Shown here: positions 1-64,000 of the stretch, piece by piece
How the letters are laid out: each line of letters opens with the position of its first letter
Numbering within the stretch: the first letter of the stretch is position 1
Source of the DNA: a virus
Length of the DNA: 64,000 nucleotides
Reading direction: 5' to 3' (one strand)
IMG/VR virus record: IMGVR_UViG_3300032144_000385
Location: 1-64,000 of that record
The notes under the pieces: generated by a model
The model's input: only the letters and a program-made list of their open reading frames with translations
Database searches by the model: none
What the model was told of the DNA's origin: nothing
Position numbers and translations under genes: made by a program

Positions 1-56
1 GGCAAGGGGCGCGCGCCCCAAGGAAACCGTGAACCGTTGCGCTCGGGCCGGGAGTC

Positions 57-164
57 CTAGACCCCCATCCCCTGCTTCAGCTGGGCCAGCGCGTGCAGAG
101 CGTAGGCCAGCGTAGCGACCACCCCCACCACCACCACCGCGAGGCCGAGCAGCTTGTTGCGCAT
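57..164 (-). CDS. small membrane protein (35 aa)
   Basis: ATG start with a GGAGG Shine-Dalgarno five bases upstream; ends at TAG. The product is a basic N-terminus (MRNK) followed by one hydrophobic segment of about 22 residues rich in Val, Ala and Leu, then a short polar tail. This is a single-pass membrane peptide of unknown role. It is the last gene seen in the direction of transcription, downstream of the large methyltransferase gene and beyond a palindromic site at 203-220. A lysis or membrane-modifying role is possible, but nothing in the sequence shows it. Confidence 0.55.
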   Translation of the reverse strand: MRNKLLGLAVVVVGVVATLAYALHALAQLKQGMGV

Positions 165-202
165 GATGCCTCCACTATCGACCGAACGGCCGGAGCGCTG
201 CA

Positions 203-220
203 GGAGAATCCCGATTCTCC
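203..220. promoter_or_regulatory. palindromic operator candidate
   Basis: Perfect inverted repeat GGAGAATC-CC-GATTCTCC with 8-base arms and a 2-base spacer, in the gap between the methyltransferase stop and the 35-aa gene. Half-sites of the same motif recur at 5792-5830, 6164-6180 and 8673-8689, always in gaps between genes, which suggests a site for a dimeric regulator. The regulator is not identified; the XRE protein at 30480-30704 is one candidate. Confidence 0.5.
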
Positions 221-251
221 CGCGGCGCGCCGATCCGATTATCGGGGCCCC

Positions 252-2807
252 CTAGCGGTCCAGGACGTACAGCGCCGTGCGCACCCCCGTCGCGCGGAAG
301 GCCCCGGGCCCCTGGAAGGATCCATCAGGAAGAGCCTCGCGCCGCCCACCGAGCTCGGCCACCGCCGCGGCGGCACCGCCGGGCGTCATCACCGCGACGA
401 GCCGCCCTCCCGCGCTCAAGCAACCGGCCGCGGCGCGGACGTGCTCCAGGTCCGCGCCGCGCTCGAAGGGCGGATTCATGGCCACCCGGTCGAACGAGCC
501 GGCCCCGACGAGCCCGGTCTCGAGGAAGTCCCCGCGCAGCACCGCGAAGCCCTTGCGCTCGAGCACCTCGCATAGGTCGAAAGCGATCTCCACGCACGTC
601 ACCGACGCGCCGGCGTCGCGGCACGCCTCCGCCAGGTGCCCGAGACCGGCCGACGGCTCGAGCACGGTCACGCCCGGCCCGAGCTCGAGCAGCTCGAGCA
701 TCCGCGCCGCCACCGCCGGCGGGGTCGGGAAGAACCCCGGCCCCCCGCGGCCGCGGTGCTGGTCCTCGAGCGCGCGCACCTCCTCGGCCCGCCTCCGCTC
801 GAGGTCCGCGGCCCGGGTCTCATCCCCCAGGCCGGCCGCGACGAGCTCCGCCAGGGCCCGGCCGACGGCGGAATCCCCCGCGTCGACGGCGCGCTCCACC
901 GCGACGCGCGTCGTCACCCCGGCCAGGAGCCCGGGAAGGCGGTTCTCGCGCAGGGCCCGCGCCAGGGCCCGGAGGCCACGCTCGACCTGCTCGAGCCGGT
1001 CGGCGGCGCGCTTCTGGCCATCCTTGATCCGCGCGCGCCTAGGCGTCCAGTTCTGCGTGAGCGGCGCGCGCTTCGACTTGACCTCGCCGGCCGCCCGATC
1101 GGCCAGCGCCTCGAGGCGCTCCGCCTGGGCGACCCGGCCGCGCTGGGCGGGGGAGTCGGGAACCGGCGCCGGCGTCGGCGCCACCTCCGGGCGGAACCGC
1201 GGAAACGGCGCGTCCCCGCCGCGGCCGTCCTCGCCTCGAGAGAGCCGCTCGACCGAGTCCCGCACCGCGAGCCAGACGTCCCAAGGGTCGATGAGGCCCG
1301 CGCACACCCGGAGCGGCACCATCTCGGGCAAGGCCCCGTCGTCGACGAGCGCGATCCCCATCTCCCCGCCGTTGTCGAACACTTCGCACGTCCTGCATCC
1401 GGGGATCCGGAGGAGAGCGGCGGCCGACCCGGCGAACCGTCGGACGGTAATCCGTTCCATCTCCGTTCCGTGCGGCGCCACCTGGCGCGCGAGGTCCAGG
1501 AACGTGTCGAACTTGAGCTCGGCCGCGGGCTGGAACGCGGCCAGGTCGTCGGCCTTGCACTGCACCGCGGCGCGGTGCTCGGCCGCTATCGACGGCTCCA
1601 CCGGACCGGGCTCCGCGTCATGGTAGCACTCGGCGCAGCACGGGGTTCCGTCGCGCTCGAGCTCGGCGGTGTTCGGGCACGCGCCCGTCCCGCCGGCCGT
1701 CCAGGTCGCGCGGCATCGGTTCTCGAGCGCCGGCCCCCCGCCGAGCTCCGCCTGCCGCCACGCCTCCGCCGCGGCCGCGCTCGAGAACCCGAACCCGCCC
1801 GGCTGGCCGCGCCAGGCGCGGGAGTACCACCCGCCGGTCGCCTGCGCCGAGGCGCGCAGCCGTTCGAACTCCGGCCGCTCGAGCCGATCGGCCAGGGTCA
1901 CGAGCCAGAACGGTCCGCGCTTGTTCTCGGCCTGCAGCACCGTGCTCGAGGCGGTCGGCGCGACGGGCCCCGGCCTGGCCAGGAACCCCGTGCTCGAGCA
2001 GGTCACGGCCGGGTCGGGCCGCGCGGCGGGAAGACCATCCTCGAGCCCGCGGCCCCAGGACGGCAGCTTCCCCTCTGCCCCGATGGGCAGGCTCGAGACG
2101 CGCCACCCGCTCGAGTGCCCCCCGCCGGCCTTCAGGTAGTTCCCCCCGCCCATGCTGTAGTTCTCGCGGTGCTCGACCTCGTCCGGCGCGTCCGGGCCGA
2201 GGTGCGCCGTCTCGGGGAACCCCGCGGCCGCGCGGCGGAGCTGGTGGAAGGACTCGCGCGCGCCCGTGCGCCAGCCGATGGCCACGCGCCGCGTCACCCG
2301 ATGATTGTGGTAGTCGGTCTCGACTTCGGAGGTGTCCTCGTCCAGCTCCGCGATAATGAGCGCGGCCGCGTCGGCGGGACGGCGCGCGAGGATCGCCTCC
2401 GCCGCTGCGTCGGCCTCCGCCCGCTCCCGCTCGCGCTGCTCGGTCGCCTCGCGCACCACCTGCAGCCGCGCCGCCTCGTCCTCGGGCGCGCGGGTCCGGT
2501 CCACCACCGGGCGGAGCGCCTGCGCGGCGGGGAGCTGCTCGAGCAGCGCCGCGGCCACGGCCTTGTGATTCTCCGCGGTCACGGTCCAGGAGAACCGCTC
2601 GCCGACCCCGTCGACGAGCGCCAGCACCGCGGGATTGTGCTCCCCGAAGCACTGCCACAGCACGGTTCGGTGCTCGTCGACCCCGCGGATCCCCGTGACC
2701 TCCACGGTTTCCTTTGCGACGCGCGTGAGCTCGGACAGCGCGGCCTCAACGGCCTTGACCTGGCGCGGGCCCGCGGAAACGTTCTGAAACTTGCTCTGAT
2801 ATCGCAT
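252..2807 (-). CDS. large phage protein with C-terminal N6-adenine DNA methyltransferase domain
   Basis: 851 aa. The C-terminal 170 residues or so form a Rossmann-type methyltransferase: an FPTPP segment, motif I around [14 protein letters not shown] (SAM binding), an acidic residue in CVEI, and catalytic motif IV NPPF, typical of N6-adenine methyltransferases. A basic, probably coiled-coil stretch precedes it. The first 550 residues match no family I recognise and contain a Cys-rich patch (near residues 365-400) that could bind zinc. ATG start with GGAG upstream in a leader shared with three neighbouring genes. Probable role: modification of phage DNA against host restriction. Unusually long for a phage methyltransferase. 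Confidence 0.8.
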
Positions 2808-2842
2808 GGTGTTTGCTCCGTCGCGGTGGTTCCGGAAGAGAT

Positions 2843-2909
2843 GGGCCCGAGCGCCAACGGCAGGCTCGCGCCTGCCGCCGGAGCGCCACCACGCGCGGCG
2901 CCCGGGCCC
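2843..2909. other. nested inverted repeats in the gap before the methyltransferase gene
   Basis: The gap between two genes holds an outer pair GGGCCCG / CGGGCCC (2843-2849 and 2903-2909) and an inner hairpin CGGCAGGC-TCGC-GCCTGCCG (2858-2877). In minus-strand RNA this folds strongly, but no U-run follows, so it is not a classical terminator. It may attenuate transcription or protect the upstream mRNA end. Confidence 0.4.
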
Positions 2910-2918
2910 TTTGCGTTA

Positions 2919-4022
2919 CTACGCCTTCACGAGCTTCCCGCCCTCGACCTTGTAGGCCACGTTCGGCTCGATGCCGGCCTCCCCGACGTAGCCAACCGCC
3001 AGGCGGTAGCGCGCGCCGTCCCACCAGCGGATCCGGAGCTCGCCCCCGTACCCGGCGGTCGCGGTGCCCCCGTACCCGGCGGTCGCGGTGCCGTAGTCCC
3101 CGGCGGTCGCGGTGCCCTGGACCCCGGCGGTCGCGGTGCCCTGGACCCCGGCGGTCGCGGTGCCCCCGTCCCCGGCGGTCGCGGTGCCCCCGTCCCCGGC
3201 GGTCGCGGTGCCCTGGAACCCGGCGGTCGCGGTGCCCCCGTCCCCGGCGGTCGCGGTGCCCCGGTTCCCGGCGGTCGCGGTGCCCTGGAACCCGGCGGTC
3301 GCGGTGCCCCGGTTCCCGGCGGTCGCGGTGCCCCGGTTCCCGGCGGTCGCGGTGCCCCCGTCCCCGGCGGTCGCTGTGCCCTGGAACCCGGCGGTCGCGG
3401 TGCCCTGGAACCCGGCGGTCGCGGTGCCCCCGTCCCCGGCGGTCGCGGTGCCCCCGTCCCCGGCGGTCGCGGTGCCCCGGTTCCCGGCGGTCGCGGTGCC
3501 CCGGTTCCCGGCGGTCGCGGTGCCCCGGTTCCCGGCGGTCGCGGTGCCCCCGTCCCCGGCGGTCGCGGTGCCCTGGAACCCGGCGGTCGCGGTGCCCCCG
3601 CCCCCGGCGGTCGCGGTGCCCCCGCCCCCGGCGGTCGCGGTGCCGTAGTCCCCGGCGGTCGCGGTGCCACCGACGATCGCCCGGCCAGGGCAGAGCTCGG
3701 CCATCCGCGCCGTCGCGGACAGCCGGTCCCCGACGTGAAGCACGGTCACGCGCTCCACCTTCACCTTGCCCCCGAGCTCGATCACTCCGGCGCCGTCCGG
3801 GACGCCGAGCACCATCCAGCGCGCGGTCGGATCCCAAGAGGCGAGCTCGCCATCCCCTTCACCGTGCAGGAACCCGTGCAGGCCGCCGCCGCACTCGGCG
3901 CGGTCGTTCCAATCGGGCGCCGCGACCTCGGCCCCGACCTCGAGGGGCCAGCGGAACCCGCCGTGCGAGATGCCATCGGCCGCGACGGTTCGCAGAAGGT
4001 ACGCCTTGTAGTTCGTTTCCAT
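2919..4022 (-). CDS. DUF7666-like protein with 26 TATAGxxG octapeptide repeats
   Basis: 367 aa. Residues 1 to about 60 look like the N-terminal domain of DUF7666-type proteins (KAYLLRTV...[10 protein letters not shown]). Residues about 117-325 are 26 uninterrupted copies of an 8-residue unit, TATAG-x-x-G, with xx mostly DG, NR or FQ. Each unit carries a Thr-x-Thr pair, as in beta-solenoid ice-nucleation and antifreeze repeats, so a regular solenoid is likely (inference). A short C-terminal domain with RIRWW and YKVEGGKL closes the protein. ATG start, GGAG about 11 bases upstream. It lies between the clamp and methyltransferase genes. The function is unknown. Confidence 0.75.
3049..3672. repeat. 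24-bp tandem repeat array (26 units)
   Basis: In-frame DNA array whose unit is a constant part of about 17 bases (ccggcggtcgcggtgcc) plus a variable spacer of about 7 bases drawn from a small set. It encodes the octapeptides of the 2919-4022 protein. Because the period is a multiple of three and lacks stops, several other frames on both strands stay open through it, giving false collagen-like ORFs. Confidence 0.95.
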
Positions 4023-4053
4023 GTGTGGGTGTCTCCGTTGTGTGTTGCGTTGT

Positions 4054-5283
4054 TTACTCGACCGTGACCGGCATTACCCAGTAGTGGAACCCGCCCGCGT
4101 CGACCTCGCAGGCCTCCCCCTTCGCGCGCCAGCGGATCCGCGCCGCCTCGGCGCCGCAGGCCTTCAGGGCGTCGGCCAGGTAGTCGGCCGAGAGCGCCAG
4201 CGGGGCCGGCGCGCCCTTGGGCTCGAGGCGTTCGACCGTCGCGCCGGGGACCGCGACCGAGCACCCGCCCCCGACGAGCGACAGCGCGTCGCCTTCGACC
4301 TCGAGCCGCACGACGCGGGAATCCTTGTCCGCGCAGCCGGCCGCGGCCGCCTTGAGGCACCGCAGGAGCTCCGGCGCCGGCGCGCGCACCGAGGTCGAGT
4401 GCTCCTCCCGCTTGACCGCGCGGTAGCGGGGAAACTCCCCGTCAAGCGGCCGCGCCGCGAGGACGACCGTCCCGCCGTGATCGCTCTCGACCTCGGCCAC
4501 GACGTGACCGCCGGCCGGGTCGAACCGGAGCGCGACGCGCCGGGCCTTCCGGCCGAGCAGCTTCACGAGCGCCGCTGCCGCGTCGCGCGGGAGGATCACC
4601 TTCGCCGGCAGGACGTCCTCCGGCCGATCGGCCACGACGGCCTCGAGCCCCATCCGCCGGCCGTCCGTCCCGGCGAGCTGCAGGCGCGAGCCCTCGAGCT
4701 CGAGCAGCATCCCGTGCATAGCGTAGCGGCCGGCGTCCTTGGCCACCGCGGGGAGCACCCGCTCGAGCGCCGCGCGCAGCGCGGCCGCGTCGACCGTGGC
4801 CACGGTATCGGTGGGCAGGGCCCGGCACAGGGCCGGGAAGTCGCTCGGGTCGGCCTCCACCGCGAGCCGGATGATTCCGGCCTGCGCCACGGTCAGGACC
4901 ACCTCGCCCCGCTCGTCGGGGGTGCCCTGCTCCACCACGACGCGGTACGGCCTCGTCGGCGTCGCCTCCTGGACCACGTCGGGCCTCCCGGCCTTGAAAT
5001 CGCGCGTGACCGCGAGGTCCACCGTGTCCCCTTCGGACGCCTTGAGGAAGGCGCGCGCGTCGTGTATCGGGAGCAGCACCTTGCCCGGGGCCGCGACCGT
5101 CGCGCCGTGCACCCGCGCGCGGACGCTGGAGTCCAGGTCCGTGCCCGAGACGGTCACGCCTTCGGCGTCGGCCTCGACGAGCGCCAGCCGGAGGATCGGG
5201 TTCTTGCTGTTCTTGCGCGCGACGAGCGCGACGGAATCGAGAGCGGCCAGGAGGGACTTGCGGTCAGATTGGATATGCAGCAT
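4054..5283 (-). CDS. dnaN: DNA polymerase III beta subunit-like sliding clamp
   Basis: 409 aa, close to the usual length of bacterial DnaN (about 370-400). The three-domain clamp pattern is visible: N-terminus ending in [19 protein letters not shown], a middle domain with [20 protein letters not shown], and a C-terminus ending [11 protein letters not shown], like the conserved YVVMP end of bacterial clamps. It should form a dimeric ring tethering a polymerase to DNA. ATG start with GGAG in the shared leader. Most phages borrow the host clamp, so an own DnaN-like clamp beside PolA, SSB and a primase-helicase suggests a partly independent replisome. Confidence 0.9.
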
Positions 5284-5320
5284 GGTGGTGTCTCCGTTGT
5301 TGGTATTGCGTTGGGGTGGG

Positions 5321-5530
5321 CTACTGGCGCACGGCCTCCGGCATGGAGGCGGGCAAGCCGAAACGAACGCGGTTCTTGGCGTGCAGGCCGGACAGGTAAC
5401 GTCGGTAGGCGGCGCGGCCGATGTCCCCGCACCACCACGATGCTTGCCGCCGGCCCCGGTCGTCCGGGTTTAGCATCCGCCATGCGCGCGCAACCGCGTT
5501 GCGCCTGCGCCTTTCCTTGGAGATGGCCAC
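5321..5530 (-). CDS. small basic hypothetical protein
   Basis: 69 aa from a GTG that overlaps the TAG of the upstream gene (TAGTG), with GGGGGAGG just before it. Highly basic N-terminus (SKERRRRNAVARAW) and aromatic centre. Probably nucleic-acid binding by charge, but I recognise no family. Lies directly upstream of the clamp gene in the same operon. Confidence 0.6.
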   Translation of the reverse strand: MAISKERRRRNAVARAWRMLNPDDRGRRQASWWCGDIGRAAYRRYLSGLHAKNRVRFGLPASMPEAVRQ

Positions 5531-5742
5531 TAGACCTCCCCCTTGATCGCGCGGCAGTCGGCCAGGATGCGACGCTCGCGGTCCGTCAGCCCGTCCGGGC
5601 CGGCGAGGACGATGCGGCCGCGGCCGTCCATGCCGCGCTCGCCGGCGAGGACGAGCTGCAGGCCCGGGATCCCGCCCATCGCGCGCTTGACGCGGGCCGC
5701 CAGGTTCGCGTCGCGGAGCTGCTCGAGTTGCTTGTTCGACAT
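5530..5742 (-). CDS. small hypothetical protein
   Basis: 70 aa. I choose the ATG at 5742 rather than an earlier in-frame start because it is preceded by the ACAACGGAGA-ACACC leader shared with the clamp, repeat-protein and methyltransferase genes. N-terminal helix (NKQLEQLRDANLAARVKRAM) followed by a Gly-rich region. No family recognised. First gene downstream of the promoter candidate at 5787-5816. Confidence 0.6.
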   Translation of the reverse strand: MSNKQLEQLRDANLAARVKRAMGGIPGLQLVLAGERGMDGRGRIVLAGPDGLTDRERRILADCRAIKGEV

Positions 5743-5786
5743 GGTGTGTTCTCCGTTGTCGCGCAGGACCATCCCCGCGCTGGACC

Positions 5787-5816
5787 AGCATATCGGGATT
5801 CTCCCCCGGATGTCGG
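5787..5816 (-). promoter_or_regulatory. promoter candidate for the 5742-to-57 gene group
   Basis: On the minus strand: -35 CCGACA (5811-5816), 18-base spacer, -10 TATGCT (5787-5792). It sits inside the inverted repeat at 5792-5830, so a protein bound there would cover both hexamers. The resulting leader of roughly 35-40 bases contains the GGAG of the 5742 gene. Confidence 0.45.
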
Positions 5817-5830
5817 GAGAGAATCCCGAT
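5792..5830. promoter_or_regulatory. inverted repeat / operator pair over a promoter
   Basis: ATCGGGATTCTCCC (5792-5805) faces GGGAGAGAATCCCGAT (5815-5830). Both arms contain the GAGAATCCCGAT half-site of the palindrome at 203-220. The arms pair except for a 2-base bulge. The site may act as a double operator or as an RNA hairpin between divergently spaced genes. Confidence 0.5.
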
Positions 5831-5850
5831 TTTCGCCGGCCGCCTCGTTC

Positions 5851-5943
5851 TCAGCCTCCGCGGTCCCGCCGGCCGGCGCGCAGCACGATCAGGAGCAGGA
5901 CGAGCAGGGCCCCGGCCCCCGCCACCTCGAGGGCGCGCCTCAC
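5851..5943 (-). CDS. very small membrane protein (30 aa)
   Basis: GTG start overlapping the stop of the preceding gene (GTGA). Sequence: short basic start, hydrophobic core ALLVLLLIVL, then an Arg-rich tail. Forms a translationally coupled pair with the 33-aa membrane peptide at 5940-6041. Function unknown; such pairs occur among phage holin-like or membrane-modulating peptides, but this is only a suggestion. Confidence 0.45.
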   Translation of the reverse strand: MRRALEVAGAGALLVLLLIVLRAGRRDRGG

Positions 5944-6041
5944 GGCCGGCCCCCGCGGCGCCGGATGCGCCAGGGCACGTCGGCCGAGGTCATGAGAACG
6001 GCCAGCGCGACGACGGCGCCGGCCACTGCAAGATCGAGCAT
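5940..6041 (-). CDS. very small membrane protein (33 aa)
   Basis: ATG start with a GGGGGG purine tract about seven bases upstream. Hydrophobic N-terminal helix (LAVAGAVVALAVLM) followed by a basic C-terminus (RIRRRGGRP). Its TGA overlaps the GTG of the next small membrane gene, so the two are probably made together. Confidence 0.5.
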   Translation of the reverse strand: MLDLAVAGAVVALAVLMTSADVPWRIRRRGGRP

Positions 6042-6360
6042 GGAACTACCCCCCGTGAAATAGTGAACCCCGGCCGAGACGTCCCCGGCCGGGGGACGAC
6101 GGGACCCCAGGAATGCGGCCCCGTCACCGGAGGGGAGCATACCGGCCCCGCTCGAGCGCGGTCGAGAAAATCGGGATTCATGGACGACCGGTCGCGGCCG
6201 TCCAGGCCCGGTCCGGTCGTCCCCGCGCCCGGCAGAGTCGGCATCGACCGGCGCCGAGCTCGAGGCCCCTCCCCGAAACGAATGGGGGCCGCGCCGCTGG
6301 GACGCCTCGCGGGAAAACTCATTCGGCACTCAGCTAGGCAAACTCATTCGGCGCCCTGGC
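6042..6360. other. non-coding stretch with short direct repeats and an operator-like site
   Basis: About 320 bases with no gene I can support. It holds one imperfect operator-like site, GAGAAAATCGGGATTC (6164-6179), and the first direct repeats of the CATTCGGCAC type (6320 and 6345). A long open frame crosses it on the minus strand, but it lacks coding-like composition and a ribosome binding site. Confidence 0.5.
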
Positions 6361-6550
6361 TCATTCGGCACCCCGTTCCTCATTCGGCACCCTTCGACCC
6401 CTGCAGCAGGAGTCGCACCGCACCGCGGGCGCGTCGTCGTCCAGGAGCCAGTCGAGGCAGATGGCGACGAACACACCGGTAAGCATGGAAACGATTATCA
6501 GCATATCGAGTATCCCTCCGTCTTCCCCTGTCACTCATTCGGCACCCCGA
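6318..6550. repeat. direct repeats of core CATTCGGCACCCC
   Basis: Five same-orientation copies start at 6320 (CATTCGGCAC), 6345 (CATTCGGCGCC), 6362 (CATTCGGCACCCC), 6381 (CATTCGGCACCC) and 6536 (CATTCGGCACCCCGA). The 15-base form at 6536-6550 occurs again, exactly, inside the serine recombinase gene at 8474-8488. Possible recombinase or replication-initiator binding sites; see findings. Confidence 0.75.
6361..6504 (-). CDS. small membrane protein with Cys-containing tail (47 aa)
   Basis: ATG at 6504 preceded by GGAGGG. Hydrophobic N-terminal helix (MLIIVSMLTGVFVAICL), then an acidic stretch (DDD) and three Cys residues (RCDSCC). The last ten residues are encoded by two of the CATTCGGCAC-type direct repeats, which also supply the stop codon. 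Function unknown. Confidence 0.4.
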   Translation of the reverse strand: MLIIVSMLTGVFVAICLDWLLDDDAPAVRCDSCCRGRRVPNEERGAE

Positions 6551-6621
6551 CCTCGGGATACCGACGTAGCGGATCACGGGTCAGGGCTCCCCGCGCGCGA
6601 TCTTGCCGGCGATGTAGTGGT

Positions 6622-7215
6622 TCATGGTTCGCCCGCCCGGACCTTGACCAGGCCGGGCCGGATCGATCGGTCGACATCAGGCCCGGGGCTCGCGTACAGC
6701 TTCCCGGTCTTCTCGTCGATCCATAGGTCGTCGCCGATCTTGAGGTCCTCGCCGGCGATGAGAAGGTTCGGCCCGTGGAAGTCCTGCGCGCACGCGCGCC
6801 GGCGCCCGGGGCTCGGCCAGAACACGATCGCCGCCGGAGTCTTGCCCTTGGCGATGTCGGGCGTCGCCCCGAGGTCGCGCAGGGTGTTGCGCAGCTGGTC
6901 GTAGACCGACCTCTCCTCGACCTCACGCAGCGTCTTTGCCACCTGGTCTCGGATCGCCGTCTCGGGGGCTGTGGCCACCTGGCGCAGGGCCTCGGCCTTC
7001 TGCGCGTCCGTGAGGTCGCTCGCCGTCGCCTCCGCGGCCGCGGCGTGGTCGACCGCGAGGTTGTTCCACCCCCAGGGGGTGCGCGCGAAGTACCAGCGCG
7101 ACCCCTCGGAGTCCACGATCGCCGTGCCACCGAGCTTGACGTCGGCGCGCGCGCCGAGCGCCGCCTTCACCGGGGCGGGCACCTTGTCCCAGAGCACTCG
7201 GGTCGAGGCGCTCAC
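6622..7215 (-). CDS. hypothetical protein, paralogue of the upstream gene
   Basis: 197 aa from a GTG overlapping the upstream stop (GTGA). Its first 75 residues align with those of the 7212-8000 protein: TR(V/I)LWD-x-VP near the start, then RWYF-(A/T)-RT-x-WGWN, then ASDL. The C-terminal part differs and contains an ENLLIAGEDLKIGDDLWID-like region typical of a small beta fold. No known family recognised. The pair lies downstream of the recombinase gene and is probably the product of a tandem duplication. Confidence 0.7.
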   Translation of the reverse strand: MSASTRVLWDKVPAPVKAALGARADVKLGGTAIVDSEGSRWYFARTPWGWNNLAVDHAAAAEATASDLTDAQKAEALRQVATAPETAIRDQVAKTLREVEERSVYDQLRNTLRDLGATPDIAKGKTPAAIVFWPSPGRRRACAQDFHGPNLLIAGEDLKIGDDLWIDEKTGKLYASPGPDVDRSIRPGLVKVRAGEP

Positions 7216-8000
7216 GCGGGGATCTGCGCCGTCACGGTGCCGTCTCGCTGGACCCATCGGCGCGTGCCGCAGGGGCAGTCCAAGAGCTCGGGGTAGGTGC
7301 CGGCCATACTTTTACGCTTCCAGTGGTGGGTGCCATCCGTGCTGCCCCGGCACGGGCGCTGACCGACCTTTCTAATCGGGTCGACGCACGCGGCGAGTGG
7401 AATGGCCACTCCGCAGGTGCAGCGGGCGTTGCTGCCGAAGATGTACCATCCGTGCTCGCCGCCGACGTGGGCGGGGCATGGGCGCAGCGATTGGTCTCGT
7501 AGGTTGCAGAGATCCTGGAAGAACTTGAAGGTGATCGAGAGCTCGATCTCCACGCTGTCGGCACCCACGGCGCGGATCCTCCCGACGTTGGTCCCCAGGA
7601 CGAAGGCCGGTCGTCCGACGATGGCCTGGTCGTCGAGCAGGACGGCGAGGCACATCGCCGCCTCCCGCCGATTGAGGCGTTCCAGCTTTTCCTTCAGCGG
7701 CTCCTCGTTGAGCTCAGGCGGCGCCCGCCTCCCCGCCATGATCGCGTCCACCTTCGCGCGCCGCGCCGCGAGGTCCGCCGCCGCGGCGGCCTTGACGGAC
7801 TCGGGCAGGTCGGACGCGACCGAGTCGTCGGCCTGGCGGTCGACCCCCTGGCAGTTCCAGCCCCACCGCGTCCGGGTGAAGTACCAGCGCTGGCCGCGCA
7901 CGGCCTCGCAGATGGCGACCTGCCCGTCCCGGCAGGGGCCGCGCTGCTCGAGCTCGGCCTTCACCTCGTCGGGCACGTCGTCCCAGAGGATGCGAGTCAC
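7212..8000 (-). CDS. hypothetical protein with two Cys clusters
   Basis: 262 aa, GTG start overlapping the recombinase stop (GTGA). N-terminal domain shared with the next gene (TRILWDDVP, WYFTRTRWGWN). The C-terminal half carries Cys/His groups (CPAHVGG, RCTCG, then DCPCGTRRWVQ) that could form zinc ribbons. The central region is a long charged helix. Function unknown; coupling to the recombinase suggests a DNA-related or accessory role. Confidence 0.7.
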   Translation of the reverse strand: MTRILWDDVPDEVKAELEQRGPCRDGQVAICEAVRGQRWYFTRTRWGWNCQGVDRQADDSVASDLPESVKAAAAADLAARRAKVDAIMAGRRAPPELNEEPLKEKLERLNRREAAMCLAVLLDDQAIVGRPAFVLGTNVGRIRAVGADSVEIELSITFKFFQDLCNLRDQSLRPCPAHVGGEHGWYIFGSNARCTCGVAIPLAACVDPIRKVGQRPCRGSTDGTHHWKRKSMAGTYPELLDCPCGTRRWVQRDGTVTAQIPA

Positions 8001-8635
8001 GCCGCCCTCCGCACCATGTCGCGCACCACCTTCGGGACCCATGAGGCGCCGCCGCCGACGGGGGCGAACCCCTCGTGCCGCAGGCGGTCGCCGATCGACC
8101 GGAGCGACCAGCCCTCGGCGCGCAGCTCGCGCGCGCGGCGGCAGGCCGCCTCGGGGACGCGGTCGTAGCGCGACACGCGCTCGCCGCGGGACCGCTTCAG
8201 GGCCATGGCGGCCGTGGTGCGGTCGGAGATGAGGTCGCGCTCGAACTCGGCCAGGACGGCGAGGAGGCGGAAGACCATCTTGCCGGTGGCCGAGGAGGTG
8301 TCGATCCGCTCGGTCAGGGACACGAGGTCGCAGCCGGCCTTCTCGAGGCGCTCGGCCGTCTCCAGCATGCCGGTCGTCGACCGGGCCACGCGCGACATGG
8401 AGTAGGCCACCAGGGCGGAGCCCTTCCCGCCGGCCTCGGCCGCGGCCAGGGCCGCCACCAGTCCCTTGCGGTCCATTCGGCACCCCGAGCGGGCCTCGTC
8501 GCGGAACAGGACGAGCTCGCGCCCGCCCCCGTTCAGCTCGTGCCACGCCCGGATCTTCGACTCCTGAACCTCGAGCGAGACGCCCTCCCGGGCCTGCTCC
8601 TCGGTCGAGACGCGCACGTAGCCGACGACGATCAT
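7997..8635 (-). CDS. serine recombinase (resolvase/invertase family)
   Basis: 212 aa. N-terminal catalytic domain: GYVRVSTEEQ with Arg8 and nucleophile Ser10, SGCRMDRKGL, then SMSRVARS with the conserved Arg pair, and EFERDLISDRT at the helix-E end. The remaining 60-70 residues fit a C-terminal helix-turn-helix (ACRRARELRAEGWSLRSIGDRLRHEG). The size is that of small resolvases or invertases, not of large phage serine integrases. ATG at 8635 has no Shine-Dalgarno but a TATAGT box five bases upstream, so it may be leaderless. A 15-base segment of the gene equals the intergenic direct repeats. Confidence 0.92.
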   Translation of the reverse strand: MIVVGYVRVSTEEQAREGVSLEVQESKIRAWHELNGGGRELVLFRDEARSGCRMDRKGLVAALAAAEAGGKGSALVAYSMSRVARSTTGMLETAERLEKAGCDLVSLTERIDTSSATGKMVFRLLAVLAEFERDLISDRTTAAMALKRSRGERVSRYDRVPEAACRRARELRAEGWSLRSIGDRLRHEGFAPVGGGASWVPKVVRDMVRRAA

Positions 8636-8640
8636 GCCGA

Positions 8641-8689
8641 ACTATATCGGGAGGACCAGGCGGGGGAGGCGAGAGAATCCGGATTATTC
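8641..8689 (-). promoter_or_regulatory. promoter/operator candidate of the recombinase gene
   Basis: A -10-like TATAGT (8641-8646) ends five bases before the ATG, with the operator-like GAGAATCCGGATTATTC (8673-8689) about 30 bases further up. No good -35 hexamer is seen, so an activator or another sigma factor would be needed. No ribosome binding site is present. Confidence 0.35.
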
Positions 8690-8706
8690 CAGCCGGGTCT
8701 CGACGG

Positions 8707-8838
8707 CTACAGCCCCAGCTCCGCGCGCGCGATCTCGAGGCACCGCGTGCAGGCGGCGTCGGCGACGGGCATCTCGGCGGAACTTACCCAGCCGTTGTAG
8801 CCCGGGCAATCCGCGCAGGTGAACATGATCTCGTTCAC
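8707..8838 (-). CDS. small zinc-ribbon-like protein (43 aa)
   Basis: GTG start overlapping the upstream TGA. Two Cys pairs, FTCADC and ACTRC, spaced about 20 residues apart, are typical of a mini zinc ribbon. No other feature. Encoded upstream of the recombinase in the same direction. Confidence 0.55.
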   Translation of the reverse strand: MNEIMFTCADCPGYNGWVSSAEMPVADAACTRCLEIARAELGL

Positions 8839-8957
8839 AGGCTCACCACCACGATCAGCGCCGCGACCGCGGCCACGGCGACGGCCAGGGAGAGGGCCAG
8901 GAGCGCGGCGGTCGCGACGGCGCGGCCGGAGTCGCTTTTGTACCGGGAGTTCAGCAT
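8835..8957 (-). CDS. small membrane protein (40 aa)
   Basis: ATG start, GGAGG about ten bases upstream at the end of the preceding gene. After a polar start (MLNSRYKSDSGR) follows one hydrophobic helix of about 26 residues rich in Ala, Val and Leu. GTGA overlap with the downstream zinc-ribbon gene. Unknown role. Confidence 0.55.
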   Translation of the reverse strand: MLNSRYKSDSGRAVATAALLALSLAVAVAAVAALIVVVSL

Positions 8958-8958
8958 G

Positions 8959-9354
8959 TCAGGAGGCCTCCACCACGCGGCGGCCGTTGGTCAGCCGACG
9001 GGTCTCGTCCCGGCCGGCGTGGTACTCGAGCCATGTCCGCTTCCACGGCCCGCGGACGGACAGGGCCCCGGAGCGGCGCCGCGGGAGGATCCGGTGGCAG
9101 CAGGACCGGGGCGTCCACTTCGGCCGGAGGGAGGGCGCCCAGCGCAGGCGACGGCCGTCGGCGTGCAGCTCGTCGACCTCGCCGCGGAGCCACCAGGTCA
9201 GCGCCGCGAAGGCGTGCGAGTGGAACACCTCGCGCCTGCTGCCGGGCTCGAAGCGCAGGAGGACGACCGAGACGCCGGCCTTCCACTCGAGCAGCCAGAA
9301 TCCGGTGACGCCAGAGTCCGGGCCGCCGTCGTGACGGGAGAAGAGGAATCGCAT
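8959..9354 (-). CDS. cupin-like phage protein
   Basis: 131 aa. The central pattern VFHSHAFAALTWWLRGEVDELHADG followed by HRILP and WLEYHAG...TNGRRVV resembles small cupin-fold phage proteins with a His pair in the first cupin motif. A second cupin-like protein with HDHP lies at 29833-30483. Substrate unknown. ATG start with GCGGAG about 12 bases upstream. Confidence 0.5.
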   Translation of the reverse strand: MRFLFSRHDGGPDSGVTGFWLLEWKAGVSVVLLRFEPGSRREVFHSHAFAALTWWLRGEVDELHADGRRLRWAPSLRPKWTPRSCCHRILPRRRSGALSVRGPWKRTWLEYHAGRDETRRLTNGRRVVEAS

Positions 9355-9358
9355 GGTG

Positions 9359-9598
9359 CTAGTAGTCTCCGCTTGTAATGACCCGGAGGGTCGCCTCGAT
9401 GTCGAGCTCGCGCCAGTCGCACAGGCCGAAGCGCTCCTCGATGCGGTAGTCGTCGGTCGTCGGGAAGTGCCCGAACCCGGCGCCGAATACCTCGCGCAGT
9501 CGGAACTTCCGGTCCGGGAAGGCGCGTCGAATCAGGTCGAGTTGCATCTGGCGGAGGTCCAGCTTGCTCTGGAGCGTCGGCTTGTAGATCGGTTCCAT
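9359..9598 (-). CDS. small hypothetical protein of the MEPIY family
   Basis: 79 aa. I take the ATG at 9598, not the GTG nine bases earlier, because the homologous gene at 10087-10485 starts at the same MEPIY. Both share the pattern LQ..D..L.LIRRAFP.RKFR. The 22 bases around the two start codons are identical (9584-9605 and 10471-10492). Function unknown. Confidence 0.6.
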   Translation of the reverse strand: MEPIYKPTLQSKLDLRQMQLDLIRRAFPDRKFRLREVFGAGFGHFPTTDDYRIEERFGLCDWRELDIEATLRVITSGDY

Positions 9599-9607
9599 GT
9601 CAGTCAC

Positions 9608-10087
9608 TTACTGTGCTTGGCGTTCCGTCTCGTAGGACAGCATGAGCGGGTGCCGGGGCTGCCCGGATTGGGTCAGTGTTCCGATTCGATAGACCGCTTG
9701 ACCGTGGGAATGCGCCAATGCGAGAACCCGCGCAGCGCGAGCCGGGTCGGCGTGGCTACCCCAGGCGCACACCACGTCGGCGCCGCGGCAGGTGACCTCG
9801 ATCCAGGCGTCGTTGTCGCAGCCCACCGGGAAGCCGGCGCGAGCCAGGTCGCGTGGGTCGGTGGCGCGGTAGGCGTAAAGGTTCACCACCTCGAAGCCAG
9901 AATACCCCCAGCGGCCCGCGAAGCCGCGGCATTTCCGGATCGTGTGGTCGTCGGTCGCTTCGTCGGCCACGCTGGGATTCAGCATGATGAACACGAGGCG
10001 TGTGCCGTCCTCCGACCCGCCGCGCACGTCGGTATCGCGCGCAAGGTGGTAGCGGAACGGGCCGTCGATGACTGCGGAGGACGGCAC
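9608..10087 (-). CDS. DUF1643 family protein
   Basis: 159 aa from GTG in a TAGTG overlap, preceded by GAGGGGGG. Recognisable DUF1643 signatures: FIMLNPSVADEATDDHTIRKC, FAGRWGYSGFEVVNLYAYRATDP, VGCDNDAWI, CAWGSHADPARA and a C-terminal GQPRHPLMLSY. The family is widespread in bacteria and phages, with no established biochemical role. The WG-x-x-x-VVNL and N-P-S motifs are intact. Confidence 0.88.
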   Translation of the reverse strand: MPSSAVIDGPFRYHLARDTDVRGGSEDGTRLVFIMLNPSVADEATDDHTIRKCRGFAGRWGYSGFEVVNLYAYRATDPRDLARAGFPVGCDNDAWIEVTCRGADVVCAWGSHADPARAARVLALAHSHGQAVYRIGTLTQSGQPRHPLMLSYETERQAQ

Positions 10088-10485
10088 TAGTCCCCCCTCG
10101 CGGCCTTGCGCTTTGCAGCCTCGTCCAGGAACGACGCGACCACCGGGAAGCCCTCCGCGTAGTGCTTGGCGCAGAACGCCCACCACATCGGCTTGTGAAA
10201 GAGCCGCGTCGTCACGATCGGGTCCTCGACGCAGCCCTCGGCGTGACAGAAGCGAGGCCCCGCCGCCTTCTCGCGCTCGGCCTGGATCGCCCTGTTCGTC
10301 TCGGGCATGTCGAGGTTACGCCAGACCTTGCCGCCCCACCAGGTGCGGCCGACGAGCTCCTGGAAAAAGACGCCCCCGTGCACGCGGAACGTCCGCCCCG
10401 GGAAGGCGTCCCGGAGGCGCTTCAGCTTCTCCGCCCGCTCGTCCTCGGAGCGCTGGACCAAGTCGATCTCGTAGATCGGTTCCAT
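10087..10485 (-). CDS. hypothetical protein of the MEPIY family, longer form
   Basis: 132 aa, ATG start with GGGGAG upstream. The first 35 residues match the small protein at 9359-9598 (MEPIY, AFPGRTFR). The rest adds Cys and His residues (RFCHAEGCVED, WWAFCAKHYAEG) that may bind a metal. It ends in RKAARGD, an ending shared by two neighbouring genes. Confidence 0.6.
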   Translation of the reverse strand: MEPIYEIDLVQRSEDERAEKLKRLRDAFPGRTFRVHGGVFFQELVGRTWWGGKVWRNLDMPETNRAIQAEREKAAGPRFCHAEGCVEDPIVTTRLFHKPMWWAFCAKHYAEGFPVVASFLDEAAKRKAARGD

Positions 10486-10486
10486 G

Positions 10487-10660
10487 TCAGTCTCCCCGAG
10501 CGGCCTTGCGCTTCTGGTGCTGCTCGCGCAGTTTCAGGCAGCACCAACCCAGACCTGCCACTAGAAGGAATGGCGCGCCCAGAATCAGCACGATTGGCAG
10601 GACCAGAATCTCCCCACCCGCCGTGAAACAGTCGTCGAAGTCGGAACTGAACCGGCGCAC
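10487..10660 (-). CDS. small membrane protein ending KRKAARGD (57 aa)
   Basis: GTG start directly after the TAG of the preceding gene. One long hydrophobic segment (ILVLPIVLILGAPFLLVAGL), then a Cys pair and a basic tail. Too short for the ORF caller used by most pipelines. Its 3' end repeats the coding ends of both flanking genes, which suggests cassette-like duplication. Confidence 0.55.
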   Translation of the reverse strand: MRRFSSDFDDCFTAGGEILVLPIVLILGAPFLLVAGLGWCCLKLREQHQKRKAARGD

Positions 10661-12022
10661 CTAGTCCCCCCTCGCGGCCTTGGCCTTCGGCAGCATCTTG
10701 GTCACGTCGTCGCTCTCGAGCAGTCCGAACACGTCCACCCGCGGATCCACGGGTGACTGGTCAGTGGCCGCCGAGTACCAGTTCAGGAGGTCCACACCCG
10801 CGACCTCCGCGGCCCGCCGGATACCCCGGTACAGCTCGCCCATCCACTCCGTGCGCTGGGCCTCGATCGCCGCGCGGCGCCAGGGGTGAGCGCCGGCGAG
10901 CAGGCTCTGGCCGGCCTCGTAGCAGGCGAAGTAGGGGACGTCGTACTGGTTACGGACGATCCACCGATGCGCCTCCAGGTCGCCGTCGGTCGAGGCGCTG
11001 CTCGGTCCCGTCTGAATCTCCTCGAGGCGCGCCATGCAGCTCGCGCGGAGCTCGTCCTGCGCCGGTACCGCGCCCGTGGCCTCCCACTCCTGGCGCTGGG
11101 CCTTCATGGGCCCGACGTACAGGGCGGGGCCGGCGGCGTCAGGTGTGATGCCGAGGTCCGCCAGCGCCTGGAGGATCCGTTGCAGGTGCGAGGGCACCGT
11201 GAGCTGGCCCCCGACGAACAGGTAGTAGGCGCGCGCGCCGAGGGGGCCGGGGGTGCCGAAGACGCGGTCGGCGACGTGCTTGAGGGTGGCGATCTCGCGG
11301 GCCGCCACCTGGTGCCAGGTGGTCGGAACGGAACTGCTCTGCCCTGCGACGACCGGCACGGCCGCCTTGAGCCACCCGTGCACCGGGAAGCCCGCGTTCC
11401 ACAGCTCGTTTCCGTACTCCATGATGACGGGCCGTTGGGCGGTGCGCTTGATCGCCGTGAGGTACTCCTCCAGGCGGACCTCGTACTCGTCCACGGGGAG
11501 CTCGTAGCGCGGCGGGGCGCACCACCAGAGCGAGCACCCGAGCTGGTTCGCGATGCCCGCCTGGATCTCGACGGCCATGCCGGCGTCCGTGCCCTGGAGG
11601 AAGTCCGTCGGGCGCACGCGGGGGCGTGTCCAGTCGGGGCGCTTGTTGGTCATTTGCCAGTCCAGGGTGCGGAGGACGGCGGGGCGGAGGGCCGTCAGCG
11701 CGGCGAGAGAGGGCTCATGCGGAATCAGCGGCCCACACGGGCGCGTGAATCCGCGCCCCGGCCATTCCTCGATCACCAGGCCCGACGGCATCCGCCGTGC
11801 CCCGTCGGGCAGTGGTCCTGTGTACCACGCCTCAGCGCAGCGCACGCCGTGGCGGCGCCCGTCTAGCGACGGCGCGCCCGTACTGTCCAGCGGGCTCGCC
11901 TCCCCCGTCGGCCGACCTTGGGCGTCCAGGACCTCGAACCGGCGCCCACGGCGCGCGAGGTCGGCGAAGAGTTGTAGCGGCGAGGCGTAGACGAACGAGG
12001 GGTTGAGGCCGTAGTGGGTCAT
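10661..12022 (-). CDS. glycoside-hydrolase-like (TIM-barrel) protein
   Basis: 453 aa. ATG in an ATGA overlap with the upstream stop. The segment LRTLDWQMTN ... GTDAGMAVEIQAGIANQLGCSLWWCAPP ... PVIMEYGNELWNAGFP resembles clan-A glycoside-hydrolase-like proteins, with NE as the likely acid/base position. The later DLLNWYSAATD also fits a beta strand of the barrel. No signal peptide. It lies far from the tail genes, so it could be a virion depolymerase encoded out of place or a cargo enzyme. Substrate unknown. Ends in KAKAARGD. Confidence 0.6.
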   Translation of the reverse strand: MTHYGLNPSFVYASPLQLFADLARRGRRFEVLDAQGRPTGEASPLDSTGAPSLDGRRHGVRCAEAWYTGPLPDGARRMPSGLVIEEWPGRGFTRPCGPLIPHEPSLAALTALRPAVLRTLDWQMTNKRPDWTRPRVRPTDFLQGTDAGMAVEIQAGIANQLGCSLWWCAPPRYELPVDEYEVRLEEYLTAIKRTAQRPVIMEYGNELWNAGFPVHGWLKAAVPVVAGQSSSVPTTWHQVAAREIATLKHVADRVFGTPGPLGARAYYLFVGGQLTVPSHLQRILQALADLGITPDAAGPALYVGPMKAQRQEWEATGAVPAQDELRASCMARLEEIQTGPSSASTDGDLEAHRWIVRNQYDVPYFACYEAGQSLLAGAHPWRRAAIEAQRTEWMGELYRGIRRAAEVAGVDLLNWYSAATDQSPVDPRVDVFGLLESDDVTKMLPKAKAARGD

Positions 12023-12227
12023 TTCGGGAGCTCTCGGAGGGTGCGATTGATCCACGCCGGGACGCCCGGCACAGCGCGTCCGCGGCTGGTTAGGAAACAG
12101 AAGCGTGGGCCGAGGTGCAGAACCAGGTCTCCATCATCGTCTACCTCCAGGCTCGCGAGGATCTCCAGTGGCGCGTCGGCCGGCGGCGTGCGCGGGTCCG
12201 TGACGATGAACTTGATCGGGCGGGTCA

Positions 12228-12228
<1 letters not shown>
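12019..12228 (-). CDS. small hypothetical protein
   Basis: 69 aa, GTG in a TAGTG overlap. Beta-rich pattern (IKFIVTD, EILASLEVDDDGDLVLHLGPRF). No family recognised. Translationally coupled to the GH-like gene downstream. Confidence 0.55.
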
Positions 12229-12946
<718 letters not shown>

Positions 12947-12950
<4 letters not shown>

Positions 12951-13129
12951 GCGACGTTCTCCTCGATCCAGTTGACGACGACCTCAGCGACGTTGGCCAC
13001 GATCGAGCCGGCCCGGACCCCGCACGCCGCATCGTCGTGGCGGAACTGCAGGTACGGCATCTCCCTGACGGGCAGCGGCAGGATGCTCGCCAGGTCCGGG
13101 TAGTTCTTCACGAGACCGTCGATGCTCAT
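12947..13129 (-). CDS. small hypothetical protein (60 aa)
   Basis: ATG in an ATGA overlap. No recognisable domain; contains a single Cys and a C-terminal helix (IVANVAEVVVNWIEEN). Coupled to genes on both sides by 4-base overlaps. Confidence 0.55.
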
Positions 13130-13182
13130 GTTCTCGCTCCCGCGGCTCGGGTCCAGCCGTTGATAGGTTCGATCTTGCTCAC
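13126..13182 (-). CDS. possible 18-aa peptide gene
   Basis: GTG start overlapping the previous stop (GTGA) and TGA overlapping the next start (ATGA), so the phase of the operon is kept. The sequence contains KIEPINGW, slightly like the MEPIY start of two nearby genes. It may be a real peptide or only a coupling segment. Confidence 0.3.
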   Translation of the reverse strand: MSKIEPINGWTRAAGART

Positions 13183-13367
13183 TGACATTCCTTTCTCTGC
13201 TTGCTGATTCGGTCCTGCACGGTCCGCGCGCACGCTCCGCAGAGACGCACGGTCGTTCGCTCGCCGCCGAGCCGCAGCTCGGCCTGGTAGATCATGGCGC
13301 TCTCGCCGCACCCGCGGCACGTCTCGACGCGCAGCGGCGCGAGCTGGATGGCCTGGCCGTGGCACAT
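13179..13367 (-). CDS. small zinc-finger-like protein (62 aa)
   Basis: ATG start a few bases after the SSB stop. Two Cys pairs, TCRGCG and LCGAC, about 30 residues apart, suggest a zinc ribbon, followed by a basic C-terminus (RISKQRKECQ). Function unknown. Confidence 0.6.
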   Translation of the reverse strand: MCHGQAIQLAPLRVETCRGCGESAMIYQAELRLGGERTTVRLCGACARTVQDRISKQRKECQ

Positions 13368-13369
13368 GG

Positions 13370-13753
13370 TCAGAAGGCCGTGTCCGGCGGGGCCTCGGGC
13401 TGCTCGGTCGTCGTCGGCTCGGGCTGCTCGTCCGCGGTCTTGGACCGGCCGGCGAACTCCCAGTCCGTCACGACCAGCTTGGTCCGGCGGCGCTTCTCGC
13501 CGCGCGAGTCGGTCCACTCGTTGTCCTCGAGGTGGCCGATCAGCATCGCGGGGCTCCCCTTGGCGTGGTAGCGCGCGAAGGCCTCGCCCCGCTTGCCCCA
13601 CACGGAGAACTCAAGGAACAGGGCCCGCTGCTCGCCGGACTTCGGCGCGCGGCGGTTGTTCGCGATGCAGCAGTTGCACACCGGCGTCCCGTCCGCGGTG
13701 AAGCGGATCTCGGGGTCGCGGGCGAGGTGGCCGTCCAGGATCAGGAGGTTCAC
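13370..13753 (-). CDS. ssb: single-stranded DNA-binding protein
   Basis: 127 aa. OB-fold SSB pattern: LILDGHLARDPEIRFTADGTPVCNCCIANN, FLEFSVWGKRGEAFARYHAKGSPAMLIGHL, then KLVVTDWEF. The C-terminus is acidic and Pro-rich and ends DTAF, similar to the DDIPF tip used by bacterial SSBs to recruit partner proteins. GTG start. It probably coats ssDNA for the phage primase-helicase and polymerase. Confidence 0.92.
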   Translation of the reverse strand: MNLLILDGHLARDPEIRFTADGTPVCNCCIANNRRAPKSGEQRALFLEFSVWGKRGEAFARYHAKGSPAMLIGHLEDNEWTDSRGEKRRRTKLVVTDWEFAGRSKTADEQPEPTTTEQPEAPPDTAF

Positions 13754-13757
13754 GGGA

Positions 13758-13955
13758 TCACCGGCTCTTGGGGCGGCCGACCTTCCGGGGCTTGGCGCCC
13801 TCGTCGACCGCGACCTTGCGGATCGTGTCCGTGCACACGCCGTAGTCCGCGGCGATCTCGAGCAGGGGTTCCCCCTCCTCGTAGCGGCGGCGGATGCTCG
13901 TCCGCGACTCGTGGTGGGTGATCTTGTTCGGGGTCATGCCCTTCGTTCCGCTCAT
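13758..13955 (-). CDS. small helix-turn-helix DNA-binding protein
   Basis: 65 aa, ATG with AGGAG upstream. Residues 20-50 fit a homeodomain-like HTH (IRRRYEEGEPLLEIAADYGVCTDTIRKV) followed by a basic tail ending RKVGRPKSR, an AT-hook-like end. Could be a transcription regulator or a recombination-associated factor. Confidence 0.75.
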   Translation of the reverse strand: MSGTKGMTPNKITHHESRTSIRRRYEEGEPLLEIAADYGVCTDTIRKVAVDEGAKPRKVGRPKSR

Positions 13956-13956
13956 G

Positions 13957-14199
13957 TCAGCTCTCCTTGGCGGGGATGAACCCGGCCTGTCTTCGGTTTC
14001 TCTCCGCGGCGTTCTCGACGGTGACGATGGTTGCCCGGACCGCCGCGTCCTTGGCCTCGAGCAACCGCAGGAGCGCGACCTCGCGCTCCGTGGAATCCTC
14101 GCACCGCTCCAGCAGGATCGCCGCGAGCTCGGTGAACGGTCGCACCACGTCCTGCAGGTGCGGGGGCAGGTGGGAGCACAGGAACCAGCGCATGCCCAT
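13957..14199 (-). CDS. Acb2/Tad1-like protein (candidate anti-CBASS cyclic-nucleotide sponge)
   Basis: 80 aa. Pattern HLPP-x-x-x-D-x-V-x-x-F-x-ELA-x-LLER-x-x-DSTERE-x-ALLRLLEA followed by an alanine-containing helix. This follows the helical hairpin consensus of the Acb2/Tad1 family: a PP pair, then an S-x-E turn, an AL-x-x-L-x-EA helix and NAAIA. Acb2 proteins form hexamers that bind cyclic di- and trinucleotides and so block CBASS immunity (known for the family). The usual WANAAIARN end is here replaced by AAVRATIVTVENAAERN, so it is divergent. The start is ATG in a TGATG overlap; a GTG one codon earlier is possible. Confidence 0.6.
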   Translation of the reverse strand: MGMRWFLCSHLPPHLQDVVRPFTELAAILLERCEDSTEREVALLRLLEAKDAAVRATIVTVENAAERNRRQAGFIPAKES

Positions 14200-14972
14200 C
14201 ACGCGGCACCCTCGATCTGGTGCAGGAGGTCCAGCCCCGGCGAGCCCGTGCGCTCGTACGCCTCCTCGGCGCACCGGGCGGCGAGGCGCAGGATCCCGTC
14301 GCGCTCGCTGCCACGGGAGAGCGCGCCGACCAGCGCGGGGAGGCTGGCGAGGTCCACGCACAGGTCGATGTGCGTCTGCTCGACGGTCCCGGCGACGTCG
14401 AACCCGAGGGTGACGGCCTTCACGCGCTGCGCCTCGACCGCGCTGATCGTCCTACATACGTCGGCCAGGCCTCGGTAGAAATCCACCGGCTCGAAGTCGG
14501 CCCAGTTCCCGCTGGCGTGATCGACCTCGTAGGCGGCGGCGCCGAGGGCCGCCTCGGAGCCCTCGGTCTCGCACCGCCTCGCGGCCGCTCGCAGCGCCGC
14601 GGCGTGGTCCTCGTCTATTGCCGCCATGGCCTCGAGCCCCGCGGGGACCACGCGCCGGATCGTGAGCTCGACCAGCTGCTCCACCCAGGGACCGCGGTCC
14701 GCGCCGCGCGTCCCGAGCTGCAGCACGGCGACGCGGCGCAGCCCCGCCGCCCGCGCGGCCGGGGACGACCACTGGGAGTCGTTCAGCGTGATCTTGAACC
14801 AGCGGTCCGGGTTGGACACGCACTCCGGGTCGTCCCCGTGCGGCAGGCCGAGCGCGAAGCACACGGCGGCCTCGACGCACATCTTGCCGGGCTCGGGCGC
14901 GCCCACGCCGCACACGAGCCCGTGGTCCACGATCTCCAGGACGCGCTGCGCCTGCTCAACGGTGATCTTCAT
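14199..14972 (-). CDS. conserved hypothetical protein
   Basis: 257 aa. Contains CGVGAPEPGKMCVEAAVCFALGLPHGDDP and LNDSQWSSPAARAAGLRRVAVLQLG, motifs I recall from uncharacterised proteins of many bacteria and phages. Mostly helical; no catalytic pattern is clear. Starts at ATG without Shine-Dalgarno, seven bases after a TATCGT box, so it may be leaderless. Its TGA overlaps the start of the Acb2-like gene, tying the two together in one transcript. Confidence 0.7.
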   Translation of the reverse strand: MKITVEQAQRVLEIVDHGLVCGVGAPEPGKMCVEAAVCFALGLPHGDDPECVSNPDRWFKITLNDSQWSSPAARAAGLRRVAVLQLGTRGADRGPWVEQLVELTIRRVVPAGLEAMAAIDEDHAAALRAAARRCETEGSEAALGAAAYEVDHASGNWADFEPVDFYRGLADVCRTISAVEAQRVKAVTLGFDVAGTVEQTHIDLCVDLASLPALVGALSRGSERDGILRLAARCAEEAYERTGSPGLDLLHQIEGAA

Positions 14973-14979
14973 CGAGATT

Positions 14980-15008
14980 ACGATATCGGGTTCTGCCCCC
15001 GGGGGCCA
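14980..15008 (-). promoter_or_regulatory. weak promoter candidate
   Basis: -10-like TATCGT (14980-14985) with a poor -35 TGGCCC (15003-15008) at 17 bases, and the CCCGATAT string also found at two other gene starts. It would produce a leaderless mRNA for the 14199-14972 gene. Confidence 0.3.
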
Positions 15009-15024
15009 GCGGAAAAACCGGGAA

Positions 15025-15402
15025 TCAGTCCTCGACCACCGCCCGGTAGGCGGAGGCGTACGCGACCCCCCAGGCGGGGCCGTGGTCCTGCAGCTGCGAG
15101 TGGTCGGAGTGCCACGCCATGCAGTGCGCCCACTCGTGGATCAGGGTCTCGCGCGCGTCCAGGGCCGAGATCCGCCGCGGCCGGCGCGCGCCGCGCTCGT
15201 AGTACCGCTCGCGCACCACGATCCGGAACCCGTCCTCCTCGGGCCCGACGTAGGACCAGCCGATCAGCTCGCCCCCGTCCCCGAACCGGGGCGGGGCGCG
15301 GCGGTCGAGGACGACCCGGATCGGGAGGACGAGGGGGCACTCGGCACGCAGGGCGAGCACCGTGCGGCGCCAGACCTGCGCCAGGTGGGCGGCGCGGGTC
15401 AC
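15025..15402 (-). CDS. SprT-like zinc metalloprotease
   Basis: 125 aa, GTG in a GTGA overlap. The C-terminal third contains HEWAHCMAW (HExxH zinc site near residue 90) and DHGPAWGVAYASAYR, which supplies a third ligand position as in phage SprT-like putative peptidases. A paralogue with a signal peptide, with the same HEWAH and AWGVAYARAYR, lies at 38549-38929. No export signal here, so it acts in the cytoplasm or on virion proteins. Confidence 0.7.
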   Translation of the reverse strand: MTRAAHLAQVWRRTVLALRAECPLVLPIRVVLDRRAPPRFGDGGELIGWSYVGPEEDGFRIVVRERYYERGARRPRRISALDARETLIHEWAHCMAWHSDHSQLQDHGPAWGVAYASAYRAVVED

Positions 15403-16715
15403 CGGCGGACCGTCTTCCAGCGCCGGCGCCAGAACGCGCGCGTCTCCTCGAGGCCCGAGGGGAGGCCCCGGGGCTGCTCGAGGTACCAGCCGTGCGCCAT
15501 GGCGGCGCCGCCGCTCACGGGGACGGGGGTGAGCTGCAGGGCCTTGCCGCAGGTCTCGAGGACCCCCCACCCGCGCGACCAGGCCGGGAACGGGCCGGGG
15601 ACGTAGTGGCGCGCCGCGGCGTCGATCACGCCGCCGGGGAGGCAGAGCCACTGGCGGTCGCGCAGCGCGAAGGTGGACCCGATGGCGAGCTGGTGGCGGT
15701 GGACGTGGCCGGAGACCCCGCTCTCGCCCCAGGAGTGGAGCTCCGCGTGCGCGGGGTGCGCGCCGGTGCGAGTGCCGTGGGTCACGAGGACCCGGTCCCA
15801 GAGGCGCAGCGCGGGGCGCTGGTCCTCGCCGGGGGCGAGGAACGAGCCGGAGGGCGCCAGCTCCACGTCGAGGTCCGCGAGGTCGAGCAGCTGGTCGATC
15901 CGCATGGACCGCAGGTTCGCGAGCGCGGGGGCCACCTGGGTCAGGTAGGACACCATGCGCGCCCAGAAGTGGTTGTCGGGGACGAGCACGAACCGCGCCC
16001 GGGGGCACCGCTCGCGCATCTCGACCATCATGGCCCGCTGGCAGTCGAGCTCCTCCTGCAGCGAGACCGTGAACCCGGGGACCTTGGGGTGCCGGCTGAT
16101 CTCGGAGCCGTCGACGTGGTCGCCGACCCACAGCACGGCGTCTGGCTGCGCGTGCTCGGCGAACTCGAGCAGCGAGAGCCAGGAGAAGGGGTCGCAGAGG
16201 AGCGAGTGCGTGTCGCCGATGGCGACCGCCAGGCGGGAGCCGGACGTCGCGCGCGTCAGCTCGGGGTGCTTGTCGGCGTGCGGCAGGAGCCAGCGGCGCC
16301 AGTAGCGCTCGGAGTGCTCCGCGATCGAGCGCTCCGTGCGCGCGGCGAGCAGGCGGCGGTCGCCCGGGGCCTGGCTGAGGCCGGCCATCTGCTTGACGTG
16401 CTCGAACCGGCCGTGCTCGAGCAGGAACTCGATCGGGTAGCGACCGTAGAGCTCGTAGCGGCGCCGCGAGACGGCGCGGAACTTGTGCCAGGGGTTGGTC
16501 GCGGCGTCCTCGGCCACGCGCACCACGTCCGCGAGGACGTCCTCGATCGAGGGGCGGGCCTTGCGCTTCCCGGCGGCCTCGCGCGCGCGGCGCGCCTCCT
16601 CGCGCGCCTTGCGGTCCTGCAGCTTCTGCAGCTCGCGCGGGTTCTCGATGACCTTCTCGGGGGCGGCGAGCAGGGTCTCGGCGAGCGGCGCCCTCTTACG
16701 TGACTTCCCAGCCAA
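15399..16715 (-). CDS. metallophosphoesterase
   Basis: 438 aa. Calcineurin-like signature in order: GDTHS (near 166), GDHVDG (near 199), a DNH variant of GNHE (near 247), THG (near 310) and SGHVHR (near 337). An Arg/Lys/Glu-rich helical N-terminus of about 110 residues precedes the domain. Such phage enzymes may act as nucleases or phosphatases; the substrate is not readable. It overlaps the upstream small gene by 20 bases and the protease gene by 4. Confidence 0.85.
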   Translation of the reverse strand: MAGKSRKRAPLAETLLAAPEKVIENPRELQKLQDRKAREEARRAREAAGKRKARPSIEDVLADVVRVAEDAATNPWHKFRAVSRRRYELYGRYPIEFLLEHGRFEHVKQMAGLSQAPGDRRLLAARTERSIAEHSERYWRRWLLPHADKHPELTRATSGSRLAVAIGDTHSLLCDPFSWLSLLEFAEHAQPDAVLWVGDHVDGSEISRHPKVPGFTVSLQEELDCQRAMMVEMRERCPRARFVLVPDNHFWARMVSYLTQVAPALANLRSMRIDQLLDLADLDVELAPSGSFLAPGEDQRPALRLWDRVLVTHGTRTGAHPAHAELHSWGESGVSGHVHRHQLAIGSTFALRDRQWLCLPGGVIDAAARHYVPGPFPAWSRGWGVLETCGKALQLTPVPVSGGAAMAHGWYLEQPRGLPSGLEETRAFWRRRWKTVRR

Positions 16716-16971
16716 GGCATTCCTTCATGTGACGGACCAGGGACTTGTAGTCGCGGACCTCGTAGCCGAGGCCCTTGCGGAGGATCCGGTGGAACGCCTC
16801 CCAGGAGGCGAGCGCCTTCCCGGCGCGCCGCGCGCGGTTGTAGGCCGCGCACTCGGCCTCGACGGCCGCGCGGTGCTGCGAGCGGCAGGTGGAGCACGGG
16901 CGCCCCGCGACGCGCTTGGCGGCGGGGGACCGCACGAAGGCGTCGGACAGCGGGGATTTTCTGGGTGCCAT
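16696..16971 (-). CDS. hypothetical protein with N-terminal Cys pair
   Basis: 91 aa. CSTCRSQHRAAVEAECAAYNRARRAGK, then SWEAFHRIL and YKSLVRHMKECLGW. One Cys pair plus two His could bind zinc. I do not recognise the family. It is the first gene after a strong promoter, with ATG eight bases below the -10 box and no ribosome binding site. Confidence 0.65.
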   Translation of the reverse strand: MAPRKSPLSDAFVRSPAAKRVAGRPCSTCRSQHRAAVEAECAAYNRARRAGKALASWEAFHRILRKGLGYEVRDYKSLVRHMKECLGWEVT

Positions 16972-16979
16972 TGTGGGAG

Positions 16980-17008
16980 AGAATATCCCCCCAGGCCGCC
17001 CCCGTCAA
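16980..17008 (-). promoter_or_regulatory. sigma-70-type promoter
   Basis: On the minus strand TTGACG (17003-17008), 17-base spacer, TATTCT (16980-16985). This is the best promoter match in the window. The start site should fall at or just before the ATG at 16971, giving a leaderless message for the 16971-to-15025 genes. The -35 overlaps the stop codon of the upstream gene. Confidence 0.6.
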
Positions 17009-17565
17009 GGGGTTCGACCGGGCCAGCTCTCGGTCTCGGCCACCGGCCACCAGGTCTCCGGCGGCAGGACGGCCGGGAGCGCCGGCGCCGGCAGCTCCTC
17101 GAGCTGCCCCAGGATGCGCGAGAAGAACGCGGCCGCGCAGTCGCGGTTCCGCGGGTCGTTCCACCACCGCGAGCGCCCGCTCGGGTGCGGGGCGATCCAC
17201 GCGCGGCAGGCGCCCCACCCGCCGCGGTCGTCCGGGACGACGGGGTAGGCGGAGGAGAAGTAGGGCGCCGGGTGCAGCGCGTCCAGGGCGGGGTGCATCC
17301 CCGCGAAGGCGCGCGCGACGCGCCGGCCGAGGAGCACGACCTCGCGGCCGGCCAGCACGGTCCGGAAGAGCTCGCGGGCGCGCTCGCGTGCCGCGGCGGC
17401 CGGCCACTCGTCGGCGGGCCCCATGGACCGCGCGAGGAGGTTCAGGGCGTCGAAGCCCCGGCCGCGGAGCAGCCGGTCGAGGCGCGCGCCGGAGCGGGTG
17501 CGGGGCCCGAGGGCGGCGGCCGCCAGGTCCGCGGCCGCCTCGCCGATCAGGAGCGGCCGGATCAC
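17005..17565 (-). CDS. uracil-DNA glycosylase superfamily-like protein
   Basis: 186 aa from GTG in a GTGA overlap. Early PLLIGEAA and TRSGARLDRLL, a central VVLLGRRVARAF, and IAPHPSGRSRWWNDP near the end follow the layout of UDG-like phage proteins (motif 1, inner strand, HPSG motif). The catalytic Asp/His of canonical UDGs cannot be assigned with certainty, so activity is open. Possible roles are uracil removal or another nucleic-acid processing step. Confidence 0.65.
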   Translation of the reverse strand: MIRPLLIGEAAADLAAAALGPRTRSGARLDRLLRGRGFDALNLLARSMGPADEWPAAAARERARELFRTVLAGREVVLLGRRVARAFAGMHPALDALHPAPYFSSAYPVVPDDRGGWGACRAWIAPHPSGRSRWWNDPRNRDCAAAFFSRILGQLEELPAPALPAVLPPETWWPVAETESWPGRTP

Positions 17566-17801
17566 GGCTCGCTCCAGGGGCGCAGGACGTTCCTGTCGGG
17601 CGGCCATACCCGCGAGCAGCAGAACACGCGCGAGAGGTCGAAGCCCGGCCAGCGGAGCTGGCAGGCGCCCTCGGCGAGGGCGACCGCGTCGTCCGGGTCC
17701 GCGGCGGCCACGAACACCTCGCGCAGGAACCCCGCCAGCGCGTTGCCGCGCGGCCGGATCAGGACCTTCACGCGCCAGGTCTGGAGGATGATCGGTCTCA
17801 C
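17562..17801 (-). CDS. small hypothetical protein (79 aa)
   Basis: GTG in a GTGA overlap. Begins with two strands (PIILQTWRVKVLIRP) and a helix (ALAGFLREVFVAAADPDDAVALAEGAC), the order of a small ferredoxin-like fold. Ends with CCSRVWPPDRN. Unknown function. Confidence 0.6.
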   Translation of the reverse strand: MRPIILQTWRVKVLIRPRGNALAGFLREVFVAAADPDDAVALAEGACQLRWPGFDLSRVFCCSRVWPPDRNVLRPWSEP

Positions 17802-18415
17802 CGGTGCCCCTCCCGCGAGATCGGGACGATCAGGCCGGTGGGCCCGCCGCCCTCGGCCGGCTCGACCAGCACGCCGACGGTGTCGGCGAGGCGCGCCCAG
17901 TCCCTGTGCGAGCTCCCCGCGGTCAGCGGGATCCGCAGCCGCAGGCCCTCGCGCCCGCAGCCCAGCGCCCGCGACAGGCGGTGCAGGGCCTCGGGGTCGA
18001 GGATCAGGTCCACGACCTGGAAGACCCCGTACTCGGCCTCCGCCTGCTCGAGCATCGCGTCCACGGGCGGCCGCTCGGCCCCCGCGGCGGCCTCGGGCGG
18101 CCGGAAGTGCATGGAGGGGCGCCGCTCGCCGGCGCACGCCACCTGCTCGCCGAACGAGAGCCGCAGGGTCCCGTGCCCGGTGGACCCGCGGGAGGCCTCG
18201 GCCCAGGCGCGCGTCGAGAGCGCCGCCCCGGGGATGATCTCCTCGCCGGGCTCCGCCTCGACCAGGCCCGGCCCGACGGGGACGCGCGCGGCCACGACCG
18301 CGTCGGTCGCCACCACGGCCCCGCCGCGGTCCGACACGCGGACGACGTCGAGGTGCATCTCGGGCGTGTCCTCGCCGGCGGCGAGGTGTAGTTCCAGGCG
18401 CTTCGGGATCCTCAC
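17798..18415 (-). CDS. possible beta-clamp-fold phage protein
   Basis: 205 aa, GTG in a GTGA overlap. The first domain has LDVVRVSDRGGAVVATDAVVAARVPV followed by GEEIIPGAAL, the strand pattern and ATD-x-x-x-A turn seen in clamp-like phage proteins. The C-terminal half (LHRLSRALG, LRLRIPLTAG, GLIVPI) also fits. It is shorter than the full clamp at 4054-5283 and may be a divergent two-domain clamp, but the evidence is weak. Confidence 0.4.
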   Translation of the reverse strand: MRIPKRLELHLAAGEDTPEMHLDVVRVSDRGGAVVATDAVVAARVPVGPGLVEAEPGEEIIPGAALSTRAWAEASRGSTGHGTLRLSFGEQVACAGERRPSMHFRPPEAAAGAERPPVDAMLEQAEAEYGVFQVVDLILDPEALHRLSRALGCGREGLRLRIPLTAGSSHRDWARLADTVGVLVEPAEGGGPTGLIVPISREGHR

Positions 18416-18738
18416 AGCGGTCCCTCCCACTTGCGGCCGTAGAGGATCTCGACCCGCTGCTGCAGCGCCGCCACGCGGCGGCGCCACGCGGCGCCCCGGC
18501 GGGGGCGCGACGCCTCCATGTCGCCGAGCTCGGCGATGATCGTGCGCGCGAGGGCCTCGGCTCGGCCGGGGTCCTCCGGCGTCGGCACCGCGCAGAGCGG
18601 GTGCCGGGTCGGCGCGCAGCGCAGGACGACGCAGTCCGCGGTCGTGACCACGCGGTCCCGCTTCCCGGTCTGGCGCGGCGCGCGCTCGTCCTCGAGCCGC
18701 GACAGCGACTCGACGATCCAGCTGCGGCCCCCGATCAC
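18412..18738 (-). CDS. hypothetical protein
   Basis: 108 aa, GTG in a GTGA overlap with the lipoprotein gene. Helical with Arg-rich centre (RPRRGAAWRRRVAALQQRVEIL), likely a short coiled coil. No family recognised. Confidence 0.55.
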   Translation of the reverse strand: MIGGRSWIVESLSRLEDERAPRQTGKRDRVVTTADCVVLRCAPTRHPLCAVPTPEDPGRAEALARTIIAELGDMEASRPRRGAAWRRRVAALQQRVEILYGRKWEGPL

Positions 18739-19292
18739 AGGCCCACCCCCACCGAGATCGCGAGAGCGCCGCGGTCGAGGTCCTGCTCCTCGGGGTTGTC
18801 CCCGAGGGCGCCCTCGACGCCGAACGTGTGCCGGTACTCAAGGCCGAGCCGGAGCTTCCCGAGCACGAGCTCGACCCCGGCGCAGGCGTAGAGGCCCGTC
18901 AGGAACTCGTCGGCCGAGCCGGCCGCGCCGTCCTCGAGGTGCACGTAGGTCCCGGCCACGCCGAGCCCGAGGTAGGGCTGGTAGGCCGGCGAGAAGGAGG
19001 TCGGGTAGAGGCGCGCGCCGAGGTCGAGCTCCGCCGCGCCGCCGTCGACGAGGTCGGAGTCCATCGACGTGAGGCGCACGGCCGCGTCGCCGACCCAGCC
19101 CTGGAGGGGCTCACCCGCCGGGATGTCGTTCTGGAACGTCACCCCCAGCGTCGCCTCCGGGCACGTCCCGATCTCCTCCGCCTCGTCCGCCGAGAACCGG
19201 GTAGCCCCGATGCCCGCGCGCCCAGCCAGGAACCCGGCCGAGCTGCACGAGCTCGCGGCCGCCGTCAGCGCCAGAACCGCCATGATCTTCAT
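18735..19292 (-). CDS. outer-membrane beta-barrel lipoprotein candidate
   Basis: 185 aa. N-terminus MKIMAVLALTAAASSC gives a lipoprotein-like signal with Cys16 as acylation site. The remainder alternates amphipathic strands and turns: LDLGARLYPTS, PYLGLGVAGTYVHL, LYACAGVELVLGKLRLGLEYRHTFGV, ending GALAISVGVGL, the pattern of small Gram-negative outer-membrane barrels. This is unusual inside a phage operon. A role in lysogenic conversion or superinfection exclusion is an inference. ATG overlaps the frame of the upstream gene. Confidence 0.6.
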   Translation of the reverse strand: MKIMAVLALTAAASSCSSAGFLAGRAGIGATRFSADEAEEIGTCPEATLGVTFQNDIPAGEPLQGWVGDAAVRLTSMDSDLVDGGAAELDLGARLYPTSFSPAYQPYLGLGVAGTYVHLEDGAAGSADEFLTGLYACAGVELVLGKLRLGLEYRHTFGVEGALGDNPEEQDLDRGALAISVGVGL

Positions 19293-19839
19293 TTCGCGTA
19301 GCCTTTCGTTTCGTACCGAGCTTGATCCCGACCCAGGCGTCCAGCGCCCGGGCCATCCGGAACTCCCCGAACGATACCGGGTATCGGTCCGCGGCGTCGG
19401 GGGACTTTCGGGATTTCTTCCGGAACGAAATCCCGAGCTTGCGGGACCGCTCGTACACCGCGAACACCGACCGGCCGAGCTCGGCGGCGAGCTTCGGCAT
19501 CGTGGTCTCCGCGGCGGCCTCCGCGAGGCGACGGTTCTCGGCCGGGCTCCAGCGGATCCCCACCCGCGTCGGCTCCGGCGCGGGGACCCCGGCCCGGCGC
19601 ACGGCCCAGCGCTCGAGCTCGAGCTCGGTGACGCCCAGGGCCTCGGCGAGCAGGGGGGCAGGGACGCGCCCGTACCAGGCGCGCGCGTAGTGCTTGTCGA
19701 TCCCGCGGTCCTCGGCGCGGTCGACCACGCACCAGTCCTGGGGGTGCGCGTCGGCGCAGGCGGGGCAGCGCTCGAGGCCGCAGCCGGCGCACACGAGCCC
19801 GCGGGGCGCCGACCAGGGCGCCCCCCGCCCGCGGATCAT
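19111..19839 (-). CDS. zinc-finger / SANT-Myb-like DNA-binding protein
   Basis: Up to 242 aa from ATG in an ATGA overlap. Zinc-finger-like CAGCGLERCPAC near the N-terminus; then RWSPAENRRLAEAAAETTMPKLAAELGRSVFAVYERSRKLGI, a clear Myb/SANT-like helix-turn-helix. The open frame runs 180 bases into the lipoprotein gene, giving a Gly-rich tail that is unlikely to be functional. A shift of frame near 19320 would end the protein at TGA overlapping the next ATG, as at other junctions. Likely a transcription regulator. Confidence 0.65.
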   Translation of the reverse strand: MIRGRGAPWSAPRGLVCAGCGLERCPACADAHPQDWCVVDRAEDRGIDKHYARAWYGRVPAPLLAEALGVTELELERWAVRRAGVPAPEPTRVGIRWSPAENRRLAEAAAETTMPKLAAELGRSVFAVYERSRKLGISFRKKSRKSPDAADRYPVSFGEFRMARALDAWVGIKLGTKRKATRNEDHGGSGADGGRELVQLGRVPGWARGHRGYPVLGGRGGGDRDVPGGDAGGDVPERHPGG

Positions 19840-20315
19840 CCGCCGGCAGGTGGGGCAGGCTCGCTGCGGAGGACCGAGTCGAAGGGCGCGCCGGTATCCC
19901 TGGACCATCGAACGAACACCTTTCCCGGGACGTTACCCGAGCCTCCCGCCGCGGTGACCGGGCCGACCCGGAGCAGCCGGACCTCGGCGTGCTCGAGCAC
20001 CGATCCCGGCTCCTCGGCCGCGTGGGCCTGGCAGAGTCGCACCGCCGACTCGGCGGCGTCGCGCGGCGTCGCGGCCGAGAACACCTCCGTCCAGCGGGAG
20101 ACGTCCGCCGGCCCGTGGCGGATCCCGTAGCTGACCTCGAAGACGTGCGACCGGGTCCAGCCGAGGCGCCGGAGGAACGCCGGCACGTCCGGCTCCTCGT
20201 CGAGCCTGCACGCGCCGAGGAACACCGCCACGAGGTCGCTCCCGGGCGCCGGGTGCGCGTCCCCGAGCCGGGGGAGCCGCACGACGTCGCCGGGCCTGCG
20301 CATCTTCCGCCTCAC
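19836..20315 (-). CDS. hypothetical protein
   Basis: 159 aa, GTG in a GTGA overlap with the primase-helicase. Contains DLVAVFLGACRLD, HVFEVSYGIRHGPADVSRWTEVFSA and KVFVRWSRDTGAPFDSVL. A mixed alpha/beta protein without a recognised family. Its position suggests a replication accessory role. Confidence 0.6.
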   Translation of the reverse strand: MRRKMRRPGDVVRLPRLGDAHPAPGSDLVAVFLGACRLDEEPDVPAFLRRLGWTRSHVFEVSYGIRHGPADVSRWTEVFSAATPRDAAESAVRLCQAHAAEEPGSVLEHAEVRLLRVGPVTAAGGSGNVPGKVFVRWSRDTGAPFDSVLRSEPAPPAGG

Positions 20316-22708
20316 GAGAACGCCTCCTCCCTGGGCCGGTCCTGCAGGAGCTGGCCCTCCGTCCACGAGAACTCGCCGCCCATGTACTCGGCCCACCGGC
20401 GGCGGGACTCCTCGAGCGTCGGCAGGACGAGGATGCGCGGCCGGTCGACGATCCGGGTCTCCCCGTCCTCGACCACGACGTGCGCCGGGCGGGCGAGCTG
20501 CTGGCGCTCGGCGCCGAGGCGCTCGAGCATGCGCCAGAGGCGCCCGACCCCGATGCGGTGCCCGCGGCCCCAGCTGCCGGCGTGCGACGTGAAGTCGTGC
20601 AGGACCTCGGTCCAGGCGATCCACTGCGGCCACGCCTCGCCCTCGCGGAACTGGCCGGCGCGGAGCTTCTCGAGCCACCACTCCTGCTCCAGCGGCAGGC
20701 TGTGCTCCTTCTGCTCCTGCTCGGCCGCGGTGTGCGGCACGTCGCGGGGCTCGAAGCGCGAGAGGTCGCGCGTCATGAGGAGGTGGAGGAGCGCCTCCCT
20801 CCCGCCCGCGGCGAGCTGCTCGCCGATCGCGCGGAAGTGGGGCTTGTCCTGGCGGTTCCCGTTGCCGACCTCGAGCACGAGGTAGCGGCGCTCGTGCGGG
20901 CCGGCGGGGACCACCCAGTCCTCGTTGGCCGCCATGATGATATGCAGGCAGTTCGCGGCGGTCTCGGCGGCGCGGAACTTCGCGCGCGCGACGCGGCGGC
21001 TCTCGGTGATCAGGCCCTTCAACACGGCCTCGTTCCGCTTGTCTCCGGCGAAGAACGCCTCGTCGGCGTAGAGGACCACGGTGTCGAGCAGGTGCTCGTT
21101 GAAGTCGCCGAACACGTCGCTCGGGCTCGTGATCGGGAAGAAGTGCCGCCCGAACAGCTCGCCGAAGTTGGTCGCGAAGACGCCCTTGCCGGCGCCGCGC
21201 GCGCCGCGCAGCACGATCGCGACGTGCGCCTGGTCCCCGGGGCGCTGCACCGCGCGCGCCATCCAGGAGAGCAGGTACTCGTAGTGCTCCTCGTTCCCCG
21301 CGCAGATGTTGCGCCGGACGTGGTCGAGGTAGAGCGAGCAGTCGCCGGGGACCGCCTCGCACGCGAAGCCGCGCCAGAGGTTGTACGCGCCCGGCACCGC
21401 GCGCCCGGGCGCGAAGAGCATGCGGTCGTACTGGCGGCGCTGCGGGTGGGCGAGCCACCAGCGGCCGAGGTCGCGCGTCCGCGGGTCGTCGCCCTCCTCG
21501 CCGGGGACCTCGACCGTGCGGTTGGAGTACCGGTTGATCATGTCCTCGAAGGTCTGCAGCGAGAACACGTCCCGGCCGAGGACCGGGTCGAGGGACTCGG
21601 AGATCACGCGGCACTTGCCGCCGACGTCGGCCACGACGGCGTGGCGCGAGTTCAGGTCGGCGAGCAGCGGGTCGTCCTCCTGCTCGTGGGCGCGCTGGAT
21701 CTGCTGCAGGGCGTAGCGCTCGGCGCGGCTGCCCTTGTCGAGGACGGACTCGCTGATCCCGAAGTCGGGGTCGGTGATCACCGAGTACACGACGTCGTCG
21801 GACACCCCGCTCCGGAGCAGGGAGCACACGACCCAGAACAGAGGCTCGGAGCGGCTCTTCCACCGCCGCGGGTGGTCGGGGTCGTGGCCGCGGTTGATCA
21901 CGACCTTCACCCCGCCCGGCACGGTCTCGGGCAGCTCGTCGAGCGAGAGCAGGCGCTGGACGTTCGCCGTCTCGACCCGCCGCGGCGCCGGGGCCGGGAA
22001 GGTGGCGTCGCCCTCGCCCTGCCGGGGGGCGGCGGGCGTGAACGCGGACAGCGGGTGCGAGAGGTCCCAGTCGGCGGCGGCGACGCGCGCCACCGCGGGC
22101 GCGCGCCCGGCCGCGCGCTTCTTCGCGTCCGGCCAGTTGACCGTGCCCGGGAGGCGCATGAGCCGGTCGACGTTGTGGCAGTTGTCGCCGCCGAGGACCA
22201 CCTCGAGCTGGATGTTCCAGCGCGCGGCCTCCTCGTAGGCCTCGGGCCGGCCGCCGACGTCCACGGGCTCGGCGAGGCGCCAGAGCATCTGGTAGCCGCC
22301 GCCGGAGTCGACGAGGACCGTAGGCCGCGGGAGGAAGGCCGGCCACCGGTCCCCGACCAGGGCCTCGATCCGCGCGCGCTCCTCGGCGAGGGGCTTCCGC
22401 TTGTCGGGGTCCACGTCGACGTGGAGCCACTCGAGGGCCGCCACGTCCTCGCGCGAGGGCTTCCGCGCCACCGGGCGCAGGAGCGGGTTCACGGTCCAGT
22501 AGAGGTTGCGCCCCGCGGCGTTCTCGCGCTCGATCCACGCGCGCGCCTCGTTCCCCTCGCGGGTCGCGAAGCTGCGCACCCGGATCTTGTCGGGGTCGCC
22601 GGTCGGGAGGTCGGGGTCGATGCGCGCCAGCGCCCAGAACCCCTCGGGGCGGACGCGGCGCAGGAAGTCGACCGCGGCCTGGGGGTCAGGGGTCGTCGGG
22701 GAAGTCAC
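20312..22708 (-). CDS. primase-helicase (AEP-type primase plus DUF5906-like helicase)
   Basis: 798 aa. N-terminal half is an archaeo-eukaryotic-type primase: LHVDVDPDK (near 100, metal ligands), VDSGGGYQMLWRL (near 135), then DRLMRLPGTVNWP. C-terminal half is an SF3/DUF5906-like ATPase with Walker A RGARGAGKG (near 504), a Walker B-like LYADEAFF (near 548) and MAANEDWVVPA as sensor 1. It unwinds and primes phage DNA. GTG start overlapping the nuclease-like gene by 23 bases. It matches the order usual for siphovirus replication modules, next to PolA. Confidence 0.9.
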   Translation of the reverse strand: MTSPTTPDPQAAVDFLRRVRPEGFWALARIDPDLPTGDPDKIRVRSFATREGNEARAWIERENAAGRNLYWTVNPLLRPVARKPSREDVAALEWLHVDVDPDKRKPLAEERARIEALVGDRWPAFLPRPTVLVDSGGGYQMLWRLAEPVDVGGRPEAYEEAARWNIQLEVVLGGDNCHNVDRLMRLPGTVNWPDAKKRAAGRAPAVARVAAADWDLSHPLSAFTPAAPRQGEGDATFPAPAPRRVETANVQRLLSLDELPETVPGGVKVVINRGHDPDHPRRWKSRSEPLFWVVCSLLRSGVSDDVVYSVITDPDFGISESVLDKGSRAERYALQQIQRAHEQEDDPLLADLNSRHAVVADVGGKCRVISESLDPVLGRDVFSLQTFEDMINRYSNRTVEVPGEEGDDPRTRDLGRWWLAHPQRRQYDRMLFAPGRAVPGAYNLWRGFACEAVPGDCSLYLDHVRRNICAGNEEHYEYLLSWMARAVQRPGDQAHVAIVLRGARGAGKGVFATNFGELFGRHFFPITSPSDVFGDFNEHLLDTVVLYADEAFFAGDKRNEAVLKGLITESRRVARAKFRAAETAANCLHIIMAANEDWVVPAGPHERRYLVLEVGNGNRQDKPHFRAIGEQLAAGGREALLHLLMTRDLSRFEPRDVPHTAAEQEQKEHSLPLEQEWWLEKLRAGQFREGEAWPQWIAWTEVLHDFTSHAGSWGRGHRIGVGRLWRMLERLGAERQQLARPAHVVVEDGETRIVDRPRILVLPTLEESRRRWAEYMGGEFSWTEGQLLQDRPREEAFS

Positions 22709-23129
22709 GGGATCGGGAGGAGAGGAGGCGGGGGAGCTCTCGACGCATCTCGGCGCGGTCGGCCCACCGGGCCACCGCGGCGGCGCGGAGCTCGGGGACG
22801 GGGACGCGGCCCAGGATTCTAGCAGCCACGCCGCCCTCCAGGAGGAGGACCTCCTTCTCCTGGACGGACTCGATCAGCACGTAAGTCTCGCCACCGACCC
22901 GACTTCGGCGCAGGTGGCGGACCTTCTGCTCGGGGGTCCAGTGCTCCACGCGGACGGGGGTGTTCCGGTTGGCCGGCCAGCGCGTGAGGGACTTCAGCTC
23001 GAGCCAGCCCTCGGCGTAGTTCACGTCCGGGGTGCCAGGCAGGGCGGGGTTCTCGACGGCGATGGCGTCGAGGGCCGCGAGGCACGCGACGACGACCCGC
23101 CGGAGGCTGCTACGCTCCCGAGCGGGCAC
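22686..23129 (-). CDS. PD-(D/E)XK nuclease-like protein
   Basis: 147 aa, GTG start. The core DVNYAEGWLELKSLTRWPANRNTPVRVEHWTPEQKVRHLRRSR follows the D...ELK...Q pattern of small phage PD-(D/E)XK nucleases, with Asp, Glu-Leu-Lys and a Gln-containing helix. Probably handles branched or foreign DNA during replication. Confidence 0.65.
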   Translation of the reverse strand: MPARERSSLRRVVVACLAALDAIAVENPALPGTPDVNYAEGWLELKSLTRWPANRNTPVRVEHWTPEQKVRHLRRSRVGGETYVLIESVQEKEVLLLEGGVAARILGRVPVPELRAAAVARWADRAEMRRELPRLLSSRSRDFPDDP

Positions 23130-23292
23130 GGCACGCCTCTAGGAACGCGCGGATGTCGGCCGCGAGGCCCGTCTCAGACTCGGGGGGTACGCAGGACGCG
23201 ACGGCGAACTCCGCGTCCAGCATGCGCTGCAGCTGCTCCGCGTGGCGCGCGCACTGCTCGATCGCGCGGCCCTCGAGCTCGACGGGGCTCAC
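23110..23292 (-). CDS. small hypothetical protein (60 aa)
   Basis: GTG in a GTGA overlap. Helical, two Cys (EQCARHAEQ, FLEACRARS). No family recognised; part of a run of short coupled genes between PolA and the nuclease. Confidence 0.55.
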   Translation of the reverse strand: MSPVELEGRAIEQCARHAEQLQRMLDAEFAVASCVPPESETGLAADIRAFLEACRARSGA

Positions 23293-23450
23293 GACAGCTT
23301 GAACGCCACGCTGGCGCGCAGGGGGCCGACGGCGAGGTCGAGGTGCAGGCTGCCGCCCCGGCGCGCGACATACACGCCGACGAGGAAGCAGCCCGGGTCG
23401 AGCCCGAGGCTCGCCGAGCCGCCGGGCGTGTGGAAGGTGCGGGTGATCAC
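23289..23450 (-). CDS. small hypothetical protein (53 aa)
   Basis: GTG in a GTGA overlap. Beta-rich: LGLDPGCFLVGVYVARRGGSLHLDLAVGPLRASVAFKL. No family recognised. Confidence 0.5.
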   Translation of the reverse strand: MITRTFHTPGGSASLGLDPGCFLVGVYVARRGGSLHLDLAVGPLRASVAFKLS

Positions 23451-23635
23451 GGGGAGGGGGTCTCCGAGAAGATGCCGTCGCTCACGATGCGGTCGACGAC
23501 GTCGCAGATGGACAGGATGTGGGTCTTGCAGAGGCCGACGATCCTCGGCCCGGTGGTCGTGTAGAACACGACGTCGAGGGCCGGCGGCGCGCCGCACCTG
23601 ACGCAGGGTGTCGGGAGCAGGAGTACGGGGATCAC
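23447..23635 (-). CDS. small Cys-containing protein (62 aa)
   Basis: GTG overlapping the PolA stop. A Cys pair (CVRCG) near the N-terminus and a third Cys in GLCKTHI form a possible small zinc finger. Function unknown. Confidence 0.55.
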   Translation of the reverse strand: MIPVLLLPTPCVRCGAPPALDVVFYTTTGPRIVGLCKTHILSICDVVDRIVSDGIFSETPSP

Positions 23636-25617
23636 TCGACCTCGCCCCAGCTTCGGCCGTGCTCGGGCTTGACCAGGTGGGGCACGCTGCAGGGTACCGC
23701 GTTCAGCATGATCTCCGCAAGCTGAATCGAGGTTCGGCGGTCGCCGACCGAGAGGTCGAGCTCGTCGTGGACCTGGAGCTGCAGCGCGATCCCGGCCTCG
23801 TCCGCGTCGACCATGGCCCGCTTGATCTGGTCGGCGCTCGAGCCCTGCACGACGCGGTTCGTCGCCTTGTGGGTCCAGTCGTAGCCCGGCCGGCCGTCGC
23901 GGTGGCGCGGGAAGCGGCACACGCGCCCGAGCACGGTGCGGACGTAGCCCTGGCGCTTGGCGACCTTCTCGGTCTCCTGGTTCAGCTCGCGGATGAACGG
24001 CGCGCCGCGGTGGAAGTCGTCCATCACCGCCTGGCCCTCGTCGCCCGCGACCTCGATGTAGCGGCCGCTCCTGGTCTCGACCCAGCGCGTGGGCTTGCCG
24101 AGCTGCCGGCAGAGCTTGGGGCCGCCCATGCCGTACGCGATCCCGAGGTAGACGGTCTTGGTGCGCTCCTTGCCCTCGTCGCCGGACCAGCCGATGCGGT
24201 CGCGCAGCACCTCGTAGAGCTTGGTCGCGGGGTCGCGCCGGAAGGCGTCGCGCATCTCGGCCGCGCCGGTGCAGCGCGTCTCCGCGGCGAAGTGGATGAG
24301 CCAGCGCGGCTCCTGCGCGCTGTAGTCGAGGCACGCCCACTCGGCCCCCTCGTCGGCGAGGTAGGCCTTGCGCCAGATCGCGCCGATTGCGGGGTCGCGG
24401 ACCGGCTGGTTCTGGAGGCTCGGGTCGGTGGCCGACACGCGGCCGCTGATCGTGCCCTCGTCGTCGTCCGAGGCGTCGTCCTTCGCGCGCTTGACCTGGT
24501 TGAACGTGCAGTGCACGCGGCCGCGGACCTGGTGGTCCCGCAGCTGCTGGACGTAGGTCGTGCGCAGCTTGGAGAACCGGCGCGCGCGCAGGTACAGGTC
24601 CACCGCGGGGTGGTGCAGCGCGCGCAGCTTCGGCGCCTTGAGCTCGTGCTTGTTCGTCTCCGTGCGCCCGAGCTTCAGGCCCAGGGCCGACTCGATCAGC
24701 GGGCCGACCACGGCCGACTTCGCGAGGTCGGAGGGCTGCAGGCGGCGCCCGACCGCGGTCGAGAAGGCCGCGCAGGCGTCCTCCTCCTCGCGGAGGCAGC
24801 GCGCCTCGACGACGTCGAGGTGCGGCAGGTCCACGCGCACCCCGCGGCGGCGCATGCCGAGCAGGACCGGCAGGAGGCGGGACTCGAGGTCCCAGAGCGA
24901 GCGCAGGCTCGCCGCCCGGCCGGACGCCACGCGCGCGTCGGCCGAGTCGGTGGCCGCGAGCCGCCGCTCCTGGGCCTCGAGGATCTCGAGCGGCCGGAGC
25001 GCGTCGACCTCGGCGTAGGGGCCGACGTGGCGCGAGGGCAAGCGCCAGATGTGGGCCTTGGGGTTCCACTTCCGGTTGCCGCGGCGCTCGCCGGCGCAGA
25101 AGTGCCGCGCCGCCTGGTCGAGGAGCGCCTCGTCCTTCCCGGCGAGGCCGTTCCGCTCGGCCACGGCCTGCAGCGAGTAGGAGAACTGGAGCTCGTCGAG
25201 CAGGGGCTCGAGCACCTGGATGTCCCGGAACCGGCGCGGCCGGAACCGGACCCCGGCCTCCTCGAGGTAGTCGAGGTCGTAGGGCAGGTTCGCCCCGACG
25301 ATCTCGGCCGCGTTCTCGGTCGCCGCGGCCTGGTCGCGGAGGTACGCGAGCACGGCCTCCGGGTCGAGGTTACCGCCGCCCTCGTGGCGGATCGGGAGGT
25401 ACCACCCGCGGCGCGCCTCGCCGGGCCGGTCGATCGAGAACGAGATCCCGACCACGTAGCCCCCGCGGCGCACCCCGATCCCGAGGTCGTCGCCGATGCT
25501 GTCGTCGCGGGTCTCCGTGTCGATCGAGACGCGGGTCGCCCCGCGCCAGGAGGGCAGCGAGGAGAGCTCCGGCGGCCGCCACCCGGTGACCGGGGCGAAG
25601 AGGCGCAGCTGGACCAC
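23632..25617 (-). CDS. polA: family A DNA polymerase with 3'-5' exonuclease
   Basis: 661 aa. Exonuclease: SIDTET (Asp-x-Glu, near 33), NLPYDLDYLE and YAEVD. Polymerase: motif A DYSAQEPR (near 429), motif B KTVYLGIAYGMG (near 489), motif C QVHDELDL (near 615). No 5' nuclease domain, as in phage PolA. The motif A form with QEPR is seen in other phages. In motif B the residue equivalent to E. coli Phe762 is Leu, a type reported to associate with temperate phages. It replicates the phage genome, probably with the DnaN-like clamp. GTG start. Confidence 0.96.
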   Translation of the reverse strand: MVQLRLFAPVTGWRPPELSSLPSWRGATRVSIDTETRDDSIGDDLGIGVRRGGYVVGISFSIDRPGEARRGWYLPIRHEGGGNLDPEAVLAYLRDQAAATENAAEIVGANLPYDLDYLEEAGVRFRPRRFRDIQVLEPLLDELQFSYSLQAVAERNGLAGKDEALLDQAARHFCAGERRGNRKWNPKAHIWRLPSRHVGPYAEVDALRPLEILEAQERRLAATDSADARVASGRAASLRSLWDLESRLLPVLLGMRRRGVRVDLPHLDVVEARCLREEEDACAAFSTAVGRRLQPSDLAKSAVVGPLIESALGLKLGRTETNKHELKAPKLRALHHPAVDLYLRARRFSKLRTTYVQQLRDHQVRGRVHCTFNQVKRAKDDASDDDEGTISGRVSATDPSLQNQPVRDPAIGAIWRKAYLADEGAEWACLDYSAQEPRWLIHFAAETRCTGAAEMRDAFRRDPATKLYEVLRDRIGWSGDEGKERTKTVYLGIAYGMGGPKLCRQLGKPTRWVETRSGRYIEVAGDEGQAVMDDFHRGAPFIRELNQETEKVAKRQGYVRTVLGRVCRFPRHRDGRPGYDWTHKATNRVVQGSSADQIKRAMVDADEAGIALQLQVHDELDLSVGDRRTSIQLAEIMLNAVPCSVPHLVKPEHGRSWGEVE

Positions 25618-25620
25618 GGG

Positions 25621-25875
25621 TCAGGCCTCCCAGACCGTGCCGACCACGAGCTCCACGAACTCCCGGTCGGAGATCGGGGTCGCGTCGGCCTCGTAGAGGA
25701 AGACCCCGGCCGCGTCGCGCCGGTGCACGTAGATCGTCCCGAACCAGCGGGACTCGTTGAACTCGATCGGCGCCGGCTCGAGTCGCAGCACGTCCGGGAG
25801 CTCGCGCCCGGTGGCCACGTCCACGAGGCGGGCGCGCGTCATGCCGCCGTGGGTCACGAGGCGGAGGGTTCTCAA
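25621..25875 (-). CDS. small hypothetical beta-rich protein (84 aa)
   Basis: TTG start in a TTGA overlap. Pattern ARLVDVATGRELPDVLRLEPAPIEFNESRWFGTIYVHR is like the short phage proteins of the type found at 30868-31140: a ligand name-like first strand, a loop, and an amphipathic strand. The function is unknown. Confidence 0.55.
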   Translation of the reverse strand: MRTLRLVTHGGMTRARLVDVATGRELPDVLRLEPAPIEFNESRWFGTIYVHRRDAAGVFLYEADATPISDREFVELVVGTVWEA

Positions 25876-26618
25876 CCGAACACGTCCCCGCCGTCGAGCT
25901 CCGGGGCCTCGGCGCGGCGCACGTACTCCTCGATGGACTCCTGGCCGCCGCAGAGGCCGCGCTGGTCGCACGTCCGGCAGGCGTCGCCCTCCCAGACGTC
26001 GCCGGGCTCGGCGCCGCCGGCGATCTCCTTCATGATGGAGGCCTCGTCGAGCAGGTTCGACCACTCCGCGCGGCAGCGCTCGGCCGGGATCTCGGCGTGC
26101 ACCTCGCGCGCCGGCCCGAGGCCCGGCTCGACCGGGATCTGGTTGTGCCGCACCACGACGGGCCGGGAGAACCCGGTCGCGCGCGAGAGGATGGCCGCGT
26201 AGCAGAGCATCTGCGCGTCCTCGCCGATCCATCGCCGGGCGCCGGGGCGGCCGCTCGCGAGGTAGGCGCGGCCGGAGGCCGCGAAGGTCTTGTGGTCGTG
26301 CACCTCGGGGACCAGGGTGCCGGGGTCGAGGTACAGCGCGTCGACCTTGCCGGCGATCTCGAAGGCGCCCTCGGACGACTGGACCTTGACCTCGACCAGG
26401 GGCGGCGGCTCGAGGCGCAGGACGGGGCGCGCGACCTCGAGGATCGGGTCGGCCCGGTCGTGGTCCCTGCCCCCGAGCACCGCGGCGAGGAGCGCGTGGA
26501 CCCGGTCGCCGCGGCCGCGGCGGTTCCGCCGGACCTCGGGGAGCCGCATCACGTACTTCCAGTACCAGGCGCGGGGGCACTTCCTGAACAGGACGTGCTG
26601 GGAGGGGGAGGTGCGCAA
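25872..26618 (-). CDS. RecB/Cas4-like PD-(D/E)XK exonuclease
   Basis: 248 aa, TTG start. FRKCPRAWYWKYVMRLPE at the N-terminus, GKVDALYLDPG and VHDHKTF forming the D...D-x-K core, QMLCYAAIL helix, and a C-terminal Cys group (CRTCDQRGLC). With the first Cys this resembles Cas4/RecB-type iron-sulfur nucleases. Likely processes DNA ends in replication or recombination. Confidence 0.82.
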   Translation of the reverse strand: MRTSPSQHVLFRKCPRAWYWKYVMRLPEVRRNRRGRGDRVHALLAAVLGGRDHDRADPILEVARPVLRLEPPPLVEVKVQSSEGAFEIAGKVDALYLDPGTLVPEVHDHKTFAASGRAYLASGRPGARRWIGEDAQMLCYAAILSRATGFSRPVVVRHNQIPVEPGLGPAREVHAEIPAERCRAEWSNLLDEASIMKEIAGGAEPGDVWEGDACRTCDQRGLCGGQESIEEYVRRAEAPELDGGDVFG

Positions 26619-26622
26619 CGGG

Positions 26623-27897
26623 TCACTTTCCGCTGCCGCCGGCCAGCACGCCGTCGCGCCAGACGCGGAGCTTGTCGGCCTCGGGGCCGGTCGGGGGAAG
26701 GGGGGTCGTCTCGAGCGGGTCGTTCAGGAGGTCGTACAGCTCCTCGACCCCGTCGGGGCGCGTCAGGAGCTTCCAGCGCCGGCCGATCGCCGCGCGGTCG
26801 AGGCGCGGCGGGGGCGACCAGGCGAACACGAACGGCCGCGGCCCGGGCACCGGCCCGAGGAACGTGGCGGCGAAGGAGAGGCCGTGCGAGAGGCCGCTCG
26901 CGGCGTCGGGGCGCGGCTGGATGTTGACGATGCGCGCCAGGGTCGGCAGGAGGTCGACGCCGACGTGCACGAGGGCCTGGCTCTCGCTCGGCACCACCCC
27001 CGGGCCGCGGACGATCAGCGGGACGCGGATCCCGTCCTCGTAGCAGGTCAGCTTCACGCGCGCGGGGTCCTGCTCGGGGCGGGTCGCGACGGTGTCGGCC
27101 GGGTCCTGGCCGGGGACGATTCCCGGGGTCCCGTTGTCGCCGAGGAAGACGATCCAGGTCGAGGGCCCGACCAGGGCCGCGATCTGGCCCACGGCCACGT
27201 CGAGGCCGGCGATCTCGGCCTCGTAGGCCTCGCGGTTCGTGCAGGGGACGTGCGGGCACTGCGGGTAGCCCGGCGGCAGGATCGAGGGCGGCGGGCGCTT
27301 GAACGGCGCGTGCCCGGCCGCGAAGTTCACGATGGCGAAGCGGGGCGAGGGGGTCTCGGTCCACCACTGGACGAAGGCGTCCCGGCAGGCGATCGTCTCG
27401 TCCCCGCCGGCGGAGGGCGAGGCGACCCCGTCGTCGAGGCGGACCACGCCGCAGGACTCCCCGACCGGGCGGCCGTTCAGGACCCGGTCGTAGCCCTCGA
27501 GCTCCGGGGCGAGCTGCCAGTCCCCGACCTCGGGGACGCCGAGGTGCCACTTGCCGATGTGGGCGGTGTTGTAGCCCTGGCCGTCCAGGACCTCGGCGAT
27601 CGAGAGGTCGTTCGGGTCCCGGGAGACCGAGACCGGCAGGGCGCAGGCGTCCCCGCGGAAGACGCCGAGCCAGCGCGAGCGGTCCATGCTGTCGCGCGTC
27701 GGGGCGCACCAGCCGTGGGAGTAGGCGCGGCGGTACCGCACCCCCTCGGCCGCCAGGGCGTCGAGGCTCGGGGTCCATCCGGCCGCGGACACGTCGTCGA
27801 TGTCCGAGTCGGCGATGTCGTCTCCGACGATGATCACGATGTCCGGCCGCGCGGGGGCGGCCTGCAGGAGGGCCAGGAGCAGGGCGGCGAGGATCAT
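26623..27897 (-). CDS. secreted type I sulfatase
   Basis: 424 aa. Signal peptide MILAALLLALLQAAPA, then the alkaline-phosphatase-like fold of sulfatases: PDIVIIVGDD (metal Asp26/27), the formylglycine site C64-A-P-T-R68 fitting CxPxR, GKWHLG (115-120), H196 in GHAPF, and GDNG (253-256) with a later EDGIRVPLIVRGPG. All key residues are present, so it should be active if a host formylglycine-generating enzyme modifies Cys64. Substrate unknown; sulfated polysaccharide or sulfate esters are typical. Very unusual in a phage replication operon and probably cargo. Confidence 0.92.
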   Translation of the reverse strand: MILAALLLALLQAAPARPDIVIIVGDDIADSDIDDVSAAGWTPSLDALAAEGVRYRRAYSHGWCAPTRDSMDRSRWLGVFRGDACALPVSVSRDPNDLSIAEVLDGQGYNTAHIGKWHLGVPEVGDWQLAPELEGYDRVLNGRPVGESCGVVRLDDGVASPSAGGDETIACRDAFVQWWTETPSPRFAIVNFAAGHAPFKRPPPSILPPGYPQCPHVPCTNREAYEAEIAGLDVAVGQIAALVGPSTWIVFLGDNGTPGIVPGQDPADTVATRPEQDPARVKLTCYEDGIRVPLIVRGPGVVPSESQALVHVGVDLLPTLARIVNIQPRPDAASGLSHGLSFAATFLGPVPGPRPFVFAWSPPPRLDRAAIGRRWKLLTRPDGVEELYDLLNDPLETTPLPPTGPEADKLRVWRDGVLAGGSGK

Positions 27898-27906
27898 GTC
27901 CCCAGC

Positions 27907-28527
27907 CTAGCGGGCCGGCGCGCGGCGGTAAAGGCGGCGGTAGAAGCGTACGACCTGGTCCGCCTGCACGGCGGCGTCGTCGAGGGCCGAGTGCTTGACC
28001 AGGGGCGAGGTCTCGAGCACCTCGGCCCAGCCGTCCTGGCCGGACTGCATCGCGGCCTTGGCCGCGGCGATCACGGTGCGGAGGTCCTGCTCGTTCCGGT
28101 GCTGCCAGGGCTCGTCGACCCCGAACTTCGCCAGCTGGGCGCGCAGGGTCACGAGGTCGTACTGCGGCGGCTTCGCCCACACGGTGAGCTCGGCGTCGCG
28201 GCCGTTTATCGTCCGCAGCGACGCGGCGAACGCCGCCAGGAAGGCGCGGTAGTCGTCGTGCCGCGGCTCGCGGATCAGCGCCTCGCGCGCGTCCTGCGAC
28301 TGGGCGAGCCACCACTCGACGGTGTCGGCGTTGACCTCGAGCCCGGCGCGCGACGCCGCCCCGAGCGAGCACCGGACCTCGACCCAGTACGCGGCCGGGG
28401 CGACGGAGCAGTCGTCGGGGTGGATCTGGAAGGGCACGACGCCGATCGAGAGGACCGCGGCGCTCGGCCCGTGGCCCATCGTCTCGACGTCGATCATCAC
28501 GTTGCGGTAGCGGGAGGGCGCGGTCAA
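27907..28527 (-). CDS. DnaQ-like 3'-5' exonuclease (Rv2179c type)
   Basis: 206 aa from TTG in a TTGA overlap; the NVMIDVETMG that follows begins the domain. Asp-x-Glu site in VMIDVETMG, helix with WWLAQS, and a late Asp in HSALDDA are typical of the DUF5051/Rv2179c-like DEDDh exonucleases of phages. It may trim DNA or RNA ends. Confidence 0.85.
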   Translation of the reverse strand: MTAPSRYRNVMIDVETMGHGPSAAVLSIGVVPFQIHPDDCSVAPAAYWVEVRCSLGAASRAGLEVNADTVEWWLAQSQDAREALIREPRHDDYRAFLAAFAASLRTINGRDAELTVWAKPPQYDLVTLRAQLAKFGVDEPWQHRNEQDLRTVIAAAKAAMQSGQDGWAEVLETSPLVKHSALDDAAVQADQVVRFYRRLYRRAPAR

Positions 28528-28874
28528 CGGGAGGCCTTCTGCTGGGCTCGCCAGCGAACGAGGTCCCTGATGTCGGCGAAGACGGGGATCCGGGCGGCGC
28601 GCGCCGCTGCCACCTCGGCGCGGGCGCCGGAGGAGCGCTCCCAGTCCGAGGTGAGCAGGACGGCGTCGCAGCGGCGCAGGATCTCGAGGTCGCCCTCGAG
28701 CCACACCTCGTCGGGCGCGGCGCCCTGGAAGAACCGCGTGTTCGTGTGCGGGCAGATAACCGCGAACCCGGCGCGCCACGCCTCGAGCGCGAGGCGCTCG
28801 GCGCGGCGGATGTTCTCCTCGATGTCCCATGCGGAGGGGCCGCGGAACGGCCCTGCGATGTAGACGACCCTCAC
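28524..28874 (-). CDS. DUF4406 family (nucleoside 2-deoxyribosyltransferase-like)
   Basis: 116 aa, GTG in a GTGA overlap. VYIAGPFRG, NIRRAERLALEAWRAGFAVICPHTNTRFFQG, DGDL-like DLEILRRCDAVLLTSDWERSSGARAEVAAA are the family hallmarks. The role in phages is unclear; it may act on nucleosides. Confidence 0.85.
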   Translation of the reverse strand: MRVVYIAGPFRGPSAWDIEENIRRAERLALEAWRAGFAVICPHTNTRFFQGAAPDEVWLEGDLEILRRCDAVLLTSDWERSSGARAEVAAARAARIPVFADIRDLVRWRAQQKASR

Positions 28875-29218
28875 GGCGCGAACTCGAAGGTGCGTCGAAC
28901 CCGGCCGTCGCCGAGCTCGAGGAGGACCGGGGCGAGACCCTCGTCCCCGGAGTACATGCAGCCCCAGCCCCGCGTGGGGCCGGAGGCGACGACGCCGTCG
29001 GCCGCCTCGGGGCGGTTCAGGTTGAACCGGCCGATGCAGCTGAAGGCGAAGTAGCGGTCGGCCTCGGGGACGCCGATGTCCTTGAGGTCCTTGTAGCGCT
29101 GCACCTGGCCGCACGCGGGGCAGGCGAATCGCCAGAGGCGCGCGTCCGCGGTGTTGAACCGGGCCGCGCCCTCGGCCTGCCACTCGGCGAGGGTCAGGGG
29201 ACGGAGGGTGTCAGCCAC
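28871..29218 (-). CDS. VVA0879-like zinc protein
   Basis: 115 aa, GTG start. LTLAEWQAEGAARFN, FACPACGQVQ, SCIGRF and GWGCMYSGDEGLAP match the conserved Cys pattern of VVA0879-type phage proteins. Four Cys form one zinc site. Function unknown. Confidence 0.8.
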   Translation of the reverse strand: MADTLRPLTLAEWQAEGAARFNTADARLWRFACPACGQVQRYKDLKDIGVPEADRYFAFSCIGRFNLNRPEAADGVVASGPTRGWGCMYSGDEGLAPVLLELGDGRVRRTFEFAP

Positions 29219-29555
29219 GATCGTCGACCTGCTCGGCGTTCCGCGCGTAGCCGCACACGTCCACGAGGTTGTCGCGCTTCGGCGCGTTCGCGTCGCGCGA
29301 GACCTTCAGGAGGATCATCATCATGCAGACGTCGCGGGCGCCGAGCGCCTGCGTGATCCCGTACTTCCGCCGCAGGTACGCGGTCCAGAGCTCGGCCGTG
29401 TTCCCGTGGTTGTCGGACGGGTGGCCGTAGTAGCGCTGCCGGTCGCCGGCCGTCACGCGCGCGGCCTCGGCGAGGACGGACTCCGGCGGCGGGGCGAACT
29501 GCTCGGGGAGCATGGTCCGCGCGTCGAAGTCGGAGGGCTGGGAAGAGAGCGGCAT
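29211..29555 (-). CDS. DUF6378-like protein
   Basis: 114 aa, ATG start. DRQRYYGHPSDNHGNTAELWTAYL, DVCMMMILLKVSRDANAPKRDNLVDVCGYA is the core pattern of this phage family, similar in outline to MazG-like helical proteins. Upstream lies a strong Shine-Dalgarno followed by a four-codon mini-ORF (ATG ACG ACC TAC TAA), which may modulate its translation. Confidence 0.8.
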   Translation of the reverse strand: MPLSSQPSDFDARTMLPEQFAPPPESVLAEAARVTAGDRQRYYGHPSDNHGNTAELWTAYLRRKYGITQALGARDVCMMMILLKVSRDANAPKRDNLVDVCGYARNAEQVDDRG

Positions 29556-29590
29556 GAGGTTTTAGTAGGTCGTCATTGGAAAAGTTCTCC

Positions 29591-29836
29591 TTAGCGGTCC
29601 TCCGGCACCGACGTCGTAATCCGCTTCAGGCGGCACACGTCGCAGGGACACTCCCCGGGGCGGAGGAAGCGGAAGTCCACCTCGCCCGTGCGCTGGTCGA
29701 TCGTCCGCTCGGCGACGCCGGCCTCGATCGCCTCGACCCTCAGTCCGGCGCGACCGACGTTGTAGCCGAGGAAGCCGCCGAGCCCGAAGAATATGGCCAC
29801 CCAGACCAGGCACACGCCCACGCTGTCGTCGCTCAC
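29591..29836 (-). CDS. small membrane protein with Cys pair (81 aa)
   Basis: GTG in a GTGA overlap. N-terminal membrane helix (VCLVWVAIFFGLGGFLGYNVG), a soluble domain with RVEAIEAGVAERT, and a C-terminal CPCDVC. Topology suggests a membrane-anchored cytoplasmic domain. Unknown function. Confidence 0.6.
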   Translation of the reverse strand: MSDDSVGVCLVWVAIFFGLGGFLGYNVGRAGLRVEAIEAGVAERTIDQRTGEVDFRFLRPGECPCDVCRLKRITTSVPEDR

Positions 29837-30483
29837 GGTCGCTTCCTCCGAGGGATGATGTTCTCCAGGCTCTGCAGGTACGTCCGCCAGAACACCCAGT
29901 CGATCGCGGTGTGGAAGCCCCACGACCGGCGGTGCGGCCCCCAGAGGACCAGCGTCACCGTGCCGGGGTCGACCTCGACGATGCGGTGCGCGTCGGTGGC
30001 GCGGCGGAACGCGACGGAGAGGAGGCCGCGCCGCGCGGTCCGCGTCGGCATGCCGTGCACGGAGAGGCCGAGGTCGTAGCGGTTGCCCTCGAGCCGCAGC
30101 TCGTGCTCCACGGTCGCGGGGGCCGGCCGCTCCTCGACGTAGCCGCCGCGCAGCACGATCGACACGAAGGACCGCGGGTGGTCGTGCATGTCGCGGCCCG
30201 GGTCCGGGGCGCGGATCAGGTGCACGCTCGCCTGCGCGAGGGGGCAGCGCGCGAGGTACAGCTTGGTCATGTAGTGGGCCCCGGCGAACCAGAGCTCCTG
30301 CCAGCGCCACGCGGCGTACCGCTGGTCGTCGCCGAGCTCGCGACGCTCGCCGCCCTGGACGAGCGAGAACCACGCGACGGCGATCAGGGACCAGACCGCC
30401 ACCGGGACCGCGAGCTCGGTCGGGAGGAACGTCATCGCGGCAGCCGCGGAGAGCGAGGCCACGGAGAGCTGCAGGCGGCTCAC
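29833..30483 (-). CDS. membrane-anchored cupin-like protein
   Basis: 216 aa, GTG start in a GTGA overlap. Two hydrophobic segments in the first 45 residues, then a cupin-like domain: MHDHPRSFVSIVLRGGYVEE (His pair), a second strand set, and HRIVEVDPGTVTLVLWGPHRRSWGFHT. Fits a family of phage cupins whose substrate is unknown. A second, soluble cupin-like protein is at 8959-9354. Confidence 0.7.
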   Translation of the reverse strand: MSRLQLSVASLSAAAAMTFLPTELAVPVAVWSLIAVAWFSLVQGGERRELGDDQRYAAWRWQELWFAGAHYMTKLYLARCPLAQASVHLIRAPDPGRDMHDHPRSFVSIVLRGGYVEERPAPATVEHELRLEGNRYDLGLSVHGMPTRTARRGLLSVAFRRATDAHRIVEVDPGTVTLVLWGPHRRSWGFHTAIDWVFWRTYLQSLENIIPRRKRP

Positions 30484-30704
30484 GCCCCACGCTCCGGCCA
30501 GGCGACGAGGAGGTCGAGGCCCGCCGCCGCGGCGACGGCGACGAGGGTGCCGACGCGGGTCGAGCGCCGGCCGCCCTCGATGTTGGCCACGGTGCGCGCG
30601 TGCACCCCCGCGGCCGCGGCGAGCTCGGCCTGGGTCAGGTCGAGGTGCGCGCGCCGGCGACGCAGGCGGCGTCCGATCTCGGCGATCATCTCTCGGGGGC
30701 TCAT
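30480..30704 (-). CDS. XRE-family transcriptional regulator
   Basis: 74 aa. Typical HTH_3: IGRRLRRRRAHLDLTQAELAAAAGVHARTVANIEGGRRSTRVGTLVAVAAAAGLDL. It consists of the DNA-binding domain only, so it should act as a dimer on short palindromes such as the GAGAATC-CC-GATTCTC sites in the 0.2-8.7 kb part of the window, though that link is untested. Confidence 0.9.
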   Translation of the reverse strand: MSPREMIAEIGRRLRRRRAHLDLTQAELAAAAGVHARTVANIEGGRRSTRVGTLVAVAAAAGLDLLVAWPERGA

Positions 30705-30871
30705 CGGCGGTCCTTCCTCGCGCGGCCGCGCTCGGCGGCGCGGCGCATCCCGGCGCGAACGTCCAAGCCTACCCCGCGGAGGGCGGCCTCGAGCTGCTGA
30801 CGGAGGTTCTTCGGGCCCATCGGGGCGTGGTCGCAGGGGCGGAGGCCGAGGAGGAAGGCGCGCTGGTTCAC
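30701..30871 (-). CDS. small basic hypothetical protein (56 aa)
   Basis: GTG in a GTGA overlap and TGA overlapping the ATG of the regulator. Basic, helical, with LRQQLEAALRGVGLDVRAGMRRAAERGRARKDRR. Possibly a DNA-binding partner or a short antisigma-like peptide; no family recognised. Confidence 0.5.
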   Translation of the reverse strand: MNQRAFLLGLRPCDHAPMGPKNLRQQLEAALRGVGLDVRAGMRRAAERGRARKDRR

Positions 30872-31140
30872 CGCCACGGGAGGAGCCTCCTCAGGCGGGC
30901 GAGGAGCCGCTGGGACGCGCGCGGCACGACCCGCACGTTGACCGCGCCGGCCAGGATCTCGACGCCCTTCGGGTAGACGGTGAGGTCCATCGTCGTCTGG
31001 TAGGTCTCGGCGTCCAGGTGCAGTGCCAGCGACTTGATCGGGATCAGGCTCGTGACGTCCTTCTCCCCGAGGAAGACCTGGAAGTCGGTGGTCGGCGTCG
31101 CGCCGATCTTGAAGAGGAGTCGCCCGGATGTGCTGCTCAT
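30868..31140 (-). CDS. small beta-rich phage protein
   Basis: 90 aa, ATG start. FKIGATPTTDFQVFLGEKDVTSLIPIKSLALHLDAETYQTTMDLTVYPKGVEI is a common phage pattern (a named ligand-like loop DVTSLIPI followed by amphipathic strands) of unknown function. The end is basic. Confidence 0.6.
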   Translation of the reverse strand: MSSTSGRLLFKIGATPTTDFQVFLGEKDVTSLIPIKSLALHLDAETYQTTMDLTVYPKGVEILAGAVNVRVVPRASQRLLARLRRLLPWR

Positions 31141-32264
31141 CGGATCAGTCCTTGGCTCAGGGGGAGCGCGTGGTCGGGGAGGGGGAGGATCGGCTCGCGC
31201 GAGACGTCGAGGCCGCGCGCGGCCGCGACCTCGCGGATCGCGGGGGTGTTGTTCCCGGCGATGCGCGTCGCGCCGTCGGGGATGTTAGTGGTCTGGACCT
31301 GCAGGCCGCGACCGTAGATCGCGTTGCCCTCGATCGTGAGGCTGCGGCAGGAGCGGTGCGAGCCCGGGGAGAGGTTCCCGACGCGGATCACGGTCGAGTA
31401 GCCCTCGGGGCCGCCGTCGGCGCGGATCAGGTTGCGCCGGATGATCACGTCGCCGTTCCGGTAGGGCGAGTCCTGCGCGCCCTGCGGCCAGCCGCGCAGC
31501 GAGCCGTCGTCGACCATGATGGCGCGCGCGTGGAGCGGGGTGTCGCTCGGCATCCAGAACTGGTTGTCCTCCACCGTGAGGTGGGAGGCCCCGCCCTCGC
31601 ACACGATGGCCCCGCTGCCGCGGGAGGTCCAGGGCATGCCGGTTCGCTTGAAGACGCACCGGCGGATGACCTGACGCGCGCGGGGGCCCGGCCAGGGGAC
31701 CTCCTCGCGGTCGGGGCGCGCCTTGACGTGCTGCGCGCCCGACTCCATGAACTCGACCGCCTCGATCAGGCTGCCGAGGTCGGCCCAGCAGTGCTGGTAG
31801 ACCGAGTGCTCGGTCGAGCGCCCGTACCAGACCACGCCGTGGCGGAGCAGGAGGTCGGCCCGGTAGGTGAAGATCCCCCAGCACACCGAGGAGACCTGGC
31901 CCGCCGCCGGGTCCTCGGCCACGAGCTCGAAGTCCTCGACCTCCAGGCGGAAGCGCCGGGAGAGCGGGGCGACCGAGTCCGGCTCCCCGGCCATGAGCGC
32001 CGAGCGCCCGCGACCGTGGATGCTCAGGCTCTCGAAGCGGACCGTGCCCTGGTGCTCGGCGACGAAGAGGTTGGTCCAGACTCCGGGGGCGGGGCGGATG
32101 CGCGTGCGGCCGCGCCCGCGGCCGATGAACCGGACCCCGCGGTAGCCCTGGGCGAGCCAGGTCGCCGGGTCGTAGAGCCGCCCCCCGTTGTCGAGGCGCC
32201 GGCCGACGTCGAACCCCGGGACGTCGCCCTCGGGGAGCCTGATCTCGAGAAGTCCCTTAGCCAT
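31137..32264 (-). CDS. right-handed beta-helix protein
   Basis: 375 aa, ATG start. Repeated short strands and turns with Asn and Gly (VRFESLSIHGRGRSALMAG, IRRCVFKRTGMPW, LTVEDNQFWMPS, VIIRRNLIRADGG, SLTIEGNAIYGRG) are typical of pectate-lyase-like parallel beta-helices. Such folds occur in tailspike depolymerases, but the gene is in the replication region rather than with the tail genes. No signal peptide. It may be a virion enzyme or an intracellular carbohydrate-binding protein. Confidence 0.75.
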   Translation of the reverse strand: MAKGLLEIRLPEGDVPGFDVGRRLDNGGRLYDPATWLAQGYRGVRFIGRGRGRTRIRPAPGVWTNLFVAEHQGTVRFESLSIHGRGRSALMAGEPDSVAPLSRRFRLEVEDFELVAEDPAAGQVSSVCWGIFTYRADLLLRHGVVWYGRSTEHSVYQHCWADLGSLIEAVEFMESGAQHVKARPDREEVPWPGPRARQVIRRCVFKRTGMPWTSRGSGAIVCEGGASHLTVEDNQFWMPSDTPLHARAIMVDDGSLRGWPQGAQDSPYRNGDVIIRRNLIRADGGPEGYSTVIRVGNLSPGSHRSCRSLTIEGNAIYGRGLQVQTTNIPDGATRIAGNNTPAIREVAAARGLDVSREPILPLPDHALPLSQGLIR

Positions 32265-33285
32265 GTTGCTCCTGTTCGCCGGCCGCCCGCAGGCGGGACC
32301 GGATGATCTCCACGTAGCCTACCTCCCGCTCGACCAGGAGGAAGGGCACGCCCTCGAGCGCGCACGCGATCCCGGTCGTGCCGGACCCGGCGAACGGGTC
32401 GAGGACGAGGTTCTCCCCTGGACCGCGGACCAGACGAACGAGCCAGCGCATCAGCTCGACGGGCTTGACGGTCGGGTGATTGTTTCCCTCGCCGCGGTCG
32501 CGCTTCGACGCCTTGGCGCAGTAGAAGAAGCGAGAGGCGCCGCCGGGCACGTCGTGTGGCTTGCACGGGACGGGCGGACCCATCTCGCCGAGACGGCCGT
32601 GCCCTGGCCGCGGACGGCCCGTCGCCTTGAGAGGCGCCGCCTGGCCCTTGTCAGGAGCCTGCTCGTCGAGCATCGCGGCGGCCTCCTCGTCGAGCACAAC
32701 ATTGGCGGGCCAACGCCCTTCTGTAAAGGTGCCCAGTGAGCGCGATCCGTTGATCCCACTGCCGTACACGTCTCCGTCTAGCGCCTTGTCGTTACGGCGT
32801 TCAATGTGCGGTCGCTCGCCACTCTCGATCCTACACCCGTCGATGTTCAGCGCGCCCGTGCCGTGCTCGCGGCAGTTGCGCTCGACCGTGCCGACGAGCG
32901 GCTTACGCGCGAGGATGATCGGCTCCCACGCGGGCTTGAGCGCGGTGCCGAAGCCAGCGAACTCGCCGTCGAGGTTCTTCGACTTCGGGAAGCCCTGCCC
33001 GTACATCCACGCGAGGCAGTCGCGGATCTCGAAGCCCGCGTCCTCCATCGCGCAGGTCAGGCGGTGGAATGCGCGCGTGCCCCCGAAGACGAGCGCGTGC
33101 CCGCCGGGGCGGAGGACGCGCAGGGCCTCGCGCCAGACCTCGGTCGGCGGCTGCACCTTGTCCCAGCCCTTGCCCATGAACTCGAGGCCGTAGGGCGGGT
33201 CCGTCACGATCGCGGTGACGCAGCCGTCCGGCAGGTCGCGTAGGACCTCGAGGCAGTCGCCGTGCACCACGCGCGCGTCGCTCAC
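32257..33285 (-). CDS. DNA methyltransferase (N4-cytosine/N6-adenine, beta type)
   Basis: 342 aa, GTG in a GTGA overlap. VVHGDCLEVLRDLPD then motif IV TDPPYGLEFMGKGWD near the N-terminus, a central target-recognition region, and motif I DPFAGSGTTGIAC near the C-terminus: the beta-class order. Conserved FHRLTCAMEDAGFEIRD and HPTVKPVELMRWLVRL. It probably methylates phage DNA to evade restriction. Second methyltransferase of the window besides that at 252-2807. Confidence 0.93.
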   Translation of the reverse strand: MSDARVVHGDCLEVLRDLPDGCVTAIVTDPPYGLEFMGKGWDKVQPPTEVWREALRVLRPGGHALVFGGTRAFHRLTCAMEDAGFEIRDCLAWMYGQGFPKSKNLDGEFAGFGTALKPAWEPIILARKPLVGTVERNCREHGTGALNIDGCRIESGERPHIERRNDKALDGDVYGSGINGSRSLGTFTEGRWPANVVLDEEAAAMLDEQAPDKGQAAPLKATGRPRPGHGRLGEMGPPVPCKPHDVPGGASRFFYCAKASKRDRGEGNNHPTVKPVELMRWLVRLVRGPGENLVLDPFAGSGTTGIACALEGVPFLLVEREVGYVEIIRSRLRAAGEQEQHG

Positions 33286-34511
33286 CTGATCACCGTCACC
33301 CTTCTGCTGGCCCGCGTTACCGCCGTGTAGAGCCACCGCCGCGCGTCGGGGCCGAAGTCGCGCGACTCGTCCACCACGCAGACCGAGGGCCACCCGGAGC
33401 CCTGGCTCTTGTGCGCGGTGAGGGCGTAGGCGAAGTCGAAGCACTGGGCCGAGCGGACCTCGTAGGGCTTCGGCTGGTCGCCGCGGAAGTACTGCAGGTG
33501 CGACTCCACCGTGACGGTGGCCTCGCCGCCCTCCTCGCGCACGGCGAGGATCGCCCGGTCGGCGTCCAGGCGCTCGGCCGCGAGGCAGCGCCACTGCGCG
33601 CCGTTCAGGAGGCCGACGTCGTGGTCGTTGCGGAGGCACACGAGGCGGTCGCCCGGGACGGGGCAGAGGGGGTCCGCGCCCGGGAGCAGGGCCTCGCGGA
33701 GCTGGCGGTTCAGGGCGCGGCGCGTTGCGTTGCGTCCGCACACGACCTGGTCGAAGGCCGAGGCCGCGTCGGCGAGCTTGACGTCCCGGCGGCGCACGAC
33801 CTCGGCGAGGCCCTTCTCGTTCTCGTCGCGCCCGTAGTCGATCGCCTCGCCGCGCCGGACCCGGGTGGCGAGCGCCAGGACGGGGCTTCCCGCCGCCTGG
33901 CGGTGCACCTCCTCGAGGAGCAGGTCGGGGGTCTGGCGCGGGTCGGTGAAGTAGCCGCGGTCCCCGACGGGGGGCAGCTGCGAGGGGTCGCCGAGGGCGA
34001 GGATCGGCACCTCGAAGGAGAGGAGGTCCCGGCCCATCGTCTCGCCGATCATGGACACCTCGTCGAGGACGAGGAGCGCCGCGTCGCGGAGGTCGGAGGT
34101 CGTGTTCAGCGTCCAGGAGGGGCGGCGCAGGTTCGCCATCTCCTCGTCGTGCTCGGCCTGCAGCTCGCGCCGGCGGTCGGCGTCGGGCTCCGCGCGCAGG
34201 CGCTCGGCGAGCTCGCGGAGGTGCGCGGTGCACTGCTGGCGCGGCCGGTAGATCAGCTTGTGGACGGTCGAGGCGCCCTCGCAGCCCTTGGCGCGCATGA
34301 CGTGCGCGGCCTTGCCCGTGAAGGCGGCGTAGCGCACGGCGCCTCCGGCCGCGGCGGCCGCGTGGACCGCGAGGGTCGACTTCCCGCTGCCGGCCGGCCC
34401 GAAGAACCGGAAGACGCCGGGCTCGCGGGTGGCGCCCGGCGCGCGGGGGTCGGCGAGCCAGGCGCGTACGCGCTCGAGCGCGGCCTGTTGGGAGGCGGAG
34501 AGGTCGATCAC
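33282..34511 (-). CDS. RecD-like SF1B helicase
   Basis: 409 aa, GTG in a GTGA overlap. Walker A GPAGSGKST (near 40), FTGKAAHVMRAKG, Walker B LVLDEVSMIG, motif III GDPSQLPPVGD, and the C-terminal ALTAHKSQGSGWP and YTAVTRASRRV. Resembles Dda/RecD2 helicases acting 5'-3' on DNA in phage replication or recombination. Confidence 0.92.
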   Translation of the reverse strand: MIDLSASQQAALERVRAWLADPRAPGATREPGVFRFFGPAGSGKSTLAVHAAAAAGGAVRYAAFTGKAAHVMRAKGCEGASTVHKLIYRPRQQCTAHLRELAERLRAEPDADRRRELQAEHDEEMANLRRPSWTLNTTSDLRDAALLVLDEVSMIGETMGRDLLSFEVPILALGDPSQLPPVGDRGYFTDPRQTPDLLLEEVHRQAAGSPVLALATRVRRGEAIDYGRDENEKGLAEVVRRRDVKLADAASAFDQVVCGRNATRRALNRQLREALLPGADPLCPVPGDRLVCLRNDHDVGLLNGAQWRCLAAERLDADRAILAVREEGGEATVTVESHLQYFRGDQPKPYEVRSAQCFDFAYALTAHKSQGSGWPSVCVVDESRDFGPDARRWLYTAVTRASRRVTVIR

Positions 34512-34705
34512 TCGGGGACCTCGTCCCTCGCGCCCACGACCAGCCGCCGGACGCCCTCCTGGTCCACGGCGTACACGGCCCAGGTGCCGTCGCGGCGGAG
34601 GACCTGCGTGAGAACCTGGCCGCTCGGGCCGTGGCCCCAGCGGACGGAGATCGAGCGGGCGCGCGCGGCGCGCAGCATCTCGGCGGGGTCTCGCTCGTCG
34701 GTCAT
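34508..34705 (-). CDS. small hypothetical protein (65 aa)
   Basis: I take the ATG at 34705; a GTG about 100 bases earlier is possible but yields a non-protein-like start. DPAEMLRAARARSISVRWGHGPSGQVLTQVLRRDGTWAVYAV gives a helix and four strands. No family recognised. Confidence 0.5.
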   Translation of the reverse strand: MTDERDPAEMLRAARARSISVRWGHGPSGQVLTQVLRRDGTWAVYAVDQEGVRRLVVGARDEVPE

Positions 34706-34891
34706 GGTTTGATCGGGTCCGGGGTTCGGTGGCCGCCCACCCCGGGGGACGTCGTTTAGGCACCGCGCCGGAGCCGGTCGACAGAAGCGCGGGTCCTTGC
34801 CACTCACCGCCGCCCGGACCCCTTTCCCAAAGGTCCGATCGGAGGGCCGGCGGGCCGGGGAACGAGATCCTCGGCCCGCCTTGCTCGTCGT
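34706..34891. other. gap with GC-rich hairpin
   Basis: About 190 bases without a convincing gene. It holds an inverted repeat GGCGGGCCG (34849-34857) / CGGCCCGCC (34872-34880) with a 14-base loop. No U-run follows on the minus strand. It could attenuate transcription between the 289-aa gene and the helicase operon. Confidence 0.4.
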
Positions 34892-35761
34892 CTAGCCGAA
34901 CACCGGGTCGGAGCTCGCGCCGTCGCCGCTCGCGGCGGTGGCGGCCTCGTCGGCGGGGTCGGCCATCTTCGCGCGGCCGGTCGAGATCATCTCGACGAGC
35001 TCGCTCGCGGCGCGGAACAGGTCCGACGCCGGGTCGATGAGGCTGTCCCGGATCGAGCCCTTCAGCGGCTCGAAGCGGTAGTTGAAGGACACGCCGCTCG
35101 GACGGTCCTCGCGGGCGAGCGTGCAGCGCAGGCGGTGGTACCAGAGGCGGTTGCCGCCGGCCACCTTGAAGCTCTGCAGGCGCGTGTACACCTGCTGGCG
35201 GTAGATCGCGATGTTCGTGCTCTTGAAGGGCAGCACGACGCCGCCGACCGGCGTGACCCCGTCCTCGCCGAGGATCATGGACCACAGGTAGTACGTCTCG
35301 ACGAGCGCGTTGCCGCCCTCGGTCTTGACGTCCTTCGAGAGGCGCTTCGCCGGGTTCTTGTCCGCGTTGAAGCGGGCCATCGCCTGCTTGTAGAGGTCGG
35401 AGTCGATGTCGTGGCGCGCGACGAACTTCCCGCTGCCGGGGTCGCCCGCCCACTCGACGACGCAGTGCTCGATGAAGATCGGCACCATGGCGAACCCGGG
35501 CGTGCCCGGGATCAGCTCGCCCGTCCCCGTGTTCAGGAACATGCCGGGCTGCGCGCCCTTGACGTGCTTGGCGTGGCCGGGGTCGACGGCCTTGCTCATC
35601 TTCTGGAGGATCGCCAGGAACGGCGTCCCCAGGTCCTTGCGGGGGTCGGCGCCCTCGAAGCCGGTGGCGCCGGCGACGCCGCTGTAGTCGAAGGGCACGA
35701 CCGCGCCGGCGGTCGCGGCGGTCGGCTGGACCGCGGTGGTTTCGGGAGAGGGTTGGGTCAT
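34892..35761 (-). CDS. conserved phage protein, possible DNA-binding factor
   Basis: 289 aa, ATG start. Central beta-rich domain with FLAILQKMSKAVDPGHAKHVKGAQPGMFLNTGTGELI and TRLQSFKVAGGNRLWYHRL. The C-terminal tail is acidic and Ser/Asp-rich (ADEAATAASGDGASSDPVFG), as in SSB-like or T7 gp2.5-like proteins, which suggests but does not prove single-strand binding. It precedes the RecD-like helicase gene. Confidence 0.55.
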   Translation of the reverse strand: MTQPSPETTAVQPTAATAGAVVPFDYSGVAGATGFEGADPRKDLGTPFLAILQKMSKAVDPGHAKHVKGAQPGMFLNTGTGELIPGTPGFAMVPIFIEHCVVEWAGDPGSGKFVARHDIDSDLYKQAMARFNADKNPAKRLSKDVKTEGGNALVETYYLWSMILGEDGVTPVGGVVLPFKSTNIAIYRQQVYTRLQSFKVAGGNRLWYHRLRCTLAREDRPSGVSFNYRFEPLKGSIRDSLIDPASDLFRAASELVEMISTGRAKMADPADEAATAASGDGASSDPVFG

Positions 35762-35766
35762 GTTGT

Positions 35767-36306
35767 TCAGTCCGTGACCTTCGCCACGCGGAACACCCGC
35801 GCGCCGAAGAGTTCGAGGGGGATGGCCTCGCCGTTCTCGACGGCGCGGCGGATGTAGGCCTTCAGCTGGCCGGTGTGCACCTCGGCGGCCTCGCGGACGG
35901 CGCCGGGGAAGTCGACCCCGAGGCGGTCGGCGAGCGCGTGCGCGCGCTCCTGCTGGCCGGGGCCGACGGCGACCTCGACCGAGCGCTTGACGAGGCCCCC
36001 CTGGCCGTGGTCCTCGAGCCAGGCGTAGGCGGCGCCGCGCTGGTGCACCGGCGGCTGCTTCACCTGGATCGCGGGCTCCACCACGACGGAGCGGCCGTCG
36101 CGGAGGCGGAACTCGGCGAGGCCGGCCTCGTCCATGGCCTCGGGCAGGCGGCGCTCGACGATCTCCCGGAGGCGGTCGGCGGCGGCCTGGGACTCGAGCG
36201 CCAGGCGCGCGACGTCCGCCTCCGCCGTCCGCATCTCCTCGCCGAGGGCGAGGATCCGCTCGAGACGGTCGGAGGCGGGCGCGCGGGGGGAAGGAGAGTC
36301 GTTCAC
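35767..36306 (-). CDS. conserved phage protein with N-terminal coiled coil
   Basis: 179 aa, ATG start. Helical N-terminus (MRTAEADVARLALESQAAADRLREIVERRLPEAMDEAG), then beta strands FRLRDGRSVVVEPA and a C-terminal VHTGQLKAYIRRAVENGEAIPLELFG. The pattern is familiar from phage genomes as an uncharacterised replication-zone protein. Confidence 0.6.
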   Translation of the reverse strand: MNDSPSPRAPASDRLERILALGEEMRTAEADVARLALESQAAADRLREIVERRLPEAMDEAGLAEFRLRDGRSVVVEPAIQVKQPPVHQRGAAYAWLEDHGQGGLVKRSVEVAVGPGQQERAHALADRLGVDFPGAVREAAEVHTGQLKAYIRRAVENGEAIPLELFGARVFRVAKVTD

Positions 36307-36572
36307 GGCTTGTAGACCCCGTGGTGCAGCCGGCGGGCCGCGCCGGCGAGATCCGAGGGGGTCAGCTCCAGGATGCGCTCGATCTGACCGTGGAAGCGAC
36401 CGGATTCGGTGACCGGGTGCACCGATCCGGACTCGGCGCGGTACGACAGCTCGTGGAGCCGAACGAGCTCCGCGCCCGTCAGGACCAAGGTGAAGCGGTC
36501 CTCCGTGAGGAGCTTCTCGAAGGGACCGTAGTCCTTTTTCTTGACGGGGGGCTCGGTGTTCGCGATGTGCAT
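36303..36572 (-). CDS. hypothetical protein (89 aa)
   Basis: ATG start, AAGGA upstream. FTLVLTGAELVRLHELSYRAESG and IERILELTPSDLAGAARRLHHG are helical. No family recognised. It is separated from the tRNA gene by about 20 bases. Confidence 0.55.
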   Translation of the reverse strand: MHIANTEPPVKKKDYGPFEKLLTEDRFTLVLTGAELVRLHELSYRAESGSVHPVTESGRFHGQIERILELTPSDLAGAARRLHHGVYKP

Positions 36573-36592
36573 GGGTGTTCCTTGTGATAGAC

Positions 36593-36682
36593 GAGCCGGG
36601 ACAGGAGTCGAACCTGCGACCGCGGCGGGATGGTTTCGAACCTCTCCCGTGCTCCGCCGCTCTTCCGTTGAGCTACCGGCTC
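36593..36682 (-). tRNA. atypical tRNA gene, possibly tRNA-Ser(CGA)
   Basis: Acceptor arms GAGCCGG and CCGGCTC, U8-A9, D-stem GCTC/GAGC, T-arm GCAGG-TTCGACT-CCTGT. Between them lies an arm with a 7-base loop TTCGAAA, where CGA would be the anticodon (U33 and A37 in place). The region between the D- and T-arms is longer than normal, with stem GGCGG/CCGCC and internal mismatches, and the acceptor is shifted by one base on the 3' side. No CCA is encoded. It could be a class II tRNA, an unusual tRNA or a decaying one; the identity is uncertain. Confidence 0.65.
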
Positions 36683-36686
36683 GCCA

Positions 36687-38186
36687 CTATCCTACCCGGG
36701 GATCGCGATCGAGCGAGAGCCACTCCCGCATTTCGTCGCCCTGGACCTGGGCCGCGATCTCGCGCTTCGACGCAAGTGCCCGCAGGATAGCGAGATCCAG
36801 CGTCGGCTCGTCGCCGTCCATGGCCACGAGGTCGACGATCTGCACGCTCTTCCGCTGCCCGATCCGGTGCGCCCGGTCCTCGGCCTGGAGGCGCTCGGCG
36901 AGCTTGTGGGACGTGTTGTAGAACACCTCCGCGCCGGCCTCGTTCAGGGTCAGCCCCGTGCCGCCCTTGGACGGGTTCGACACGAAGAACCGGGCGCGGC
37001 CCGCGCGGAAGTCCTCGACCGCGGCGCGCGCCTCGTCCTCGGAGCACGCGCCGTCGTAGCGCGCGGCGGTCTCGCCGGCGGCGGCCAGGGCCGCCAGGAT
37101 GTCGCCGACGTCCCGGCGGAAGCGGCACCAGACGATCGCCTGGCCCTCGATCCCCTCGAGCGTGCGGAGCAGGGCGTCGAGCCGGGGGTTGTCGTCCCCG
37201 ACCCGGAGCTCGGCGCGCTCGCCGTCCTCGCCGGGGAGGTCGGAGGGCGCGTAGCCCGAGGTGACCTGCTGCATCCGGAGGAGGCGCGTGATCACGAGCT
37301 GGGCCGTCACGGTCTCCCCGCCGGCGAGCACGGTCATGGCCTCGTCGCGGAGCTCGCGGTAGGCCCGGCGCTGCGCGGGCGAGAGCTCGAAGTACACGCG
37401 CCGGTAGGTCTTCGGGGGCAGCTCCGGCAGGACGTCGGCCTTGCGAACGCGCGAGGTCAGGGAGTCCACGACCGAGCGCATGGCCTCGAGGTTGCGGTAG
37501 CCGAGGAGCGCCGGGTAGGAGTGGCCGTTCGCGTAGCGGTCCTCCCAGCGGCCGAACGCCGCCTTGAACGCGAAGAACGAGCCGCAGCCCACGGCGCGCC
37601 AGGCGTCGGGGTCCAGGAACCGGAGCTGCGCGTAGACGTCGAACGGACGGTCCGGGACGATCGTCCCGGTGGCGATCCGCCGGTAGGGGGCGTGCGCGGC
37701 CAGGGCGAGGCAGCGCTTGGTCCGGCGCGCGTCGGGGGACTTCAGCATCTGCGACTCGTCCGCCGCCGCGAGGGCGGGGCCCCCGTCGAGGAACCGGCGC
37801 ACGAACTTGGCGCAGTCCTCGGTCATGAGGGCGTCGTAGGAGACGCACAGGCAGAGGAGCGGGCGCTCGGCCGCGGGGGCGAGGAAGGCGGCGCGCGCGG
37901 CCTCGGCGCGCCTGGTGCGCGCGGAGGCGGTGCTCCAGCAGTGGATCCGGCGCGGGAGGTCGTCCGGAAGGTGCTTGGGCAGCTCGTCCTGCGCCCAGGC
38001 GCGGTGCACCCCGTTCGGGGCTAGGGCGAGGAAGCGGTCGATCCGGGCGCCGCGGAACAGGTACGCGGCGTCCGCCACGATCCCGGCGGTCTTGCCGCAG
38101 CCCATCTCCCAGCAGTAGCCCCACGCGCGCGCGTCGCGGTGGGCCAGGTGCTCGGCGAGCTGGAAGGGGTAGAGCTCGGTCGCCAC
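36687..38186 (-). CDS. SNF2-family DNA helicase
   Basis: 499 aa, GTG start. Walker A WEMGCGKTAG (near 27-35), DESQ (near 143), GTIVPDRPFDVYAQL, helicase C domain with QAIVWCRFRRDVGD, NPSKGGTGLTLNEA and motif VI DRAHRIGQRK (near 442). Similar SNF2-like proteins occur in many siphovirus replication modules. First gene after the terminator in the direction of transcription. Confidence 0.95.
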   Translation of the reverse strand: MATELYPFQLAEHLAHRDARAWGYCWEMGCGKTAGIVADAAYLFRGARIDRFLALAPNGVHRAWAQDELPKHLPDDLPRRIHCWSTASARTRRAEAARAAFLAPAAERPLLCLCVSYDALMTEDCAKFVRRFLDGGPALAAADESQMLKSPDARRTKRCLALAAHAPYRRIATGTIVPDRPFDVYAQLRFLDPDAWRAVGCGSFFAFKAAFGRWEDRYANGHSYPALLGYRNLEAMRSVVDSLTSRVRKADVLPELPPKTYRRVYFELSPAQRRAYRELRDEAMTVLAGGETVTAQLVITRLLRMQQVTSGYAPSDLPGEDGERAELRVGDDNPRLDALLRTLEGIEGQAIVWCRFRRDVGDILAALAAAGETAARYDGACSEDEARAAVEDFRAGRARFFVSNPSKGGTGLTLNEAGAEVFYNTSHKLAERLQAEDRAHRIGQRKSVQIVDLVAMDGDEPTLDLAILRALASKREIAAQVQGDEMREWLSLDRDPRVG

Positions 38187-38220
38187 GGGGTCCTGGGAGC
38201 ATACCCGCCCCCGGGGATGA

Positions 38221-38258
38221 AAAGGACGCCCCGCCGGCGAAAACCCGGCGGGGCGTCC
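38221..38258 (-). terminator. intrinsic terminator after the structural operon
   Basis: On the minus strand GGACGCCCCGCCGG - 7-base loop - CCGGCGGGGCGTCC followed by TTTT: a 14-bp stem plus U-run. It separates the tail genes (ending at 38310) from the replication genes (starting at 38186). Confidence 0.85.
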
Positions 38259-38309
38259 AGGGCCGCCCCTCCCCCTTGGGCAGGCCCCTAGTCTACACGG
38301 GCGCGCGCC

Positions 38310-38552
38310 TCAGCGGCCGCCCCCCAGGAACGACCGGACGCCCGTCCAGAGCGCCGCCGCGGCCGCGGTGAGCAGGATGCCGATCATCGCTGCGGCCGCC
38401 TTCCCGCGCGCCGAGGCCGCCGCCAGGCGCAGCTGGCGCAGCCACGCGAGGTCCTGCTGTACGGCCAGCGGGTCCTTCTGGTCGACCCCGATCGCGATCA
38501 GGGTCTCCCGGACGGTCTCCTGCACGATCTCGCGCACCTCGTCGCGGTTCAC
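38310..38552 (-). CDS. small membrane protein, possible holin
   Basis: 80 aa, GTG in a GTGA overlap. EIVQETVRETLIAIGVDQKDPLAVQQDLAWLRQLRLAAASARGKAAAAMIGILLTAAAAALWTGVRSF: an amphipathic N-terminus with DP and LR, then one membrane helix near the C-terminus. Similar proteins sit at the end of phage tail operons and are often called holins, but no lysis enzyme is next to it. Confidence 0.55.
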   Translation of the reverse strand: MNRDEVREIVQETVRETLIAIGVDQKDPLAVQQDLAWLRQLRLAAASARGKAAAAMIGILLTAAAAALWTGVRSFLGGGR

Positions 38553-38929
38553 GGGGCCCCCTCCACCACGATCCGGTAGGCGCGCGCGTAGGCGACCCCC
38601 CAGGCGGCGTCGTGCACCCCCGCCTCGTGCGGGAGGCTCCAGGTGACCGCGTGGGCCCACTCGTGCGCGAGGACGCGCAGCTGGAAGGCCTCGTCGAGGC
38701 CCGAGTCCACGACGACCTGCAGGCGCCCGGGGACGCGCACCCGGCGGTACGTGACCCCGAACATGCACAGCTCCTCGGGGATGCGGCAGACCCGCACGTC
38801 CGTCGGGAGGGCGGGCGGCATCTGCTCCCGGAGCTCCGCCACGGCCGCGGCCATGGAGAGGCTCGGGACCTCCGCGCGGGGGAGCGCGACGCAGGCCGCG
38901 CAGAGCGCGGCGACGAGAAGGATCCTCAT
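38549..38929 (-). CDS. secreted SprT-like metalloprotease
   Basis: 126 aa. Signal peptide MRILLVAALCAACVALPRA; then HEWAHAVTW (zinc site near 89) and AAWGVAYARAYR, matching the cytoplasmic paralogue at 15025-15402. Its position between the tail tip gene and the possible holin, and its export, suggest action on the cell envelope or on periplasmic proteins; an endopeptidase role in lysis is possible. Confidence 0.7.
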   Translation of the reverse strand: MRILLVAALCAACVALPRAEVPSLSMAAAVAELREQMPPALPTDVRVCRIPEELCMFGVTYRRVRVPGRLQVVVDSGLDEAFQLRVLAHEWAHAVTWSLPHEAGVHDAAWGVAYARAYRIVVEGAP

Positions 38930-41900
38930 GTGAAGAGCACCATGTAGCCGTCCTGGCTCGCGCCGGGGCTGTTGACCGAGAGCTGCTTCAGCGCCGCGAC
39001 GTCCGCGGACGTGTGCCGGAACCGGAGCGTGTCGGAGACCGAGAGCGCCGCGGTCGCGCCGGTCGTCAGGCCGGCGGCGACGGCCGAGATCCAGGTCCCG
39101 CTCCCGTTGACGTCGTACTCGACCGCGCCGGTCGAGAACGCCGAGGAGAGAGTCAGGTTCACCACGCCGGCCACCGTCACGGTGAACGAGTTGGACGCGA
39201 CGCTCGCGGCGCGCGCGCCGAAGTTGAACTGCCCGGTCAGGGCGGTCGTCACGGCGAAGTCGTGCCGCAGCGGGACCAGGGAGTCCAGCGGCGTCGACTG
39301 GTGGACGTGCGAGGCCGTGACGTCGAACCGGAGCGAGGTCGGGAGGACCCCGTCGGTCGCGAGCAGGATCTCGATCCGGCGCACGTCCTGCTGCGTGCCC
39401 GAGAACGGGTCGGTCTCGAGGAGCAGGACGTTCGCGAGGTCGCGCACGAGCACGCGGTGCTCGGTCGAGTTCGCGGCCGGGAAGTCGGCGAAGATCGCGG
39501 CGGCGTCGGCCCCGAGGGCCTGCACCTCGTCCACGGTGCGGTAGTCGCGGCGCCGGACGTCGGAGAGGTCGATCGCGAAGTCCTCCGGCCCGGAGCCGGA
39601 GGCCTCCATGGAGGTCGTGGCCGCCCAGGGCGTGCCGTCCAGGGAGAGGCGCGAGGGCGGGTAGGGCCGGCGCACGCGGTCGGACATGGTCAGGCTGATC
39701 GTGGCCGCGTCGTCGTCCGGCAGGATCGACGAGCGCGAGAACGGGATCAGCTTCACCTCGACGTTGTCGCCGGCGGGGAGCAGGGAGTCGGAGAGCCCCG
39801 CGCCCGCGAAGACGAGGTAGACGGGGGTCCCGGCCGGGTGCTCGCCCTGCACGGAGTCGAGCGCGCCGCGGTAGACCCCGTTCAGCTGGACGTCGGCGCC
39901 CGAGGCCTGCGCGGAGGAGGGGAGCATGAACTCCGCCCCGACCAGGACGAGGTTCGTGAGGTTCGTCCCGAGGTCGACCGGGTCGCTCGAGTCCGAGAAG
40001 GCCGCCTCGAGCGCGGCCTGGGAGTCGGGGCCGGCGAGCAGGAGGAGCGAGGTCAGCGGGACGGCGGAGCCGCGCGCGAGCGAGTTCTTGAGGCGCCCGA
40101 CCAGCATGAGGCCGAAGACCTCGCCGGCCGCCTCGAAGGCGCCCGTCGGGGTGGCGGGGTCGTGGCGCTCCGCGATCTCGAACCCGACCTCGGGGCCGGC
40201 GCGCCGCGCCGCGGCGAAGAGGAGGTCCCGGTCGGGGCCGCCCCCGAGCGGGTCGCGCGCGGCGAGGCCGCGGGGCGCCTCGATCGCGACCTGGTAGGCG
40301 AAGGGCACGAGGTCGTCGGACGGCGGTCCCCAGTTCGTGTCGCCGGGGTCGGAGAAGGACCCGGCCGCGGTCTCGAAGACGTCCTCGGTGACCGAGAGCT
40401 TGATACGCCCGTCCTCCAGCTCGCCGAGGTCGAGCTCGGCCACGCGCACGGGCATGCGCTCAAAGGCGACCGACCCGACCGAGTAGGTCAGGGCGTAGAG
40501 CTTGCCGGGGCGCGCGTCGAAGACGCTGCGGTCGACCACGATCGTCCCCTTGGCGAGCGGGTAGGAGAGGCCGCGGAGGTCGCGCCACGCGATGCTGTTC
40601 GCGAGGGTCCGGTCCTTGACGCCGGGGTACGTCGGCTCGGCGGGGATGACCTCGCCCTGCATGACGTCGATGTTCGCCTGGTCCTGCGCGAGCGCGGACG
40701 TCGACTTGTACTGGTCGGCCCGGTCGGAGAACTTGACCGACACCTGGTTCGTGGTGTCCGCCCAGGCGCCGCGCGCGAAGCCCTCGAGCTCCACGATGTT
40801 CGAGGCCGAGAGGAGCGGCAGGGTGCCGACGTCGTAGCCGCCGCGCGCGAGGTCGAGGCTCCACTTGCCGAGGATCTGGTCGAAGAACACGACCCCGTCG
40901 ATCTGCTCCTCGAGGATGCGCTGGAGCTCCGCGGCCTCGACCCGTCGGTCGAGGATCATGGAGAACCCGTTGCCCTCGTCGGCCAGGGTCACGGCGTGGC
41001 CGGAGAAGGCCGCCGTGTCGACCTCGGAGATGGGGCGCTTCAGGCCCCACTCCTTGTTGGTCAGGATCTCGACGAGGACGTTCGCCGGGTTGGCGTCCTT
41101 CCCGTTCACGGCCGCGTCGGCGTCGGAGAGGCCGAGCGGGTTCGGGAGGCGCCGGACCTCGAAGGCCCACGGCTTGATCTGCGTCGAGTTGCCGAGGTAG
41201 ATCGGCTCCTCGGACGGCGCCACGTAGCAGGTGCGCAGGTAGGCCGGGGCCACCCCGTTCACGGTCTGGAAGCCGCCGTTGCCGGTCAGGGTCAGGGTGC
41301 AGCCCGTCCCGCCGGTCGGGGAGGCGGTCGTCGACGCGGGGCTGGCCGGGAAGGCGGAGTAGAACCCGCGGTCGATCAGGACGACCGAGGTCACCGCGCC
41401 GCTCGAGACCGCGGTCACCTGGACCGTGGCCGCGGAGGTGTGCGTCCCGCCGACCGCGGTCAGGATGTTCCCGACCGAGTAGCCGGTGCCGCCGGCCGCG
41501 ACGGCGGCGGCGACCACGGAGTTGTTCCCGCCGAGGTAGGGCGACGGGTCCTGGTCGTCGGTGCCGGCGAAGAACGTCAGGGTGCCGCGCACGCCGCCGG
41601 CCCCGAGGTCGTCCCCGCCGAAGAGGTCGGGGCAGTCGATGAGGAACTGCTCGCCGTGCTCGACCGGCACGCCCTTGGTCATGGCGACCGTGGCGCCGGA
41701 GCCCGAGCCCCCGCTGAGGGCGGCCGCGCCGCCGCTCGGGAACACGGAGTACTCTCCCTTGTCGATCAGAGTGATCGCGGTGATGTCGCCGGTGGCGTTG
41801 ACCCGGTCGACGCGGACCTTGGCCGGGCGCTCGAACGTGCCGCCCACGACCTCGAGCACCTCGCGGCGCTTGTAGCCCGTGCCGTCGTTGGCCAGCGACA

Positions 41901-42306
41901 CCGCCATGATCGCGGCCTCGCTGTAGACCTCGACGTCGCCGATCCAGACGCGGGTCAGCGTGCACTGCTCCTCGTCGGGCGCGTCCCCCGCGCCGCGGCA
42001 GAGGACGAACTGCACCCCGAGGTGGTAGCGGAAACCGGTCACCTGCGTCTCGTGGGAGAACAGGCCGGTCTTGATCTCGACCTTGATGGGCTCCTGGATG
42101 AAGTCGCCGTACCAGACGACGTTGGGGCCCTTCTGCTGGCAGGTGCCCCAGAGCAGGGGGATCGGCCGGTCCTCGGTGGCGGTCGGGAACCGGAAGTCCC
42201 CGAGCGATGCGGGCTTGGCGTTCTCAATGTCCGGCTTGGGCCGGATCAGCTCCGCGAGGAGGAACAGCCCGACCTGGATCGCGGCCCAGACCCACCAGAT
42301 GACCAC
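38926..42306 (-). CDS. tail tip / host-specificity protein
   Basis: 1126 aa. N-terminal hydrophobic helix, then GDFRFPTATEDRPIPLLWGTCQQKGPNVVWYGD, a start typical of Phage-tail_3-type tip proteins. Middle region with FEVRRLPNPLGLSDADAAVNGKDANP and LVEILTNKEWGL, then a long beta-rich C-terminus. Ends with Gly/Thr-rich repeats. It likely forms the central fibre or hub of the tail and determines adsorption. Confidence 0.85.
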   Translation of the reverse strand: MVIWWVWAAIQVGLFLLAELIRPKPDIENAKPASLGDFRFPTATEDRPIPLLWGTCQQKGPNVVWYGDFIQEPIKVEIKTGLFSHETQVTGFRYHLGVQFVLCRGAGDAPDEEQCTLTRVWIGDVEVYSEAAIMAVSLANDGTGYKRREVLEVVGGTFERPAKVRVDRVNATGDITAITLIDKGEYSVFPSGGAAALSGGSGSGATVAMTKGVPVEHGEQFLIDCPDLFGGDDLGAGGVRGTLTFFAGTDDQDPSPYLGGNNSVVAAAVAAGGTGYSVGNILTAVGGTHTSAATVQVTAVSSGAVTSVVLIDRGFYSAFPASPASTTASPTGGTGCTLTLTGNGGFQTVNGVAPAYLRTCYVAPSEEPIYLGNSTQIKPWAFEVRRLPNPLGLSDADAAVNGKDANPANVLVEILTNKEWGLKRPISEVDTAAFSGHAVTLADEGNGFSMILDRRVEAAELQRILEEQIDGVVFFDQILGKWSLDLARGGYDVGTLPLLSASNIVELEGFARGAWADTTNQVSVKFSDRADQYKSTSALAQDQANIDVMQGEVIPAEPTYPGVKDRTLANSIAWRDLRGLSYPLAKGTIVVDRSVFDARPGKLYALTYSVGSVAFERMPVRVAELDLGELEDGRIKLSVTEDVFETAAGSFSDPGDTNWGPPSDDLVPFAYQVAIEAPRGLAARDPLGGGPDRDLLFAAARRAGPEVGFEIAERHDPATPTGAFEAAGEVFGLMLVGRLKNSLARGSAVPLTSLLLLAGPDSQAALEAAFSDSSDPVDLGTNLTNLVLVGAEFMLPSSAQASGADVQLNGVYRGALDSVQGEHPAGTPVYLVFAGAGLSDSLLPAGDNVEVKLIPFSRSSILPDDDAATISLTMSDRVRRPYPPSRLSLDGTPWAATTSMEASGSGPEDFAIDLSDVRRRDYRTVDEVQALGADAAAIFADFPAANSTEHRVLVRDLANVLLLETDPFSGTQQDVRRIEILLATDGVLPTSLRFDVTASHVHQSTPLDSLVPLRHDFAVTTALTGQFNFGARAASVASNSFTVTVAGVVNLTLSSAFSTGAVEYDVNGSGTWISAVAAGLTTGATAALSVSDTLRFRHTSADVAALKQLSVNSPGASQDGYMVLFT

Positions 42307-42310
42307 GGGA

Positions 42311-43156
42311 TCAGCACCGCTCCGGGTCGAGCCCGGTCTCGAAGATGTTGATCGTGGGGATGAACGCGAAGCCCTGGTATCGCAGCACCTTGTCGAACTT
42401 GGTGCTGCAGGTCTGGATGTCGTGCGCGCAGCCGGCGCGGAGGATCACCTGCTCACCCACCACGGGGAAGGGGAACCCGAAGTGCAGCGTCAGGACGTCG
42501 CCGACGTGGCGCAGGATCATGCGCGCGTCGAGGCCGTCGGTCGTCTCGACCGTGCCGGCGTCGAACCAGCCGTCCCCGAACGCCGCGGCGCCCGGCACCG
42601 TCAGCTGGAGGCCGGACTGGGCCGTCGCGGTCGCGGCGAGCCGGAACGCGGGGTCCTCGAGGTCCACGTCGCAGAGCCCCGGGCCGCCGTCGGCGCCGTC
42701 GCCGAGGACGTTGTTGCATTGGCCGCGGAAGTCGAAGCGCGGGATCTGGCGCGCGGCGATGGAGACGGGCGGCTCGATCGCGAGCTTGGCCTTGGTGCCG
42801 TCCTCGGAGAAGGCCACGGACTTGAGGAGCCCGCGGAAGAGCGTGGCGACGCTGCCGTCCCCGCGGTGGAGCTGCTGCAGCGTGAAGCGGGCCTGCTCGC
42901 TCGGGACGCTCGTGACGTAGCGGGACGGGAGGTCGTGCTCCGCGGGGAGGCTGATCTCGAGCGCGGACTGGCGCGCCTCGCGCGCCTGGGTAATCTTCCC
43001 GCGGCTCAGGCCCTCGGTCGCGAGGTAGTCGAGGCCGCCGGCGGACTGGTCGTCCTCGGCGGAGGTGAGCCGGTAGACCTGGAGGCCGAGCTCGAAGGTG
43101 TAGAGGTCGACCGGCCGGCCGCTCTCCTGGGAGGTCTCCTGCCCGCTGTAGGTCAC
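42311..43156 (-). CDS. baseplate/tail hub protein (phage BR0599 / DUF2163 type)
   Basis: 281 aa, GTG start. DLYTFELGLQVYRLTSAEDDQ at the start and a C-terminal CAHDIQTCSTKFDKVLRYQGFAFIP with the C-x-H...C-x-x-KF pattern of this family, which occurs just upstream of the tail tip gene in many siphoviruses. Confidence 0.85.
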   Translation of the reverse strand: MTYSGQETSQESGRPVDLYTFELGLQVYRLTSAEDDQSAGGLDYLATEGLSRGKITQAREARQSALEISLPAEHDLPSRYVTSVPSEQARFTLQQLHRGDGSVATLFRGLLKSVAFSEDGTKAKLAIEPPVSIAARQIPRFDFRGQCNNVLGDGADGGPGLCDVDLEDPAFRLAATATAQSGLQLTVPGAAAFGDGWFDAGTVETTDGLDARMILRHVGDVLTLHFGFPFPVVGEQVILRAGCAHDIQTCSTKFDKVLRYQGFAFIPTINIFETGLDPERC

Positions 43157-43160
43157 GGGG

Positions 43161-44888
43161 TCACTCCAGGACCGTCACGAGGGGGAGGACCGCGCGCCGG
43201 GCGTTGCCCGGCCCGTGCGTGATCCGGACGGTGTCGGAGTCGCTGCGCACCTTCTCCACGAAGCTGATCCTATCAATCTGCGCGGGGGTCAGGGTGGTCG
43301 GCCACGACGGGGTGACCGTGATGTTCTCCTGGGTGGACGTGGGGGCCGTGGACCCCGTGATCGTTCGGATGAAGGCCGCCCCGGAGACGGGCTGCACCCG
43401 GATCACGTTCTTGGGCTGGCGGGACCGCGCGAAGGCCGTGTAGCCGACGTGCTGGACCGCGAGCGTGGTCTGGCCGCTCGTCATGGTCCCGGAGGGCACG
43501 AGGTCCTTCGAGAAGGTGGGGATGTAGAGGCTGACCCGGCGGCCGTCCAGGGCCCAGAGGAGCTTCCGGATCCGCCACATGCCGGCCTTGCCGGACGCGA
43601 CGAAGCCCCGCTCCGAGGCGCGCCGGTGGCGGTCCTGGCGCGTGGTCTCGCGCGTGAGGCCCACGGACCCGTCGGCGCGGCGGACGGGGTGCCGGTACTC
43701 CTCCGGCATCGTGCCGCGCACGAAGTTCGGGTCGTCGAGCAGGATCTTGCCGTTGAAGGTGGACCAGGTGGAGGCGTCGGCCAGCGCCGCGTCGTTGTCC
43801 TTCACCCGGAAGTGGGCGGAGAACCGGTCCTGCCCCTGCAGGTAGCGCTGCCCGCGGATCGGCCCGTCGATCGCGGCGAGCCGGAGCGGGGCCACGAGCA
43901 CGAGGTCGGCGACGGGCGTGTAGGAGAGGACCGGGGGGTTGGCGACCGTGATCGTGGTCGCGGTGTGCGACACGAGGTCCAGCACGTCGAACCGGGAGTC
44001 GCTGGCCCACACGACGACGAGGCTGCCGTCCCGGAAGTCCGCGTCCGCGGTCGAGGCGACCGTCAGGACCGTGGTCGAGCCGCCGACGACCGCCGCGGTC
44101 AGCGGCGTCGCCTCGTGCCACATGGGGATCCCGAAGGTGCGCGGCTGCCAGTCGAAGAGCGCCGTCTCGAGCCGGGAGCGCTCGGCGCCGTCCTCGACGA
44201 GGATGTCCCAGGAGAACTTCTGGCGCGGGCTCTTGCGCAGGGCGCGGCGCTGCTCGGTGCCGTCCGCGTGCTGGATCACGTCGGTCAGCCACTCGAGGGT
44301 CTCCTCGTAGGGCTGCTCCGGCGGCGGCGCGAACAGGACCACGCGCTGCAGGGTGATGGGGACCTGGATCGTGCCGGTGATGTTGAACGTGAAGTCCAGC
44401 GTGGCGTCGACCAGGGCCGGGCCGACGAGGTCGATCAGGACGTCGACCTCGATCCCCTCCATGGGGGCGAAGAGGCGCGGCAGCGGCGGCGGGGAGACCA
44501 GCGACACGCCGTCGCCCGCGTTGTTGTCGAACAGCGTCCAGCTCAGGCTCCGCGACCGGAACGCCGAGAACACCTCGAGCGTGACCTGGGTCGGCGAGAG
44601 CACGTTGCCGAGCTCGATCTCCCGCGGGACGATGTGGAACTTGTCGTAGAAGTCGAGCCCCGGCGTGGAGGAGTACCCGGCCTCGCCGAGGTACTCGACC
44701 GAGGTCTCCGCCGGCTCCTGGTGGTCGTCCGTCGCGATGCCGACCAGGGGCGCCGCGAGCGCCGCCGGGTCGTCGACGAGCAGCTTGACCCCGCGCGACG
44801 CGAGCGCGTACGCGGCCGCGACGCGCCCGGGGATCTCGGCGCGCATGACCGAGGTGGTGAAGGGGATCGCCCCGGGATACTCAGCCAT
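43161..44888 (-). CDS. tail structural protein
   Basis: 575 aa, ATG start. Beta-rich; includes IDGPIRGQRYLQGQDRFSAHFRVKD and KLLWALDGRRVSLYIPTFSKDL. Its place between the minor tail genes and the hub protein suggests a distal tail component. I cannot assign a family more precisely. Confidence 0.65.
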   Translation of the reverse strand: MAEYPGAIPFTTSVMRAEIPGRVAAAYALASRGVKLLVDDPAALAAPLVGIATDDHQEPAETSVEYLGEAGYSSTPGLDFYDKFHIVPREIELGNVLSPTQVTLEVFSAFRSRSLSWTLFDNNAGDGVSLVSPPPLPRLFAPMEGIEVDVLIDLVGPALVDATLDFTFNITGTIQVPITLQRVVLFAPPPEQPYEETLEWLTDVIQHADGTEQRRALRKSPRQKFSWDILVEDGAERSRLETALFDWQPRTFGIPMWHEATPLTAAVVGGSTTVLTVASTADADFRDGSLVVVWASDSRFDVLDLVSHTATTITVANPPVLSYTPVADLVLVAPLRLAAIDGPIRGQRYLQGQDRFSAHFRVKDNDAALADASTWSTFNGKILLDDPNFVRGTMPEEYRHPVRRADGSVGLTRETTRQDRHRRASERGFVASGKAGMWRIRKLLWALDGRRVSLYIPTFSKDLVPSGTMTSGQTTLAVQHVGYTAFARSRQPKNVIRVQPVSGAAFIRTITGSTAPTSTQENITVTPSWPTTLTPAQIDRISFVEKVRSDSDTVRITHGPGNARRAVLPLVTVLE

Positions 44889-45864
44889 TGTCCCGCCGGT
44901 AGGCGATGCCGAGGTTCTGGGTCCCCGTCGCCGTGCTGCCGGTGTTCTTCTGCTGCGCGGGGAAGATGTACCACTGGTCGCTGCCGATCGTGACGACCTC
45001 GCGCGCCGCGAAGAACCGCATGTTCATGCCGCGGACGTCGGGCATGTAGCCGAGGTAGTACACCCGCTGGTTCGCGGTGTCCCGGTAGTAGACGCCGATC
45101 GGGTACATCGGGATCGCGCCGGAGCCCGACCCGCCCGAGTAGCGGCCGAACTGCGTGGCGACCGGGCCGCCGCGGAACCCGCCCTGCAGGTTCGCCTTCG
45201 CGATGCCCGCCGTGTCGTTCTGCGCCGCCTGGCTCGTGCCCCAGGTCTGGCCCCACTTGCCGCTCGCGACCTGGTTCGGGAGGCCCTCGAGGTGCACCGT
45301 GGCGCCGCGGCCCTTGTCCGAGGCCGTGGTCGTGTGGAAGATCCCGTCGAGCAGCATCGTGTCGCTGCTCGAGACCGCCCCGTTGTTCGTCTTGAAGTGG
45401 CCGTAGCAGTACTCGCCGCCGGTCCAGTCCCCGGTCTTGACGAGGGCCCCCACGCCGAAGTGCTTGAACACGTCGGCCGCCGACTCCACCACGACGTGGA
45501 CGTAGAAGTCCTGCTCGAAGAACCAGTAGGTGAACGGCCCGTTGCCGAGCGCGTTGACGTGCCGCTCGTCGTCGAGGACCGCGTTCGTGCTGCCGACCGC
45601 GCCGTTGCCGCTGTCGTTGGGGTGCTGGCCCGGCTGGTTGCCGCCCGTGTATCCCAGGGCCTGGTAGATCCCGAGGTGGTTGGGGGACGAGGTGTCCCAG
45701 CGCACGCTGACCCACAGGGCGACCCCCGTCGCGGTGCGGTGCCACGCGGCCTGGCCGGTGCCCGTCGAGAGCTGGTCCTGCGTCCAGCCCTGCGCCACCA
45801 GGAAGGTGTCGAGCGCCGTGATCAGCGCGGACATGGTCGAGGCGGTCCCGGTGGAGAAGGCCAT
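44881..45864 (-). CDS. virion/tail protein
   Basis: 327 aa, ATG start. Soluble, rich in Gly, Thr and aromatic residues (WFFEQDFYVHVVVES, YYLGYMPDVRGMNMRFFAAREVV). Overlaps the next tail gene by 8 bases. Probably part of the tail surface. No family recognised. Confidence 0.6.
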   Translation of the reverse strand: MAFSTGTASTMSALITALDTFLVAQGWTQDQLSTGTGQAAWHRTATGVALWVSVRWDTSSPNHLGIYQALGYTGGNQPGQHPNDSGNGAVGSTNAVLDDERHVNALGNGPFTYWFFEQDFYVHVVVESAADVFKHFGVGALVKTGDWTGGEYCYGHFKTNNGAVSSSDTMLLDGIFHTTTASDKGRGATVHLEGLPNQVASGKWGQTWGTSQAAQNDTAGIAKANLQGGFRGGPVATQFGRYSGGSGSGAIPMYPIGVYYRDTANQRVYYLGYMPDVRGMNMRFFAAREVVTIGSDQWYIFPAQQKNTGSTATGTQNLGIAYRRDNG

Positions 45865-47493
45865 CTACTGCTCCTTGATCGCGAAGTAGGTGTAGTCGAG
45901 CGCGCGGCTGCCGCTCTTGAACACCCGGTAGCGGTCCGTGCCCTGGGTGATGAAGTCCTCGGAGGTGAGCGGGGTCGTCACGTCGGAGGCCGACACCCAG
46001 AACACGCCGTCGAGCTCGCCGACGACGTCGTGCTCGGTCGGCGGCCCGTCCGACCCGAGCTGCAGCGTCAGCGGGAAGAGGCGTCGCAGCGCGCCGCCCG
46101 TGTTCGGCGTGGGGTGCAGCGTGAGGTTCGGGCTGCCCGGCACGCCGCTCCCCGCGATCACCGTGTCGTTCCCGCTCGCGCCGGAGAGCAGGATCCCCCC
46201 GTTGGCCTGCGGGTCGGCCGTGATGTTGTCGTCCGCGTCGGTGTCCTGGAGCGCGGGGTTGGACACGCCGACCGGGTAGAGCACGCGCTCGTTCACGAGC
46301 GAGCGGTTCGGCGACGTCTCGTCGGAGGCCACGGAGCTGTTCAGGACCGGCTGCCAGTTGCCGTCGGACCGGAGGTAGAACGCCGGCCCGCCGGTCGGGT
46401 TCGCCGCGATGAGCTCCATGATCGAGCTGACGTAGGTCAGGATCGTGCTGTTGAAGAGCGCGCGCACGCGGGTCGTGCACCCGGAGATGTAGATCGGGTA
46501 GGGCCACTCGCTCGGGCTGCCGAACCGGTTGAGGAAGCCCACGTACAGGCTCGAGTAGTGCGTGACCGTCGCGTTCCGGACCTTGAACACGCCCTCGATC
46601 CGGTTCGGGGTGATCGAGAACCACAGGTCGATCGGGAAGCTCGCGCCGTTGTTGTGCAGCGGCACGAACGCGCCGGTCGTGTTCGTGGCGCCGGTCGGGT
46701 CGCCGGGGCTCTTGCCCGCCTGCGCGTCGAAGGTCAGGAGCGGGTTGAACGCGGTGAACCCGAACAGGGCCCAGTTGAACGCGGTGTTCGCGCCGTTCGC
46801 GGCCTGGTAGGTCCGGAAGCCCACGAAGACCGGCGTGCCGCCGCCGGAGCCCTCGAGGATCATGACCTGGTCCTGCGTCGCGGGGAACGCCCAGGTGACG
46901 TTGAGCGTGGCGCCCGAGAGGCCCGCGCCCGTGACGGCCACGGGGTTCGCGGGGACCTCCTCGTAGAGGCCGGCCGTGACGACGCCGAGGACGGCCGTGA
47001 TCGTGCCGCCGGCCACGGTGACCGAGAACTGCGCGGCGGTCGTGACGCCGACGGCGCCCACGCTCGAGAGCGTGACCGTCTGCGTGCCGTTCGTGCCGCC
47101 GGAGCCGCCGGAGCCGACGGTCGCCGAGGCGGCCTGCTGCGATCGGCGCCGGAGCGTCCAGCCGTTCGAGGCGAACGTGAGGTTGAAGGTGGCGCCGGTG
47201 CCACCGCCCCCGGTGACGGAGACGGGGTTCGAGGGGTTGGCCGTGTAGGACCCGCCCTCAGACACCACGGCCGAGGTGATGTTACCGGTCGAGACGCCCG
47301 TGACGCGGATCTTGGCCGCGAAGGTCGACGTGCCGCCGGAGACGGTCAGGATGTCGCCGACGACGTAGGCGCCGGTCGTGGCGGTGCCGCTCTGGATCGA
47401 GACGGCCGTCGCCCCCTGCCCGGTGGCGGCCTTCATGAGCTTGTCGAGGACGTCGATGTAGCCGACGCTGGAGGAGCCGGTGATCCAGGACAT
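45865..47493 (-). CDS. minor tail / virion protein with Gly-Thr-rich beta domains
   Basis: 542 aa, ATG start. First 200 residues hold four Gly/Thr/Val-rich beta units (VGDILTVSGGTSTFAAKIRVTGV, TVTLSSVGAVGVTTA), then a longer folded region with FRTYQAANGANTAFNWALFGF. Directly after the tape measure gene, so it is likely a distal tail or receptor-contacting protein. Confidence 0.6.
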   Translation of the reverse strand: MSWITGSSSVGYIDVLDKLMKAATGQGATAVSIQSGTATTGAYVVGDILTVSGGTSTFAAKIRVTGVSTGNITSAVVSEGGSYTANPSNPVSVTGGGGTGATFNLTFASNGWTLRRRSQQAASATVGSGGSGGTNGTQTVTLSSVGAVGVTTAAQFSVTVAGGTITAVLGVVTAGLYEEVPANPVAVTGAGLSGATLNVTWAFPATQDQVMILEGSGGGTPVFVGFRTYQAANGANTAFNWALFGFTAFNPLLTFDAQAGKSPGDPTGATNTTGAFVPLHNNGASFPIDLWFSITPNRIEGVFKVRNATVTHYSSLYVGFLNRFGSPSEWPYPIYISGCTTRVRALFNSTILTYVSSIMELIAANPTGGPAFYLRSDGNWQPVLNSSVASDETSPNRSLVNERVLYPVGVSNPALQDTDADDNITADPQANGGILLSGASGNDTVIAGSGVPGSPNLTLHPTPNTGGALRRLFPLTLQLGSDGPPTEHDVVGELDGVFWVSASDVTTPLTSEDFITQGTDRYRVFKSGSRALDYTYFAIKEQ

Positions 47494-47497
47494 CGGG

Positions 47498-50400
47498 TCA
47501 GCGGCCGAGGCCGCGGCGGATCTTCTCGGGGTTCTTGGTCACCTGGTTCACGATGTGGCGCCCGGCGGCGTCGGAGGAGAGGTAGTCGCCGAACTCGTTG
47601 GGGTCGGTCTGGTTCACGATGGTAACCGGCACGGTGACCTGCGGGGCGGCCGCCTGCGCGGCGGGCGCGGCGCCCGCGCGGCCGAGGGCCTCGACGACCT
47701 GGTCGGACGGCACGATGGACCCGGGGCGCGAGAAGACGCGCAGCTCGGGGCCGTTCTCGCCGACCACGTAGGGCTGGCCGGGCTCGGTGCGGCCGCCGCC
47801 GGCGAGGCCGGGGATGGCGACCCCGGGGAGCACGCCCGCGATGCCGCTGATCGCGTCGGTGGCGCCGCCGCCGAGGCCGGCGAGGGCCTTGACCGCGCGC
47901 AGCACGAGCAGCTGCGTGATGATCTGGGCGATGGCGTCGATGAAGTTCAGGGCGAGGCGGCGGATGTCGACCGACCCGTCCTGGACGAGCTGCGACGTCG
48001 CCTGCGTGGCGGCGTTCAGGGCCGCGGTCAGGGTCTGGCTGCCGATCGTGGCCTCGGTCACGCTGGCCGACATCCGGTCCAGGGCGACGGTGAAGCCGTC
48101 CCCGAACGCGGTCGAGGCCTCGCGCGCCTTGAAGTCGAGGTCCTGGAGCACGAGCGCGAGCTGGCCCGCGCTCAGGACCCCGGCGTTGAAGGCCTCGTTC
48201 GCGCGCTGCGTCTCCGCGGCGATCTGCTGCTGGGCCTGCGCCTGCGCGAGGGCCGGCGACTGCAGGTTGTTCAGGAGCGCGCCGAACTCGCGCGCGAGCT
48301 CGTTCCGGCGGATCGCGGCGGCCTCGGCCGCAGGGTCCTTCACGACGTCGTTCAGCTCGCGGAGGGCCAGGATCTGGCGCTCCACGGCTTGGTCGAACTC
48401 GGGGAGCAGGGAGAGGCGCGAGGCGTCGGCGCGCTCGCGCTGGATCTCGAGCAGGCGCTCCTGCTGCTCGCGGAGCCGCTGCGAGGCCTCGGCCTCGCGG
48501 AGCAGGGCCTCGATCTGGCCCCGGCGCGCCGAGATGTCCTCGGTCGCCACGCCGGCGTCGCGCAGCGCCTTCAGCTCCTGCTGGAGCCGGACCTGGATCT
48601 CGAACTCGCGGTTGGCCTTCTGGATGGTCTCGAGGTCGCGCCCGGGGTCCCCGGTGAGGGCGAGGGTCGGCCCGACCACGGCGTCGGCCGCGTCCTGCAG
48701 CCGGTCGATCGCCGCGATGAGCGGCTGCGCGTCGCGGCGCTCCGCGAAGAGCTTGTTCAGGGCGCCCGAGAGGTCGCGGGCGGAGATGAGGGCGCGGTCC
48801 TCGGCCTCGACGAGCAGGTCGAACTTGCGGCGGAAGTCGTCCTCCGGCCCCTTGATGTCGTCGACGACCGCGGCGAGCTCCTCGGCCGCCTGGCGGGCGG
48901 CGAGGATGGCGCGGAGACGCGCCTCGTTCGGGGACCCGGCGTCGACGTCCACGCCCTCGCGCGAGAGGGCCTTTCGGCGCCGGATGAGGTCGAGCTCGAG
49001 CTCCCGCTCGCGCCGGCTCTTGCCCAGCGCGTCGATGATCTCCTGCTGCTCGGCGATCTCCCGCTTCAGGGGGTCCTCGTCGCGCAGGGCGCGCGCGTTG
49101 CGCAGGCGCTCGCGCTGCAGGGCCGCGAGCTTCTCCTCGGCGGAGACGAGGCGTCGCGCGGCCGAGGAGTCGCCGCCCTCGCGCTCGGCGATCTCCTTCA
49201 GTCGCGCGACCTCCTCGGAGGCGCGGCGCAGGCGCTCGGCGAAGCTGTTTTCCGCCAGCGCGATGCCCTGCCGGACGAGGGCCTCGTTCACCTGGTCGAG
49301 CCGGCGGGCGATCTCCCCGAGGACGAGCAGGGCGGCGCCCAGGCTCGCGGCGATGGCGACACCCGCCGAGGCGGCCGCGACCTTGATCGCGACGAGCGCT
49401 AGGCCGGCCGCGGTGGCGAGGCGGATGAGGGTCGACAGCACCTCGCCGACGCCCCCGAGGGCGCCGAGGGCCGAGGTCGCAGCGCCGCGGACGAGGTCGA
49501 GGCCGTCCCCGACGGAGCGCAGGACGGAGCTGACCCCCTCCGTGACGGCCGAGAAGTCCGTGAGCAGGATGAGCAGGGCGCCGATGGCGGCCACGGCCAC
49601 CCCGAAGGGGTTGGCCGCGATGAAGGCGCCGATCTTGGCGAGCAGCCCGGGGGTCGTCCGGAGGGTGCCGTTCAGGCGCGCCTGCGCGGCCGCGAGGGCG
49701 TCGGTCTGGGCGGTCAGCTGGGCGTCCAGGGCCGCCATCTGCGCCGATGCGATCACGCGCCCCTCCTGGGCGCGGGCGGCGGCCGCGGAGGCGGCGGCGA
49801 GCTGGGCCTCGGCGGCGGCGAGCCGCTCCACGGCGCCCGCGCGCGCGGTCTCCAGGGCCGCGAGCTGCTGCTCGAGCCCGAACAGGAAGGTCTCGCGCTC
49901 GGCGACGACGCCCTCGGCGCGGGCGCGGACGATCTCCGCCTCGGCGACGGCCGCGGCGGACTCGGCGCGCCGAATGTCGGCCTGCGACGCCCGGAGGGTC
50001 GCGGACAGGCCCGCGAAGGTGGCCTCGCTGGCCTCGGCGACGGCGACGGCGCGCGCCTGCTCGGCCTGCGTGACCGAGATGGCCGCGCGGGTCTTCGCGA
50101 GGTCGGCCTCGGAGGCGAGGACGGCCGCGCGCGCCTCGTTCTCGAGGGCCAGCGCCGCGGCCTCGGGGCCGGCGATGCCGGCCGCGACCTCGGCGTTGAA
50201 GAGGCGCTGCGCCGCGGCCGCGTCGGCCAGGCGCTGCGCGAAGCGCACGAACGGCCCGGCGGCCAGGGCGGCCCCGACGGCGACGAGCGAGAGGGCGAGG
50301 ACGTCCAGGCTGCGGCCGAGGAGGCCCAGCACCGCGGCCAGGAGCTGCGAGGCCCCGGTGGCCTTGTTCAGCTCGCCAACGAACCGGACGGCGTTGTTCT

Positions 50401-51121
50401 GGAGGACCTGCAGGGCCTGCGAGGCGGTGGGGACCGTCTTGGCGAACCGCTGGCTGATCTCCTCGCGCGCGCCCTGGAAGGCGTCCAGGATGACCTGGGC
50501 CGTGATCTCCCCGTCCCGGCCGAGCTCGCGCAGCTGGCCGCGGGTCACCCCGAGCTGGCGCGCGATGACGTCGGCCACCACCGGCAGCTGCTCGAGCACC
50601 GAGCGCAGCTCGTCGCCGGCGAGCCGGTTCGAGCTGATCGCCTGCGACAGCTGGATCAGGCCGTTGCTGGACTCCTTGGCGCTCGCGCCCGACAGGATGA
50701 TGGCCTGGTTGACCGTCTCGGTGATCCCGAGCAGGTCGGCCTGGCTGGTCCCGAGGTCGCGCGTGGCGAGGGCCGTGCGCGCGTAGAGCTGCGCGGTCGC
50801 CTCGAAGCTCGTCCGGGTGCGGTTCGCGACCCCGAGCAGGCTGGCCGTGGCGCTCTCGAGCTCCTCGGTCCCCTCCGTAACCGAGCCGAGCCGGTTCTGG
50901 ATCTGGGTGTACGTGTCCGAGAGGTCGGTCAGCGCGCCCACGAGGCGGCGGGCGGCCTCGATCCCGGCCCCGAGGCCGACGAGCTGGAAGGCGTTGCGGA
51001 GGAGCCGGTTGGTCGACGCCGCGGTCCGGTTCAGGTCCTCGAGCGACGACTCGACCTGCCGGACGCCGCTGACGGCCTGCCGGTTCGAGACGACGACGTC
51101 GATCCTGAAGACATCCGCCAC
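47498..51121 (-). CDS. tail tape measure protein
   Basis: 1207 aa. N-terminal TMP domain (VVVSNRQAVSGVRQVESSLEDLN, GVANRTRTSFEATAQLYAR, SGASAKESSNGLIQLSQAI, PVVADVIARQLGV), long coiled-coil stretches, and hydrophobic segments near residues 274-300, 495-530 and 575-608. It sets tail length and helps DNA entry. Length predicts a tail of about 180 nm at 0.15 nm per residue. Confidence 0.93.
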   Translation of the reverse strand: MADVFRIDVVVSNRQAVSGVRQVESSLEDLNRTAASTNRLLRNAFQLVGLGAGIEAARRLVGALTDLSDTYTQIQNRLGSVTEGTEELESATASLLGVANRTRTSFEATAQLYARTALATRDLGTSQADLLGITETVNQAIILSGASAKESSNGLIQLSQAISSNRLAGDELRSVLEQLPVVADVIARQLGVTRGQLRELGRDGEITAQVILDAFQGAREEISQRFAKTVPTASQALQVLQNNAVRFVGELNKATGASQLLAAVLGLLGRSLDVLALSLVAVGAALAAGPFVRFAQRLADAAAAQRLFNAEVAAGIAGPEAAALALENEARAAVLASEADLAKTRAAISVTQAEQARAVAVAEASEATFAGLSATLRASQADIRRAESAAAVAEAEIVRARAEGVVAERETFLFGLEQQLAALETARAGAVERLAAAEAQLAAASAAAARAQEGRVIASAQMAALDAQLTAQTDALAAAQARLNGTLRTTPGLLAKIGAFIAANPFGVAVAAIGALLILLTDFSAVTEGVSSVLRSVGDGLDLVRGAATSALGALGGVGEVLSTLIRLATAAGLALVAIKVAAASAGVAIAASLGAALLVLGEIARRLDQVNEALVRQGIALAENSFAERLRRASEEVARLKEIAEREGGDSSAARRLVSAEEKLAALQRERLRNARALRDEDPLKREIAEQQEIIDALGKSRRERELELDLIRRRKALSREGVDVDAGSPNEARLRAILAARQAAEELAAVVDDIKGPEDDFRRKFDLLVEAEDRALISARDLSGALNKLFAERRDAQPLIAAIDRLQDAADAVVGPTLALTGDPGRDLETIQKANREFEIQVRLQQELKALRDAGVATEDISARRGQIEALLREAEASQRLREQQERLLEIQRERADASRLSLLPEFDQAVERQILALRELNDVVKDPAAEAAAIRRNELAREFGALLNNLQSPALAQAQAQQQIAAETQRANEAFNAGVLSAGQLALVLQDLDFKAREASTAFGDGFTVALDRMSASVTEATIGSQTLTAALNAATQATSQLVQDGSVDIRRLALNFIDAIAQIITQLLVLRAVKALAGLGGGATDAISGIAGVLPGVAIPGLAGGGRTEPGQPYVVGENGPELRVFSRPGSIVPSDQVVEALGRAGAAPAAQAAAPQVTVPVTIVNQTDPNEFGDYLSSDAAGRHIVNQVTKNPEKIRRGLGR

Positions 51122-51130
51122 GGGGCTCCG

Positions 51131-51436
51131 CTACTCCTTCGCGCTCTTCCCGGACGCGCGCTCGCGGCGGCGGGAGGCCCAGGCGAGGAACTCCTCGTCG
51201 CACGCGCGCACGGCGGCCGTGAAGATGGCCATCATACACGCGGGAACGCCCCTCCGGGCGGCGTAGTCCTCGATCCGGCTCAGGGGGATGTAGCCCGGCA
51301 CGAGGCCGATCGGGCGCTCGGTGGAGAGGTCCCGGAACGAGGCCACCACCATGCGGGTCCCCTCGTCGGGGACCGGCTCGGCGGCGTACCAGGCCGGGAC
51401 GGGGTAGTTGGGGTCGCGGGCGGCCTTGGAGGCCAC
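51131..51436 (-). CDS. downstream part of the tail assembly chaperone (frameshift product T)
   Basis: The open frame continues without stop upstream of its only start-like GTG at 51436 to beyond 51530, into the end of the 51528-51977 gene, and codes a helical, protein-like stretch (PAAVREACEAARARLAWELTLQEKGYEVA). No ATG, GTG or TTG precedes it, so ribosomes must enter by a +1 (or -2) shift near 51530-51545. Lambda gpG-gpGT uses the same logic directly before the tape measure gene. An independent start at the GTG is possible, since GGAG and AAGGGG lie before it. Confidence 0.65.
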   Translation of the reverse strand: MASKAARDPNYPVPAWYAAEPVPDEGTRMVVASFRDLSTERPIGLVPGYIPLSRIEDYAARRGVPACMMAIFTAAVRACDEEFLAWASRRRERASGKSAKE

Positions 51437-51527
51437 CTCGTACCCCTTCTCCTGCAGCGTCAGCTCCCAGGCCAGCCGGGCCCGCGCGGCCTCGCAGGCC
51501 TCGCGGACGGCGGCCGGGTCGGGCGCG

Positions 51528-51977
51528 TCAGCCGCGAAAGTTGCGGAGCTGGTTGCAGAAGACCCGCAGGCGGTCGAACTGGTCGGGCGGCAGCTGGCGG
51601 AGCAGGTTCCGGCGGTGCTCGACCGAGAGGGGCATCGGGACCGGCTGGCCGGTCTCGTCGTCCACCCAGCCGCCGCCGTTGCCCGTCAGGACGTGCTCGG
51701 CCCAGAGCGGGACGGAGCGCTGGCGCTCGAGCGCGAGGTCCTCCACGCTCAGGCGGTCGCGCGTGATGGCCAGCTTGTCAGGGCGCGCGAGGACCGCGGC
51801 CGTGAAGGCGCGGTTGCTCTCGCCGGCCGGCCGGACCTCGAGCCAGGGGACCACGGGCGGCAGCGGCGAGCCGCTCTCGTCCTGGCCCTCGGGCTGGAAG
51901 GGGGCGATCTCGTCGAACTCGAAGCGCGCGGTGGCCCCGGGGGCCACCTGCGCCTTGTCCAGGTGCTTGAACTTCAT
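51528..51977 (-). CDS. tail assembly chaperone, upstream frame (G)
   Basis: 149 aa from ATG. KFKHLDKAQVAPGATARFEFDEIAPFQ, a beta-rich N-terminus, then SVEDLALERQRSVPLWAEHVL and an amphipathic helical end LRQLPPDQFDRLRVFCNQLRNFRG. Stops at TGA one codon after a TTT-CGC site where +1 slippage would join the T frame. Position between tail tube and tape measure supports the role. Confidence 0.72.
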   Translation of the reverse strand: MKFKHLDKAQVAPGATARFEFDEIAPFQPEGQDESGSPLPPVVPWLEVRPAGESNRAFTAAVLARPDKLAITRDRLSVEDLALERQRSVPLWAEHVLTGNGGGWVDDETGQPVPMPLSVEHRRNLLRQLPPDQFDRLRVFCNQLRNFRG

Positions 51978-52009
51978 GGGGGAGGGTCGGGGGTTGCCCC
52001 CGCGGCGCC

Positions 52010-53485
52010 TTACGGCACGACGGGGAAGAGGGAGATGCCGATCGAGGTGCCGAAGAACGTGTCCTGGAACGCCTCGCCCGCGAGGGCCATGCGGACCGAC
52101 TCGTGCACCGGGAAGTCCTTGGAGCCGTCGCCGAGCGTCATCGACGGGATGTCGACGGAGATCGCGCCGTCCGTGTTCTTCATGAGCAGGTCCATCGTCA
52201 CGGTCTCGTTGTTCCGGACCGCCGAGGCCACCGCGATCGAGGTGAACAGGATCTCGCCCTCCATGTCCACGAGGAAGAGGCCGTTGTTCATGAACACGGC
52301 GCCGAGCGTGCCGATGCACTTCTCGGGCGTGACCTCGTTGCCAAGCGTGATCGACACGCTCTTGAAGCAGGTCGTGAGGCCGGTCTCGTCCACGCGCTGC
52401 ACGCGCAGGCGCAGCACGTCCGCGGACGTGTTGTAGGCCGACGTCTGGACGGGCTGGATCGGCGTGGCCGCGTTCGTCGCGCGGGTCGTGGTCGGGATCC
52501 CGGTATTCGTGCCGACGAAGCCGAAGTCGACGAGGGCCTTGTCGGCGACCTCGAGGTTCAGCGTCATCTCGTTCGCGAGGTTGCCCACCGCGTACTCGGC
52601 CGCGTCGTTGGGCGGCCCGAGCTCGGTGTTGAGGCCCGGGTAGAGGAGCTCGAAGTTGAAGCTGCGCGTCAGGAACGAGGCGTCCGACGTCGGCACGTTC
52701 TTGAGGAACAGGCCGAAGAGCAGGTCCACCGTGTCGCCCGTGCCGGGGTCGGTCAGGAGCGTGCTCGAGGGCTTGTCGGCCGTGATCGTGCCGGTCGCGA
52801 CCGTGCGGACGCGGCAGTAGCCGAGGCCGGCCGAGAACTGGTTGGCGCCCGTGAGGCCGCCGACGTGGATGAGCTGTCCGACCTTGATCCCGACCGTGGT
52901 CAGGTTGACCGCGGCCGAGGTGATCGTGACCGAGGTGCCCGAGACCGTGATCGCGAGGTCCGACGTGGCGAAGCGCCAGCCGGCCACCTCGAGCGAGGCG
53001 TTGGCGGGCGGCGTCTCGACCACGAGGCCGCCGCCGGCGATCGGGATCGAGGTCGACGTGGCGCCGGTCGTGACCTGCTTCAGGCCATTGTTCGCCGAGT
53101 TCGTGAAGCCGCGCGCGAAGACGAGCTGCCCGTTGGCCAGCACCGGGCCCGCGGGGACGGTGTAGGCCGACGTGGAGACGGCCGTCGGGCGCCCGATCTG
53201 GCTGCCCTGGTACGTCGCGAAGACGAACGCCTCCGAGAAGAGGACGAACACCTCGCGCGTGAGGTCGTGCTCGAAGGCCACGGCCGAGTCGAGGTCGGTC
53301 GTCGAGCCCTTGCGGCGCTGGCGGTTCGCGGAGATCGGCGCGCGCGGGGTCGTGGTGATCGTCGCGCCGAAGTCCGTGATGTCGTTCGGCTCGAGCAGGA
53401 ACCAGACCGGGGAGCCGGGGAGGACCCCCAGGGTGGACTCGACGGCCACCTCGAGGCTGATGTTGTCGGTCTTGACTTGCGACAC
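52010..53485 (-). CDS. major tail tube protein
   Basis: 491 aa. Starts MSQVKTDNISLEVAVESTLGVLPGSPVWFLLEPNDI, as in siphovirus tail tube proteins, with repeated Thr/Val-rich strands throughout (IPIAGGGLVV, AITVSGTSVTITSAAV, MTLNLEVADKALVDFGFVG). Longer than most tube proteins, with extra surface domains inserted. Expected to polymerise on the tape measure. Confidence 0.88.
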   Translation of the reverse strand: MSQVKTDNISLEVAVESTLGVLPGSPVWFLLEPNDITDFGATITTTPRAPISANRQRRKGSTTDLDSAVAFEHDLTREVFVLFSEAFVFATYQGSQIGRPTAVSTSAYTVPAGPVLANGQLVFARGFTNSANNGLKQVTTGATSTSIPIAGGGLVVETPPANASLEVAGWRFATSDLAITVSGTSVTITSAAVNLTTVGIKVGQLIHVGGLTGANQFSAGLGYCRVRTVATGTITADKPSSTLLTDPGTGDTVDLLFGLFLKNVPTSDASFLTRSFNFELLYPGLNTELGPPNDAAEYAVGNLANEMTLNLEVADKALVDFGFVGTNTGIPTTTRATNAATPIQPVQTSAYNTSADVLRLRVQRVDETGLTTCFKSVSITLGNEVTPEKCIGTLGAVFMNNGLFLVDMEGEILFTSIAVASAVRNNETVTMDLLMKNTDGAISVDIPSMTLGDGSKDFPVHESVRMALAGEAFQDTFFGTSIGISLFPVVP

Positions 53486-53497
53486 GGTCTCGGTCTC

Positions 53498-53914
53498 CTA
53501 CTTGGTCTCGTCGTAGGTGCACCGCACCTCGACGTTGGTCTGGTAGCTTCGGTCTCCGCTCGAGAGGGGCGCCTCCGAGACGCGGCCGTCGAGGAAGGTC
53601 AGCTCCGGCCCGAGCCGGCGGCCCTCGAAGATAGCACGGGCGCGGTGCGCCAGGGTAGCCCCGAGGCCCGGTCCCTGCACGGAGGGCGTGAACACCTGCA
53701 CGAACGCCGCGCCGGTGCGCTGGTAGATGCGCGCGCCCTCGGGCCCGAGGGTGTGCTGGCCGCCGCCGTAGTCGCGGAACGACACCCGCACCCAGGGGCT
53801 GCCGGGGCCGGGCTCCGGCTTCCCGTCGCCCTCGAGGAGCACGGCCGCGTCGTCGGCGTCCCACTCGGCCTTGAACCGGCGGTACACCTCGTCCAGGACC
53901 TCGAACGGCGTCAC
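53498..53914 (-). CDS. tail terminator-like protein (DUF4128 type)
   Basis: 138 aa, ATG start (GTG not needed). TPFEVLDEVYRRFKAEWDADDAAVLLEGDG, WVRVSFRDYGGGQHTLG and TYEVRCTYDE-like end fit the DUF4128-like terminator that caps the tail tube. Confidence 0.7.
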   Translation of the reverse strand: MTPFEVLDEVYRRFKAEWDADDAAVLLEGDGKPEPGPGSPWVRVSFRDYGGGQHTLGPEGARIYQRTGAAFVQVFTPSVQGPGLGATLAHRARAIFEGRRLGPELTFLDGRVSEAPLSSGDRSYQTNVEVRCTYDETK

Positions 53915-54300
53915 GCGGACGCCTCCTCGATGCCCCGCACGATCGCGCGCTGCACGAACGCCGCGGGGGCCTTGGGCGAGCTCCCGGCGTTCAGCTTCTG
54001 GATGTAGTCGACCGAGTTCGCGTCGTGAACGTCGCCGTCCTCGAGCCTGTAGGCCTGCACGGCGGCCACGCCCGCCTCGCGGGGGCCGGGGTCGAGGCGG
54101 CCCAGGGTCGCCTCCTCGTACGTGCCCGCGGTCCCCTGCCGGGGGGACCCGAGCGTCTGGATCCAGTTGTTCGCCGCGAACCCGGTGTCCCGGGGCGTGT
54201 CGTCGACGAGCCGGCGATGGATCGCCGCCGACACCCGAGACGTGGCGCGCTCCACCGCGCGCCGCAGGCCGTCGGCCAGGCGGCGTGCGGGCTCGCTCAC
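53911..54300 (-). CDS. head-tail connector / neck protein (HK97 gp10-like)
   Basis: 129 aa, GTG in a GTGA overlap. VDDTPRDTGFAANNWIQTLG and YIQKLNAGSSPKAPAAFVQRAIVRG are the family signature (DTP-x-DTGxA-x-N-W and xLNxGSSPQAPxxF). Confidence 0.82.
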   Translation of the reverse strand: MSEPARRLADGLRRAVERATSRVSAAIHRRLVDDTPRDTGFAANNWIQTLGSPRQGTAGTYEEATLGRLDPGPREAGVAAVQAYRLEDGDVHDANSVDYIQKLNAGSSPKAPAAFVQRAIVRGIEEASA

Positions 54301-54557
54301 GACTCGTGCGCCGAGGCCTCGACCTCGGACAGGACCGGCGCGGGCGCGACCCCGAGCCAGCGGAGCTGGTGGGCCACCCAGGGGCAGCCCTCCATCCCCA
54401 CGAGCCCCGCCCGGAAGAGGGGCAGGATGTGCCGCGCGTCGCACCACCCCGGCACCCGGTCGCCCGGGGCCAGGAGGGTGTTCCCGTCGAGCCGGGCGTG
54501 GCGGACGGCCACGACCGGCTCCCCGGGACGGTAGGACTCGCGGCCGCCGCCGCTCAC
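54297..54557 (-). CDS. hypothetical protein, possible head-tail joining factor
   Basis: 86 aa, GTG start. VAVRHARLDGNTLLAPGDRVPGWCDARHILPLFRAGLVG. No family recognised; position between capsid and connector suggests a neck role. Confidence 0.5.
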   Translation of the reverse strand: MSGGGRESYRPGEPVVAVRHARLDGNTLLAPGDRVPGWCDARHILPLFRAGLVGMEGCPWVAHQLRWLGVAPAPVLSEVEASAHES

Positions 54558-55570
54558 GACACGGCCGCGCTGAAGAAGTAGCCGAGCTCGGGGCCGGTGA
54601 CCTTGTAGTCGAAGGCCATCTGCCCCTCGATCGTGTCGGCCTCAACCTTCTCGTCGCGGAACCGCTTGATGCGGAAGCCGCTCGGCGTCGAGCCGGTCAG
54701 GCCGGACCAGCTGAACTGGACCCCGGCCGAGGGCGTGCCCTGCACGTCCACGGAGTTCGGGGCGTAGTACAGCAGCGCGTTCTTGCCGGCGAGGAAGCTC
54801 GTGGCCTCGGTGGCGCCCTCCTTGGCGGAGTTGGCGACGCCGTCGGCGACGAGGATCTCGTCGAGCTCGAGCAGGCTCGCGACCAGCTGGCGCTGGACCT
54901 GAGCGGGCTGGCCCACCGTCGCCCCGCCGTTGATGCGCGAGAGCAGGTCGGCGTTGTCGAGCAGCTTGTTCCACACCTGGCGCGAGAGCAGCAGGCGGTT
55001 CGGGCGGAAGCCCGTCTTGCCCTGCACGGACTCGATGCCGAGGCGGATGTTCGCGATCGGCGTGCTGCCGCTCACGTCCCACCGCAGGAACTGGTTGGTC
55101 GTGGGGCCGGAGGCGACGCCGACCTGGTCGGTGCCGCCGGTCCAGATGCCCAGGCCGAAGTAGCGCGCGAGGAACAGGGCCTCGCGGCGGATCATGAGCT
55201 TCAGCGCCACGTACTGCGCGGACGACTCGTCGAGAGCGACCTGCGAGTCCGCGTTGGCGCGCTGCTGGTCGGTCACGTCCTTGGCGAACTTGTGCACCTT
55301 GCACAGGTAGCTGTCCTGCGACAGCGAGAAGCCGCCCTTGGGGGCCTCGTGACCGTCGGCGACCTCCTCGGCCTCGTCGCGGTAGAAGTCCGCGCGCGAG
55401 AACTTCCAGTACTGGTCCGCCTTGTTCTGCACCGGGAGGTTGGGCATCCCCCGGAGCGAGACGAAGTTGGACTGGTCCTGCAGGTACTTCTGCGCGAAGT
55501 TGCCGAGCGGCCGGACGACGTGGACGTCGCTGACCGTCGGGTTGCTCACCATCTTGCGGAACTTGCTCAT
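54554..55570 (-). CDS. major capsid protein
   Basis: 338 aa. Starts MSKFRKMVSNPTVSDVHVVRPLGNFAQKYLQDQSNFVS and contains IRREALFLARYFG, FRPNRLLLSRQVWNKLLDN and FRIKRFRDEKVEADTIEG, matching the HK97-fold major head proteins seen in Mu-like and YuA-like siphoviruses. Confidence 0.92.
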   Translation of the reverse strand: MSKFRKMVSNPTVSDVHVVRPLGNFAQKYLQDQSNFVSLRGMPNLPVQNKADQYWKFSRADFYRDEAEEVADGHEAPKGGFSLSQDSYLCKVHKFAKDVTDQQRANADSQVALDESSAQYVALKLMIRREALFLARYFGLGIWTGGTDQVGVASGPTTNQFLRWDVSGSTPIANIRLGIESVQGKTGFRPNRLLLSRQVWNKLLDNADLLSRINGGATVGQPAQVQRQLVASLLELDEILVADGVANSAKEGATEATSFLAGKNALLYYAPNSVDVQGTPSAGVQFSWSGLTGSTPSGFRIKRFRDEKVEADTIEGQMAFDYKVTGPELGYFFSAAVS

Positions 55571-55598
55571 TTGCTCTCCCCCGTTTCGCGTGCGCCGA

Positions 55599-56006
55599 TC
55601 AGGCGTCGCGACGGTCGGCTCCCTTCAGGAACAGGATCTCGATGACCTCGTTGGCCGCGCCCGCGCTCTGCAGGGCGTAGCCCAGGATGCGGTCCGTGGC
55701 CGCGGCGACGGCCACGGCGCGGCCGGCGCTGTCGGTCGTGACCGGCACCGCGCCGGCCGTGATGTCGATCGCGGCCCCGGCGAGGACCTTGGCCACGCAG
55801 TTCGGGAGCAGCATCGGGATGCGGGTCTCACCCGCGGTGATCTGCGCGGCCGAGCGCGCCTCCAGGGAGATGCCGACCACGTCGTCGGCCGCGGCGTTGG
55901 CCGCGGTCGCGACGGCGTTGGCCGAGGCGATCTCCAGGAACTTGTACTGCGCGATGGCCGCGGCCACCGTGATCGGGACGATGACGCCGCTGATGTTGGC
56001 GGACAT
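55599..56006 (-). CDS. head decoration protein (DUF2190-like)
   Basis: 135 aa, ATG start. VPITVAAAIAQYKFLEIASANAVATAANAAADDVVGISLEARSAAQ, IDITAGAVPVTTDSAGRAVAVAA and ILGYALQSAG fit capsid cement proteins of the DUF2190 type that stabilise the shell. Confidence 0.82.
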   Translation of the reverse strand: MSANISGVIVPITVAAAIAQYKFLEIASANAVATAANAAADDVVGISLEARSAAQITAGETRIPMLLPNCVAKVLAGAAIDITAGAVPVTTDSAGRAVAVAAATDRILGYALQSAGAANEVIEILFLKGADRRDA

Positions 56007-56010
56007 GGGA

Positions 56011-57267
56011 TCAGGCCTCCTGGCCGACGATCGTGGTTCCGACGGCCTGCTCGTACAGGTCGCGGTTCTGGTCCGCGGCGAGCGCGTAGGCGTCCGCCTC
56101 GGTCAGCTTGGGATTCTTCTCGCGGAGGCCCTTGGCGAGCGCCTCGAGCTTTTCGTGCGCCGCGTCCGCGGAGTCGGGCTGGTCGCCGGCGCCGGACGCC
56201 GTGCCGAGCTCGCGCTGGAACTTGGCGAGCGCGTCGTTGCCGGCCTTCAGGATCGAGAACACGGCCTTGCGGACGGTCTCGTCGCCGATGCCGTCGACCG
56301 CGCGGAGCAGCGCGACCTTGGCGGTCTCGTCGCCGGGCAGGCGGCCGAGCTCCGAGCCCGCGCGCTTGCGCAGCTCGTCCGACTGGCGGAGCGAGCGCTC
56401 CGCCGCGAGGGCGAGGGTGGCCTCATGGGCGCGCTTCGCGGTGGCCACGAGGCGCGGGTCGTCGTTCTTGCGGAACTGCTGGCCGTCGATCTCCAGGATC
56501 ACCGGGTTCGACTCACTCGCGGCGCGCACCTTCTCGAGGCGCTGCGCGGGCGTCATCTTGCGGAAGGCCTCCTGGCCGGCCGCGTCCATGCCGGAGTACA
56601 GGGACTTCTCGGCGTCGCTCATCTCGCCGAGCGCCTTGGCGACCGCGAGCTCGGCCTGGGACTCGCCCAGCTTTCGCACGGTCTCCGCCAGCTGCGCGGC
56701 CGGGTCGGGTTGGTTGGTCATGTTCTCGGTTTTGTTCCCGGCGGTCTGCTTGCCGAAGCTGTCCGGGACCAGCTCCGAGGCGCCCAATGCTAGTGCACGG
56801 CGCCGGATGTGCGCAATGGCCTTCTCGACGCGGCCCTCCTGCGGCTGCGCCGCGACGGCGGCCCGCAGGTCGGCGACGTCCTCGATCGGCAGGGACCCGT
56901 CGGGCAGGGCGACGCCCCGCTCCGCCAGCTCGGCGCGCTCCGCGGCCGAGAACGCGCGCTTGGCCACCACCGAGTGGGAGTGGCCGTCCGCGGCGAGGAT
57001 CTCGACCGAGCCGTCGGCCCGGCGGATCCAGTCGTGCATGTGGGCGTAGTCGGAGTCCGCCGAGATGACGTAGCTCGTGCAGCCGCCGGCGCGGCCGTCG
57101 TCCTCGAGCGTGTGCGCGTGGCCGGCCTCCTCGGAGGTCGCCTGGAGGCGCTTCCGGACCGCCCCGGCGCGCTTGAAGATCGCGACGCGCGCGACCGGCT
57201 GCGCCGGGTTGTCGACCCCGCTGATCTCGTCGATCTCGTCGATCTCGAGCCGGTTGACCTTCCTCAC
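56011..57267 (-). CDS. head scaffold-like protein with N-terminal protease-related domain
   Basis: 418 aa. N-terminus DEISGVDNPAQPVARVAIFKR, His-rich CTSYVISADSDYAHMHDW; C-terminus a coiled-coil scaffold (AAQLAETVRKLGESQAELAVAKAL ... EKLEALAKGLREKNP). An internal ATG at about residue 182 (MTNQPDPAAQ) could yield a short scaffold alone. GTG start. Confidence 0.75.
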   Translation of the reverse strand: MRKVNRLEIDEIDEISGVDNPAQPVARVAIFKRAGAVRKRLQATSEEAGHAHTLEDDGRAGGCTSYVISADSDYAHMHDWIRRADGSVEILAADGHSHSVVAKRAFSAAERAELAERGVALPDGSLPIEDVADLRAAVAAQPQEGRVEKAIAHIRRRALALGASELVPDSFGKQTAGNKTENMTNQPDPAAQLAETVRKLGESQAELAVAKALGEMSDAEKSLYSGMDAAGQEAFRKMTPAQRLEKVRAASESNPVILEIDGQQFRKNDDPRLVATAKRAHEATLALAAERSLRQSDELRKRAGSELGRLPGDETAKVALLRAVDGIGDETVRKAVFSILKAGNDALAKFQRELGTASGAGDQPDSADAAHEKLEALAKGLREKNPKLTEADAYALAADQNRDLYEQAVGTTIVGQEA

Positions 57268-57668
57268 GGGAGCTCGACCTCCGTGCGGCGGCCGCGGCCC
57301 CCGATGGAGAAGCCGCGGTACTCGCCGCTCTTGAACTTGGCCAGCATCTCGGGGCCGGGTCGCATCCCGATCAGCATCCCGGTGCGCGCGGACTGGATCC
57401 CGCAGGCCTTGGCGATGTCGGCCGTCATCGGCCAGACGAATTCAACGGTGCCGGCCGGGCCGCCCTCGTGCATGTCCTTGGCGACGCGCGCGCCACGCGC
57501 GAAGCTCGAGGCCACCTTCACGAGGTTGTCGGGCGTGACCCAGTCCTTCTGCAGGTCGACGTAGGGCTTGCCGCCCTCGTCGCACACGAAGGCCCAGCCG
57601 AAGACGAGCCCCTGGGACTCGTCGACCTTGCACACCTCCGCGGTGATCTGGAAGTCGGTCTGGGACAA
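57264..57668 (-). CDS. XkdF-like putative prohead serine protease
   Basis: 134 aa from TTG (a CTG a few codons earlier is possible; GGAGGT lies upstream). EVCKVDESQGLVFGWAFVCDEGGKPYVDLQKDWVTPDNL, HEGGPAGTVEFVWPMTADIAKACG and GEYRGFSIGGRGRR fit XkdF. It would mature the capsid with the scaffold protein downstream of it. Confidence 0.85.
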   Translation of the reverse strand: MSQTDFQITAEVCKVDESQGLVFGWAFVCDEGGKPYVDLQKDWVTPDNLVKVASSFARGARVAKDMHEGGPAGTVEFVWPMTADIAKACGIQSARTGMLIGMRPGPEMLAKFKSGEYRGFSIGGRGRRTEVELP

Positions 57669-57673
57669 GGGGT

Positions 57674-58558
57674 TCAGGCTACCTCCGGGCGGGCGACAGC
57701 GCCAGCCCTCAGGCGTCGCCGGCACCGGCAGCCGGCCCGGTCGGACAGCGGGGCCGACGGGTCGTGCGGGTAGCGGAGCAGGTTCCCGTCCCCGCTCCGG
57801 AACGGCTCCCCGTCCGGCCGGACCTGGCCGTGCATGGCGCGGTGCGACGGGCGCACGCGCTCGTCGCGGGCGGTGACCCACTCCCAGGTCGGGGGCTCGA
57901 TCTCCCCGTCCTCGAGGGACTGGGCGGCGGCCTCGGACTCCCCGACGGCGATGGCCCGCTGCGCGAGCGCGAGCCCGACCGCGGCGGCCGCGGCGCTCGA
58001 GAGCCGCCCGCGGTACGCCTCGAGGATGGCGGCGGGACTCGTTCGCCCGTCCTCCTCGCCCTCGTCGGGCGGGCCGCGGCGGTCCAGCACCCCGGCCATG
58101 GCGGCGAGGGCGCGCGCCTGGGCGGCGTTCAGGCCGACGGAGGCCCGGACCCAGCGGGCGGGGTCCTCGCCGCGCAGCAAGGCGGCGTAGTTCGCCTCCT
58201 CGGCCGCGCGGCGCGCGGAGTCGGCGAGGTCGATGGACAGCGCGGCCAGGGCCGCCGCGAGGGCGTCCGGCAGGCGGCGCCGCGATAGGTCGAGTCCGCC
58301 GGGGGCTCCGGTCGAGCGGGCAATGTCGGCGGCGGCGCGCTCGCCGGCGGCGAGGGCGCGGGCCTGCAGGGCGGGTCGCAGCCGCGCGAGGGCGAGGGCG
58401 GCCCAGCGGCGCGCCACGGCCCCGGGGCCGCCCCGGGCGAGCAGGCGGCGGACCTCGGCCTCGGTCAGCTCCCGGCGCGCGGCGCGCGCGGCGGCGAGGT
58501 AGGCGGCGGCGAGGTAGGCCTCCGCCGCGGCGAGCTCCCGGTCCTCGCGCTCACGCAC
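57674..58558 (-). CDS. head morphogenesis protein (SPP1 gp7-like)
   Basis: 294 aa, GTG start. Helical Ala/Arg-rich N-terminus; C-terminal signature WEWVTARDERVRPSHRAMHGQVRPDGEPF followed by CRCRRRLR. Takes part in portal assembly and packaging. Very Ala-rich composition. Confidence 0.9.
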   Translation of the reverse strand: MREREDRELAAAEAYLAAAYLAAARAARRELTEAEVRRLLARGGPGAVARRWAALALARLRPALQARALAAGERAAADIARSTGAPGGLDLSRRRLPDALAAALAALSIDLADSARRAAEEANYAALLRGEDPARWVRASVGLNAAQARALAAMAGVLDRRGPPDEGEEDGRTSPAAILEAYRGRLSSAAAAAVGLALAQRAIAVGESEAAAQSLEDGEIEPPTWEWVTARDERVRPSHRAMHGQVRPDGEPFRSGDGNLLRYPHDPSAPLSDRAGCRCRRRLRAGAVARPEVA

Positions 58559-58928
58559 GGCAGACGCAGGTGTACGTGGCCAGGGCGGGGTCGGCCGAGA
58601 CGCCGTCGCCGACGATCTCGAGCGTCTCGCCGAGGAGGACGATCAGGTCGCCCGGCTGCGGGCGGACGCTCCGCGGCAGGGTGTCGCCGATGAGCACCAC
58701 CACGCGCTCGCCGGCGCGGACGGCCGTGCCCGAGCGGCGGACGGTGGCCGCCTCGTCCTCGAACCCCCGGCAGGGGAACGAGCGGTAGGCGACCCGCGGC
58801 GGCGCCGCGGGCAAGGCGGGGTCGGCCGCGGAGAGCGCGGGCCGGCGCAGGGTGGCGCGGGGCAGGCCGGCGGCCATGGCGCGCTTGACCGCGCCCGAGA
58901 TGTCCTGGCCGAAGAGCGGGACGCCCAC
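58551..58928 (-). CDS. head completion/adaptor protein
   Basis: 125 aa, GTG in a TAGTG overlap. FGQDISGAVKRAMAAGLPRATL at the start; beta strands VLIGDTLPRSVRPQPGDLIVLLGETLEIVGD near the end. The pattern of small head-closing proteins, but a specific family is not assigned. Confidence 0.6.
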   Translation of the reverse strand: MGVPLFGQDISGAVKRAMAAGLPRATLRRPALSAADPALPAAPPRVAYRSFPCRGFEDEAATVRRSGTAVRAGERVVVLIGDTLPRSVRPQPGDLIVLLGETLEIVGDGVSADPALATYTCVCRA

Positions 58929-59509
58929 TAGCCCAGCCCCTGGGACAGGTTCTCCACGTCGCAGTCGTCGAACTCCGACTCGGCGCCGGTCCCGGAGGAC
59001 TCGCTCCCGGACGCGCCGCCGTTCGAGTCGAGCAGGAACGGGTCGAGCAGGTCCTGGACGCGCGGGGGGAACCGCGTCACGGGGTCGAACGCCCCGGGCG
59101 CGAAGTTCTCGACCTCCGCCGACCCGGCCTTCACGCGCTTCACCGCGCCGGCGGCCGTGCTGACCTGGGCCTCTAGGTCCGGGTTCACCAGGAGCTCGTA
59201 GGAGAGGAGCGCGTGCGCCTGGAGCACCTCCTCCGGCGTCGTCCCGTCGGGCAGGGCGGCGCCGTACTTGTCGGTCAGCCCGTCGCGCGGGAACGCGCGG
59301 GTCTGGGCGGGCGGGACGTCCGAGGGCGACCCCTCGTAGGCCGGCTCGTCGATTAGCAGGGTGGCGCTGATCGCGCACCGCGCCTGGTCGTCCGGGTCGG
59401 CGGACTCCCACGTCGCGGCGGCGCGGATCGAGTCCCCGAGGCGCGTCGCGAGCGCGTCGAGGTCGTTGTACGTGTTCCCGCTCGGGGAGTCGTCGAGGAC
59501 GGAGACCAT
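58928..59509 (-). CDS. DnaT-like head connector protein
   Basis: 193 aa, ATG start. LATRLGDSIRAAATWESADPDDQARCAISATLLIDE, FPRDGLTDKYGAALPDGTTPEEVLQAHALLSYELLVN fit phage proteins of the DnaT-like ssDNA-binding/head-connector type. Acidic, Ser-rich C-terminus. Confidence 0.75.
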   Translation of the reverse strand: MVSVLDDSPSGNTYNDLDALATRLGDSIRAAATWESADPDDQARCAISATLLIDEPAYEGSPSDVPPAQTRAFPRDGLTDKYGAALPDGTTPEEVLQAHALLSYELLVNPDLEAQVSTAAGAVKRVKAGSAEVENFAPGAFDPVTRFPPRVQDLLDPFLLDSNGGASGSESSGTGAESEFDDCDVENLSQGLG

Positions 59510-59512
59510 GGC

Positions 59513-59917
59513 TCAGGCGTTCACGATGTTCGGGTTCACGGTCACGGCCCCGTCGGCGGCCACCTCGGGGTTCCCCGACCCGTCGTACAGCTCGAGCTGG
59601 TGGAAGTACTCCCTGCCGGCCCGCAGGAGGTCGGTGTCCCCCTCCTCGAGGGTCACGACGACGTTGAAGCCGTCGACCGCCGGGACCAGGACCTCGATCG
59701 TGCTCCCGTTCGCGCTCGGCGCGCCGAGCGAGTCGAGGTCGATCACCGGGGACGCGGTCAGGGGCCCGCTCGAGCCCTGGGCGCAGGCGGCCCACTTGGC
59801 CGAGAGCCCGGTCAGGTCGAGCAGGGGCTCGCCGTCGGTGTCCTCGTCTACCACCGCGAACCGGAGGATGACCCGCGTGCGCTGGAAGAGTTCGACGTCC
59901 TGGTTGCGCTTCGCCAT
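59513..59917 (-). CDS. virion structural protein
   Basis: 134 aa, ATG start. RVILRFAVVDEDTDGEPLLDLTGLSAKWAA and FNVVVTLEEGDTDLLRAGREYFHQLELYDGSGN: a beta-sandwich pattern seen in baseplate-upper-protein-like and other structural proteins. Role uncertain. Confidence 0.6.
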   Translation of the reverse strand: MAKRNQDVELFQRTRVILRFAVVDEDTDGEPLLDLTGLSAKWAACAQGSSGPLTASPVIDLDSLGAPSANGSTIEVLVPAVDGFNVVVTLEEGDTDLLRAGREYFHQLELYDGSGNPEVAADGAVTVNPNIVNA

Positions 59918-59919
59918 GT

Positions 59920-61980
59920 TCAGATGCCGCCGCCCAGATCGTAGACGACCCGGCGTCCGGCGGAAAGGTCGGTCGCCGCGGCGTGCCCGGCCAGGAGGTC
60001 GAGGAGCAGCCGGCGCCCGGCCGCGAGGACGTGCACGTCCGCGATGGCCTCGGCGTCGGTCCCCGCGAGGACCGCGGCGGGGACGGTGAGGACCCCCGTC
60101 GCGAGGAACCGCTCCGCGGCCGCGGCCGTCAGGACGACGGCGCCGACCAGGACCCCGCCCGAGGCGGTGATCGCGACGGCGGCGGCCGCGGTGGCGGAGC
60201 CCGCCAGGATCGCGGCCGCCTGGGAGACGGCCCCAGAGGCGGCGACCTTCTCAAGCGCGGAGCCGGCGAGGACCGTCGGCGCGGCCGAGACAGCCCCCGA
60301 GGCCGACGCGCGCTCCGCGGCGGATCCCGCGAGGACCGCGACCCCGACCGAGAGGGCTCCCGAGGCCGAGAGCCGGCCGGCCGCGGAGCCCGCGAGGATC
60401 GCGGCCGCGGTCAGGATCGACCCCGACGAGGCGAACCGCTCCGCGGCGGAGCCGGCGAGGACCGCGGCGGCGGCCGCGGCGGCGCCCGAGGCGGCGACCT
60501 TCTCGAGCGCGGAGCCGGCGAGGACCGTCGGCGGCCGCAGGACGGCGCCGGACGCGGCGAACCGCTCGAGCGCGGCGCCGGAAAGCACGGTCGCCCCGGC
60601 GGTCAGCGACCCCGAGGCCTGGAACCGCTCCGCGGCCGCGCCCGACAGGGCGGCGCGCTGCACGGCGAGGGCGCCCGAGGCGGTGAACCGCTCCGTCGCG
60701 GCCCCCGCCAGCACCGCGCGCGCGACGGTCATCGCGCCGGTCGGGGGCGGCTCCTCGACCACCAGGATCGCGACCGGCGAGTCCGCCGCCGCGGTCGAGC
60801 TCACGTTGTACGTGTACCCCGTCGCGGTGAAGGCGACGTGGTTCAGCACGTACTCGTGCAGGGTGGCCGTCGACACTGCGTCGACCATGTTGGCGCTGGA
60901 GGTCAGCGACTGCGTGCCCGAGGTGCCGATGCCGTCGCGCGCGTTCCAGGTGACGCAGGCCTGGGTGCCCGACGCGGAGCTCGCGGCGCCGACGCTGATC
61001 GAGCCGGTCGTGTTCGAGACCGAGTCGGCCGCGGTCACGCGCGTCCCGGCCGCCATGATGAAGCACCCGCGCCGGCCGGGGGCCGTCTCGGTCGACTGCC
61101 CCGAGGTGTCGACGTTGAGGGTCGGGGACCCGACGTACACGTTCCGGCCCGCGACGCGGAACCAGAGGTACATCGCGTCGACGGCGGACGCGGTGAGGCT
61201 CTTGATCGTGAACCCGGTGCTGTCCCAGGACGAGACCTGGACGCGCGCGGTCTCCGTCACGGCGCCGGCCACGCCCGTGATGGTCGAGACGCAGGCGTCG
61301 GTGCGGACCATGGACCCCGAGGAGGTCGAGCCCGCGGCGTTGTCCTCGGCCGTGACGGTCGCGGCCGCGTTGCCGCCGCTCGAGCGGCCCGCGAACCCGA
61401 CGGACAGGCGCGCGACCGTCGTGCCGAGGTCGGCCGCGAAGTCCTGGCCGACGCTGAGGGCGATCAGGCCGTCGGGCGTCACGCCCGGCGCGGTCGTGGC
61501 GACCGTGCCGTTCAGCGAGCCCGAGCTCTTGAGGTTCAGCACCCCGGCCAGCATGTCCGCGCCCCAGAGGAACACGGCGTACCCGCGGTAGGCGTTCGAC
61601 GGCTCGTCGCCGCTCGCCCAGTTGATCGTGACCTGGTCGGTCCCGAACGAGACGAAGGTGGCGCGCGCCTCCTTCCCCTGGTTCACCGTCCCGGTGATCT
61701 GGATGCACGCGCCGGTGTCGATGCGCGAGCCGCTGTCGGCGTTGAGCGCCGGCTGGCCGTTCTCGGCCATGACCGCGACCGCGCGCTGCGTGCTCCCGTC
61801 GGCCGCCCCGCCGCCGATCATCGCCTGCGCGGTGATCGTGTCGAGCGCGGTCGCCCGCGAGACCAGGAACAGGACGGCCTTGGGCGTCTTGCCCGGGCCG
61901 CTCGGGATCGAGATGGTCTGGTTCCCCGACGCCGTGGCGACGGAGAACGGGACTACCGAGAAGCCGTAGTCGAGGGCCAA
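59920..61980 (-). CDS. virion protein with C-terminal 21-residue repeats
   Basis: 686 aa, ATG start. The first 450 residues are Thr/Ser/Gly-rich beta domains. The last 200 consist of about 11 imperfect repeats, AVLAGSAAERFAASGAL-like, ending with an ALLLDLLAGHAAATDLSAGRR cap. The repeats suggest a fibre or a flexible surface stalk of the head. Encoded within the head genes. Confidence 0.65.
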   Translation of the reverse strand: MALDYGFSVVPFSVATASGNQTISIPSGPGKTPKAVLFLVSRATALDTITAQAMIGGGAADGSTQRAVAVMAENGQPALNADSGSRIDTGACIQITGTVNQGKEARATFVSFGTDQVTINWASGDEPSNAYRGYAVFLWGADMLAGVLNLKSSGSLNGTVATTAPGVTPDGLIALSVGQDFAADLGTTVARLSVGFAGRSSGGNAAATVTAEDNAAGSTSSGSMVRTDACVSTITGVAGAVTETARVQVSSWDSTGFTIKSLTASAVDAMYLWFRVAGRNVYVGSPTLNVDTSGQSTETAPGRRGCFIMAAGTRVTAADSVSNTTGSISVGAASSASGTQACVTWNARDGIGTSGTQSLTSSANMVDAVSTATLHEYVLNHVAFTATGYTYNVSSTAAADSPVAILVVEEPPPTGAMTVARAVLAGAATERFTASGALAVQRAALSGAAAERFQASGSLTAGATVLSGAALERFAASGAVLRPPTVLAGSALEKVAASGAAAAAAAVLAGSAAERFASSGSILTAAAILAGSAAGRLSASGALSVGVAVLAGSAAERASASGAVSAAPTVLAGSALEKVAASGAVSQAAAILAGSATAAAAVAITASGGVLVGAVVLTAAAAERFLATGVLTVPAAVLAGTDAEAIADVHVLAAGRRLLLDLLAGHAAATDLSAGRRVVYDLGGGI

Positions 61981-61993
61981 TCCGGGCCCCCGC

Positions 61994-62422
61994 TCACGAC
62001 TCGGGGACGGTCACCGTGAAGCTGGTGATCGAGACGATGGCGCCCGAGGAGATCGCCGTGGTGTTGAAGTTGAGCTCGCTCCCCGAGGTCGCGCAGGCTC
62101 CCTGCAGGACCGCGGTCGGGTTGCGGTCCACCATCCGGAAGAACGCGGCCGTGCCGGTGGCGTCGGCGCTCGTGTCGTCCGAGATCGCGGCCGCGGTCGC
62201 CCGCGCGCCCGGCGAGATGTCCGCCGCCGCGCCGAACGCGGGGTTGCTCATGTTGAGCTCGGCGAGGAGCACCTGCGCCCCGAGCGCCGTGTCGGCGTCG
62301 GTCGGCACGGTGCCCGAGTAGATTCGGACGCGCGCGGTGGCGTTCGTGGACCCGAGGTCCAGGCGATCGACGATGGCGTCGCACGCCGCGATGGCCGCCG
62401 CGTTGGAGATGAAGCCGGTCAC
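61994..62422 (-). CDS. small virion protein
   Basis: 142 aa, GTG start with AAGGGGGA upstream. VTGFISNAAAIAACDAIVDRLDLGSTNATARVRIYSGTVPTDADTALGAQVLLAELNMSNPAFGA: typical of phage structural proteins with a beta jelly-roll-like pattern. Ends FTVTVPES. Confidence 0.7.
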   Translation of the reverse strand: MTGFISNAAAIAACDAIVDRLDLGSTNATARVRIYSGTVPTDADTALGAQVLLAELNMSNPAFGAAADISPGARATAAAISDDTSADATGTAAFFRMVDRNPTAVLQGACATSGSELNFNTTAISSGAIVSITSFTVTVPES

Positions 62423-62426
62423 GGTA

Positions 62427-62687
62427 TCAGTCCCCCTTCCCGGGCCGCGGACCTTCGGCATTGAGGAGCGCCTCGATCTCCGCGCGGTGCGGATGGTCGT
62501 GCGGGATCAGGAGCCGCATGTCGCGGTACCCCTCCCCGACGCGGCCCGTGCCCGCGCAGCGGTCGCACTGGGCGGGGCCATCGTACTCGGCATGCCCGCC
62601 GGGCACGTCGTGGGCCTCGTGCTTCGCGACGCGCTCGGCGTCGCGCCCGGAGCCCCCGCACTCGGGGCACTGCTCGTTTCGCTTCAT
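62427..62687 (-). CDS. small DnaJ-type zinc-finger protein
   Basis: 86 aa, ATG in an ATGA overlap. CPECGGSGRD and CDRCAGTGRV are two C-x-x-C-x-G-x-G repeats as in the DnaJ central zinc domain. Function unknown; encoded beside a second such protein. Confidence 0.75.
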   Translation of the reverse strand: MKRNEQCPECGGSGRDAERVAKHEAHDVPGGHAEYDGPAQCDRCAGTGRVGEGYRDMRLLIPHDHPHRAEIEALLNAEGPRPGKGD

Positions 62688-62905
62688 CCCTGCTCCTCCA
62701 GCTCCCTCTTTCGCTCCTCGTAGCCGGGGTCGCCCGGGTTGAGGACGCGCACTGTACCCGAGACGCGGACGCTTGGGCAGAGGACGTCCAGCGCGACGCG
62801 CGTGGCCCCGCCGCACACGTCGCAGGGGCCGACCTCGCTGGTGCCCGCCAGGACGTCGATGCGCCGGACGCGGCCGGAGCCGAGGCACCCGGGGCAGGTC
62901 TTCAC
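62684..62905 (-). CDS. small DnaJ-type zinc-finger protein (73 aa)
   Basis: GTG in a GTGA overlap with the portal gene. CPGCLGSGRVRR and CDVCGGATRV give two Cys pairs similar to the neighbouring protein. It may fold as one zinc domain. Located directly after the portal gene. Confidence 0.7.
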   Translation of the reverse strand: MKTCPGCLGSGRVRRIDVLAGTSEVGPCDVCGGATRVALDVLCPSVRVSGTVRVLNPGDPGYEERKRELEEQG

Positions 62906-64000
62906 GCGGACGCCTCCTCGTCCTCGGGGGTCGCCTCCGCGGTCGCCTCGGCCGTCTCCGCCGCCATCTCCGCGACCTCGGCCGCCTGGCGGCCGGGCAG
63001 GAGCCCGGCGTCGAGCGCCGAGGGCACCTCGACCGGGTGCTGGAGGCCGAGCAGGTCGCGGACCTGGTTCACCGCGGGGTCGTTCGGGAGCGTCATCGCG
63101 CCCGCCTGGCCCATCTTCGCGAGGGTGTCGGCCACCTCCTGCGCGCTGCGGTACTGCAGGCGGTCGGTCAGCATCTCGGGCATCGCCTCGAGCGGCCAGC
63201 CGTTCATCGCCCAGATCGGGCCGAGGTAGTCGCGCTGGAAGGCCTCGCGCAGCTCCTCGAGCGTGCCGTCGACCTGCACCGCGAAGTTGTGGTTCTTCTC
63301 CTTGGCGAGCGCGAAGCTGCCCGCGGCGCCGTCGCCGAGCAGGAGCTGCTCCACGCCGAGGACGCGCGCGATCTCGCGGTTCAGGCGCTCGATCGCGCGC
63401 AGCACCTCCGCGTGGGAGTTCGCGTCGCTGCGCAGGAGGTCGAGGCCCCACTTGTACGCCGACGACGGGCGCCGGGTCTCGCGGTCCTCGTAGGTCATGC
63501 TGTCGAGCAGGACCGACATGTTCGGGGTCTTGACGTGGCCGCGCAGGAACGCGCGCATGCCCTGGAGCTCGGCGTCCACGTCGGCCTTGTTCTCGCGCAT
63601 CTCCGCGATCGGCGCGCGGCCGACCGGGATCCCGCGGAGGTCGGTCTCGTAGCCCCAGCCCTCGAGCTGCTCGTAGCGGTTCAGGCGGCGCACGGACTCG
63701 GCGACGTGCCGGAAGAGGCCCATGCCCTCGGGCGAGTCGCTCACCGAGTCGTCGACGAGGTAGACGAGCTTCCAGCGCGGGAGGAACACGCGCGCGCCGC
63801 TCATCGGGCTCTCCTGCCACGCGCCGTACACGCGGCCGCGCTCGTCGACGTCCCACTGGCGGATCGTCGACTGCGGGCGCACCGCGACGTCGGCCATGCC
63901 GATCGTGCCGTCGGCGCGCACGCCGGCGGTCCACTCCTGCAGGCTGAACCCGTAGAAGCGGTACATCGCGGCGCGGCGGACGACGCGCTGCCACGAGGTG
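62902..64000 (-). CDS. portal protein (DUF935-like), 5' end beyond the window
   Basis: The frame is open to the window edge (at least 366 aa); the true start lies outside. WQRVVRRAAMYRFYGFSLQEW, GRVYGAWQESPMSGARVFLPRWKLVYLVDDSVSDSPEGMGL, ESVRRLNRYEQLEGWGYETDLRG and a C-terminal Glu/Ala-rich tail are typical of DUF935-type portals of Mu-like and YuA-like phages. Forms the dodecameric DNA entry ring of the head. Confidence 0.9.
   Translation of the reverse strand, partial: TSWQRVVRRAAMYRFYGFSLQEWTAGVRADGTIGMADVAVRPQSTIRQWDVDERGRVYGAWQESPMSGARVFLPRWKLVYLVDDSVSDSPEGMGLFRHVAESVRRLNRYEQLEGWGYETDLRGIPVGRAPIAEMRENKADVDAELQGMRAFLRGHVKTPNMSVLLDSMTYEDRETRRPSSAYKWGLDLLRSDANSHAEVLRAIERLNREIARVLGVEQLLLGDGAAGSFALAKEKNHNFAVQVDGTLEELREAFQRDYLGPIWAMNGWPLEAMPEMLTDRLQYRSAQEVADTLAKMGQAGAMTLPNDPAVNQVRDLLGLQHPVEVPSALDAGLLPGRQAAEVAEMAAETAEATAEATPEDEEASA

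Follow-up and report, generated by a model that had tools for sequence, protein, structure and literature searches.

What a phage gains from a sulfatase gene set among its replication genes, and whether such a gene truly belongs to the phage, are the questions raised by a locus in a 64,000-nucleotide stretch of DNA (hereafter the window) from a 70.7-kb IMG/VR virus record. An initial annotation had described the locus as a complete secreted sulfatase and had listed the active-site motifs that it appeared to retain. The gene and its catalytic elements are given below, with conservation assessed in an alignment of 39 sulfatases comprising the window protein and 38 others (8 phage rows and 31 cellular rows).

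26623..27897, minus strand: sulfatase gene, 424 aa, S1 type (PF00884, AlphaFold2 model, Foldseek)
27817..27822, minus strand: metal-ligand pair D26-D27 (D26 in 39/39 and D27 in 38/39 aligned sulfatases)
27694..27708, minus strand: formylglycine motif C64-A-P-T-R68, CxPxR (Cys and Arg in 39/39 rows, Pro in 30/31 cellular rows)
27538..27555, minus strand: GKWHLG, residues 115-120, with K116 and H118 (K116 and W117 in 39/39 rows; H118 in 8/8 phage and 26/31 cellular rows)
27310..27312, minus strand: conserved H196 (39/39 rows)
27130..27141, minus strand: GDNG, residues 253-256, with metal ligands D254 and N255 (both in 39/39 rows)
27052..27054, minus strand: conserved K282 (Lys in 38/39 rows)

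The open reading frame is complete, with an ATG start, an in-frame TAG immediately upstream, and 424 codons. Translation and alignment confirmed that CAPTR at C64-R68, GKWHLG, the metal Asp residues, and GDNG are all intact as first described, and that the window protein retains all ten catalytic or metal positions (D26, D27, C64, R68, K116, H118, H196, D254, N255, and K282); the formylglycine motif is defined as (C/S)xPxR (PMC8746622, PMC10185571). PF00884 matched the protein with an E-value of 2.1e-24 and 86.8 bits, against a curated cut-off of 25 bits, with residues 18-325 lying on positions 1-300 of the 301-position profile, and the alignment with sulfatases thus spans the whole domain. 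Sequence comparison with solved structures gave 9fo1, an S1_16 k-carrageenan sulfatase, as the best match (1.7e-16), and a Foldseek search with an AlphaFold2 model showing the sulfatase fold (pLDDT 85.3, pTM 0.89) returned the same entry as its top PDB match (E 5e-24, TM 0.75), the matches being glycan sulfatases that act on carrageenan (S1_16), mucin O-glycans, and GAGs. The window protein has in common with 9FO1 the fold, CxPTR, GKWH, the metal D/D/D/N residues, and the conserved His and Lys, but differs from it in being short (424 aa) and phage-carried, with approximately 24% identity. None of the curated subfamily models reached its own cut-off for the window protein: choline-sulfatase TIGR03417 scored 47.1 bits against an equivalog cut-off of 433, arylsulfatase PRK13759 scored 41.6 against 481, and NF045661, for PehA-type phosphoric/sulfuric ester hydrolases, scored 20.1 against 900. 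The unannotated family PHROG 19870 aligned with the protein only over its N-terminal 103 positions (4e-14). The family match and the model place the protein, with high confidence, among the S1 formylglycine sulfatases, with activity predicted, and the enzyme itself is of a known kind. The protein shares only about 24% identity with characterised enzymes, too little to name a substrate, and it may also act as a phosphatase; PyuS combines sulfatase and phosphatase activity (PMC8746622).

The setting of the gene bears on whether it is part of the phage. The features that define the operon and its carrier are as follows.

27907..28503, minus strand: upstream neighbour, Rv2179c-like 3'-5' exonuclease (ORF open to 28830, domain start near 28503; PF16473 3.4e-33, phrog_255 1.6e-44)
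25872..26618, minus strand: downstream neighbour, PD-(D/E)XK nuclease, RecB-like exonuclease (PF12705 4.2e-16, PHROG exonuclease families)
23632..25617, minus strand: phage DNA polymerase A, the operon core (PF00476 5e-45)
20312..22708, minus strand: phage primase/helicase, same operon (phrog_1829 DNA primase 2.5e-63)
54554..55570, minus strand: major capsid protein (phrog_1005 4.7e-67; 48% to Ruegeria phage Tedan)

The upstream exonuclease ends 9 bp before the sulfatase ATG and the PD-(D/E)XK nuclease gene starts 4 bp past the sulfatase stop, which bears out the earlier description of a gene tightly packed between two exonuclease genes in a phage replication operon. This operon, with polA and the primase/helicase, also holds a methyltransferase and helicases. 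The GC3 of the sulfatase gene (0.99) equals that of the adjoining polymerase and nuclease genes, and its use of synonymous codons matches the phage no less closely than that of the polA and capsid genes. Phage hallmark genes lie on both sides of the sulfatase gene, and those in the window include polA, primase, portal, capsid, tape measure, and tail genes. PolA shares 45% identity over 100% of its length with Mesyanzhinovviridae phages such as PaMx11 and Ab18, whereas the capsid protein is nearest to those of Ruegeria phage Tedan (48%) and RDJL phages (range 40-48%). These signals differ as to family; judged informally from its sequence, the contig belongs to a tailed phage with distant kinship to both Mesyanzhinovviridae and RDJL-type phages.

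Sulfatases had been described as rare in phages, and the surveys of phage and viral sequences agree with this. A tblastn search of 50,697 INPHARED phage records gave five weak matches and none in isolated phages; four were unverified gut scaffolds and the fifth a Salmonella chromosome contig entered as a phage, and these matches were dismissed as proof of phage carriage. The latter record (AFYI01000001.1) is a Salmonella Infantis contig inside a phage collection, and its arylsulfatase is bacterial. No sulfatase lay within 10 kb of a related polA in 80 viral contigs, nor anywhere in 50 whole records of polA-related viral contigs, and the idea that the sulfatase is a conserved trait of this phage group was rejected on these counts. 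In BFVD, the sulfatase fold occurred only in giant viruses of eukaryotes; the proteins of Yasminevirus (A0A5K0U8V6), Satyrvirus, and Tetraselmis virus 1 have this fold in common with the window protein but differ in their eukaryotic hosts, their 13-17% identity, and their lack of kinship as phages. Scanning 2.9 million viral contigs for a high-GC DNA pattern encoding [IV]GKWH[LV]G found seven stretches, a number that is a floor given the narrowness of the pattern. Viral contigs searched with a single sulfatase, polymerase, or PDDEXK protein returned no match, and relatives among these contigs were reached by alignment searches only. A literature search of partial coverage found viral sulfatases in passing mentions only and turned up no work on desulfation as a means of phage attack.

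The alignment searches of viral contigs identified short sulfatases in other phage contigs, all matching PF00884. These proteins (L010-L014, L015, L022, L196/L201, L198, and G157:C31) are approximately 400-490 aa in length and are encoded among phage genes, as in the window, but belong to other phage types and gene neighbourhoods. The window sulfatase groups with L010, L012, L013, L011, and L014 in one phage-only clade, with support (UFBoot/SH-aLRT) of 96/89 and 97/93 and weaker support of 95/53 in one of three trees, to which closer cellular sequences had been added; a four-member core with L012 and L013 reached 97-98/87-97. A nearly phage-only outer group seen in the first trees was broken up by the closer cellular sequences, while the six-member clade stayed. 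The sulfatases L015, L022, L196/L201, L198, and G157:C31 fall on other branches. As the branches of the clade are long, the tree points to a long residence in phages. With respect to location, the L010 gene lies between a terminase-small-like gene and the terminase large gene, those of L012, L015, and L022 have terminase or portal genes close by (portal in the case of L015, which adjoins it), those of L011 and L014 follow closely after baseplate-wedge and tail-fibre genes, and that of L198 has Erf and RecE-like genes upstream. The replication-operon setting is particular to the window phage, the neighbours elsewhere being mostly packaging, portal, baseplate, or tail-fibre genes.

An assembly chimaera, or a recent and non-functional host gene caught in the contig, would be consistent with the lack of a nearby sulfatase in all 80 related loci found by polA. 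The gaps of 4 and 9 bp to phage genes, codon usage like that of polA and capsid, an intact active site, membership of a clade with other phage genes, and the distance of any cellular gene (best approximately 30% identity among the matches listed) all argue against this. The spacing and the phage codon usage make it very unlikely that the gene is chimaeric or newly inserted, and together with the phage relatives they led us to reject this explanation, its remaining probability being close to negligible. The initial statement that the gene is not a recent stray insertion is upheld by the tight packing, the codon usage, and the deep phage-only clade.

To trace cellular relatives, a profile of the six phage proteins was searched against Myxococcota, Planctomycetota, and Acidobacteriota-type and Gemmatimonadota-type phyla, a sample that excludes Pseudomonadota, the host phylum of the related phages. 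Matches at E <=1e-70 occurred in 7/96 Myxococcota genomes and 5/99 Planctomycetota genomes, and none at 1e-72 was found in 80 Acidobacteriota-type or 61 Gemmatimonadota-type genomes. For the phyla sampled, the Myxococcota and Planctomycetota sulfatases (L202, L208, L209, L221, and others; 240-271 bits) are the closest cellular group to the phage profile; they differ in being cellular and outside the six-member phage clade. As to the cellular group with which the gene might cluster, the tree thus gave a phage-only clade whose nearest sampled cellular relatives are in these two phyla, and an origin in Myxococcota or Planctomycetota is the best lead that the profile scores provide.

A 64-kb phage contig, G157:C31 (L230-L233; 64,045 bp), was present in one of 237 Myxococcota genomes and shares a structural module with the window phage (capsid 48-50%, tail 35-44%, portal 45%). 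It carries its own sulfatase at positions 55644-56960 of the contig, shortly after the portal gene, with the leader MSRVLITVLALCASVSAQ and with CSPTR, DD, GKWH, and GDNG present. As this sulfatase lies on a different tree branch from that of the window and at a different location, the two related phages most likely gained their sulfatases separately. The link of G157:C31 to a Myxococcota host is suggestive only, because its GC content (0.626 versus 0.65 for the remainder of the bin) and tetranucleotide usage (r 0.83-0.85) come close to those of the bin without matching them. The gene order of G157:C31 looks like that of a circularly permuted phage genome.

Formylglycine maturation poses a puzzle, as sulfatases requiring a host-made formylglycine enzyme would make the phage dependent on a host modification pathway. 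A search of the phage records that covered the FGE type of maturation enzyme (PF03781), as distinct from radical-SAM anSME, gave no match, and PF03781 proteins are encoded by the Myxococcota genomes checked. The CxPxR proline, which is treated as part of the FGE target motif (PMC10185571, PMC8746622), is kept by the window sulfatase as it is in nearly all cellular rows, while several phage copies depart from the motif that the host formylglycine pathway reads.

L012:1803-2990: phage sulfatase with the proline replaced by Q
L013:5998-7200: phage sulfatase with the proline replaced by Q
L014:5833-7164: phage sulfatase with the proline replaced by A
L022:4457-5926: phage sulfatase with the proline replaced by T

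The motif reads CSQSR in L012 and L013, CSASR in L014, CSTSR in L022, and CTTTR in L198, and in L011 the DD metal pair is replaced by DC. The proline-less phage sulfatases and L011 may be differently matured or inactive. What is new here is a small sulfatase lineage common to unlike phages, separate gains elsewhere, and changes to the maturation motif in some members.

Where the window sulfatase would act depends on its N-terminus.

27850..27897, minus strand: probable short Sec signal peptide, residues 1-16 (MILAALLLALLQAAPA), before RPD (hydrophobicity, model, likeness to L010)

Residues 1-16 form the most hydrophobic N-terminus among the 34 window genes tested, and in the AlphaFold2 model, which has a helix at 2-10 and a strand from residue 20, they end just ahead of the strand that opens the core. 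L010, the relative closest to the window protein, bears a classical signal peptide at this position, and a classical leader is also present in the G157:C31 sulfatase. The window leader is short and has no Lys or Arg ahead of its hydrophobic core, and for this reason the predicted signal peptide is graded as probable; on this evidence we consider export of the protein likely. Export is not a feature of all phage sulfatases, since a signal peptide is absent from L012, L013, and L022.

The alkaline-phosphatase superfamily takes in nucleotide phosphodiesterases. With nuclease genes on both sides, and a weak PF01663 match in some phage relatives, the window protein could instead be an intracellular enzyme acting on a nucleotide or another small phosphate or sulfate ester, for example in counter-defence. 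The window protein itself has no PF01663 match, keeps the sulfatase-typical GKWH and DNG, and falls far below the cut-off of the PehA model (20 versus 900 bits), and its hydrophobic leader speaks for export, leaving this explanation only a slim chance.

Our preferred explanation, to which we assign somewhat better than an even chance as a whole, is that of an exported, host-matured phage sulfatase that removes sulfate from host surface glycans. A catalytically complete S1-type enzyme, probably a long-standing part of a tailed-phage replication operon, would be expressed together with the replication genes during infection, exported through the Sec pathway, and matured by an FGE-type enzyme of the host. 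It would then hydrolyse sulfate esters in the envelope or slime polysaccharide of the host itself, and the sulfated surface layer, once changed or loosened, could let progeny escape, prevent re-adsorption to debris, and keep competing phages out. The benefit to phage spread would parallel that of viral neuraminidases acting on sialic acid. The surface-glycan role, taken by itself, is tentative and falls somewhat short of an even chance; the location of the gene among replication genes in the window phage suggests neither a lysis nor a virion role and counts against it.

The initial annotation had proposed host nutrition as one use of the enzyme and surface desulfation affecting adsorption as the other. 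The same exported enzyme might indeed serve host metabolism, with the gene acting as an auxiliary metabolic gene whose product releases sulfate or sulfated sugars that the infected host can draw on for sulfur or carbon. The closest structural matches do degrade glycans, a list of auxiliary sulfur genes of viruses includes sulfatase (PMC10029852), Pseudoalteromonas phages are reported to carry FGE genes (PMC10232697), and packing with replication genes is as expected for an early or middle gene. A surface role is nevertheless favoured over nutrition because in the phage relatives the gene is mostly grouped with those for packaging, portal, and tail, and because no other gene for sulfur, sugar, or polysaccharide use was recognised among the annotated genes; the nutritional explanation also fits poorly with the phage members that have no signal peptide, and we regard it as unlikely.

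Location in the relatives raises a further alternative, that the enzyme is carried on the virion and desulfates capsule or slime at adsorption so that the phage reaches its receptor. The L011 and L014 genes follow baseplate-wedge and tail-fibre genes, those of the G157 phage and L015 adjoin portal genes, and three phage members have no signal peptide, all of which would suit such a virion-associated enzyme. The window gene lies in the replication operon, well away from the tail genes, and encodes a hydrophobic leader, and its product has no tail-attachment domain, the sulfatase fold taking up all 424 aa of the AlphaFold2 model; for the window protein, carriage on the virion is thus rather improbable, and desulfation of the host surface by an exported enzyme is retained as the preferred reading.

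Phages cut capsules with glycosidases and lyases. It may be, although we hold this broader picture to be doubtful, that in slime-forming, sulfatase-rich bacteria, possibly Myxococcota or Planctomycetota, tailed phages repeatedly took up sulfatases, of which one is now a phage-specific lineage remodelling the sulfated host surface, with some members proline-less and so perhaps matured or used differently. If a recurring phage sulfatase lineage is real, it would suggest that sulfated surface polymers are a true barrier or receptor in contests between phage and host, and the lineage would name candidate host groups and offer compact sulfatases for biochemistry.

Several other features of the window phage were observed. 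A 375-aa protein encoded at 31137-32264 (minus strand), 3.2 kb from the sulfatase, has a repeat pattern like that of a right-handed beta-helix and no Pfam or PHROG match, and could be a glycan-binding or glycan-cutting protein. The operon that contains the sulfatase also encodes a cysteine-dioxygenase-like protein (29833-30483, minus strand; phrog_4786, 2e-29). Elsewhere on the minus strand, the window encodes a DNA polymerase III beta clamp (4054-5283; TIGR00663 4e-26, phrog_947 2e-45), a repetitive 367-aa protein that matches phrog_18079 in four stretches together with DUF4774 (2919-4022), and a 212-aa ORF with a serine recombinase N-terminal domain (7997-8635; CcrB-like, 6e-21), which may encode a resolvase or indicate that the phage is temperate. 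Close to its right end, the virus record has two tandem 34-bp copies that are 97% identical (L114:7393-7460).
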